A stretch of DNA of 37,326 nucleotides from an uncultured Opitutia bacterium. Lineage in GTDB: Bacteria; Verrucomicrobiota; Verrucomicrobiia; Opitutales; Opitutaceae. Under the pieces are notes generated by a model. That model had not been told where the DNA came from and ran no database searches. It saw only the letters and a program-made list of their open reading frames with translations. Made by a program: the position numbers and the translations under genes. The stretch is taken from the NCBI GenBank assembly GCA_903820035.1, contig CAIJFT010000247.1, positions 1-37,326 on the forward strand. The letters are read 5' to 3'. This document shows positions 1-37,326 of the stretch, in pieces (the stretch's first letter is position 1; each line of letters starts with the position of its first letter).

Positions 1-563
1 AAGGTGCCGATGAGAAAGGGACCGTAGTCCATCTCGCGCCAGGGCTCGCGTTTCACCGGGGCGGGTCCGGTGGAGTCGCCTTGCGGCAGGCCGGCGAGAT
101 AAGCGGCGGTGACGGTCACGAACTGCGACGGGTTGCGTCCGGCGAGATACGTTTCGCGGATGTAGTGGATAACGTCGTACTTCTCGCGCGGCACGAGCTG
201 CACCTGCGGCGCCATGAGCCGCCAGCCGCGGGTGAGCGGCTGGTACATCGTGTACGGATCCCCGCCGTGGTTGAATTTGCCCTCGGCGAAACGGAGGGCG
301 TTTGGGATCGAGCCGGCGAGATTGAGGTCCCCATGGCACGCGTGACAGACGGCCTGGTAAACCTTCTCGCCGCGCGCGAGCGACGCCTTGTTCCAGCCAC
401 GGATCAGGCCGGCGTGGTCGATGGATTTTTCGTAATCCGGCAGCGCCGAGGCGGGGAGGAGAGGCGCGCCGGGCGGCAGGCCCGCCTCCTGTGCGAATGC
501 GAAGGACGCCGCCGAGGCTAGACCTAGGATGAAACGCAACGCGGTGGAGCGCGAGGGGGGCAT
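1..563 (-). CDS. Secreted c-type cytochrome domain protein, 3' end outside window
   Basis: The minus-strand frame from the ATG at 563 stays open to the window edge (187 residues visible), so the C-terminus is missing. Residues 1-24 form a signal peptide ending in A-F-A-Q. A single haem-c motif C-H-A-C-H lies at residues 73-77 in a typical cytochrome c context (RGEKVYQAVCHACHGD), so haem attachment in the periplasm is expected. The last visible residues, around MDYGPFLIGT, resemble the start of the DUF6797 region that follows a cytochrome domain in some Verrucomicrobia and Planctomycetes proteins; that assignment is from memory and cannot be confirmed here. It lies 63 bases downstream of the FAD-dependent oxidoreductase and is probably its co-transcribed electron acceptor (inference). 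No Shine-Dalgarno sequence is visible. Confidence 0.8.
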   Translation of the reverse strand, partial: MPPSRSTALRFILGLASAASFAFAQEAGLPPGAPLLPASALPDYEKSIDHAGLIRGWNKASLARGEKVYQAVCHACHGDLNLAGSIPNALRFAEGKFNHGGDPYTMYQPLTRGWRLMAPQVQLVPREKYDVIHYIRETYLAGRNPSQFVTVTAAYLAGLPQGDSTGPAPVKREPWREMDYGPFLIGT

Positions 564-626
564 GCGGATAAAGGTGGGAAGAGCGGGGCGCTTGGCGAGG
601 ACCGAAGGGTGCGCGCGGTGGCCCGA

Positions 627-2225
627 TCAGGGCTGGAGGATCTGCTTGGCGGCCAGCAACCGCGTCCGCAAAACGGCGTAGTCGACGTCCTGCACGCTGA
701 CCTGCTGGTCGAGCGCCGCTCCGGCGGCGATGGCCGCGCTCTGGCTGAGCGCCATGAACACGGGTTCCATGCGGATCGAGCCGTGGGCCACATGGGTCGC
801 GGAGACGCAAATCGGGGAGAGGAGATTTTCGCATGCGCCCCTCCGCGGGATGATCGAGCGGTAGGAGATGCCGTACGGCTTGGGCGGGACGCGCCAGATC
901 ACGCCGTCGCTGATCGTGAAACCCCGCTCGGTGACGAAGTGTTGCACCACGTGGGAGTCCATGCCGAACGACCCCAAGCCGATCGGATCCTGGGCCGAGC
1001 GCTTTCCCTCGCAGTCGTGCTGGGTCATCACGTAGTCGGAAACCATCCGCCGGGCCTCGCGGATGTAGATCATCCACGGCCAGCCGCCGTTGTCGGTGAA
1101 CTCGTCCTTGGACAGACCGTAGGCCGCGACCTTCTGGCGTATCGCGGCGGGGACGCGCGGGTTGTGGCCGAGCGTCCACAAGAAGCCGCGGATGTAGGTC
1201 TCGTGCTCCCGCTCAATTTCCCGCCGCCGCTCGTAGCTGGCCTCCGGATAAGCCCAGTTGGCGCCGGGCAGATCGGAGCCGATCGCGTGCATGTTGTTCC
1301 AGTCGACCTTGGCGCCGCGCCCCGCGAGTGGTTCCACGAGGGCGGGCAGGCGGTCGTCGCCGGCGTCGAAATTGCGCAACAGCAACTCGTGGTCGATTTC
1401 GCGGTAGCCCGCGGGCTTTTCCAGCGGGATGCGGAGCGCAGGGTCGGTCGTCAGGCAGACGCGATAGTTGTAGGCCTGGATTTTTCGGTCGCCCTGGCCG
1501 TTGGCCAGACCGTCCCCGCGGAACACATACGGCAGCAATCCGCTGGCGGCATCGCCGCGCTTCACGGAAGGGTCGACGTCTTTGATGAAGTGATCCTTGT
1601 CGCGCTGCGTGTAATGGACGCGCGGCTGGGTGTCGCCGCGCCGGACTCCGGCCATGTTCTCGCCGTACTGAAGCTCGGCCTCGCGCCCGACGGTGTAGGT
1701 TACGCCGGCGGCGGCCATCAGATCGCCGACGTAGGTTGCGTCGATGAACATCCGGCCCCGGTAGGTCTGGCCGGCGAGCGTGGTGATCGCGGTGATACGC
1801 TTGCCGTCCATCGTCACGCCCTTGCCCGGGGAGCGATCCAGCGGCGCGTTGAACACGACGGTCACGCCGGCGTCGGCGATCATCTTCCGGAAGACGCGCA
1901 GGCCCACGTGGGGCTCGAAGCTGCGGATGTACTTTTCGCCGTAGGCGGCGGCGATGGCGTCATAGAACTCCGAGGCGATGCCACCGAAGGTGTTTCGTTT
2001 CCCGAGGAAGTCGCTCGCGCCCAGCCCGCTGGCACTCATCCCGCCGGGGAAGCCGGTGGGGTTGACCCAGATCACCGAGCGTCCGTCGCGTTTGGCGGCG
2101 ACGGCGGCGGTGACGGCGCCGGATGAGTCACCGTAGATCACGATGTCGTGGATGCGCGCGGCATCCTGCGCGGACAACCGGAGGTTCAGCAGGAGGAGCG
2201 CGAGGAGAGCGACGGTGCGGGGCAT
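627..2225 (-). CDS. Secreted FAD-dependent oxidoreductase (FAD_oxidored family)
   Basis: From the ATG at 2225 the protein has 532 residues. A further ATG ten codons upstream (2255) is possible, but the 2225 start gives a compact signal peptide (residues 1-20, hydrophobic and ending LRLSAQ). The Rossmann dinucleotide motif is at residues 28-44 (IVIYGDSSGAVTAAVAA), followed by GFPGGMSASGLGASD, typical of the FAD_oxidored family (PF12831). An internal ATYVGDLMAAAGV stretch also fits this family. The substrate is unknown; relatives include many uncharacterised secreted enzymes beside glycan uptake genes. It sits 55 bases downstream of a TonB-dependent receptor and 63 bases before a cytochrome c, which suggests oxidation of an imported compound in the periplasm with electrons passed to the cytochrome (inference). 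Confidence 0.85.
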   Translation of the reverse strand: MPRTVALLALLLLNLRLSAQDAARIHDIVIYGDSSGAVTAAVAAKRDGRSVIWVNPTGFPGGMSASGLGASDFLGKRNTFGGIASEFYDAIAAAYGEKYIRSFEPHVGLRVFRKMIADAGVTVVFNAPLDRSPGKGVTMDGKRITAITTLAGQTYRGRMFIDATYVGDLMAAAGVTYTVGREAELQYGENMAGVRRGDTQPRVHYTQRDKDHFIKDVDPSVKRGDAASGLLPYVFRGDGLANGQGDRKIQAYNYRVCLTTDPALRIPLEKPAGYREIDHELLLRNFDAGDDRLPALVEPLAGRGAKVDWNNMHAIGSDLPGANWAYPEASYERRREIEREHETYIRGFLWTLGHNPRVPAAIRQKVAAYGLSKDEFTDNGGWPWMIYIREARRMVSDYVMTQHDCEGKRSAQDPIGLGSFGMDSHVVQHFVTERGFTISDGVIWRVPPKPYGISYRSIIPRRGACENLLSPICVSATHVAHGSIRMEPVFMALSQSAAIAAGAALDQQVSVQDVDYAVLRTRLLAAKQILQP

Positions 2226-2280
2226 GAATGGACGGATCGGAAAGCCAAGTGGCACGGTGGTCCGGGTCGGGCGGATTGCG

Positions 2281-5211
2281 CTAGAAACTCACCGTGGTCG
2301 TCACGCCCAGCTTGCGCGGGGAGTTGAGCCACTGGGCGTAGCGGAGCGTGCCGTTGGTCGAGCGGACGAGGTACACGACCTGATTCGCGTCCAGCAGATT
2401 GGAGACGTTGAGCTGGAGCGTCGGGCGGAGTTTGCCGACCGACTTGAACCGGTAGACGGCGAACAGGTCGTGCAGGAGGCGGTCCGGGAAGTAATACATC
2501 TTCCGTTTGTTCGCGTCGGCCGCGTCGGTGTACATGTAGCCGCGCTGGTTGTCGCGGAGACTGCTGCTCAGGCCCACGACCAGCCCGCGGAACATTCCCT
2601 GGTCGAACTGATAACGGTTGATGAGGCTGTAGCTCCGCTCGGCGTAACCGAAGGTTTTCTCGCCGGCGCGGCGAACGATGAGGTTGCCGCCGGAGGGTGA
2701 GGTGAAGCCGAGTTGGTGCTGGGTGAGCGGCAGCCCGGTCACCCCGGTGCCGACCCCCGAGGTGAGCAGGCCCAGGGCGTCGGCATTGAGGATCTGGCCG
2801 GACTCGGGATCAAGTTGGGCGGCGTAGGGGCTACTGGGATCCTTCATCATGGCGACCGTGAGCGGAATCTGCGCCGAGGCGGGATTGCGTGGATCGGTGC
2901 GCACGAGGAGCGGCGTGACGGTGCCGCCCGCCGTGGCGCGGACCCCCACGACGGTCTGGCCGTTGACGGTGGTGGTGTTGAACTGGTCGTTGTAGAATTG
3001 GGGCAGCACGACGTTACTGCGTTCGCTGCCGTTGGCGGTGGTGAAATTGACACGGACTTCCCAGCCCCGCAGCGGGCGCGTGGAGAGGGAGAGGTTGTAG
3101 CCGTTGGACGTCTTGCTGAAGGTGTAGGCGCCGCCACCGTTGCGGCCGTTGATGCCGTTGGGGTCGACGTCGTCCTGGGTTGCCCCGAGGGTGGCGGTGA
3201 AGTTCTGCCCTTGGGAAACGTAGTAGTTGAAATTGCCCGACACGCGGTCCTCCCAGAGTCCGAACTTCAGGCCGATGTCCTTGCTCACGCCCTTGCCCGG
3301 CGGCAGGGGCTGGTTGTAGATGTCGCGGGTCGCGTCGAGGTTGATCTTCGCGTTGGTGGCGTAGTTGACCGAGACGCGCACGCCCTTGAGCGGCGTGTCG
3401 ACGACGGCGCCGGTCGTCAGGCTATCGTAGTTGAACGGGCCGCGCGCCAGACCCGTGGTGGAGCGGAGGTAGGTGGCTTCCTCGGCGCGGTAACCGGCCA
3501 TCGTGTCGATCCGCCCCTTCCACCATTCGCTGAACAGGCTGACGCCGTGGCTGCGCTCGATGGTCTCCTCGTGGTAGTAGCCGGGGAGGGTGCTCGCGCC
3601 GGTGGCCGCGGTGATCGGCCCGGAGAAGCCCCACGGGTTGCCCGCCGTGGGTGGGACCGCGCGCGGATAAATTACCGGCTGGGCGATGTAGGTCTTGCCG
3701 TTCGGATGCACCAGGGAGGAGAAGGGCCACGACTGGCCGCCGATGATCTGGGTGGTATTGATGGGGAGCCAGATCGCCGGCATGTTGATCCGGCCGGAGT
3801 CGGCCGCCGTGATCAGCGCTGGATTTTGGATCACTTTGCCGGAGGCGTCGGCTTCATAGTATTTCCACTGTTCCTGGTTCGTCCACGACTGCATGTCCTG
3901 GAGGAAGGCGCTGGCTTGGTGCCGGCCCAGACGGCCGGCGTCCTTTTGATAGGCGAGGGCGGCGCGGTAACCGCGGGCGCCGGTGTGGAAGGGATTCAAC
4001 TGCGGGAGGCCGGAGGTGAACGCCCACGACGTGCCGACCTGACCGGTCACCGGGTCCGCGTAGAGATTGCCGGCGCCACCGGGCGCGAAGATCGTGCTGT
4101 TGGTCGGGCTCAGCGCGTTGTTCACCCGCGCGTCGTGGCCGTAGCGCACCTGGAGCGCGAGGCCCTCGGCCAGCGTCGTCTCGGCGACGATGGATTTGCT
4201 GATGTTTTTAAACGCAAAGGCGTAGTAAGGCCCGAAGAGCGTGTCGGCCTTCGTGACGTCAATGACGCCGCCGGTCAGCGCGCTCGCGTTCGGGAAAGCC
4301 GCGATGTAGCGCGTGCTTTGTCCGTCCATCCGCTCGCCGGTGGGGAGCAGGAGGTTGAGCGGCGCGCGCACCGTGCCGGAGTTCGGGTAGGTCGTGTTGC
4401 GGGTCAGGTGCCGCCACTCGCCGCGGATCTCGAGGCGTTGCCAGGGCCGGATCGTGGTGGCGAGTTGCAACCCTTCGTTTTGCTGGCGGTTCGCGGGGCG
4501 GAAATACTTCGCGTCGCCCTTAACGGCGTTGATGCGCCAGCCCCAATATTTGAAGCCGGACCCGACATCGAGGGTGTAGCGGCGGCTGCCTTCCGAATCT
4601 CCCCCGGCGGCGAGGGTGCCCCGTAGCGGGCGGCCCACGGCGGCGCGTTTGGAGTTGGTGGTGATCACGCCGCCGGCGTCGCCGGAACCAAAGAGCAGCG
4701 AATTGGAGCCGCCCAGCGCGTCGACCCGCTCGACGTCAAAGGAGTCCATCAGCGCCGTGTCCGAGCGGAGGAAGCCGTCGCGCCGCGGGTTGTTGATCGT
4801 CAGTCCGCGCATCGTCATGCTCTTCGGGTCCTGCCGGTCGCCTTCGAGGTCGCCGCGCACTTCCTCGTTGCCGCCGGAGATGATGGCGGAGCCGAGGCCG
4901 CCGAGTTTCGACAACATTTCCGTCATGTCGACGACGCCCATCTCATCCATCAGTTGCCGGTTGAACACCTTGGCATCGAGCGGGGTTTTGCCGAGGGCGG
5001 TGTTCGTACCGGTGATGGAGTTGGTGTTCATCGCCTGGTACGTGTCGGTGGCGTCGGCCGCGACCGCGAAGGGCGTGAGCGTGACGATTTCCTTGGCCGC
5101 GCTGTCGGCGGCTGCGGCGGGCTTGGGCGCGGTTTGGGCGAAACCGGCGTGGGCGGAGATCAGGTAAACCGCGGTGAGCATAAACCGGCGGAGGGGGAGC
5201 GGGGCATTCAT
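2281..5211 (-). CDS. TonB-dependent receptor (TBDR1), SITG type
   Basis: This 976-residue outer-membrane receptor has a signal peptide at residues 1-25 (ending HAGFAQ), a V-T-L-T-P-F-A-V motif at 43-50 that is probably the TonB box, a plug domain over roughly 55-200 (MTMRGLTINNPRRDGF, then GGSNSLLFGSGDAGGVI) and a long beta-barrel ending in the outer-membrane signature TVSF with C-terminal Phe. There is no STN domain, so it probably does not signal to a sigma factor. The plug begins YQAMNTNSITGTNTALGK, closely resembling the receptor at 20670 (YGALNSNSITSFTTEL); the two form one subfamily. It precedes the FAD oxidoreductase and cytochrome genes and probably imports their substrate. The ligand cannot be told from sequence. 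Confidence 0.93.
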   Translation of the reverse strand: MNAPLPLRRFMLTAVYLISAHAGFAQTAPKPAAAADSAAKEIVTLTPFAVAADATDTYQAMNTNSITGTNTALGKTPLDAKVFNRQLMDEMGVVDMTEMLSKLGGLGSAIISGGNEEVRGDLEGDRQDPKSMTMRGLTINNPRRDGFLRSDTALMDSFDVERVDALGGSNSLLFGSGDAGGVITTNSKRAAVGRPLRGTLAAGGDSEGSRRYTLDVGSGFKYWGWRINAVKGDAKYFRPANRQQNEGLQLATTIRPWQRLEIRGEWRHLTRNTTYPNSGTVRAPLNLLLPTGERMDGQSTRYIAAFPNASALTGGVIDVTKADTLFGPYYAFAFKNISKSIVAETTLAEGLALQVRYGHDARVNNALSPTNSTIFAPGGAGNLYADPVTGQVGTSWAFTSGLPQLNPFHTGARGYRAALAYQKDAGRLGRHQASAFLQDMQSWTNQEQWKYYEADASGKVIQNPALITAADSGRINMPAIWLPINTTQIIGGQSWPFSSLVHPNGKTYIAQPVIYPRAVPPTAGNPWGFSGPITAATGASTLPGYYHEETIERSHGVSLFSEWWKGRIDTMAGYRAEEATYLRSTTGLARGPFNYDSLTTGAVVDTPLKGVRVSVNYATNAKINLDATRDIYNQPLPPGKGVSKDIGLKFGLWEDRVSGNFNYYVSQGQNFTATLGATQDDVDPNGINGRNGGGAYTFSKTSNGYNLSLSTRPLRGWEVRVNFTTANGSERSNVVLPQFYNDQFNTTTVNGQTVVGVRATAGGTVTPLLVRTDPRNPASAQIPLTVAMMKDPSSPYAAQLDPESGQILNADALGLLTSGVGTGVTGLPLTQHQLGFTSPSGGNLIVRRAGEKTFGYAERSYSLINRYQFDQGMFRGLVVGLSSSLRDNQRGYMYTDAADANKRKMYYFPDRLLHDLFAVYRFKSVGKLRPTLQLNVSNLLDANQVVYLVRSTNGTLRYAQWLNSPRKLGVTTTVSF

Positions 5212-5336
5212 GGGATTTGCGAGGTGGGAAAGGGGGTGGTGGGAGGTGGGGGGGGGCTAGGAGATGGTCGCGGATCGACGCGCGATCCTTTGTGCGGCAG
5301 GCGGCGGCTGGATGGGGTTGGCCGGGGCGCCGCGGG

Positions 5337-5450
5337 TTAGGCTGCGGACCGGGGCGCGGGCTGGCCGAGGGCCTTCACGGTGAGTCCGACCAAAAAGGCG
5401 GTCAGGATCATGAGGATGATCAGGGTGTAGCGGCGCAGCGTGGCGTTCAA
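5337..5450 (-). CDS. Possible small single-span membrane peptide
   Basis: A 37-residue frame starts at a TTG (5448-5450) and ends at 5337. It has basic residues near the N-terminus (LRRYT), one strong hydrophobic segment at about residues 9-25 (TLIILMILTAFLVGL) and a short Pro/Ala-rich tail. It fits exactly between two TonB-dependent receptor genes, 22 bases after the end of one and 125 bases before the start of the next, without overlapping either. No ribosome binding site is seen and the start codon is a guess. The hydrophobic pattern is more protein-like than the high-GC shadow frames around it, but chance cannot be excluded. No family was recognised. Confidence 0.35.
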   Translation of the reverse strand: MNATLRRYTLIILMILTAFLVGLTVKALGQPAPRSAA

Positions 5451-5472
5451 GGCGTGGAGCGGCTGATTCGGA

Positions 5473-8400
5473 TCAGAAGTCGAATGAGTTTGAGAGTTCG
5501 TAGGCGCGGGGCGGGTTGAGCGCCCACACCGGGGAGCCGTCGCCGTTGACGGCGACGCGCCGCAGACCCTGCGCACTGAAAAGGTCCTGCGCGTTGAGCT
5601 GAATTTTCCACCGCACCTTGTTGCTCAGGATGCGCCAAGAATAGTGGATGAACGCGCCGCCGGCGATGACCGAGCCCGTCTTGTACTCCCGGCTCAGGTC
5701 CGAAACCTGGCCCGGGTAGTTTTGCAGTCCGCCGAAATTGAAGAGCTTGGTGGTCTGGCCGTAGCCGATAACCTTGCCGGACTCCCAGCGCAGATTGGTT
5801 CCAAGGCTCAGGCCCTTGAGCCGACCGTCGGCGACATTGTAGCGCCCGGTCAGCTTCGCGGTGTAAGGCGATAGGCCCGCGCGCTGATTGCCCTCGGTGA
5901 GGACGTCGCTGGCGTAGGAGACGCCGACCACGCTCGCGAAATTGTCCACGAGCAGCTGGGACGTGGAGGGGTTCTTGTTGGTCGTGCCGTCGGCGCGCAT
6001 GCCCTCGTCGAAGTATTTCTTGTAGAAGGCGGCGCGGGTCGCGAAGAACTCGGCGAGTTCGGGCGCGATGCCGGAGGTGCGGGCTTCGGTCTGGTCCACG
6101 CTCGCGACGCAGTCCCAATTCCGATTCGGCCGGTAATACATCTCCAAGGCGTAACCCTTGGAAACCGCGGCCGAGGTGGCGATGGCTCCGTTCGGCAGGG
6201 CATACGGCGTCGTAACGCTGGTCCCATTGGCCCCGATGGTGCTCCACTCGGAGGTGCGGCCGGCGTTGGCGAGCGCAGTGTAGAGCGTGTTCTCGAAGGC
6301 CGGAACGCGATTCTGGACCGAGGTGGACGCGGCGGAGTTGAAGAGCTGCGACGACTTGAAGCGGGTCAGTTTCAGGTCGAGTTTGCCGCTGAATAGGGAG
6401 AAGCCGAGGCCCAGCTCGTCAGTCGTGCCCGTCCGGGGTGGAATCGCGCGGTAGAGGTTGTCCTGGCGCGGGCTGGTGGCGGCGAAGTTCTCCGAGCGAT
6501 TTGCCAGCAGGCGCAGCCAGTCGGTGGCTTTGAAAACGATGCTCTCCGTCTTCGTGTCGCGCTGGTTGCTGAAGGTCGTGCCGGTGGCCAGAAAGTCGTT
6601 GCGGCTGCTGCCCGACAATGCCGGAAACGGAAACCCGCTGTCCGGCTGCAGGGAGCGCAGGGACGACTCCACCTTGTCCCGCCGCCAGCCGAGCAGCGTA
6701 ACGATCCGGTTCTTCCAGAAGAAGCTTTGCAGGGAAACACCCTCGCCGGAATTTTCCTGGATCTGCCACGTGCGCACGGCCGCATTGGGGATGAGCCCCT
6801 GGCCCACGTGGAGCTGCTGGGGCGAGCGAGCCCAAGCCGCCGGTGAGGCCAGATTGTTGTAATATAAATAGTCGTACGAGCGGTTGACCTGCCGCGCCAC
6901 GTCATCGGGGAAGCCGGTAAAACGCAGAGCCGTGTCGCCGACCTTCACGGGTTCACCGACGTACCAGAGCTGCATCACATAGCGGGAGGCCCCGCCGGTG
7001 GAGTTGGCGCCGGAGGCCGCCGCCGGCAGCACGTTGGGAATGTCGCTGTCGAACTGGTAGTGATAGCGGGTGCCGTAGCTGTCCTTGTCCGCTTTGGTGT
7101 AGACGCCGGTGAGGCGATGCGAACCCAGCCAGCCCAGGCGCTCGGTCTGCTTGGCGAAATCGAAGTCGTAGTTCGCCTGGACGAGGTAGTTGTTGGACGT
7201 GGTGTCGCCGCGCTCGGCGATGTTGCGGCCGTAGATGAACGGGCGCAGGAAATTCGGATTCACGCGGCCGTCGGGCAGCTTCTGGTTAATGTCGATCGAG
7301 ATCTGGTTGGATTGGGAGAGGACCGCAAAATACTGGTCGAAGTCGCGGGTTTCGCGCTGGGCGGTGGCCGACACGTAAAGGTCCTGCGTGATCCGTTGGT
7401 CGAGGGTGACGTTGAAACGGCGGATGTGTTCCCTGCGGTAAGAGCCGGGCAATGCGCCGATTTCCACGGTGTCATAGGGGAAGATGCCCTTGTCGGTGAC
7501 TTGGGGATCCGCGCGGAGAATGGCGGCGTTTTCGAGCGCGTCGCCGCTGCGGGCGAACTGGCTGCGGCTCGTCAGCGCCGCGGGCGCGGCGCCGGTGACG
7601 GTGCGGGCGGCAAGGATCGTGGCGGCGTTGTCCAGCGGGTTGGCCCATTGGCCGTTACCGCTGTAAATGAGCGCCGTGCCGTTCGCGAGCGTGTCCAGCG
7701 GACGCCGGATGAGGCCGAGATTTACGGCGGTGCCGTTGGCCAGCGTCACGGTGCTGGCGGGCGCGATGCCGTCGGCGTTGGGCACGGTCGGATCCCAATA
7801 GAAAGCCTGGGCGATTTGGGTCGCCGTCATCTGGGGCGCATAGGTGTTGTAGGCCCGCAGCCAGCCCGAGACGTTGTCCTGCACCGTGCGGTTGTTGGGC
7901 CGGCGACCGAAACTGGTCACGCCCTCGGCGTAGGCGCGCACCGTGGTGCCCTGAAACGGCTGGTAGGTGCCCGTGAGGAAAACCCGCTTATCGCGCAGAA
8001 ACGCGGTTTTGACCTTGTACTGCTGTTCGTTGAACAAGCCGACTCCGCGCACCGCGAGTATGCCCGGGATCACGACTTCGTTGTGGTCCAGCATCACCCG
8101 GTTCGAACCAAACTGATCGATCTTGTTTTCCACCCGGGTGGCCCGCTTGCGGGTATTGGCCAGCTTGGTGGAAGAATTTACCAGACCGGCCGGCTCGGCC
8201 AGGCCGAAGAGAATCGAGTTGGCGCCGCGGAGGAACTCCACGCGCTCGGTGTTGTAGCGGTCCGTGGAACCGATCGTATCGATGAAGTTGATCGTCGTCG
8301 ACGCGCTGCCCAATCCGCGGACGCGAATCACGCCGGAGCGGTTGTTGTTATCACCGAAATCGGAGCCGACGTAACCGTTGGCCCCGCCCAGTGCGGCCAC

Positions 8401-8742
8401 CGGTTCGGCGTGGTAGGTGGAGTCGTTTTCCGCGCCGGCCACAAAGGCCATCGCGCTGGCCACATCCTTCGCCCCGAGGTCGTCCATGAACTCGGTCGTC
8501 AGGACCGTCACGGACGCCGCGACGTCCTTCAGATCGGTCTTGATGCGGCTGCCCGCGAGCGTGGAGGTCGCATGGTAGCCGCGCTCCGAAGCCGTATCGA
8601 CCAGAAAGGGCGACAACACGATGGGGTCGGAAGACGAGGCGGAGGTGGGCGCGGCCGGTTTTGATCCGGCGGCCTGCGCGAGGAGCAGCGCAGGCGAGGA
8701 CAAGGCGGCGGCCCAGAGCAGGGGCAAGGCGAGGGGTTTCAT
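5473..8742 (-). CDS. TonB-dependent receptor (TBDR2), TLAGSR type
   Basis: The frame is open to 8820, but the ATG at 8742 puts a signal peptide directly at the N-terminus (MKPLALPLLW..., ending LLLAQA), giving 1089 residues. I-V-L-S-P-F-L-V at residues 41-48 is the probable TonB box, followed by YHATSTLAGSRIKTDLKDV, which opens the plug. VERVEFLRGANSILFGLAEP-type plug sequence (seen near residues 190-205) is conserved. The barrel ends ELSNSFDF with the C-terminal Phe of outer-membrane proteins. No STN domain is present. The first third resembles the receptor at 29055-32396. An AraC-type regulator diverges from it across a 72-base gap and may control it. The ligand is unknown. Confidence 0.93.
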   Translation of the reverse strand: MKPLALPLLWAAALSSPALLLAQAAGSKPAAPTSASSSDPIVLSPFLVDTASERGYHATSTLAGSRIKTDLKDVAASVTVLTTEFMDDLGAKDVASAMAFVAGAENDSTYHAEPVAALGGANGYVGSDFGDNNNRSGVIRVRGLGSASTTINFIDTIGSTDRYNTERVEFLRGANSILFGLAEPAGLVNSSTKLANTRKRATRVENKIDQFGSNRVMLDHNEVVIPGILAVRGVGLFNEQQYKVKTAFLRDKRVFLTGTYQPFQGTTVRAYAEGVTSFGRRPNNRTVQDNVSGWLRAYNTYAPQMTATQIAQAFYWDPTVPNADGIAPASTVTLANGTAVNLGLIRRPLDTLANGTALIYSGNGQWANPLDNAATILAARTVTGAAPAALTSRSQFARSGDALENAAILRADPQVTDKGIFPYDTVEIGALPGSYRREHIRRFNVTLDQRITQDLYVSATAQRETRDFDQYFAVLSQSNQISIDINQKLPDGRVNPNFLRPFIYGRNIAERGDTTSNNYLVQANYDFDFAKQTERLGWLGSHRLTGVYTKADKDSYGTRYHYQFDSDIPNVLPAAASGANSTGGASRYVMQLWYVGEPVKVGDTALRFTGFPDDVARQVNRSYDYLYYNNLASPAAWARSPQQLHVGQGLIPNAAVRTWQIQENSGEGVSLQSFFWKNRIVTLLGWRRDKVESSLRSLQPDSGFPFPALSGSSRNDFLATGTTFSNQRDTKTESIVFKATDWLRLLANRSENFAATSPRQDNLYRAIPPRTGTTDELGLGFSLFSGKLDLKLTRFKSSQLFNSAASTSVQNRVPAFENTLYTALANAGRTSEWSTIGANGTSVTTPYALPNGAIATSAAVSKGYALEMYYRPNRNWDCVASVDQTEARTSGIAPELAEFFATRAAFYKKYFDEGMRADGTTNKNPSTSQLLVDNFASVVGVSYASDVLTEGNQRAGLSPYTAKLTGRYNVADGRLKGLSLGTNLRWESGKVIGYGQTTKLFNFGGLQNYPGQVSDLSREYKTGSVIAGGAFIHYSWRILSNKVRWKIQLNAQDLFSAQGLRRVAVNGDGSPVWALNPPRAYELSNSFDF

Positions 8743-8790
8743 AGCGGTGGGGAGCAAGAGAGTAACAGCCGGAACCGGCGGGAAAAATGG

Positions 8791-8810
8791 ACAAGTGGGG
8801 ATAAACTTGT
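8791..8810. promoter_or_regulatory. Inverted repeat in the divergent TBDR2/AraC gap
   Basis: ACAAGT at 8791-8796 is repeated inverted as ACTTGT at 8805-8810, with an 8-base spacer. The site lies between the divergent start codons of the receptor (8742) and the AraC-type regulator (8815 or 8824) and is the only clear dyad in this short gap. It is a candidate operator. AraC proteins more often bind direct repeats, so the link to this regulator is a guess. Confidence 0.35.
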
Positions 8811-8814
8811 TGTT

Positions 8815-9768
8815 TTGCATTCCGTGCCACTACCCCGACCGCGGCGAACGGACGCCGCTCCGCCCGAAGCCCCCGCCGTCTGCCGAGCCGGACTGTTTCA
8901 GTTTGCCGCCCAGCAGGCGTTCGCCAACGGCTGCGTGCAGAGTCGCGGACTTTTCTGGTGCAAAAGCGGACGCGGTGAATTTCAGGTGAACGGGGTGACG
9001 TATCCTTTGGAGCCGCACGACGTGTATGTGCTGCCGTGGGGCCGGCGGATTACCTACCGGCCCTCGGCGCAGGCGCCGATGTTCACTTCCCATGTGCATC
9101 TCGTGCCGTGGTACCGGCCCGGGGCGCGCTGGCTCCCCAATGTTCCCCACGAACGGAGCGAGCCCGGCTTCAACTCACCCGACCGGGGCGACGCGGCTTG
9201 GCCGGGCTTCGACGGGGTCGTGCGGCTGCGGGTGGAAACCGAGGCGCCGCTCGGCCGCTTGATTGATTACGCCGTGCAGTGGTACCTGCACTCGGCGCGC
9301 GGCGAGGCGGAGGCGAGGGCGCTCGGGCTCCTGTTGATCGGCGAGTTGCGGCGCACCACGACGGCCAAGGCGTCCCTTGCCGCGCCACCACCCAAAGAGC
9401 TGGAGCGGTTGCTCGTCCACGTGGAGCGCGGCTTCCACCTGGGGCCGCGCATCGGGGAAATGGCGGCGCTGGTCGGGCGGAGCCGTTCCCATGTGCTGAA
9501 ACTGTTTCGCCGTCACCTTGGGGTCTCGGCCAAGCGTCACGTGATCGACCGGCAACTACGCGAGGCCCGCGCCTTGTTGCTCAGTACCACGCTGCCGATT
9601 GCCGAGGTGGGCAAGGCGGTGGGGCTGGCCGATCCGTATCACTTCTCGAAATTATTCCGCCGGCACGTGGGGCTTTCGCCCCGCGAGTTCCGGGCCAAGC
9701 ACGGTCCGTTTTCCACGCCGCCTCGGCCCTCCCGACATGCGACCACGCCGCCGCGCACGGGGCGGTAG
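8815..9768 (+). CDS. AraC-family transcriptional regulator
   Basis: This 317-residue regulator has an N-terminal cupin-like sensing domain (residues about 25-110, with GRGEFQVNGVTYPLEPHDVY, the beta-turn pattern seen in AraC effector-binding arms) and a C-terminal double helix-turn-helix domain at about 205-300. The two recognition units are visible as RIGEMAALVGRSRSHVLKLF and PIAEVGKAVGLADPYHFSKL, followed by the AraC signature FRRHVGLSPREFR. The start is uncertain: TTG at 8815 or GTG at 8824 both keep the cupin domain, and neither has a ribosome binding site. It is transcribed divergently from a TonB-dependent receptor and is most likely a local activator for carbohydrate uptake (inference). 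It converges with the sensor kinase gene, only 17 bases separating their ends. Confidence 0.88.
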   Translation: MHSVPLPRPRRTDAAPPEAPAVCRAGLFQFAAQQAFANGCVQSRGLFWCKSGRGEFQVNGVTYPLEPHDVYVLPWGRRITYRPSAQAPMFTSHVHLVPWYRPGARWLPNVPHERSEPGFNSPDRGDAAWPGFDGVVRLRVETEAPLGRLIDYAVQWYLHSARGEAEARALGLLLIGELRRTTTAKASLAAPPPKELERLLVHVERGFHLGPRIGEMAALVGRSRSHVLKLFRRHLGVSAKRHVIDRQLREARALLLSTTLPIAEVGKAVGLADPYHFSKLFRRHVGLSPREFRAKHGPFSTPPRPSRHATTPPRTGR

Positions 9769-9785
9769 GCGCGGCGGCCGGCGGG

Positions 9786-12143
9786 TCAGCTGAGCTTCGC
9801 CAGCACGTCGCGGAGCTCGTCGATCTCGAACGGCTTGGAGAGCGCGGCCGAGAAGCCATGCCGGGCGTATTCGCGCAGGAAGACCTGTTCGGCGTGTCCG
9901 CTGATCAGGATCGCTCGGAGATTGGGATCCATTTGGCGCAACGCCGCGACGGTCTCCAGTCCACCCAGATTGCCGCGCACCGTGTGATCGAGCATGACGA
10001 GATGGAACGGTCGCTTTTCCGCCTGCGCCCGGGCGAATTCGTTAATGGCCGCGGCGCCGTCGCTGACGGTTTCCACCTCATAGCCGAAAAAGGTGAGGGT
10101 CATGCGGAGGGTCTCGAGCAGCATGACCTCGTCGTCCATCACCAAAATGCGGCGGGCAATCGCGTCGGGCGTGGGCGCACTGGCGGGGGCTGCGGCGGGT
10201 TTTTCGGCCGGGGCCGGCAGCTCGGGCGAGGCCGGCAGGTAGACGTGAAACGTCGTGCCGGCGCCGGGTTTAGATTGCACCGTGATCGCGCCGCCGTCCT
10301 GCGTAATGATGCGGTGACAAATGGTGAGACCCAGCCCCATCCCTTTCTTCATGTCCCGCTGCTTGGTCGAAAAATACGGATCGAAAATCTTGGGCAGTTT
10401 GTCGGCCGGGATCCCGTGCCCCTGGTCGATCACCTCCAGGTGCACATAAGGCCCGGCTGCTAGTCCGTGAATTGTTTCGGATGCGAGCGTGACGTTCCCG
10501 GCTTTAATCCGAATCAGCCCGCCGGCGGGCATGGCCTCGCGGGCATTGAGCAGGAGATTGTACAGCACGCGCTCAATCTCGAGGATATCAACCTGGGTGA
10601 CCCACAGCGAGGGTTCCGCGACCACCTCGGCCCGCACATTGGAACCCATGAGCGGAATCGGTGCGGTGCGCGACAAGAGTGCGGTGAGACGCACGGGAAC
10701 GGGGCGGCTGATTTCAGTGCGGGAGAAGGTCAGCAGTTGCGCGGTCAAGGCCTTCGCGGCCTGGGTGGTCAGCTTGGCCATCTGCAGCCGGGTCAGATTT
10801 TGCGCCGGCTCCGACGGCGAGGCGAGGACGAGGTCCAAGTTCAGGCCGATGGTGGCGAGGAAGTTGTTGAAATCATGCGCCACGCCGCCGGCCAGAAGCC
10901 CCGTCGACTCGAGTTTGCTCAGCGTGAGCTGATCGGCCGCCGCCTGTTTTACGGCCGTGATATCACGGATCGACACGAGGCGGGCCGGTTTGCCCTGAAA
11001 GATACAGTCCCGCCCCACGACCTCGAGGGTGAGCGGCGTGCCATCCGGCCGGAAGATCGTGGTTTCCCATGGAACTCCCCGCTCGGCCGGGATCTCGATT
11101 GCCGCGGTCGCTTTGGCCGGCGGCGCGATCAGGTCGATCAGCTTGACGCCGATCAGGTCCTGCTGGCTGATGCCCGACACTTCCGCGGCCAACGGGTTCG
11201 CCAGCACGATCATGCCATTCCGGTGGATCACCCAGGCGAGCGCGCTGGAATCGATCACATTGGCGAAGAGGGCCTCCGATTGTTTCAGGCGGCTCGTCTG
11301 GCGCAGGAGCAGTGCGATAACTCCGATTCCCAGCAGGGCCACGGCGAGAAACGGCACGAGGTAGGGGCGCAGGTCCTGCCAGCGAAGCGGCGGGGAAAGC
11401 TCCGCCCCGAACCAACGTTTAGCAATCTCGTCGAGCCGGTTGCTGCGGATCACGCCGGCGAGCGCGGAATTCACCCGCTCCAGCGAGGCGGCGTCGCCCT
11501 TGTGGACCGCAAAGCACAGGTGGTGAGTGATGCCCCACAATATTTCCCGCCGCAGATCGGGCGATCTCATGATCGGATATTTTTGATCCAAAGCATGCAC
11601 CTGCAGCAGCCCGTCGCACTCTCCGCGGCGCAGCGCCCCAACGGCGTCCTCCGGCGTTTTGAACGCGATGATCTTGGCGCCCCATCCGGCGTTGGCGAGG
11701 GCGTTGCTCCAGGCCATGCTGCCCCGGACGGCCGCGATGGTTTTGCCGGAAAAATGCGCTTCGTCGATGATCGCGGGACGATTAAGCGGCGTGTAGACGA
11801 CGCCATGCAGGTAGAGGTGTGAGATCGAGAAATCCATGTCCTGCTTCATCTCGACGGCGGAGACGTTGGCCAGGACGTCGAGTTCCCCGGCGCGGAACTT
11901 AGCCAAGAGGCTACTCCACCAGTCGGCGACCACGATGGTTTCGCCCAAACCCTCCTCCCGCATGGCGGCGATCAAGTCTGCGGAGAAGCCAGTGGGTTGG
12001 CCCGCGGCGTCGAGAAAGGAAATCGGCTTGTCATAGCGCTCGACACCGATGCGCAGGGGGGCAGCGCCGAAAACCGGCGTTGCGTACCACCAAAGTAAGG
12101 TGAGGCCGAGGGCGCAAAGGCAGCGGGATGCAAAGCGATGCAT
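9786..12143 (-). CDS. Hybrid sensor histidine kinase with periplasmic solute-binding domain
   Basis: The ATG at 12143 is preceded by AGGAGA, the only clear Shine-Dalgarno site in the window, which fixes the start against a longer open frame; the protein has 785 residues. Order: signal peptide 1-26; SBP_bac_3-type periplasmic domain about 28-247 (RIGVERYDKPISFLDAAGQP, TGFSADLIAAM); transmembrane segment about 260-281; PAS domain about 290-400; dimerisation/phosphoacceptor region with H423 in VAHDFNNFLA; HATPase with N529 (N-box), D573 (DQGHG) and GMGLGLTIC at 601-609; C-terminal receiver with acidic pair D670-D671, phosphoacceptor D719 and K770. It probably senses a small periplasmic ligand such as an amino acid. 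No HPt domain or partner DNA-binding regulator is in the window, but a SixA-type phosphatase lies divergently beside it. Confidence 0.92.
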   Translation of the reverse strand: MHRFASRCLCALGLTLLWWYATPVFGAAPLRIGVERYDKPISFLDAAGQPTGFSADLIAAMREEGLGETIVVADWWSSLLAKFRAGELDVLANVSAVEMKQDMDFSISHLYLHGVVYTPLNRPAIIDEAHFSGKTIAAVRGSMAWSNALANAGWGAKIIAFKTPEDAVGALRRGECDGLLQVHALDQKYPIMRSPDLRREILWGITHHLCFAVHKGDAASLERVNSALAGVIRSNRLDEIAKRWFGAELSPPLRWQDLRPYLVPFLAVALLGIGVIALLLRQTSRLKQSEALFANVIDSSALAWVIHRNGMIVLANPLAAEVSGISQQDLIGVKLIDLIAPPAKATAAIEIPAERGVPWETTIFRPDGTPLTLEVVGRDCIFQGKPARLVSIRDITAVKQAAADQLTLSKLESTGLLAGGVAHDFNNFLATIGLNLDLVLASPSEPAQNLTRLQMAKLTTQAAKALTAQLLTFSRTEISRPVPVRLTALLSRTAPIPLMGSNVRAEVVAEPSLWVTQVDILEIERVLYNLLLNAREAMPAGGLIRIKAGNVTLASETIHGLAAGPYVHLEVIDQGHGIPADKLPKIFDPYFSTKQRDMKKGMGLGLTICHRIITQDGGAITVQSKPGAGTTFHVYLPASPELPAPAEKPAAAPASAPTPDAIARRILVMDDEVMLLETLRMTLTFFGYEVETVSDGAAAINEFARAQAEKRPFHLVMLDHTVRGNLGGLETVAALRQMDPNLRAILISGHAEQVFLREYARHGFSAALSKPFEIDELRDVLAKLS

Positions 12144-12196
12144 AGTCTCCTGCCATCTCCGCTGCGTGGACTTCGGGGTACAACCTGAAACCCGTA

Positions 12197-12238
12197 TTTC
12201 GATTGCTCGAAACGGATGGGGCCTAGCACCTACGCTAG
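12197..12238. promoter_or_regulatory. Two short inverted repeats upstream of the sensor kinase
   Basis: TTTCGA (12197-12202) and TCGAAA (12207-12212) form a perfect dyad with a 4-base spacer. CTAGC (12223-12227) and GCTAG (12234-12238) form a second with a 6-base spacer. Both lie 54-95 bases before the kinase start codon, where operators are expected. The binding protein is unknown and chance occurrence of the second, shorter dyad is possible. Confidence 0.3.
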
Positions 12239-12388
12239 TCGGGTGTTTATCGGACGACGGCCGACGTTGCCGCGGTGACCGCAAAAGGCGCGGATCAAGG
12301 TGGGTGGGTGGTTCCGGTTGCGCGCGGCTTCCCGTGCACTGTCCGTCCGCTCGCGTCGCGCTTGCCGTGGGTACGCGCTGAGCCCGCC

Positions 12389-12454
12389 GCGCTTGGTCGC
12401 GCGCCGAGCGCAAGGCCTGGATTTGCAGCGAAGGGAGGGCGGGCAAGTCCAGGC
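12389..12454. repeat. Two consecutive stem-loops upstream of sixA
   Basis: The first stem pairs GCGCTTGG (12389-12396) with CCGAGCGC (12404-12411), 8 pairs including one G-U if transcribed on the plus strand, with a 7-base loop. The second pairs GCCTGGATTTGC (12415-12426) with GCAAGTCCAGGC (12443-12454), 12 pairs including one G-U, with a 16-base loop. Only three bases separate them. They end 89 bases before the sixA start. They may be a structured leader or a protein-binding site; no T-tract follows, so an intrinsic terminator is unlikely. Confidence 0.45.
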
Positions 12455-12543
12455 GGCGTGATTGAAAGGGGGCGATCGGTTACAACGGTCGTCCGCGCGC
12501 AGCGATCGCTTGCTGGGCCCACGTTAACCTGCACCTTCCCGGG

Positions 12544-13008
12544 ATGCACATTTACCTGATCCGGCATGCGCACGCGGACGACGGGGTCGACGATGCGTTG
12601 CGACCGCTCAGCAAGAAAGGCCTCCGGCAAATCCGGGACATGGGTCGCTTCTTGCGTGAAAGCGGCGCGATGGACGCCAACGTTTTTTGGCACAGTCCAC
12701 TGATCCGGGCGGCTGAAACGGCCAACCGTCTGGCCAAACGGCTGAAGTCGTCGGTAAAACTGGTCCAGGTGGGTGGACTGCGACCGCAGGATGACCCTGA
12801 CGTGATTGCGCGTAAACTCGGGGACCTGCATGCGCCGGTGGCGGTGATCGGCCATGACCCGCACCTAAGCGCCCTGGCTTCGCTCCTGGTGGGAGTTGAA
12901 GCGGAGCCGCCCCGTTTTGTCCTCAAAAAATGCGGCGTGATCCGCTTGGATCGCTCGAGTCGCGGTTGGTCCGTGCGGTGGCAAGTTTCGCCGGAACTCC
13001 TGAAGTAA
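12544..13008 (+). CDS. sixA: SixA-type phosphohistidine phosphatase
   Basis: The 154-residue protein is a short histidine phosphatase of the SixA type. The N-terminal motif LIRHAHADDG supplies the catalytic H8 with R7; R55 in SPLIRAAETA and the second catalytic H104 in VIGHDPH complete the phosphate pocket. Length matches SixA (about 160 residues) rather than the larger phosphoglycerate mutases. Escherichia coli SixA removes phosphate from HPt-type phosphohistidine proteins. Here it lies next to, and divergent from, a hybrid histidine kinase, so a role in damping that or another phosphorelay is reasonable, though no HPt protein is in the window. The ATG at 12544 is the first residue of the fold and has no Shine-Dalgarno sequence. 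Function is well supported at family level; the substrate is inferred. Confidence 0.85.
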   Translation: MHIYLIRHAHADDGVDDALRPLSKKGLRQIRDMGRFLRESGAMDANVFWHSPLIRAAETANRLAKRLKSSVKLVQVGGLRPQDDPDVIARKLGDLHAPVAVIGHDPHLSALASLLVGVEAEPPRFVLKKCGVIRLDRSSRGWSVRWQVSPELLK

Positions 13009-13050
13009 AAAAATGCGGCCAGGTCGCAAAACCCCTTAAGCGACCCGGCC
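13007..13050 (-). terminator. Rho-independent terminator for mqo
   Basis: Read on the minus strand, an 11-base stem with one mismatch (arms 13040-13050 and 13017-13027, 12-base loop) is followed after three bases by seven T residues (13007-13013). This is the arrangement of an intrinsic terminator for transcription leftward out of mqo, which ends at 13245. The T-tract overlaps the last two bases of the sixA stop codon on the other strand. No T-tract follows on the plus strand, so it is probably one-directional. Confidence 0.7.
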
Positions 13051-13206
13051 GTGGCTTGGGCCCATACCCACGAGCCCCCTACCGCCGTCACCTGGGCGGT
13101 AAATTCCGTCGGTCGCAAGTTGCGTTCGGCCTGCGGCGTTTGAATTAACGCGGCCGTAACATTGCCGGCTGTCCGGGTGATGCGCGGTCACGGCGACGGT
13201 GCCCCC

Positions 13207-13244
13207 CCGGAACCGGCGTCGCCCGACCCGGCGGCCGGTTCCGG
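13207..13244. repeat. Perfect 11-base stem-loop immediately after mqo stop codon
   Basis: CCGGAACCGGC at 13207-13217 and GCCGGTTCCGG at 13234-13244 are exact reverse complements with a 16-base spacer. The element abuts the mqo stop codon (13245-13247). It has no T-tract, so it is more likely a 3'-end stabilising hairpin than an intrinsic terminator; the true terminator lies about 160 bases further on. Confidence 0.6.
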
Positions 13245-14735
13245 TTAAGCGGGCGGGTGCAGCCCGAGGAGGTTGCCGCGGTCGTAGGCCAGTGGGTCGT
13301 AGTGCGCCACCGCGTCCGGCAGGGCAACGTCGTAGGAGGGGATCATCGCTTTCATCCGGGCCTGGCCGGCCGGGGTGCGGAGGCGATCGGGGAAACAGGT
13401 TCTGATGACTTGCAGCGCAATCGGTGCGGAGATGGACGCTCCGGGGGAGGCGCCGAGCAGGGCGGCGAGCGAACCGTCGGGGGCGGTGACGACCTCGGTG
13501 CCGAACGACAACCGGCCGGCGTCGGCCCGTTTCAGCGCCTGCACCCGGATGCCCGCGTCGACGAGCCGCCAATCCTCGGCCCGGGCCGCCGGATAGAATT
13601 CGCGCAGGGCGTGCAGGCGGTCCGCCATCCGCTGCGTGGCTTGCTGCACGAGAAAGCGGACCAGGACGCGGTTGTGCAGCCCGGTGCGGAGCAGCGTGCC
13701 GAGGTTGTGCGGCCGCAGTGAATACGGGAGGTCGCTCGCACGACCCGTGTGATGCAGGAACTTGGTGGTCCAGGTGGCGAACGGGCCGAAGAGCAGGACG
13801 CGTTGCCCGTGGAGCTGGCGGGCGTCGAGGTGCGGTCCGCCCAGGGCGCCGGAATCGGGCGGAGGCGGCCCGTAAACCTTGGCGAAATGGCGGTCGACGA
13901 CGGCGGGGTGGTCGCAGACGAGCCACTGGCCCGCGATCGGAAAGGCGCCCAGGCCCTGCGCCACGGGCAGCCCGGTGGTTTGCAGCAACGGGAGGGTCCC
14001 GCCGCCGGCACCGACAAAGACGAAGCGGGCGCGCACGCCCCGTGATTCTCCGCTGGTGGCTGCCTGCACCGTGACGTCCCAACCGGCGTGGGCGCGGCGC
14101 AGGCGGGTCACGCGGTGGGCGGTGAAAACGCGGCAATCCTCCTGCGCCCCCAGCCAGGCGAGCAGTTGGCGGGAAAGTTCGCCGAAATTGACGTCGGTGC
14201 CGTCCTCGCTCCGCGTCGCCGCGATCGGTTCGGCGTTCCGCCCTTCCACGAGGAGCGGCGCCCACCGGCGGATGACCTCACGCTCGGTGCTGAAGGCCAT
14301 TCGGCAAAAAAACGGGTGCACCGACAGGGCCGCGAAGCGGGCGCGGAGGAAGGCAACCGCCGCTTCGCCGCGGGCAAAGCTGAGATGCGGTAGGCGCCGG
14401 ATGAATGCGGCCGGGTGCGGCGCGAGGCCGCGGGCGGCGGCGTAACTCCAGAACGCCTTCGATTGTTCGAAGCGGGCGAAAATTTCGACGGCCTTGGCGA
14501 TATCGACCGGCGCCCCGGGCCGGGCTGGCGGGGGCGTGTAGTTCAGTTCGCAGAGACCGGCGTGCCCGGTGCCAGCATTATTCCAACCGTCGGAGCTTTC
14601 GCGGGCCAGCGCTGCGCCCGCTTCGTAGACGTGAATCGAAAGACGCGGATCGAGGCACCGGAGCATCGCGCCGAGGTGGGCCGACATGATGCCGCCGCCG
14701 ATGAGAATCACGTCGGGCTGGTCGGGAGGCGGCAT
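13245..14735 (-). CDS. mqo: Malate:quinone oxidoreductase
   Basis: From the ATG at 14735 the protein has 496 residues, the usual length for Mqo; the much longer open frame upstream is shared with the opposite-strand gene and shows no protein signal. Family markers are clear: the FAD-binding ILIGGGIMSAHLGAML at residues 10-25, SSDGWNNAGTGHAGLCELNY at 47-66, the FVFVGAGGGTLPLLQ segment and the C-terminal LGASPGASISAPIAL. The enzyme is a membrane-associated flavoprotein that oxidises malate to oxaloacetate and passes electrons to the quinone pool, replacing or supplementing NAD-dependent malate dehydrogenase in the TCA cycle. It appears monocistronic: a perfect hairpin follows the stop codon and a terminator lies at 13007-13050. 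Confidence 0.95.
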   Translation of the reverse strand: MPPPDQPDVILIGGGIMSAHLGAMLRCLDPRLSIHVYEAGAALARESSDGWNNAGTGHAGLCELNYTPPPARPGAPVDIAKAVEIFARFEQSKAFWSYAAARGLAPHPAAFIRRLPHLSFARGEAAVAFLRARFAALSVHPFFCRMAFSTEREVIRRWAPLLVEGRNAEPIAATRSEDGTDVNFGELSRQLLAWLGAQEDCRVFTAHRVTRLRRAHAGWDVTVQAATSGESRGVRARFVFVGAGGGTLPLLQTTGLPVAQGLGAFPIAGQWLVCDHPAVVDRHFAKVYGPPPPDSGALGGPHLDARQLHGQRVLLFGPFATWTTKFLHHTGRASDLPYSLRPHNLGTLLRTGLHNRVLVRFLVQQATQRMADRLHALREFYPAARAEDWRLVDAGIRVQALKRADAGRLSFGTEVVTAPDGSLAALLGASPGASISAPIALQVIRTCFPDRLRTPAGQARMKAMIPSYDVALPDAVAHYDPLAYDRGNLLGLHPPA

Positions 14736-14873
14736 GCGGTGGAATTGCGATGGGGTCTGAATTCCGGGCGGGGTCAATTTCGGAAGCCGGCCGCGGGGGA
14801 CGAACCGGCCGAGCGGGGTCTTGATCTGAGACTCGCCTGCGGGCCGGCGGCCCTTCAACTTTGCGGGGCCCCT

Positions 14874-16262
14874 ATGATTTCCCCGTCCCCGTCGCCCGTG
14901 GTTTCGCGTCGCCTGTTTCTCCGGCAGTCCGCCCTCGCGGCCAGCGGCGCGCTTGTCACCGGTCCGCTGATACTCCGTGGCGCCGCCGATTCGACCGCGG
15001 CCAATCGCCGGTTCACCCTCGCGGTGGTCGGCTGCGGCGGGCAGGGCCGTTCGGACCTGAAGAACCTGCTGGCGGCCGGCGCCACCCTGGTGGCCCTGTG
15101 TGACGTGGATCCGGCGCAGATCGAAAAAGCGCGCGCCGAAGCGCTCAAGGTCGGCGGCGAAGCGACGACTGCGGCGAAGGCCTACGCGGATTACCGGCGG
15201 TTGCTTGACGATGCGGCGTCGTTTGACGGTGTGCTCATCGCCACGCCCGACCACTGGCACGCGCCGCTCTGTGCTGCGTTCATGCGCGCGGGCAAGCACG
15301 TCTACTGCGAGAAGCCCCTCGCGCACAGCCTCGCGGAGGTCAGGTCGCTGCGGGAATTATCCCGGCAATCACGGGTCGTCACCCAGATGGGCAACCAAGG
15401 CAGCGCCAGTGCGTCGCTGCGGCGTTGCACCGAACTGATTCGCGCGGGCGTCCTCGGCCAGATCCGCGAGATCCGCCACTGGGGCGTGGGGGTCGTCGCG
15501 CAGGAGGGAAGTGCAACCGGGGAGGATCCGGTGCCGGCGGGATTCAACTGGGACTTCTGGGTCGGGCCGGCGGCGCTGCGGCCGTACAAGCAGGACGTGT
15601 ATCATCCGTACAAGTGGCGCGACTGGTTTGATTTGGGCAACGGCGGGTTGGCGGATATCTGCTGTCACGCGATGAACCTGCCGATGCGCGCACTCGATTT
15701 GAGTTATCCGTCGCGCCTCGTGGTCAACCCGCAGGGCGACGCGGAGCGGCCGGACAAGGCGGCGGTGGAGTTTCACTTTCCCGCCCGCGGCCGGCTTGCG
15801 CCGCTGGTGTTGCACTGGCAGGGCAAGGGACTGCCCTCGGCCGAAGTGCTTGAGCCGCTCACGGAGGTGTACAAAGACAAGTTGCCCAAGGGCGGACTGA
15901 TGGTGTTCGGCGAGAAGGGCATCCTCTACACGAGCCACTGGAATACCAACGGGCTGATCCGGCTCAACGGCGAGCCGCGGTTGACCGATGTGACGCGCCA
16001 CGCCGCGACGCGGGACATTCCCGAGACATTGCCGCGCATCAAGGGGCACGAGCTCGAGTGGGTTCGCGCGTGCCAGGGCGAGGTGAAGGCGTTTTCGGAT
16101 TTCGAAACCGGGGGCCTGCTCACCGAGATCGGTCTCGCCGGTGTCGTCGCCTTGCGGGCGGGCCGCTCGCTCGAATGGGACGGCGCCAAAATGCAGGCGA
16201 CGAACGCCCCCGAGGCGGCGAAGTTTGTCCGCGGCGAGCAGCGCCGGAAGTGGCTGGGGTGA
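14874..16262 (+). CDS. Tat-exported Gfo/Idh/MocA-family oxidoreductase
   Basis: The ATG at 14874 gives 462 residues starting with a twin-arginine signal, S-R-R-L-F-L-R at 11-17 followed by a hydrophobic stretch to about residue 36. The nucleotide-binding fold shows VVGCGGQGRSD at 51-61 and the acidic D77 in ALCDVDP. TPDHWHAP at 124-131 and the conserved E146-K147-P148 are the family signature. Such secreted Gfo/Idh/MocA proteins, expanded in Planctomycetes and Verrucomicrobia, are thought to act on sugars, some with retained NAD(P). The C-terminal domain includes WRDWFDLGNGGLADICCHAM, typical of this exported group. The substrate is not predictable. It is divergent from mqo (138 bases apart) and has no obvious partner. 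Confidence 0.9.
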   Translation: MISPSPSPVVSRRLFLRQSALAASGALVTGPLILRGAADSTAANRRFTLAVVGCGGQGRSDLKNLLAAGATLVALCDVDPAQIEKARAEALKVGGEATTAAKAYADYRRLLDDAASFDGVLIATPDHWHAPLCAAFMRAGKHVYCEKPLAHSLAEVRSLRELSRQSRVVTQMGNQGSASASLRRCTELIRAGVLGQIREIRHWGVGVVAQEGSATGEDPVPAGFNWDFWVGPAALRPYKQDVYHPYKWRDWFDLGNGGLADICCHAMNLPMRALDLSYPSRLVVNPQGDAERPDKAAVEFHFPARGRLAPLVLHWQGKGLPSAEVLEPLTEVYKDKLPKGGLMVFGEKGILYTSHWNTNGLIRLNGEPRLTDVTRHAATRDIPETLPRIKGHELEWVRACQGEVKAFSDFETGGLLTEIGLAGVVALRAGRSLEWDGAKMQATNAPEAAKFVRGEQRRKWLG

Positions 16263-16857
16263 GGCTCGGGCACAGGGCGGCAGCCAGCGGATCGGAGGCG
16301 GTGGCGGTGGTGAGCTCGAAGGAGTTTCTGCGTCGTCTTGGTCCAAACCGGTTCACGCGAAGCCGCAGAGCAGGGCGCGAACGGTAATGGAGATGCGGGT
16401 GCGCGTGGGGCCGTTGGCGTGTTTTCGCGGCCGGCATTTTGGCGATCGAGTGGGCCACTCGCTGGGGAGGAGGGGCAGCTTCATTCGGCTTCGTCTTTTC
16501 CGTGGGTTCCCTGGAGCGCCGGAGTGGTTCAAGCTCCACTGGGTTCGTGTGATTGGTGTGTTTCGTGGTTTTGGTGGTCGGGAGAATTAAGAGTGGGTTT
16601 ACCGGCGGTGGATTGCGCACCGCGCCCTGACGTCATCGACGTCGTCGCCCACGCCCGGGGCGAACATGGGCTTCACCGGCGCCGCGTGAGTCCAGCCGGT
16701 GACAACGCCAAGGGCGCGCGGGAAATTTTCTGCATGGGCCAAGGTGCCCGCGAGTGCAGGACGGAGCCGCGCGGAGGTCCGCGGGATTTTGAGGTTGTCT
16801 GACTTCCGGCGCGTCCCGACGGTTCCGCGCGATGGCTCCATCCAACTACCGTCCCGC
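16263..16857. other. 595-base region with no recognisable gene
   Basis: Open frames here have no domain, signal peptide or plausible composition; Thr/His/Lys-rich and Val/Phe-rich runs on the two strands come from a short tandem repeat at 16543-16578. The stretch around 16350-16370 (beginning GGTTCACGCGAAGCCGCAG) and the repeat may be the two ends of a degenerate dispersed element. The last part, from 16699, is in frame with the TPR membrane protein and could be coding if an earlier start is used. Confidence 0.5.
16543..16578. repeat. Degenerate 9-base tandem repeat, four copies
   Basis: Four consecutive units read GTTCGTGTG, ATTGGTGTG, TTTCGTGGT and TTTGGTGGT, consensus N-T-T-S-G-T-G-K-K. 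The run is less GC-rich than its surroundings and non-coding. Similar TTCGTGTG/TTTCGTGG strings are, from memory, common in intergenic DNA of Planctomycetes and Verrucomicrobia; whether they are copies of one dispersed family needs a genome-wide search. Confidence 0.6.
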
Positions 16858-18906
16858 GTGGTGAGTCCGCGTTACGCCAAGCTACTGGCCGCGGGGCTGA
16901 TCGTGGCGGCCGGGTGGGCGGCGTACTCCGGCAGTTTCACGGGGCCTTTTGTCTTTGACGATCCCTCGTCGATTACGGCCAACCCGACGATCCACCGGCT
17001 CTGGCCGTTGTGGGATGTGCTGGAAACCCCGCGCGCCAACGTGACGGTGCAGGGCCGGCCGGTGCTGAACCTCTCGTTCGCGCTCAACTATGCTTTCGGC
17101 GGGTCGGCGGTTCACGGTTACCATGTCGTGAATTTATGGATTCATCTCGCGGCGGGCCTGACGCTCTTCGGGCTGGTCCGGCGGACGCTCGCGCGGACCG
17201 CGGTCGACGGCGCGAGCGAAATACGGGCGACGGTCTTGGCCTTTGCGGTGGCCGGGTTGTGGACGGTGCATCCCCTGCAGACCGAGTCGGTCACCTACGT
17301 GGTGCAGCGGGCGGAGTCGCTGATGGGGCTTTTCTACCTGCTCACTTTTTACGCCTTCAGCCGCAGTGCGGAGGCGATCGGGGGGCGCGAGCGTCACGGG
17401 TGGGCGTTCGTTTCCGTGCTCGCCTGCTGGGCGGGCATGGCGACCAAGGAGGTGATGGTGTCGGCTCCGGTGCTCGTGTTCCTTTACGACCGGACGTTTC
17501 TCGCGGGCGGTTTTGCGGCGGCGTGGCGGCGGCGGTGGTGGCATTATGTCGCGCTTGGGGCGGGTTGGCTGATCTTGCTGCTCTGCCTGCTGCGCGGCGG
17601 TGGCAATCGCGGCGGCGCGATCGGTCTGGGCAGCGGGGTCGGGTGGTGGACTTACGGCCTGACGCAATTTGAGGCGATCGGCCGTTACCTGCTTTTGTCC
17701 GTGTGGCCGCACCCGCTCGTCTTCGAGTACGGCGCCTTCACCGTGCAGGACCCGACCGAAGTTGTGCCGTGGGCGATGCTGGTGGTTCCGCTGGTGGCGG
17801 GTACGTGCTGGGCGCTGTGGCGGCGACCGGTCGGCGGGTTCCTTGGCTTTTGGTTTTTGGCGCTATTGGCGCCGACGAGCCTCGTGCCGGGCACGAGCCA
17901 GATGATCGTCGAACACCGCATGTACCTGTCGCTCGCGGCCGTGTTGACCGCGTTGGTGGTCGCGTTGCACGCGGCGATTGAACGCCTCGCGCCCGCCACG
18001 GCCCGCCGCGGTGCGGGGCTTTTTCTGGCGGTGATTTTTCCGTTCGGTGTGGCGGCGGTCGGGGTGACGTTCGCGCGGAACGAAGTCTATCGCAGCGAGC
18101 TGAGCCTGTGGTCCGACACGGTGGCGAAGCGCCCGGCCAATCCGATCGCGCACGCGATGCTGGCCGAGGCGCTTCTCGCCGCCGGGCGGAGCGATCCGGC
18201 CCTGGTCCATTTCGAGGCGGCGGTGCGGCTGGATCCGACCTTTTTTGTCGCCCATGAGCGCCTCGGCGAATTGCTGGTCCGGTTGGGGCGGGCAGGGGAG
18301 GCGGAGGTGCACCTCCGGGAGGCGCTGCGCCTGCGGCCGGATTTTGCCGATGCGCACAACCAGCTTGGGCTCCTGTGCGCGGCGACGGGCCGGGCGGAAG
18401 AAGCGGTTGAACGCATCGGGCGGGCGTTGACGCTGAAGCCGGAGTATCCGGAAGCGCACTTCGCGCTGGCCAACACCCTGGCGGGGCTTGACCGCCACCG
18501 GGAGGCGGTCGGGCATTATCAGACGGCGGCGGCATTGCTGCCGGACCATCCGGCCGTCCGCTATAACTGGGCCAATTCGCTGGCAGCGCTCGGGCGTAAT
18601 GAGGAGGCCGTTGCGGGCTACCGCGAGGCCTTGCGCCTCCGTCCGAATCATCCGGCGACCGAGTTCAATCTGGCGAACGCACTGGCGGGTTTACGGCGGG
18701 TGGCGGAGGCGGTGGCTCATTATCAGCGAGCGTTGCAGCTCAAGCCGGACTGGGCGGCGGCGGAATTGAATTTGGGCAGCGCGCTGCTGGAGCTCGGGCG
18801 TGCGGACGAAGCGGAGGCGCATTACGTCGCGGCCTTGCGCTTGGAGCCGCAGATGGCGGAGGCGCGCGCGAGCTTGGCGCGGTTGCGGGCGGTGCGCGTC
18901 CGGTGA
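16858..18906 (+). CDS. TMTC-like polytopic membrane protein with TPR repeats
   Basis: The protein has an N-terminal membrane half (about residues 1-410, roughly ten hydrophobic segments) and a C-terminal TPR half (about 430-682, some seven 34-residue repeats such as DFADAHNQLGLLCAATGRAE). The first extracytoplasmic loop has GPFVFDDPSSITANP with adjacent acids D34-D35, followed by RPVLNLSFALNYAFGG, then HPLQTESVTYVVQRAESLMG at 138-157 and E-H-R at 352-354. This layout matches the TMTC/DUF1736 family, GT-C-fold O-mannosyltransferases in animals; bacterial members are largely uncharacterised. A role in lipid-linked sugar transfer to exported proteins is inferred. The start is uncertain: GTG at 16858 or 16861 gives a short cytoplasmic lead before the first helix, while the frame opens back to 16699. 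Confidence 0.85.
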   Translation: MVSPRYAKLLAAGLIVAAGWAAYSGSFTGPFVFDDPSSITANPTIHRLWPLWDVLETPRANVTVQGRPVLNLSFALNYAFGGSAVHGYHVVNLWIHLAAGLTLFGLVRRTLARTAVDGASEIRATVLAFAVAGLWTVHPLQTESVTYVVQRAESLMGLFYLLTFYAFSRSAEAIGGRERHGWAFVSVLACWAGMATKEVMVSAPVLVFLYDRTFLAGGFAAAWRRRWWHYVALGAGWLILLLCLLRGGGNRGGAIGLGSGVGWWTYGLTQFEAIGRYLLLSVWPHPLVFEYGAFTVQDPTEVVPWAMLVVPLVAGTCWALWRRPVGGFLGFWFLALLAPTSLVPGTSQMIVEHRMYLSLAAVLTALVVALHAAIERLAPATARRGAGLFLAVIFPFGVAAVGVTFARNEVYRSELSLWSDTVAKRPANPIAHAMLAEALLAAGRSDPALVHFEAAVRLDPTFFVAHERLGELLVRLGRAGEAEVHLREALRLRPDFADAHNQLGLLCAATGRAEEAVERIGRALTLKPEYPEAHFALANTLAGLDRHREAVGHYQTAAALLPDHPAVRYNWANSLAALGRNEEAVAGYREALRLRPNHPATEFNLANALAGLRRVAEAVAHYQRALQLKPDWAAAELNLGSALLELGRADEAEAHYVAALRLEPQMAEARASLARLRAVRVR

Positions 18907-19047
18907 CGGACCTGGGCGCGCCACGGCTTCCGGGTTGGTTTGCTCGTCGGCCATCGAAGGGAAACGCCCAGCCGGTCACTTCCGGTCGCGTGCCTTTGGG
19001 TTGATTCCAGGCGCCTGACGCCATTGGGTCGAGTGGCCCGCCGCCCC

Positions 19048-19599
19048 ATGCCCCCCGATAACCCCGAGGAAGTCCGCTGGTTTTCCGATGAGGTGCGTCC
19101 GCACGAGTCGTCGCTGCGGGCCTACCTGCGTGGTTCGTTCCCCACGATCCGGGACGTGGACGATGTCGTCCAGGAGTCGTACCTGCGGGTTTTTCGCGCC
19201 CGGCTGGTCCAGCCCATCGCCTCGGCCAAGGCGTTCCTGTTCAAGGTCGCCCGGCATGTGGCGATCGATGGCGTGCGCCGCGAACGCATTTCGCCGATCG
19301 ATCGTACGCGGGATTTGGCGACGCTGCACGTCATAGCAGAAGGGCCGAGCGCAGCCGAACGGCTCCATCAAAATGAAAAAGTCACGCTGTTGGCCGAAGC
19401 CATTCTGGCTCTCCCGCACCCATGCCAAGCGGTCGTAATCCTGCGCAAGCTGCAAGGGGTGTCGCAACGGGAAGTGGCGGCCCGGCTGGGGCTGACCGAG
19501 AAAGCGGTCGAGGCCCACGTTTCCCGCGGCCTGAAGCGCTGCGAGACGTTTCTCCGCAAGCGGGGCGTGGGTAGTCTTTACGACGATGAGCGCCGATAA
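19048..19599 (+). CDS. ECF sigma factor, FecI-like
   Basis: The ATG at 19048 gives 183 residues, normal for an ECF sigma factor; upstream frame has no protein signal. Region 2 covers about residues 20-90 (PTIRDVDDVVQESYLRVFRA is the conserved core-binding helix, and AKAFLFKVARHVAIDGVRR the -10 recognition helix). Region 4 covers about 120-175, with LPHPCQAVVILRKLQGVSQ and the helix-turn-helix REVAARLGLTEKAVEAHVSR. The stop overlaps the start of the fecR-like gene by 14 bases, implying translational coupling. With that gene and the STN-bearing receptor at 20670 it forms a classic cell-surface signalling trio, so it probably drives the downstream receptor and enzyme genes when the receptor is occupied (inference from Fec/Pup-type systems). 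Confidence 0.92.
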   Translation: MPPDNPEEVRWFSDEVRPHESSLRAYLRGSFPTIRDVDDVVQESYLRVFRARLVQPIASAKAFLFKVARHVAIDGVRRERISPIDRTRDLATLHVIAEGPSAAERLHQNEKVTLLAEAILALPHPCQAVVILRKLQGVSQREVAARLGLTEKAVEAHVSRGLKRCETFLRKRGVGSLYDDERR

Positions 19600-20452
19600 G
19601 GAATCCCCCACGACGCGTACGGCCTTCGACTGGCCGCTCGAAACCGGCGCCACGGCGGCAGTGGTGGTGGAGATTGAGCGTTTGCGCCGGGTGCGGCGGA
19701 CGCGACGGCGGCGCGTCGCGGGGTTGGCCGCAGTCTCGATCCTCGCGGTCACGGGCGCCTGGTTCGGTTTGGAGTTGGGACAGCCGAAGTCCGAGCCGAT
19801 CCTCTCCGCCCTTTCCTCGCGTCGGGTGTTGGCCGACGGATCGGTCGCCGAGCTCAAGCCCGATACGGAGATCGCGGTCGTTTACACGGACTCAACGCGG
19901 GCGGTCTCACTCCTGCGGGGCGTCGCGCATTTCAAGGTGGTGAAGCACGCCAATCGACCCTTCGTGGTGACCGTCGGCGGCATCCAGGTCCGGGCCGTGG
20001 GAACCGCCTTCGAGGTCGATCTTGGCCAAACGTCGATTGCCGTGCAGGTGGATGAGGGCCGGGTCGCCGTGGAGGAGGCGGGGGCGGGCGAACACGCCGT
20101 TCGAACGTATGTCAGCGCGGGAAACCGGGTGGTGGTGGAGCGGCCGCATCCGCCGGCCACGGTCGCCCTGGCCACGGCTTCCGCGCTGCCGGCCGCGGGG
20201 CCCGTTGCCCAGCCCGGGCAATCGATCCCGCGGCTGGATCTGGCGGCGACGCCCCTGGCGGAGGTCGTGGTCATCTTTAATCGGTACAGCGGCAAGCGGC
20301 TCGTGCTGGCAGACCCGGCCCTCGGCGCGGTGCAATTGAGCGGTGTGCTGCGGGCGGACAATCTCGATGCCCTGCTAAAATTGCTGACGGCCCATTATGG
20401 CATCACGCCCGAAATCCATGGGAACGAAATCGTGTTGGGCCGCGGGCCGTGA
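19586..20452 (+). CDS. FecR-like anti-sigma factor / signal transducer
   Basis: 288 residues. A short cytoplasmic arm (1-42, Arg-rich at 32-43) should hold the sigma factor; a transmembrane helix lies at about 44-62; the FecR periplasmic domain follows at about 75-170 (RRVLADGSVAELKPDTEIAV, HFKVVKHANRPFVVTVGGI, VRAVGTAFEVDL). The C-terminal part (about 220-286) is an STN-like or FecR C-terminal domain (RLDLAATPLAEVVVIFNRYS, ending EIVLGRGP) that resembles the STN domain of the receptor encoded next. The family transfers the signal from an occupied outer-membrane receptor to its ECF sigma factor. The ATG at 19586 overlaps the sigma gene by 14 bases. The cytoplasmic arm is short compared with Escherichia coli FecR, and no tryptophan-rich motif was found beyond W16. 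Confidence 0.9.
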   Translation: MSADKESPTTRTAFDWPLETGATAAVVVEIERLRRVRRTRRRRVAGLAAVSILAVTGAWFGLELGQPKSEPILSALSSRRVLADGSVAELKPDTEIAVVYTDSTRAVSLLRGVAHFKVVKHANRPFVVTVGGIQVRAVGTAFEVDLGQTSIAVQVDEGRVAVEEAGAGEHAVRTYVSAGNRVVVERPHPPATVALATASALPAAGPVAQPGQSIPRLDLAATPLAEVVVIFNRYSGKRLVLADPALGAVQLSGVLRADNLDALLKLLTAHYGITPEIHGNEIVLGRGP

Positions 20453-20669
20453 GGCCGGTTCGGCGCGGGAGGTTGGATTTTGGGCCTCTGGGTGGCGGCT
20501 CGGATCGGCCGGGGTCGTTCGCGGTTCTGCTTTGGAGGGGGGCGAACCGTTTCCGTGTTTTAGCGACATTCGGGTCATGGCCTTTTTTCTGCGGGATTCG
20601 GCGGGGTGAATCGTCTCAACTGGAAGGCCAACCGGCCAAACCTTGGTCCTTAACCCCTTTACTTTGACT
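20453..20669. promoter_or_regulatory. Likely promoter region of the STN receptor gene
   Basis: The 217 bases between the anti-sigma gene and the receptor start contain no gene and a lower-GC part from about 20540 to the start codon. In signalling trios the receptor gene is normally transcribed from a promoter recognised by the adjacent ECF sigma factor, and this is the only gap large enough. No -35/-10 pair could be assigned with confidence. Confidence 0.4.
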
Positions 20670-23600
20670 ATGAATAACCGGCTCGGTGGCATTGTGTTCT
20701 TAATCGGGCTTGCCCTTGGTGTGCTGCGTGGGACGGCGGCGGAGCCGACCGCGCGCGCCATTTCGATTTCCGCAGGGGAGGCGGTCGTCACGCTCAAGCA
20801 GTTATCGGCGCAATCGGGCGCCGAGGTCGTCTTTGCCACGAGTGCGGCAAAAAACGTGACGACGAACGCGGTGCAAGGCCGTTACTCCGCCCTGCAGGCG
20901 GCCACCAGCATGCTGACCGGGACCGGGCTTGCCGCCGCGCAGGATGAAAAGACGGGGGCCATCGTCATCGCCCGGCGGCTCGCGGTTCCCGCGGAAGCGG
21001 CGGGCGCGGGTCGCGTCGAACGCGAGGTCGTCCAATTGAACCCCTTCGAGGTTTCGGCCGGCCGGGACAACAGCTACGGCGCCCTTAATTCCAATTCGAT
21101 CACTTCGTTCACGACGGAGCTGAACAAGCTGCCGGTGAGCGCGGACATCTTCGACCAGACGTTCATGAACGATCTCGGCGTGATGAGCGTGGAGGAGATG
21201 GTGCAGGGCTTTGCCGCCGGCGCCGCGGTTTCATCCTCCAGTCCGGCCACGAGTGCCTCCACCCAGCAACAGTACGATCGCAACGGCTCCGCGTTGTCGC
21301 TGCGCGGTCTCGCCGCGACGTCGATTCTCCGCAACGGCTTTTATCCCGCCGCGCTCACCGGCGTCGGCTACACGACGAATTTCGACCTGCAACAAGTCGA
21401 AGTGATCTCCGGTCCCCAGTCGCTCCTTTACGGCGCCGGCGGTGGTGGCGGCGTGGTGAACTACATTTCCAAGCAGGCGAAGTTCAATTCTTCGCTGTCG
21501 GGGGAAGTTAAGTTCCAAGTCGACCAGTACGGGAAGAAGATGGGAACGGCCGACTTTAATCTGGGCGGTAAGCAGCTGGCGGTACGCATGGCGTTCATCA
21601 ATCAACAGGTCGGCGGACGCCGGTTGTTCATCGGCGGTCCGCTGGTCGGCGGCTATGTACAGGTCGCCGCCCGGCCGGTGCGGAACACGACGGTGCGCGT
21701 GGAATATGAAAAGACCTCGTGGAGCCGGATCAGCAACACCGATAACACCCTGACCGCCCTCAGCACCGCGAACGATGCCCGCAACGGGCAGTCGCTGCAT
21801 TATCTGCTGGCGACCAATCAGATCAACGCCGCCGCCAACGGCGCCCCCAGCGGGGCCGGCGTGATCGCCAACGGCAAGATCGACTGGGAGAATGTGGACT
21901 CCTTCGGCAGCGCGATGATCGGCGAACTCACGCGCAGTCAGTTTGTGACGGCGCAGATCGAGACGGTCTGGACGCCCTGGCTGTCCACGCGCATCGCCGG
22001 CGGCTACACCACCCGTTACAACAAGAAACTCGGCAACGGCGGCGTCGACTTCCTGGCGCCCAACGCCGCGGGCAATCCGCTCGGGGGCTGGGCGATGGAT
22101 TTCAAGAGCTCGGTCACCACCTCCTCGGCGCTGTGGGGGGGGAGCCAAGCGAAGAACCTCCGGGTCTCGGCGTTGTTGAGCAACGACCTGTTCGGAGGTC
22201 GCGCCAAGAGCCAGACCGTGTTCGGCGGCGATTTCACCGGCAGTGCCGCCGCCTCCTCGGGACTCTATTACGTCGCCGCAGACGCCAACTTCAATCCGGT
22301 CAACACCGGGCAGGCGACCAACAACGGCTTCAGCAACATCCCCGTGGTCTACTGGCCGGTCGCCAACGGGCCCAGCAAGTATCCTCTGATCGGCTACGAC
22401 GGCAGCAAGATCACGATCGCGGGCAAAAACTACGTGCAGGTCCCGACCAACGCGCCGGTCGCCGGCCTGGTTTCACCCAGCAATCCCCTCGGTCTGACGG
22501 GGAACTCCACCGGTTCCTGGCGCCCGACCCACGGCAATCAGAAGGGGGTTTATCTGGCCAACTTCACCAACTGGCTGGATGGCCGGCTGACCACGCTCGT
22601 CGGGGCGCGCCTGAGCCGTGTGTACACCCTGTTGTCGACGGAGAATAACTCGCGCACGCAACCCAGCCTGAACTCCATCAGTCAGGAGACCGGCAAGGAC
22701 TTCAGTGCCGGCGCCAACTTCCGGCTGCTGTCCTGGTTACGGCCCTACGTGCAATTCTCCGACTCGTTCAGCCCGCCCGCGGCCCTCAACCGCGATCCCT
22801 ACGGCGCCGCGCAAAACCCCTCCAAGGCGGTTGGAACGGAAGCCGGCATCAAGGTCACCAATCAGGACGGAACCTTGTCGGGTTCGGTCGGGGTTTACCG
22901 CACGAACGCCCAGAATGAGCAGACGTCGTTCTCCGTGAACATCACCGGTTTTATCAACCCGGTCGGCTTGAACGGCCGCCTCGGGGGCTCGCCCAGCAAC
23001 TGGATCAACGTCGACCGGAAGTCGGAGGGCCTGCAGGCCACCTTCACGGCGAATCCGCAGCCCAATTGGCGCATGCGCGTTTCCGGCAGCTGGCAGCACG
23101 CCACGAATCAGAGCAACAACAGCTTCGCCCAAGTGTATAACGATCAGTTCTACGCGAACAACCTCGGGCAGGTGACCTACAAGGATGGCGCCGTGGTCTA
23201 CGTGAGCTCCACCGGCACGCGTGCCACCGTCTCCACCGCCGGTACGGTCGGGGCCGTGCCGCTCACCCTCACCATGATGGGGACCCCTGGTAACCTCTAC
23301 TACGCGAATCAAGGTGCGGTGCATGGCGCGATCAACGCGTCGTCCGGCGCGGCCACGATCCTCAACGCCCTGAGCGATCCGCAGGTGGCGCAACACGGGC
23401 CGATTCTGACCGGCGCCGTCGGTTTGCCGATTGCCCAGATGCAGATCAAACCGAGCTTCACCCCGGTGGGTACGATCCCGATCATGACCAGCGGCGACCA
23501 GGTGCAGGGCTACCCGCAGATCGCGGTGAACTATGAGTCGGTGTACACCTTTGACCGCGGTCCCTTGAAGGGGCTCCGGGCCGGCGGCGCGTTCCAAGGC

Positions 23601-23888
23601 ATGTGGAAATACTCCGCGTTCTATTATTATCCGGTCGGCCTCAGCAACAACCCGACCAACCGGGCGCTCTATGCGTGGCCCACGCGCACGCTGTTCACCG
23701 GCATTTTCGGCTACGACTGGGCGTACCGGCGCTACCGGATTTCCCATCAGCTGAACGTGAACAACGTATTCAACCATTATCACATCGTGATCATCCCGAA
23801 TTACATCAACGGTTGGGCGGGCCCGAACAACGCGACGTTTGACACGCAGCCGCGCAGCTACGTCTTCTCGACGCGCGTCAGCTTCTAG
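20670..23888 (+). CDS. TonB-dependent transducer with STN domain (TBDR3)
   Basis: The ATG at 20670 starts a signal peptide (residues 1-24); the protein has 1072 residues. An STN signalling domain lies at about 26-101 (ISISAGEAVVTLKQLSAQSG, SMLTGTGLAA, AIVIARR). The motif V-V-Q-L-N-P-F-E-V at 110-118, immediately after STN, is the probable TonB box. The plug follows (YGALNSNSITSFTTELNK; LSLRGLAATSILRNGFYPA; GPQSLLYGAGGGGGVVNYIS) and the barrel ends FSTRVSF with C-terminal Phe. It is the only receptor here with an STN domain, which fits its place after the sigma/anti-sigma pair. It is in the same subfamily as the receptor at 2281-5211. Enzymes downstream suggest a glycan or oligosaccharide ligand (inference). 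Confidence 0.94.
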   Translation: MNNRLGGIVFLIGLALGVLRGTAAEPTARAISISAGEAVVTLKQLSAQSGAEVVFATSAAKNVTTNAVQGRYSALQAATSMLTGTGLAAAQDEKTGAIVIARRLAVPAEAAGAGRVEREVVQLNPFEVSAGRDNSYGALNSNSITSFTTELNKLPVSADIFDQTFMNDLGVMSVEEMVQGFAAGAAVSSSSPATSASTQQQYDRNGSALSLRGLAATSILRNGFYPAALTGVGYTTNFDLQQVEVISGPQSLLYGAGGGGGVVNYISKQAKFNSSLSGEVKFQVDQYGKKMGTADFNLGGKQLAVRMAFINQQVGGRRLFIGGPLVGGYVQVAARPVRNTTVRVEYEKTSWSRISNTDNTLTALSTANDARNGQSLHYLLATNQINAAANGAPSGAGVIANGKIDWENVDSFGSAMIGELTRSQFVTAQIETVWTPWLSTRIAGGYTTRYNKKLGNGGVDFLAPNAAGNPLGGWAMDFKSSVTTSSALWGGSQAKNLRVSALLSNDLFGGRAKSQTVFGGDFTGSAAASSGLYYVAADANFNPVNTGQATNNGFSNIPVVYWPVANGPSKYPLIGYDGSKITIAGKNYVQVPTNAPVAGLVSPSNPLGLTGNSTGSWRPTHGNQKGVYLANFTNWLDGRLTTLVGARLSRVYTLLSTENNSRTQPSLNSISQETGKDFSAGANFRLLSWLRPYVQFSDSFSPPAALNRDPYGAAQNPSKAVGTEAGIKVTNQDGTLSGSVGVYRTNAQNEQTSFSVNITGFINPVGLNGRLGGSPSNWINVDRKSEGLQATFTANPQPNWRMRVSGSWQHATNQSNNSFAQVYNDQFYANNLGQVTYKDGAVVYVSSTGTRATVSTAGTVGAVPLTLTMMGTPGNLYYANQGAVHGAINASSGAATILNALSDPQVAQHGPILTGAVGLPIAQMQIKPSFTPVGTIPIMTSGDQVQGYPQIAVNYESVYTFDRGPLKGLRAGGAFQGMWKYSAFYYYPVGLSNNPTNRALYAWPTRTLFTGIFGYDWAYRRYRISHQLNVNNVFNHYHIVIIPNYINGWAGPNNATFDTQPRSYVFSTRVSF

Positions 23889-23943
23889 GTTCAACCCCGG
23901 ATAACCTGATCTGCCTTCGTCGCTCCGCGCCCCTTCATCGACC

Positions 23944-25188
23944 ATGAGTGATCCCCGCGGCACGCCGCTCCCCACCGCGCCGCAAAATTCGGTGAGCGCT
24001 CCGCCCCGCCTCCTGTCGGTCGACGCCCTGCGCGGCTTCGACATGTTTTGGATCATCGGCGGCGAGGAAGTGGCGAAGGCGCTGCAGCCGCTGAGCGACG
24101 GCGCGGTGCTCACCGCGTTCGTCACGCAGTTGAAGCATGTCGAGTGGCAGGGCTTCCGTTTCTTCGACGCGATCTTCCCCCTGTTTCTTTTTTTGGTGGG
24201 CGTTTCGATCGTGCTCTCGTTCGAGCGCCAACGCGCGACCCTCGGTCGCGGGGCCGCACTGGTGCGGATTGCACGGCGCAGCGTGCTGTTGTTCGCCCTC
24301 GGGATTTTTTACTACGGCGGAATCACGCGGACCTGGCCGGATGTGCAGATCCTCGGAGTGTTGCCGCGCATCGCCCTGTGTTACTTTTTTGCCGCGTCGC
24401 TGTATGTGCTGGTGCCGCGCAAAGGCATTGTGGTCGCGGCCGTGCTGTGCCTCGCGGGCTACTGGGCGGCGATGACGTTCGTGCCGTTTCCCGACGTCAA
24501 TCTGGCGCACGGCACCGTCGGGAAGCGCGGCAGTCAGGCCGATGTGAAACCCGCCTCGGTTTTGACGGCGGGAGTGACGACCACGGTGCGGGGCACGTTT
24601 GAAGAGGGCCGCAACCTCGCGCACTACGTGGATTTTCGCCTGCTGCCGGGCAAGAAGCGGAATTTGCATTACACCAACGAAGGACTTTTGAGCACGGTGC
24701 CCGCGGTCGCCACGACCCTGTTCGGCATCATGGCGGGTTGGCTGCTGACAAGTCAGCGGTGGAGCGGGCGGCAGAAAGTGGCGTGGCTGCTGGGGGCGGG
24801 GGCCGTGGCAATCGGGTTGGGCCTCCTGTGGGGCCTGCAGTTCCCCGTCATCAAACGGCTCTGGACTTCGTCGTTCTGTCTGGTGGCGAGCGGCTTTGCC
24901 GCGATGCTGCTGGGCGTCTTCTACCTCGTGGTGGATGTGTGGTGCTGGCGGAAGTGGTGCACGCCGTTCCTGTGGATCGGCTCGAATGCCCTGACCGTTT
25001 ATCTGGCGGTCAACCTCGTCGATTTCGATGCGATCGCCGCCCGCTTCGTAGGCGGCGACTTGAAGGCTTATCTCGAACTGCAGCTCGCAAAGGGGAGCGG
25101 CGGACTCCTGATTGCCGCCATCGGGCTGCTCCTGCCGGTGTTGCTCGTGCGCTTTCTCTACCAGCGCAGGATCTTCATTCGCCTGTGA
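23944..25188 (+). CDS. NagX/HGSNAT-like membrane acetyltransferase (DUF5009 type)
   Basis: 414 residues with about ten hydrophobic segments. The N-terminus RLLSVDALRGFDMFWIIGG and the loop KHVEWQGFRFFDAIFPLFLF (H65, W68, D75, P79) are hallmarks of the DUF5009/heparan-alpha-glucosaminide N-acetyltransferase group. WIGSNALTVYL near residue 347 is the other conserved element. The human homologue uses acetyl-CoA to acetylate terminal glucosamine of heparan sulfate across a membrane; bacterial NagX-like proteins are linked to amino-sugar use. The role here is probably acylation of an imported amino sugar, but other acyl acceptors are possible. The gene is 55 bases after the receptor and 28 before the lyase gene, so co-transcription is likely. 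Confidence 0.87.
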   Translation: MSDPRGTPLPTAPQNSVSAPPRLLSVDALRGFDMFWIIGGEEVAKALQPLSDGAVLTAFVTQLKHVEWQGFRFFDAIFPLFLFLVGVSIVLSFERQRATLGRGAALVRIARRSVLLFALGIFYYGGITRTWPDVQILGVLPRIALCYFFAASLYVLVPRKGIVVAAVLCLAGYWAAMTFVPFPDVNLAHGTVGKRGSQADVKPASVLTAGVTTTVRGTFEEGRNLAHYVDFRLLPGKKRNLHYTNEGLLSTVPAVATTLFGIMAGWLLTSQRWSGRQKVAWLLGAGAVAIGLGLLWGLQFPVIKRLWTSSFCLVASGFAAMLLGVFYLVVDVWCWRKWCTPFLWIGSNALTVYLAVNLVDFDAIAARFVGGDLKAYLELQLAKGSGGLLIAAIGLLLPVLLVRFLYQRRIFIRL

Positions 25189-25216
25189 ACGCACCCCTCG
25201 GCCGGTTCTTCGCGCG

Positions 25217-26116
25217 ATGAGAGGCGTACCGCTCGCGGGTAGATTCTGGGGTACGGTCGCCCTCGTCGCGTGCGGGCTCGGTCTCCCGGTTTTGAGCCGA
25301 GGCACAGCGGCAGAGCGACACCTGACCGCGAAACAGGTGTTTGAATCCAAGGAGGTCGTGATTTTCCACGACGACTTTCGGAGCGGTGGCTTGGAGAAGT
25401 GGAATCTGTCCGAGGACGATCGTTATCGTCTGGGGCGGGCGGATCCGGAACGCCTGCGGGTCCAGGGCGCGCCCGGTTTGGCCGGGGACCGGAAGGCGGT
25501 CCGGTTTTCCGTCCCGCGGGCGGCGGACTCGTTCCGCGCCGAACTCTCGCTGCCGAGCGAGCAGGGATTCAACGAGCGCTGGTATGGCGAGAGTCTGCTG
25601 GTGCCGGAGGACTGGGTTTTCGATGCCGCCAAGGGCCATGACATTGTCATGCAGTGGCACGCGGTTCCGGGAAACGGCCGCGCGACCTATCCCAACTTGG
25701 CGATCTCAATCCAGGACTCGCATTGGTTCATCCAGCAGAATTTTGGCGCCACCGAGCGCAAAGCCACCCGGGTAAAACGAAAACTGGATGAGCCGGTGCG
25801 GCGGGGCGCTTGGTTGGCGTGGGTGGTCCACGCGAAATGGTCGCCGCGGGACGACGGGCTGATTGAGATCTGGTTGGACGGCAAACGCGTCGTGGAAATC
25901 AAGGGCCCGAATGTTTACACGACCATCGGGGTCGAATATACGCCGTATCTTAAAACCGGCATCTATCATCCCGCGTGGCATCTGGACGTACCGGCGAAAC
26001 GCGCGGCGTTCGCCCAGGAAGTACCGACGGTCACCAGCAAGGTGGTGTGGGTCGCCGAGGTGCGCATCGGCCGTGCCCAGGCGACCTATGCGGATGTGGT
26101 CCCCCGGCTGAAGTAG
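25217..26116 (+). CDS. Secreted polysaccharide lyase, heparinase-I fold (PF14099 type)
   Basis: The ATG at 25217 gives 299 residues with a signal peptide at 1-31. The beta-jelly-roll lyase pattern is clear: VIFHDDFRSGGLEKW near 48-62, DSFRAELSL (R107), ERWYGESLLVPEDW at 120-133, MQWHAVPG with Q146 and H148, GAWLAWVVHAKWSP at 197-210, IEIWLDGKRV at 216-225, and YLKTGIYHPAW at 244-254. K246 and Y250 keep the spacing of the catalytic Lys and Tyr I recall from Bacteroides heparinase I. Such enzymes cleave uronate-containing glycans by beta-elimination; members act on heparin, glucuronan and others, so the substrate is open. Location next to a heparan-type acetyltransferase homologue makes an amino-sugar/uronate glycan attractive. 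Confidence 0.85.
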   Translation: MRGVPLAGRFWGTVALVACGLGLPVLSRGTAAERHLTAKQVFESKEVVIFHDDFRSGGLEKWNLSEDDRYRLGRADPERLRVQGAPGLAGDRKAVRFSVPRAADSFRAELSLPSEQGFNERWYGESLLVPEDWVFDAAKGHDIVMQWHAVPGNGRATYPNLAISIQDSHWFIQQNFGATERKATRVKRKLDEPVRRGAWLAWVVHAKWSPRDDGLIEIWLDGKRVVEIKGPNVYTTIGVEYTPYLKTGIYHPAWHLDVPAKRAAFAQEVPTVTSKVVWVAEVRIGRAQATYADVVPRLK

Positions 26117-26154
26117 CCGCGCCGTCACGGGCCAACCGCGGGGAATGCCGCGTG

Positions 26155-26210
26155 TGGCGCCGGCCCGCCCACCACCGGGAAATCTAATAATCGCGGGACG
26201 TTGGCGCCGG
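26155..26210. repeat. Pair of 9-base direct repeats upstream of the esterase gene
   Basis: TGGCGCCGG occurs at 26155-26163 and again at 26202-26210, with an AT-rich stretch (AATCTAATAATCG, 26181-26193) between them. They lie in the longest gap of this operon (156 bases) and might mark a separate promoter or operator for the esterase. The core GGCGCC is palindromic and GC-rich, so chance is possible. Confidence 0.25.
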
Positions 26211-26272
26211 AAACCGCTTCGTTCGTGCGTTTCTTTCGGTTGTCGTTTTGTTCGGGCGCACCCGATTTCCCC

Positions 26273-27469
26273 ATGCTGTTTTACCCTTCACGGTTGAGTC
26301 TGCTTATTTTCGGCGGTGCCGCTCTGGCGCTGTCTCCATTTTTGGCGGGGGCGGATGCGGTTCCGGCGGTGCCACCCGGCCCCAGCCCGGCGGTCGGCAA
26401 GGCTGCGGCTCGGCCGCAACCGCCAACCCGCTCGCCGGATGCGCCCGGCGCACCGCGGTTCACGCGGCTCGACGGGAAGGCGGGGGTGAATCCGCCGATG
26501 AATGCCGTCGGTAATTTCGTGATTGGTCCGGACTATGTGCCGGCGCCGGAGCTCAAGGTGGTCGCCGGCGTGCCGCAGGGTAAGGTGCAGCAGTTCACGC
26601 TGAGCTCGAAGGACAGCAAATTCTACAACCCGGGGATCGCCCGCACGGCTCCGCCAACGGCGGACCCGGCGAATCCCAAGACCCAGATCGTGGCGATCCA
26701 GCCCGTGGACTACCAGCGGACCATCACGGTGTACATCCCGGCGCAGTATGTCCCCGGGACACCGGCGCCGATTTTGGTCACGCACGACGGTCCGCAGCAG
26801 GGGCGGGCGGATATGAATCTCGCCCATGTCCTCGACAACCTCATCGCGCAGAAACGCGTGCCGGTGCAGATCGCGATCTCGATCGCAAACGGCGGTGGCG
26901 ATGCGCAGGGCAGCGAACGCGGCCGCGAGTACGACACGATGTCGGGGAAGTTCGCCGAATTTATCGAGGCCGAGGTGCTGCCGGCGGTGGAGAAGACCTA
27001 CGGCGTGACGCTGACCAAGGACCCCGAGGCCCGCGCGACAATGGGCAGCAGTTCCGGCGGTGCCGCCGCGTTGATCATGGCGTGGTATCACCCGGAGTTA
27101 TACCGGCGCGTGATCACAACGTCGGGCACGTTTGTGAACCAGCAGTGGCCGTTTAACCCGGAGACGCCGGGCGGGGCGTGGGATTTTCACGCGCAACTGA
27201 TTCCGCAGAGTGCGGCGAAGCCGATCCGGCTGTGGATGGGTGTTGGCGATCGCGACAACTACAACCCGAATACGATGCGCGACGGCATGCACGACTGGGT
27301 CGAGGCCAACCACCGGATGGCCGCCGTCCTGGCGGCGAAGGGCTACCGTTACCAATACGTTTTTGCCCTGAATGTCGGCCACGGCATGGGTCCGGCGCGC
27401 CAACAGATTCTGGCGCACGCGCTGGAGTGGGTGTGGCAGGACGACGCGGCCGCAAAGTCGCGGCGTTAG
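26273..27469 (+). CDS. Secreted esterase of the alpha/beta-hydrolase (Fes/CE1-like) group
   Basis: The ATG at 26273 gives 398 residues with an N-terminal signal peptide (1-26) and a Pro-rich linker to about residue 60. The esterase domain spans about 140-390: RTITVYIPAQYVPGTPAPIL and HDGPQQGRADM at its start, the nucleophile elbow MGSSSGGAAAL with S260, the acid probably D326 or D328 in GVGDRDNYN, and the catalytic H370 in LNVGHGMG. This is the enterochelin-esterase/carbohydrate-esterase 1-like fold often found in glycan loci, where it removes acyl or feruloyl groups. It ends the sigma-receptor-lyase cluster and is predicted to deacylate the glycan before or after lyase action. The exact ester is unknown. 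It converges with the sulfatase gene at 27647, with 177 bases between and no clear terminator. Confidence 0.85.
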   Translation: MLFYPSRLSLLIFGGAALALSPFLAGADAVPAVPPGPSPAVGKAAARPQPPTRSPDAPGAPRFTRLDGKAGVNPPMNAVGNFVIGPDYVPAPELKVVAGVPQGKVQQFTLSSKDSKFYNPGIARTAPPTADPANPKTQIVAIQPVDYQRTITVYIPAQYVPGTPAPILVTHDGPQQGRADMNLAHVLDNLIAQKRVPVQIAISIANGGGDAQGSERGREYDTMSGKFAEFIEAEVLPAVEKTYGVTLTKDPEARATMGSSSGGAAALIMAWYHPELYRRVITTSGTFVNQQWPFNPETPGGAWDFHAQLIPQSAAKPIRLWMGVGDRDNYNPNTMRDGMHDWVEANHRMAAVLAAKGYRYQYVFALNVGHGMGPARQQILAHALEWVWQDDAAAKSRR

Positions 27470-27646
27470 AGCGGTTCCACGAGTGCGGTCGCCGCGTTCG
27501 AGCTAGGGGCGAAAACGCGGGTACGGCTGCGGACGACGTGGTCGCTGCGCTCCAAATCGGCTACAGAAAGTTTGGATCCGCTCCAGGTCGGTGGCCCGCG
27601 TCCGCCCAACGGCCGAACCCGCAACAACGACCAGGCCCGCGCCGGC

Positions 27647-29032
27647 TTACTTCGTCACCGGACCGCTGTTGTGGCCCCAGGCCGGCTCGATCATGCCGCG
27701 GTTCATGGTTTCCCAGACCGCCGCGAGTTCCTGTAGTTTCGCGGGGTTGGCGCCGGCCAGATTCTTCGTTTCGCCGGGGTCCGACTTGAGATGGTAGAGC
27801 TGCGCTCCGGCGGTGGTGCCGGTGCCGCCGCGGACCCGGGCCTCGGCTTCGTTGAGCGGCGCCTTCACCAATTTCCAATCCCCCCGGCGCAACGCGATCT
27901 GCTGACCGAAGCGCCAGTATAAGGCTTCGTGGGGTTCGCCGGCGTTCTTCCCGGTGAGGTAGGGCAGGAGATTCACGCCGTCCAATTGCCACTCTGGCGG
28001 CGCGGTGACGCCAGCCGCCCCGAGGGCGGTGGGGAGAACATCGAGTTGGATGACCGGTCGGTCGTCGACCTTGCCGGCGGGCAGGTGGCCTTTCCATTGC
28101 ATCACGAACGGGACGCGGATGCCGCCTTCCCAGGTCTGGGATTTGAACCCGCGCAACGGGCCGTTGTTGGACGTGGTTGAGGCGGTTGGGCCGCCGTTGT
28201 CGCTGAAGAAGACGATGAGCGTGTTTTCCTCCTGTCCGAGTTCGCGGATCCGCCCGACAACGCGGCCGATGGCGTCGTCCATCGCCGCTTGCATCGCCGC
28301 ATACGTGCGGCGCTTCGGGTCGGTCAGGTGCGCGAATCGCGCCAGGACTTTCTCTGGCGCCTCGAGCGGCATGTGGACCGCGTTGAAGGCAAGATAGCAA
28401 AGCCACGGCGTCGTGCGGGCTTGTGCGATGAACTCCACCGCGGCGCGGGCAAATGCGTCGGTCGTGTAGTCGATGGTTTTCACCGGCGTGGTCCCGCTCA
28501 GGATCGGATTGAACGTCTCGCCCTCGGCGTCGAGGTAATCGTGCTTCCCCCCGAGAAAACCGAAGTACGCGTCGAACCCGCGCTTGAGCGGGTGAAACTG
28601 CGGCGCGTAGCCGAGGTGCGATTTCCCGAACCAGCCCGTGGTATAACCGAGCGCCTTGAACCGGTTGCCGATGGTCTTCTCCCCGACCGGCAGCCCGATG
28701 GTCGCCGGCGTGACTTCGGCCTCGCCGGGATTGAACTCATGGCCGAAGCGCTGCTGGTAGCGGCCGGTCATCAGGCCGGCGCGGGTCGGACTGCAGTACG
28801 GCCCGGTGACATAGCCGTTGGTGAAACGGACGCCGTTGGCCGCGAGTTGATCGAGGTGGGGCGTGGGGATGTCCCGGGTGAAACCCTGGAAACCGAGTTC
28901 GCCGTAGCCGAGGTCGTCGGCGACGATGATCAGCACGTTGGGCCGGCGTTCGGCGGCCGGCAGCGAGCTGGCGAGCAGTGGCAGCAGCAACGCCGGGAGC
29001 AGCAGTCTGAGCGAAAAAGAAGCTCGGGGCAT
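27647..29032 (-). CDS. Secreted type I sulfatase (sulfatase A)
   Basis: 461 residues with signal peptide 1-27. N-terminal metal-binding D39-D40 (IVADDLGYGELG), the sulfatase signature C80-S-P-T-R84 followed by AGLMTGRY, the GKSHLG motif, and FFSDNGGPT supply the expected active site of a formylglycine-dependent sulfatase; C80 would be converted to formylglycine. No maturation enzyme is in the window. Length is normal for a compact exported sulfatase of sulfated-glycan loci. It is the last gene of a minus-strand cluster, 22 bases downstream of a TonB-dependent receptor. The sugar and sulfate position cannot be inferred. Confidence 0.93.
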   Translation of the reverse strand: MPRASFSLRLLLPALLLPLLASSLPAAERRPNVLIIVADDLGYGELGFQGFTRDIPTPHLDQLAANGVRFTNGYVTGPYCSPTRAGLMTGRYQQRFGHEFNPGEAEVTPATIGLPVGEKTIGNRFKALGYTTGWFGKSHLGYAPQFHPLKRGFDAYFGFLGGKHDYLDAEGETFNPILSGTTPVKTIDYTTDAFARAAVEFIAQARTTPWLCYLAFNAVHMPLEAPEKVLARFAHLTDPKRRTYAAMQAAMDDAIGRVVGRIRELGQEENTLIVFFSDNGGPTASTTSNNGPLRGFKSQTWEGGIRVPFVMQWKGHLPAGKVDDRPVIQLDVLPTALGAAGVTAPPEWQLDGVNLLPYLTGKNAGEPHEALYWRFGQQIALRRGDWKLVKAPLNEAEARVRGGTGTTAGAQLYHLKSDPGETKNLAGANPAKLQELAAVWETMNRGMIEPAWGHNSGPVTK

Positions 29033-29054
29033 GGGAAGGAAAGGCGGGGGCCGT

Positions 29055-32000
29055 TCAGAGATCGAACGACGTGCTCAGGATGAACTGGCGCGGATCGATG
29101 ATGCGGTAGGCGTAGGTCGAACCGTCGGGGTTGACGGCGACCCGCTGCAGGCGGCCCTTTTCCAAGGCATCGCGCACATTCAGCTGAACGCGGGCGCGGA
29201 CCCGGTCGCCGAAGAGGCGCAGACTGTAACTCGTCGACCAATCGACGGCGAACCGAGCCCGGTCGTAGACGGGCTTGGTGGGATCGAGCGAGCGGACGAC
29301 ACCGTCCGACTCCGGGGCGGCCCCGAGGAAGCCGATCGCGGCCTTGTCCTGCCAGCGCAGCGCGCCGCCGACGCCGAAGCCCTTTAGCTTGCCCTCGGAG
29401 AACGTGTAATTGGTGAGCGCATTCCAACGCCACTCGCGGACCTGACTGCGCGGCTTGCCCTGATTCGCGACCGCGAGGGCGTACGGGGCGAGCAGCTGGG
29501 TGAGGTAAAAATCCTTCGCGTTGTTCACGGTGCCGGAGAGGTTCGTCGTGGCGATCGACGTCCACCAGAGCTGGCCGTTGTCATCCTTCAACGTGGTCCA
29601 GACCGGCAGGCGGGTGGTCCAATAGTTCAACTCGTCGGGGGCGATGTTGGAATCGATCGCCTGCTGCTGCGCGACGTTGAACTTGATCCGCCAATTGCGG
29701 GTGGGGTTGTAGGCGACCTCCACCTCGTAGCCGCGCGAGGTGACGTCCGTCAGGCCGTCCGTGCTCAAACCGGTGATGTTATCACCGAGCCGGGCGAGCC
29801 AGGATTCCGGAACCTGCATGATGCCGGCGGCGGCGGTGAGCACTTGGGCCGCGCTGGGTGAGGTGATGCCCTGCTTGGCGAACCGGCTGCGCGCCAAATT
29901 TTCCGCCCACGGGCGGAGGGCGAAGCCGAAGTTGGAGCCGTTGTTTACGCGGCCCTCGAGGCGCAGCGTGCGCTGGCCGATCGTGCCGGATTCGTTGCCG
30001 CGGGAGTTGAGGTCGGTTGATTGGTAGCGGTTGATTTTCACGCTCAGCTTGTTGTCGAGGGCCGTGAAGCTGACGCCGTAGTCCTTCCCGGTGCCGCTGG
30101 GATTGGGCAAAGGATCGCCGAAGAGCGTCTGCAACGCCGGCGCCGGGGCAAAGCTGTCGGAGCGGTTGTAGAAAATATTCAGCCAACGCGTGGGCTTGGC
30201 GACGATGCCGAAGGTCTTCGTGTCGCCACTTTGGTCGATCCACGGATTCCACACGTCCAGACCGGCGTTGGTGATGCGGCCGGCCGTGGCGTCGTACGTA
30301 TTGCCGTTCGACTGCCGCGTGCGCTGCCGGTCGCGGCGGAAGCCGTAGGTGGTGACGATCCGGTCGTTGAGGAAATAGCTCTGCAGCGTGGCGCTCAGCG
30401 TGCGCACCTCGACCCGCGTGCTGTTCGTGCCCGTGATGGGTAGATCGGCGACGGTCGTCGGTTCGTTGACCCATTGGCCGGTGAGATTGTTATACCACGT
30501 CAACGTGTGCTGCCCCGTGATATCGTTGATGGGCGACGGACCGGTGTCGAAGTTGGTGCCCTGCGTGTCGCCGACGTAATAACGTTGGACGGCAGCCCGG
30601 GGGGCGCCGATTCCCTGGAGGGTGATTGCGGCCCAGCCGGTGGGATTATAAACGGTCTCGGCGTCGCGGAAGTTGGTGGTGTCGCTGCGGCGCGTTTCGC
30701 CGTGGAGCCCGAGGCGCTGCTGGCCGATCCAGGAGAGCCACGTGGGCGCGTTCTTGGGGGTAAACTGATAGGCTAGGTCGGCATTCTGCGTGTCGCCGAT
30801 TTCCGGCGTGATGCCACGGAGCGGAGTGACGGCCTGGATGTAGGGCCGCTGGAAAAACGGATTCGGCCGGCCGTCGAGCAGCTTTTCGTTCACGTCGACG
30901 TAAAGGACCGAGTCGGTGTTATCGAGGAATTGAAACTGCGTGCGGGAGAACTCCTGGCGGAACCAGCCGGCGCGGGCGGCGACGACGTGTTGCGGCGTGC
31001 GCAGGAGGTAGTGCTCCAGTTCGAAGCGATAGGTGTTGGCGGTGTCGATCGCGTGATTCGCGGCGGAGGCGTTGATCGACGACCAGTCGTAGATCGATTT
31101 GTCCCGGAGCGCGGGTGCGATGTAGAGCGGGTAGAGGCCGCCCTTGTTGCGGATCAACGACGTTCCGCTTTCGAGATAGCGCACGGCGCTGTTCTGGGTG
31201 AACGGGGTCGGCGTGCCCGTGGTGATCGCGTTGGCGATTTGGTTCTGAGTGTAGAACTTGACCTGACTGTCTTCAATCCAGGCGGACAGACGGCCGCCGA
31301 GGTTGGTCGCGCCGGTCATGAGGCCGGCGGGCAGGTTGGCGTCCTGGGCGACGGGGAAAGGTCCGGATTTCACGCCGTTGCGCGTGACGGTCTGCGTGGT
31401 CGGGTCCCACGACGGCTTGCCGGAGGCGATCCACTCGGAGACTGCGTCGCGCGGGGTGAGGGCGTTGGGCCGGCGGGCGAAATTGGTGTAGCGCTCCGCG
31501 CTGCCGGTGATCGTGGTGTTGGGCAGGGGACGGGCGAGGAATGAGAGCTGCCCGCGGCGGATCCGTTCAGAGGAGGGCTTGCGGGTGAAGCCCTTGGTGT
31601 CGTCGACCGCGGCGATACGGAGCGCGAGTTTGTTCGCGATCAGCGGGCGGTTGAGATCGAGGCTTTCGCGATGGCCGCCAAAGCTGTCCAGGCGGAAGTT
31701 AAACCCGGACACGGCGCGGGTCGCGTTGGCCTGTGTGGGCACGAGGTTGACCGAGCCGGCGCTGTTGCCGATGCCGAAGAGGCTCGAGTTGGGGCCGCGG
31801 TTGATTTCGACCGAGTCGATGTTGTACAGATCGAGCGGAAGCTTGGCGTTGCTCGCAAAGTTGCCGATGGCGGTATTGGCGCCGAACGTCGAATTCGTGT
31901 TGGTGCCGGTGCCGGAGGCGCCGGAGCCGCCGATGCCGCGGATGCGGTTTGCGGTCTGGGGATCGGACGAGACGTTATCCTGCACGCCGCCGGTGCGGTT

Positions 32001-32396
32001 GGTGTTGAATTGGGTAAAGTTGCCCGTGCCCTCGGTGTTCGCCTCGTAGAGGAACACGTCGTTGATATCGATCGCCGCCGTGTCGATCAGCTGCTGCTTG
32101 GTGACGACCGTGATTGAAGAAGCGAGATCCTCGAGCTTTGAGTTGAGGCGGGTGCCGGAGAGCGTGTTGAACGCCTGGTAGCCGCGGTCGTCGGAGATGA
32201 CCTGGAACGGCGAGAGTTGCACGGGCTCGTCCCCGGTCCGGGCGGACGCGGCGGGGCCGGGCTTGGCCGCGGTCGCTTGCGCGAAAGCGGATGCGGTGAA
32301 GGCCGAGGCTAGGGCCAGGGCGCGCAAGGCGCCGCGGAGCGGACGTGCGGGCAGGGAAATCGGGCGGTCAAACCGCGGGTTGGGACAGGTCGTCAT
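29055..32396 (-). CDS. TonB-dependent receptor (TBDR4), TLAGSR type
   Basis: 1113 residues. A basic N-terminal arm precedes the hydrophobic signal segment (about 22-40, ending SAFAQA), so a start further in is possible though no other ATG fits. V-Q-L-S-P-F-Q-V at 59-66 is the probable TonB box; the plug opens YQAFNTLSGTRLNSKLEDL and includes VEINRGPNSSLFGIGNSAGS. The barrel ends DPRQFILSTSFDL. There is no STN domain. The C-terminal 45 residues are nearly the same as those of the partial receptor at the window edge, and the plug resembles the receptor at 5473. Flanked by sulfatases, it probably imports sulfated or desulfated oligosaccharides (inference). Confidence 0.94.
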   Translation of the reverse strand: MTTCPNPRFDRPISLPARPLRGALRALALASAFTASAFAQATAAKPGPAASARTGDEPVQLSPFQVISDDRGYQAFNTLSGTRLNSKLEDLASSITVVTKQQLIDTAAIDINDVFLYEANTEGTGNFTQFNTNRTGGVQDNVSSDPQTANRIRGIGGSGASGTGTNTNSTFGANTAIGNFASNAKLPLDLYNIDSVEINRGPNSSLFGIGNSAGSVNLVPTQANATRAVSGFNFRLDSFGGHRESLDLNRPLIANKLALRIAAVDDTKGFTRKPSSERIRRGQLSFLARPLPNTTITGSAERYTNFARRPNALTPRDAVSEWIASGKPSWDPTTQTVTRNGVKSGPFPVAQDANLPAGLMTGATNLGGRLSAWIEDSQVKFYTQNQIANAITTGTPTPFTQNSAVRYLESGTSLIRNKGGLYPLYIAPALRDKSIYDWSSINASAANHAIDTANTYRFELEHYLLRTPQHVVAARAGWFRQEFSRTQFQFLDNTDSVLYVDVNEKLLDGRPNPFFQRPYIQAVTPLRGITPEIGDTQNADLAYQFTPKNAPTWLSWIGQQRLGLHGETRRSDTTNFRDAETVYNPTGWAAITLQGIGAPRAAVQRYYVGDTQGTNFDTGPSPINDITGQHTLTWYNNLTGQWVNEPTTVADLPITGTNSTRVEVRTLSATLQSYFLNDRIVTTYGFRRDRQRTRQSNGNTYDATAGRITNAGLDVWNPWIDQSGDTKTFGIVAKPTRWLNIFYNRSDSFAPAPALQTLFGDPLPNPSGTGKDYGVSFTALDNKLSVKINRYQSTDLNSRGNESGTIGQRTLRLEGRVNNGSNFGFALRPWAENLARSRFAKQGITSPSAAQVLTAAAGIMQVPESWLARLGDNITGLSTDGLTDVTSRGYEVEVAYNPTRNWRIKFNVAQQQAIDSNIAPDELNYWTTRLPVWTTLKDDNGQLWWTSIATTNLSGTVNNAKDFYLTQLLAPYALAVANQGKPRSQVREWRWNALTNYTFSEGKLKGFGVGGALRWQDKAAIGFLGAAPESDGVVRSLDPTKPVYDRARFAVDWSTSYSLRLFGDRVRARVQLNVRDALEKGRLQRVAVNPDGSTYAYRIIDPRQFILSTSFDL

Positions 32397-32439
32397 GGGG
32401 ATGCTTGGTTAAAAGGCGAATGGTCGGAGCGGCGGCGGA

Positions 32440-33936
32440 CTACTGTCCGGCGCCGGGGCGGGTGAAGCCGCGGTTGCGGGCTTCACCGAGGATTTGGCGG
32501 AGGGTGGCGGAACGGTCGAGTTGCGCGGGCCGGGTGTCTTTGGTTTCGGCCGGATCCTCGCGCAGGTTGAAAAGTTCGTCCTGCCGCGGACCGGCGGCTT
32601 GGCGTTTCGCCGCGGCCTCGATGGTCCGCTTGTTGCGGTCGGAGGCGTAGGGAGGGGGATTGGCGCGCTCGATTAATTTCCAGTCGCCTGCGCGGATGGC
32701 GTACGTGGCGTCGGCCGCCTGCAGGATAACATGATCGCGGACCGGCGCGCCTGGTTTCACTTCAGTAAAGGCACGAAGCACATCAAAGCTGTCCTCGGCT
32801 TGTCCCGGCGGCAGCGGAGTCTTGAAGACCCCCGCAAACGTCGCGAGCAGATCGGTCAGGCAGATGACCTGGTCGCTGACCGTGCCAGCCGGCACGCGAC
32901 CGGGCCAGCGGACGAGGAAGGGTTCGCGGAAGCCGCCTTCCCATTCGCTATGCTTGCCGCCACGCAAGGATCCGTTGAGGGCGAGGCCCGCTTTCATTGC
33001 GACGGCCGAATTTTCGAACCGTTCCTCGGTGACGCCGCCGTTGTCGCTGGTGAAGATCACCAGCGTGTTGTCGGCCAGTTTCAGGCGGTCGAGGGTTTCC
33101 AGGATGCGGCCGACCGTCCAGTCCAACTCGCGGATGAAGTCGCCATATTTCCCATACGGGCTGCCGGTGAAGCGCGGATTTGGCTGTACGGGCTCATGGA
33201 CGGCGTTCGGTGCGTAGTAGACCAAGAAAGGTTGATCCCGCTGCTTTTCGATCCAGCCGGTCATCTGCGCCGTGAGGGTCTCCATTACGTGCTCAATCTT
33301 CCATGTCGTGCGGGCGGCTCCGACCTCCGCCGTGACGGCGGATTTCGGGGCGGGGGTTGTCTCGCTGCGGAAGGGTTCCCCTAACTCGTCGTCATCGACG
33401 AAGCCGTGGGGCGCGGCGGGCAGATTGGCCGCCATACCGAAGTAGCGATCGAAACCAACCTGCCGCGGTCCGGGTGCGAGCGGTTTCTTCCAGTCGGTGA
33501 CATTGCCCGTTGTCAGGCCGAGGTGCCATTTCCCGAACATCGCGGTCTGGTAGCCTTGACTCTTACAGAGGGAGGCGATCGTGAGGCGGCCCGGCTCGAT
33601 GTGCAGCGGCGCATCGGGCGGAAGGACTTCGCCGTCCTTGATGGCGGTGCGCCAAAAATAGCGGCCGGTGATGACACCGTAGCGGGAAGGCGAACATACC
33701 GAGCCCGGGGCGTAGGCTTGAGTGAAACGCCTCCCCTCGCGGGCGAGGCGATCGAGGCTGGGCGTCTGGACCCGCGTCGCGCCGTAGGGCGTCGTGCTGC
33801 CCCAGCCGAGATCGTCGGCGAGGATGAGCACGATATTGGGCCGCTCGGGTGACGTCGCGGCCGCGGACCAGCGCGGGGCGAGGAGGACTAGCACGGCGAG
33901 AGCCGGAAGCAGGGCGGAACGGGGGGAGAACTTCAT
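32440..33936 (-). CDS. Secreted type I sulfatase (sulfatase B)
   Basis: The ATG at 33936 is chosen over the TTG one codon upstream, giving 498 residues with a signal peptide at 1-26. LILADDLGWGSTTPYG carries the metal-binding Asp pair, C81-S-P-S-R85 followed by YGVITGRY is the formylglycine signature, FGKWHLGL the conserved Lys/His motif and FTSDNGGVTEE the second metal site. GFDRYFGM and SEWEGGFREPFLVRWPG are typical of arylsulfatase-A-like enzymes. It lies 43 bases upstream of the receptor gene at 29055-32396 and 80 bases after the next sulfatase, in the same direction. It differs enough from the other two sulfatases to suggest another sulfate position. Confidence 0.93.
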   Translation of the reverse strand: MKFSPRSALLPALAVLVLLAPRWSAAATSPERPNIVLILADDLGWGSTTPYGATRVQTPSLDRLAREGRRFTQAYAPGSVCSPSRYGVITGRYFWRTAIKDGEVLPPDAPLHIEPGRLTIASLCKSQGYQTAMFGKWHLGLTTGNVTDWKKPLAPGPRQVGFDRYFGMAANLPAAPHGFVDDDELGEPFRSETTPAPKSAVTAEVGAARTTWKIEHVMETLTAQMTGWIEKQRDQPFLVYYAPNAVHEPVQPNPRFTGSPYGKYGDFIRELDWTVGRILETLDRLKLADNTLVIFTSDNGGVTEERFENSAVAMKAGLALNGSLRGGKHSEWEGGFREPFLVRWPGRVPAGTVSDQVICLTDLLATFAGVFKTPLPPGQAEDSFDVLRAFTEVKPGAPVRDHVILQAADATYAIRAGDWKLIERANPPPYASDRNKRTIEAAAKRQAAGPRQDELFNLREDPAETKDTRPAQLDRSATLRQILGEARNRGFTRPGAGQ

Positions 33937-34016
33937 CAACAGGGAACGGAAGCGTAAACGAGGCGGAGGGCGGCGATGCAGTCCGGCGCGGGCTTACCCG
34001 CGCCGGTCGATCCGTC

Positions 34017-35480
34017 TCAAACTTTCTTCTTCTTCCTGCCCACGATCTCGTCCGTTCGCGCCTGATTTTTCGGCACTTTCACGACGGCAAAGTCCTGCGG
34101 CTTGACGTCGTCGGCGAGCATGGCGGCGACGAGCGGGTCGCGGTTTTCCGCACCCCAGTGGCGGAGCCGTTCGCGCATGGCCAGGAGGGTCTCGCGGTGC
34201 GCGGGGTCGCGGGCGAGGTTGGTCATCTCGCCGGGATCTTTTTCAAGATCGACGAGCGACTCCCGGTTCTGGCCGTGGGCGTAGACGCAGTACTTGTAGC
34301 GGTCCGTGCGGATCATGCGACCCTCCGTGGTCGGGACATTGCCGGCCACGGGAAAGGTCTGGCTCATGTTGTTCTGCACGACGACATCCTCCCGCCAGGT
34401 CGCGACCGGTTCGCCGAGCGCGAGCGGACGGAGGCTCAGGCCACGGAGCTTGGCGGGCCGGGGCACGCCGGCGAAGTCGAGCATGGTGGGCAAAATGTCC
34501 GTGCCGGTATTGATGAATTTTTCCGCGACGCGCCCGGCGCGCTGGCCCGGGGTGCTGACGATCAGGGGGACGCGCGACGACTCCTCATAGAAAACCGTTT
34601 TCTGGTTGAAACCGTGGGCGCCGGCGCACTCACCGTGGTCGGCGGTAAAGACGATCAGCGTGTTTTCCTCGAGGCCCGCGGCTTTGAGCGCGGTGAGGAC
34701 CTTGCCGATCTCGGCGTCCACTTTCTCGATGAGGCGGTAATAGCCCCAGCGCAGAGTCTGCCAGCGTTCAGGCGAAAAATTACCCACCGGGAATGCCGGG
34801 TTGGCGTGATACCCGGCGCGGATTTGCGTCATGGTGTCGGGCTCGCCGCGGGGCGGAGCCAGGTTAGCGGGAGCGGGCGGGAGTTTTTCGGCGGACGGCG
34901 GCTGTCCGATGGGACCGTTGTTCAGCTCCTGATCGCGCGCGAGTTCGCAGACGTTGTGCGGGTTGAGAAAACTGACGACGAGGAGGAAGGGCTTGTCGTG
35001 CTTGGTGCCGAGGAACTTTGCGGCGTGGGCGGCGTTCTCCGCGTCCATGTGTCCGGTATCCAGCGTTTCAAAACCATGCGTCTGGGTGGCGCCCTCGTCG
35101 TAGGCGAGATGCCATTTACCGAAGTACGCGGTCTGGTAGCCGGCCTGCCGGAAATAGGTGCCCATCGTGACAAACTCCGCGGCATCGAGCTTCGTCTTTG
35201 TGTTGTCGGTGACGCCGGTTTGGTGCGGGTAACGACCGGTGAAGATCGAATTCCGCGCCGGCATGCAGAGCGGATTCGGCGTGTAAGCGCGACTGAAGTA
35301 TGTGCCGCGCGCGGCGAGTCCGTCCAGTGCCGGCGTTTTGAGGTAGCGATCACCCATGCGGCAGCTCAGCGCCTCGGCTGAGTGCTGATCCGTCATGATG
35401 AAGAGCACATTGGGCTGCGCGGCCGCGGCGGCGGCGATGATGACAGTGGCCGCAAGCGCGGACCGGAGGTGGTGCAACAT
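34017..35480 (-). CDS. Secreted type I sulfatase (sulfatase C), MTDQH subgroup
   Basis: 487 residues, signal peptide 1-21. The first metal site reads FIMTDQHSAEALSC (D31-Q32 instead of the Asp-Asp of the other two), and the formylglycine signature is C72-M-P-A-R76 followed by NSIFTGRYPHQTG, still matching C-x-P-x-R. FGKWHLAY and FTADHGECAGAHG complete the active site, with Asp-His in place of the Asp-Asn of the neighbours. These substitutions are a known alternative in the sulfatase family, not a defect. The C-terminus is Lys-rich (GRKKKKV). It lies 48 bases downstream of the BNR_4-like gene, in one probable operon with the other sulfatases. Confidence 0.93.
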   Translation of the reverse strand: MLHHLRSALAATVIIAAAAAAQPNVLFIMTDQHSAEALSCRMGDRYLKTPALDGLAARGTYFSRAYTPNPLCMPARNSIFTGRYPHQTGVTDNTKTKLDAAEFVTMGTYFRQAGYQTAYFGKWHLAYDEGATQTHGFETLDTGHMDAENAAHAAKFLGTKHDKPFLLVVSFLNPHNVCELARDQELNNGPIGQPPSAEKLPPAPANLAPPRGEPDTMTQIRAGYHANPAFPVGNFSPERWQTLRWGYYRLIEKVDAEIGKVLTALKAAGLEENTLIVFTADHGECAGAHGFNQKTVFYEESSRVPLIVSTPGQRAGRVAEKFINTGTDILPTMLDFAGVPRPAKLRGLSLRPLALGEPVATWREDVVVQNNMSQTFPVAGNVPTTEGRMIRTDRYKYCVYAHGQNRESLVDLEKDPGEMTNLARDPAHRETLLAMRERLRHWGAENRDPLVAAMLADDVKPQDFAVVKVPKNQARTDEIVGRKKKKV

Positions 35481-35528
35481 GAGCTGAGGGGATGGTTCCG
35501 TTTGAGGGGTAAAGTGGAGCGGGAGCGA

Positions 35529-36995
35529 TCAGGGCTCGTCGTCGCCCAGACCGGCTTTCTTTTTCCGTTTGGCCTCCGCCTTGGCGGTATTCGGCGGCGG
35601 GAGTGACTTGATTTGCTCGAGCCGTTCGCCGAGGTAACTGGCCGCGGGCCGGCCCAACGGTCCGTGTTCACCGACCAGATACATCGGCCGGTACAGGTGA
35701 CCCAGGGCCGGATTTACGCCGGCCAACAACATCTGGGCATCGGGATGCGCGTTGCGGATCATGGCCGAGGTCTGGAAGCTTTGGTCGGCGGAGGAGATCA
35801 GCACGGCGTCCTTGGCCCAGGTGCGGCCGCCGTCGGTCGTTTTCCACCAACCCACTTCGTCGCGCCCCGGGTTGCCCAGGCCGAGGATCATCCGGGTCGT
35901 CGTGGGTGAATCGACGACAAAGTCACCGTCGTTCACGTGACCCATCCCCGCGGCGACTTCCACCGGCTTTTGCCAGGCCTTTCCGTCCCAGCGATAATAA
36001 CGCACCTTCTGCGCAAACGGGAAACACAGCTGGGGCCGGCCCTCGGCGTCGACATGGGTCGTGCCGTGGCTGGGGCGGTCCTTGCCGGTGACCTCGATGC
36101 GCGCGAGGCGATCGGCGTCTTCCTTGGTGACCGGCGCCGCCAGACTCTGCCCTTGCACGTTGCGCCAGGAGCCATCACGGCAATCCATCACCATGTAGTA
36201 AGTGTCCTGCCGCTGCGCGTTATGTTTGGGGTTGGCGCAGGGATGGTAGACGTACGAGGCGGTGATCGTGTCGCCCTTGCCCTGGTCGAACCAGGCGTAC
36301 CAGGAATCATCCACCGTCGGTGAAGCGGCGCTCACCTTGTGTTTCAGCACCGAGACCGGGGCGGAGAAGGTGCGGCCATCGTCCACCGATTTCTGGTAAA
36401 CCCAGTCACTGCGGTGGCCGCCGTGGCGGTAAAACAAATACAGGTCGCCGTTGGCGAGTTTGATCCACTGGTTGTAGGTGCCGAACGGCGGGATGTTGTC
36501 CAGCGTCCGCCACGCGGAAATGTCGCCGGGCTTCTGCGAGACGACGTGGGTCATCTTGCCCTTGGTGCCCATGAAGAATTCCCCGAGCGGGTTCGGGCCG
36601 TACTTGGCTTCGCCGCCGTGGGAGCCGAACACGAGATGAATATAGCCTTGGCGGTCGACGATGAGCGCCGGTTTGCCGTGGTTATCAAGCTCGCCCTTGT
36701 CGATCTGGTCGGGCGACTTGCCCATGGTATTGATTCCGGCCTGAACGGGCCCGATCCACGTTCCCGTGGCGTGGACGTAGGCGGCCACGTACGGGTCTTC
36801 GTGCGGACCTTGGTAGGCGACATAGGTGACGCCCTGGTAGTGCTCGCCCGCGGGATGCTGCAGCGTGCTGAGGACGTTGCCGTAGCCGTTGTCGGCGAAG
36901 TGATCGACGTTGGCGCCGGCGCAAAGGCTGCCGGCGGCCAGTGCGCCCAGCCACCAGAAGATCGGGCGGCACGAGGAAGGACGAGAGCGTTTCAT
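35529..36995 (-). CDS. Secreted BNR_4-family protein, possible PL24/PL25-type lyase
   Basis: 488 residues with a signal peptide of about 28 (ending SLCAGA). The sequence follows the BNR_4 (PF15892) beta-propeller pattern: YQGVTYVAYQGPHEDPYVAA, then LDNHGKPALIVDRQGYIHLV, VFGSHGGEAK, TYNQWIKLANGDLYLFYRHG and a later HVNDGDFVVDSPTTTRMILG. BNR_4 proteins include the ulvan lyases of PL24 and PL25, where two His, a Tyr and an Arg around these positions act in catalysis (from memory); here the His of LDNHG and GSHGG and the Tyr/Arg of TYNQW and FYRHG are present. Lyase activity on a sulfated uronate-containing polysaccharide is therefore plausible but unproven. It sits between a receptor and two sulfatases. 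The C-terminus is charged and Lys-rich. Confidence 0.8.
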   Translation of the reverse strand: MKRSRPSSCRPIFWWLGALAAGSLCAGANVDHFADNGYGNVLSTLQHPAGEHYQGVTYVAYQGPHEDPYVAAYVHATGTWIGPVQAGINTMGKSPDQIDKGELDNHGKPALIVDRQGYIHLVFGSHGGEAKYGPNPLGEFFMGTKGKMTHVVSQKPGDISAWRTLDNIPPFGTYNQWIKLANGDLYLFYRHGGHRSDWVYQKSVDDGRTFSAPVSVLKHKVSAASPTVDDSWYAWFDQGKGDTITASYVYHPCANPKHNAQRQDTYYMVMDCRDGSWRNVQGQSLAAPVTKEDADRLARIEVTGKDRPSHGTTHVDAEGRPQLCFPFAQKVRYYRWDGKAWQKPVEVAAGMGHVNDGDFVVDSPTTTRMILGLGNPGRDEVGWWKTTDGGRTWAKDAVLISSADQSFQTSAMIRNAHPDAQMLLAGVNPALGHLYRPMYLVGEHGPLGRPAASYLGERLEQIKSLPPPNTAKAEAKRKKKAGLGDDEP

Positions 36996-37071
36996 GGTTC
37001 GAAAGGTGAGGGCGACGATGCGGGTCGCGGGGTCGATCGCGAATCATAACGGCAGCGCCCATTGCGGCGCG

Positions 37072-37326
37072 TTACAGGTCGAAGCCCAGGCTGAGGATGA
37101 ACTGCCGCGGATCGATGATCCGGTAGGCGTAGGTGCTGCCGTCGGGATTAACGGCGACACTTTGCAGCCGGCCGCCCTCGCAGGCGTTGCGCACATTGAG
37201 GCGGGCCTTCGCGCGAATTTTGTCGCTGAAGAGCCGGAATTTGTAGCCGGCCGACAGATCCATGTAATAGCGCGCGCGGCTCCAAAACGGTTTGTTGATG
37301 TCGAGATCGAGCACGGCACCGGCGAA
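37072..37326 (-). CDS. TonB-dependent receptor C-terminus (TBDR5), partial at window edge
   Basis: Only the last 84 codons lie in the window; the gene enters from the right edge. The visible part is the final barrel strands, ending VNPDGSTYAYRIIDPRQF and then ILSLGFDL, with the aromatic/hydrophobic C-terminal signature of outer-membrane proteins. It is almost the same as the end of the receptor at 29055-32396, so the two are close paralogues. It precedes the BNR_4-like gene by 76 bases and is probably the first visible gene of the sulfatase operon. Confidence 0.9.
   Translation of the reverse strand, partial: FAGAVLDLDINKPFWSRARYYMDLSAGYKFRLFSDKIRAKARLNVRNACEGGRLQSVAVNPDGSTYAYRIIDPRQFILSLGFDL

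Follow-up and report, generated by a model that had tools for sequence, protein, structure and literature searches.

The published ulvan loci compared here are marine. That of Formosa agariphila follows a strategy shared with the locus described below, in which lyases are combined with sulfatases; unlike our locus, it relies on PL28, PL40, GH105, and GH3 enzymes and on sulfatases of subfamilies S1_7, S1_8, and S1_25 (PMC8511951, PMC9096561). The same three subfamilies are those of the characterized ulvan sulfatases (PMC9096561), and the products of ulvan lyases are subsequently cleaved by GH88 or GH105 enzymes (PMC8511951). Within the same phylum as our genome, freshwater Verrucomicrobia possess many sulfatases and TonB receptors that adjoin degradative genes; the word "ulvan" is absent from the main text of that report (PMC5615132). 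Marine Verrucomicrobiota carry sulfated methyl pentose loci with S1_15 and S1_19 sulfatases, which were tied to fucose-type loci in a report whose main text does not contain the term "PL25" (PMC8857213). A search of the open-licence literature by title and abstract start found no account of freshwater Opitutaceae with PL25 or with use of ulvan, which is no proof of absence.

The locus analyzed here occupies positions 27647 to 37326 of the window (the whole 37,326-nucleotide stretch of DNA, contig C247 of an Opitutaceae genome) and consists of six open reading frames, all on the minus strand. In order of transcription (37326 to 27647), these encode the end of a TonB-dependent receptor (TBDT2), a BNR_4 protein, the sulfatases SulfC and SulfB, a second TonB-dependent receptor (TBDT1), and the sulfatase SulfA. 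The original prediction of six same-strand genes with short gaps was borne out by the frames, with successive gaps of 76, 48, 77, 43, and 22 bases; the third value applies to the TTG start codon of SulfB and becomes 80 bases if the ATG of the next codon is used. None of the six is a SusD-type gene, whose lipoprotein product, as partner of SusC, marks the SusCD-type PULs of Bacteroidetes. The genes of the window bring together a lyase, sulfatases, and an outer-membrane transporter, the combination by which an ulvan locus is recognized. The G+C content of the locus (0.649) is close to that of the window (0.655) and thus gives no sign of recent import. Scans for sigma-70 promoters and terminators retrieved sites no more commonly than in shuffled sequences.

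On sequence grounds, we consider it probable (roughly 65%) that this is a TonB-dependent carbohydrate utilization locus for an ulvan-type sulfated rhamnose-uronate polymer. We infer its substrate, secretion, regulation, transcription as an operon, and division of labor as follows. The polymer or a fragment of it would bind TBDT2, whose STN domain would signal via FecR to a divergently encoded ECF sigma factor, turning the operon on. A secreted PL25 lyase would cut at uronate by beta-elimination, so that the resulting oligomers end in an unsaturated uronate. Sulfate esters would be taken off by SulfC, SulfB, and SulfA, and the fragments would be imported by TBDT1 and TBDT2.

The BNR_4 protein (488 residues, 35529..36995, minus strand; BNR_4 E value of 1.2e-20) provides evidence on the substrate. 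In a sequence search of solved structures, it matched 5uam (PLSV_3936) over the catalytic module (residues 28 to 450) at 6.6e-117 and 5uas at 4.9e-116; these two PL25 ulvan lyase entries were the only ones matched at E values up to 1. When the catalytic, binding, and zinc residues of PL25 (numbering from PMC13193363) were mapped through the 5uam alignment, all of them (11/11) were identical in the window protein: catalytic His123, Tyr188, Arg204, His143 (placed by offset from PMC8955879), and Tyr246; binding Asn122 and Lys125; and zinc-coordinating His208, His264, Cys266, and His278. The five catalytic residues were complete in 32 of 35 compared rows, the exceptions being one row with Trp in place of Arg204 (G231) and two partial rows. 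Of the 33 rows that have a residue at the position of Lys125, 13 carry Arg instead. The protein, earlier described as PL24/PL25-like, is thus of the PL25 type and neither stands apart from known lyases nor lacks catalytic residues; we assign it as a predicted PL25 ulvan lyase with an intact active site. The original prediction had read the locus as serving to take up, desulfate, and possibly cleave with a lyase a uronate-containing sulfated glycan such as "ulvan or a glycosaminoglycan." The general reading holds, and the PL25 match, together with the neighbors of SulfC relatives described below, narrows the predicted substrate to an ulvan-type glycan at the expense of glycosaminoglycans. A separate lyase gene on the plus strand (25112-26116) was considered as a second ulvan lyase and rejected, its only clear solved match being a glucuronan lyase (9.7e-9).

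All three sulfatases first proposed are encoded on the minus strand, and each has a PF00884 match and a formylglycine-type motif: SulfA (461 residues, 27647..29032; 2.1e-63, CSPTR), SulfB (498 to 499 residues, 32440..33939; 1.4e-52, CSPSR), and SulfC (487 residues, 34017..35480; 1.6e-51, CMPAR). The two metal-site variants noted earlier were likewise recovered from the sequences, with DD and DN in SulfA and SulfB and DQ and DH in SulfC. The nearest solved structure to SulfA was 6prm (1.9e-104), an S1_19 entry (PMC9096561). The nearest to SulfB were 7oze (9e-87) and 6s20 (3.4e-81), with S1_15-named entries ranking fifth and eighth. SulfA and SulfB therefore appear to resemble S1_19 and S1_15, outside the characterized ulvan subfamilies, where nearest-structure placement is not equivalent to subfamily assignment. 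By this same measure, none of the three pointed to subfamilies acting on nonpolysaccharide esters. For SulfC, the nearest solved entries were 3b5q (named yidJ, 1.3e-50) and 5g2t (2-O glycosaminoglycan sulfatase, 3.1e-49), and an ulvan S1_25 entry, 6hr5, ranked fifth (5.5e-46). The carrageenan- and galactose-type entries nearest to SulfA and SulfB and the glycosaminoglycan 2-O-sulfatase among those of SulfC count against an ulvan-type substrate.

The gene neighborhoods of SulfC relatives give a different indication, and for the substrate of SulfC we regard them as better evidence than nearest-structure placement. The haloarchaeon Halocatena marina has two SulfC homologues (41 to 42% identity) on a plasmid stretch that also contains BNR genes, GH88, GH78, a formylglycine-generating enzyme, and L-rhamnonate genes. 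A Bacteroides finegoldii record places a SulfC homologue (40%) near GH88, DUF4962, and L-rhamnose mutarotase genes. These neighbors favor a rhamnose-uronate substrate.

Two paralogous TonB receptors had been proposed for the locus. TBDT1 is complete (1,113 residues, 29055..32396, minus strand), with Plug as its sole Pfam match (2.2e-6) and no STN domain detected. Because contig C247 ends at 37326, the window holds only the last 84 residues of TBDT2 and its stop codon (37072..37326, minus strand), an in-frame segment that matched no Pfam family on its own; the paralogy is seen only through a second contig of the same genome, C395. A relative's complete TBDT2, searched against the genome, found its best match on C395 (14881-18396), reaching the last base of that contig. 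The final 141 bases of C395 are exactly identical, in reverse complement, to the end of the window (37186..37326). This sequence has only two full-identity places in the genome, and a third place matches at 71% over 114 bases. Such exact end overlaps are what assemblers leave at graph branch points; the join of C395 to C247 across the contig end is thus likely, although not proven.

Seen through C395, TBDT2 is 55% identical to TBDT1 over 1,063 aligned positions. Looking beyond 37326, as had been recommended, yielded the remainder of TBDT2, with STN (PF07660, 1.9e-8) and Plug domains, and an ECF sigma gene (Sigma70_r2 and r4_2) and a FecR gene (1.1e-15) that are divergent from it. An STN domain with adjoining FecR and ECF sigma genes characterizes FecA-type signaling receptors, and this arrangement on C395 is as expected where a receptor passes the presence of its ligand on to a sigma factor. 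Such a receptor speaks for the ulvan-type reading. The unproven join weighs against it, as does the scarcity of FecR and ECF homologues, which were found close to PL25 in just 4 of the 25 relatives compared. C395 also encodes a Gfo/Idh/MocA oxidoreductase and a HEAT-repeat protein, and both genes are again found close to PL25 in a single relative (G224), which is too thin a basis for interpretation.

PL25 homologues (E value of 1e-30 or better) occurred in 27 of 252 family genomes, including our own, and hence in 26 of 251 relatives. In an order-wide draw of 372 genomes, nine had a homologue at 1e-40; two of these lay outside the family, one with an internal TGA. Locus composition was compared in 25 of the 26 relatives, and the following counts are lower bounds, as many contigs are short. 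SulfC (at least 78% identity) directly follows PL25 in 14/25 and is close to it in a fifteenth (67%), and SulfB (at least 52%) is in the locus of 14/25; both associations support the ulvan-type reading. SulfA (at least 60%) was found in 4/25, TBDT1 (87 to 88%) near PL25 in 3/25, and TBDT2 (50 to 51%) in 5/25. In G060, G070, G071, G077, G188, G189, and G194, the sequence near PL25 runs on but either lacks this set of genes or carries sulfatases that are more distant. In the PL25 tree, for which the tool raised a long-branch warning, the window enzyme pairs with that of G080 (99/95) inside an 11-row set (99/99), while the three G188, G189, and G194 rows cluster with the plasmid-borne enzymes of Alteromonas and Catenovulum (99/99).

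Sixteen PL25 loci belong to named records, 15 of them verrucomicrobial and one from Caulobacterales (33% identity). Titles and sample codes suggest that the named PL25 relatives are MAGs from lakes, reservoirs, or ponds, if the codes are correctly tied to lakes; such a project sampled Medard, Most, Milada, Zurich, Rimov Reservoir, and Jiricka pond (PMC9166423). Ulvan would not be the usual glycan in fresh water, and this apparent habitat counts against the ulvan-type reading. The same machinery may instead serve another freshwater rhamnose-uronate polymer, such as a sulfated cyanobacterial or green-microalgal exopolymer or rhamnosyl-glucuronate side chains, an alternative that we place a little short of even odds. 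It fits the separation of the window PL25 clade from two seaweed-associated or marine plasmid enzymes, the sulfated polysaccharides of some freshwater cyanobacteria (PMC5615132), and published activity of beta-propeller or related lyases on the rhamnose-glucuronate bonds of gum arabic (PMC8377490). However, every named PL25 residue is kept, so the sequence gives no indication of a changed substrate, and the apparent lake habitat is taken from the relatives. If the relatives are truly lake genomes, the conserved PL25, sulfatase, and receptor set would make ulvan-type sulfated glycans a freshwater carbon source, which would help explain the abundance of sulfatases in freshwater Verrucomicrobia.

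The principal gap in the ulvan-type reading concerns the step after the lyase. No match to PF07470 (GH88/GH105) was retrieved from the genome, which is 98% complete, and this absence argues against that reading. Among the 26 PL25-bearing relatives, PF07470 was matched in 16 (three with weak matches only) and not in 10, and in only two did it share a contig with PL25. By comparison, two plasmid loci, from bacteria of seaweed or seawater, have GH88 directly after PL25. Elsewhere, our genome has three GH78-type and three KduI-type matches, which favor use of an ulvan-type polymer. The unsaturated uronate is either removed by another enzyme or left unused, and which step removes it is the biochemical question that the missing GH88/GH105 raises. 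The polymer might be cut and desulfated only for its sulfate or for fragments, with the unsaturated uronate left to others. We consider such partial use improbable: the missing PF07470 matches in our genome and in 10 relatives agree with it, but the KduI-type matches suggest that the cell can use free 5-keto-4-deoxyuronate, the presence of two receptors points to uptake, and the matches in 16 relatives, like the possibility of an unrecognized enzyme performing the step, speak against it.

A secreted-looking protein of 736 residues, encoded in four PL25 loci of relatives (L050, L052, L064, and L072), was considered as the missing enzyme; it has no match in our genome and cannot explain the gap there. 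It occurs in 18 of 252 family genomes, six of which also have PL25, and matched no Pfam or NCBIfam family and no PDB sequence. Its structural model is modest (mean pLDDT of 62), and its best Foldseek matches were alginate and glycosaminoglycan lyases that combine (alpha/alpha) toroid with beta-sheet domains. The TM-scores were low, the six best matches staying at or below 0.31 over both lengths.

A glycosaminoglycan (heparan or chondroitin) locus, to which the 3.1e-49 match of SulfC, the many glycosaminoglycan sulfatase entries matched by the sulfatases, and an N-acetyltransferase-like gene on the opposite strand (23944-25188; match below the cutoff) might point, is very improbable and was set aside because the lyase matches, at E values up to 1, PL25 ulvan lyase entries alone and no glycosaminoglycan lyase family was found by Pfam among the locus proteins. 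A bolder version of the ulvan-type reading is that a lake-dwelling Opitutaceae branch, with its own PL25 clade and distinct sulfatases, consumes a freshwater sulfated rhamnose-uronate polymer and finishes it independently of GH88/GH105, for example with a hydrolase not yet described or by oxidation. We offer this as speculation that is rather unlikely to hold.

Among the known systems, the pAlt76 ulvan locus of Alteromonas sp. 76-1 resembles ours in its PL25-type BNR_4 lyase (41 to 43% identical), its sulfatases, and the two TonB receptors of the same stretch. Unlike the window, pAlt76 has a GH88 gene directly after the lyase, as well as alpha-L-rhamnosidases, GH43, and a rhamnose mutarotase, and its sulfatases are at most 30% identical to SulfA, SulfB, and SulfC. 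The locus is a putative Opitutaceae variant of the known ulvan-type TonB locus, one in which GH88/GH105 was not found and which is distinguished by a signaling receptor, a PL25 clade of its own, and unusual sulfatases.

Relative to its neighbors, the gene for the TonB-dependent receptor TBDT1 (29055-32396) is either unusually conserved or recently shared. Its DNA identity to counterparts in three relatives of other genera is 84-85%, versus 70-76% for the gene of the ulvan-lyase-type PL25 protein and 69-71% for that of the sulfatase SulfB in the same comparison (the latter two from alignments of at least 1 kb). In one relative (G098), the second receptor, TBDT2 (L045:6390-9950), is split between one open frame of 672 residues and another of 514.

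Two relatives each possess two PL25 copies. Those of G078 (L047:2-820 and L047:2531-3952, one of them truncated by the contig end) flank a SulfA-like sulfatase gene (32%), while those of G080 lie on separate contigs. The genome that contains the window (6.05 Mb) has 107 matches to the sulfatase family PF00884, a count that includes some split pieces belonging to one frame.

A 736-residue protein is present in four of the relatives' PL25 loci (L050:6773-8980, L064:14642-16843, L052, and L072). Sequence searches of Pfam, NCBIfam, and PDB returned no match to it; its modest predicted model displays likeness to toroid polysaccharide lyases. This protein perhaps represents a new lyase or dehydratase family.

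Tail to tail with the ulvan-type locus, a second glycan-type gene set occupies 16699-27469 on the plus strand. It encodes a TPR protein, an ECF sigma factor, FecR, a TonB receptor (20643-23888), a NagX-like membrane protein, a PF14099 polysaccharide lyase (25112-26116), for which the closest solved structure is a glucuronan lyase, and an esterase.

Finally, a plasmid stretch of the haloarchaeon Halocatena marina (NZ_CP109982.1, 92000-140000) contains BNR genes that resemble the PL25 protein (32-33%). It also carries homologues of the sulfatase SulfC, L-rhamnonate genes, and genes for GH88, GH78, and a formylglycine-generating enzyme. This stretch is perhaps an archaeal ulvan-type system.
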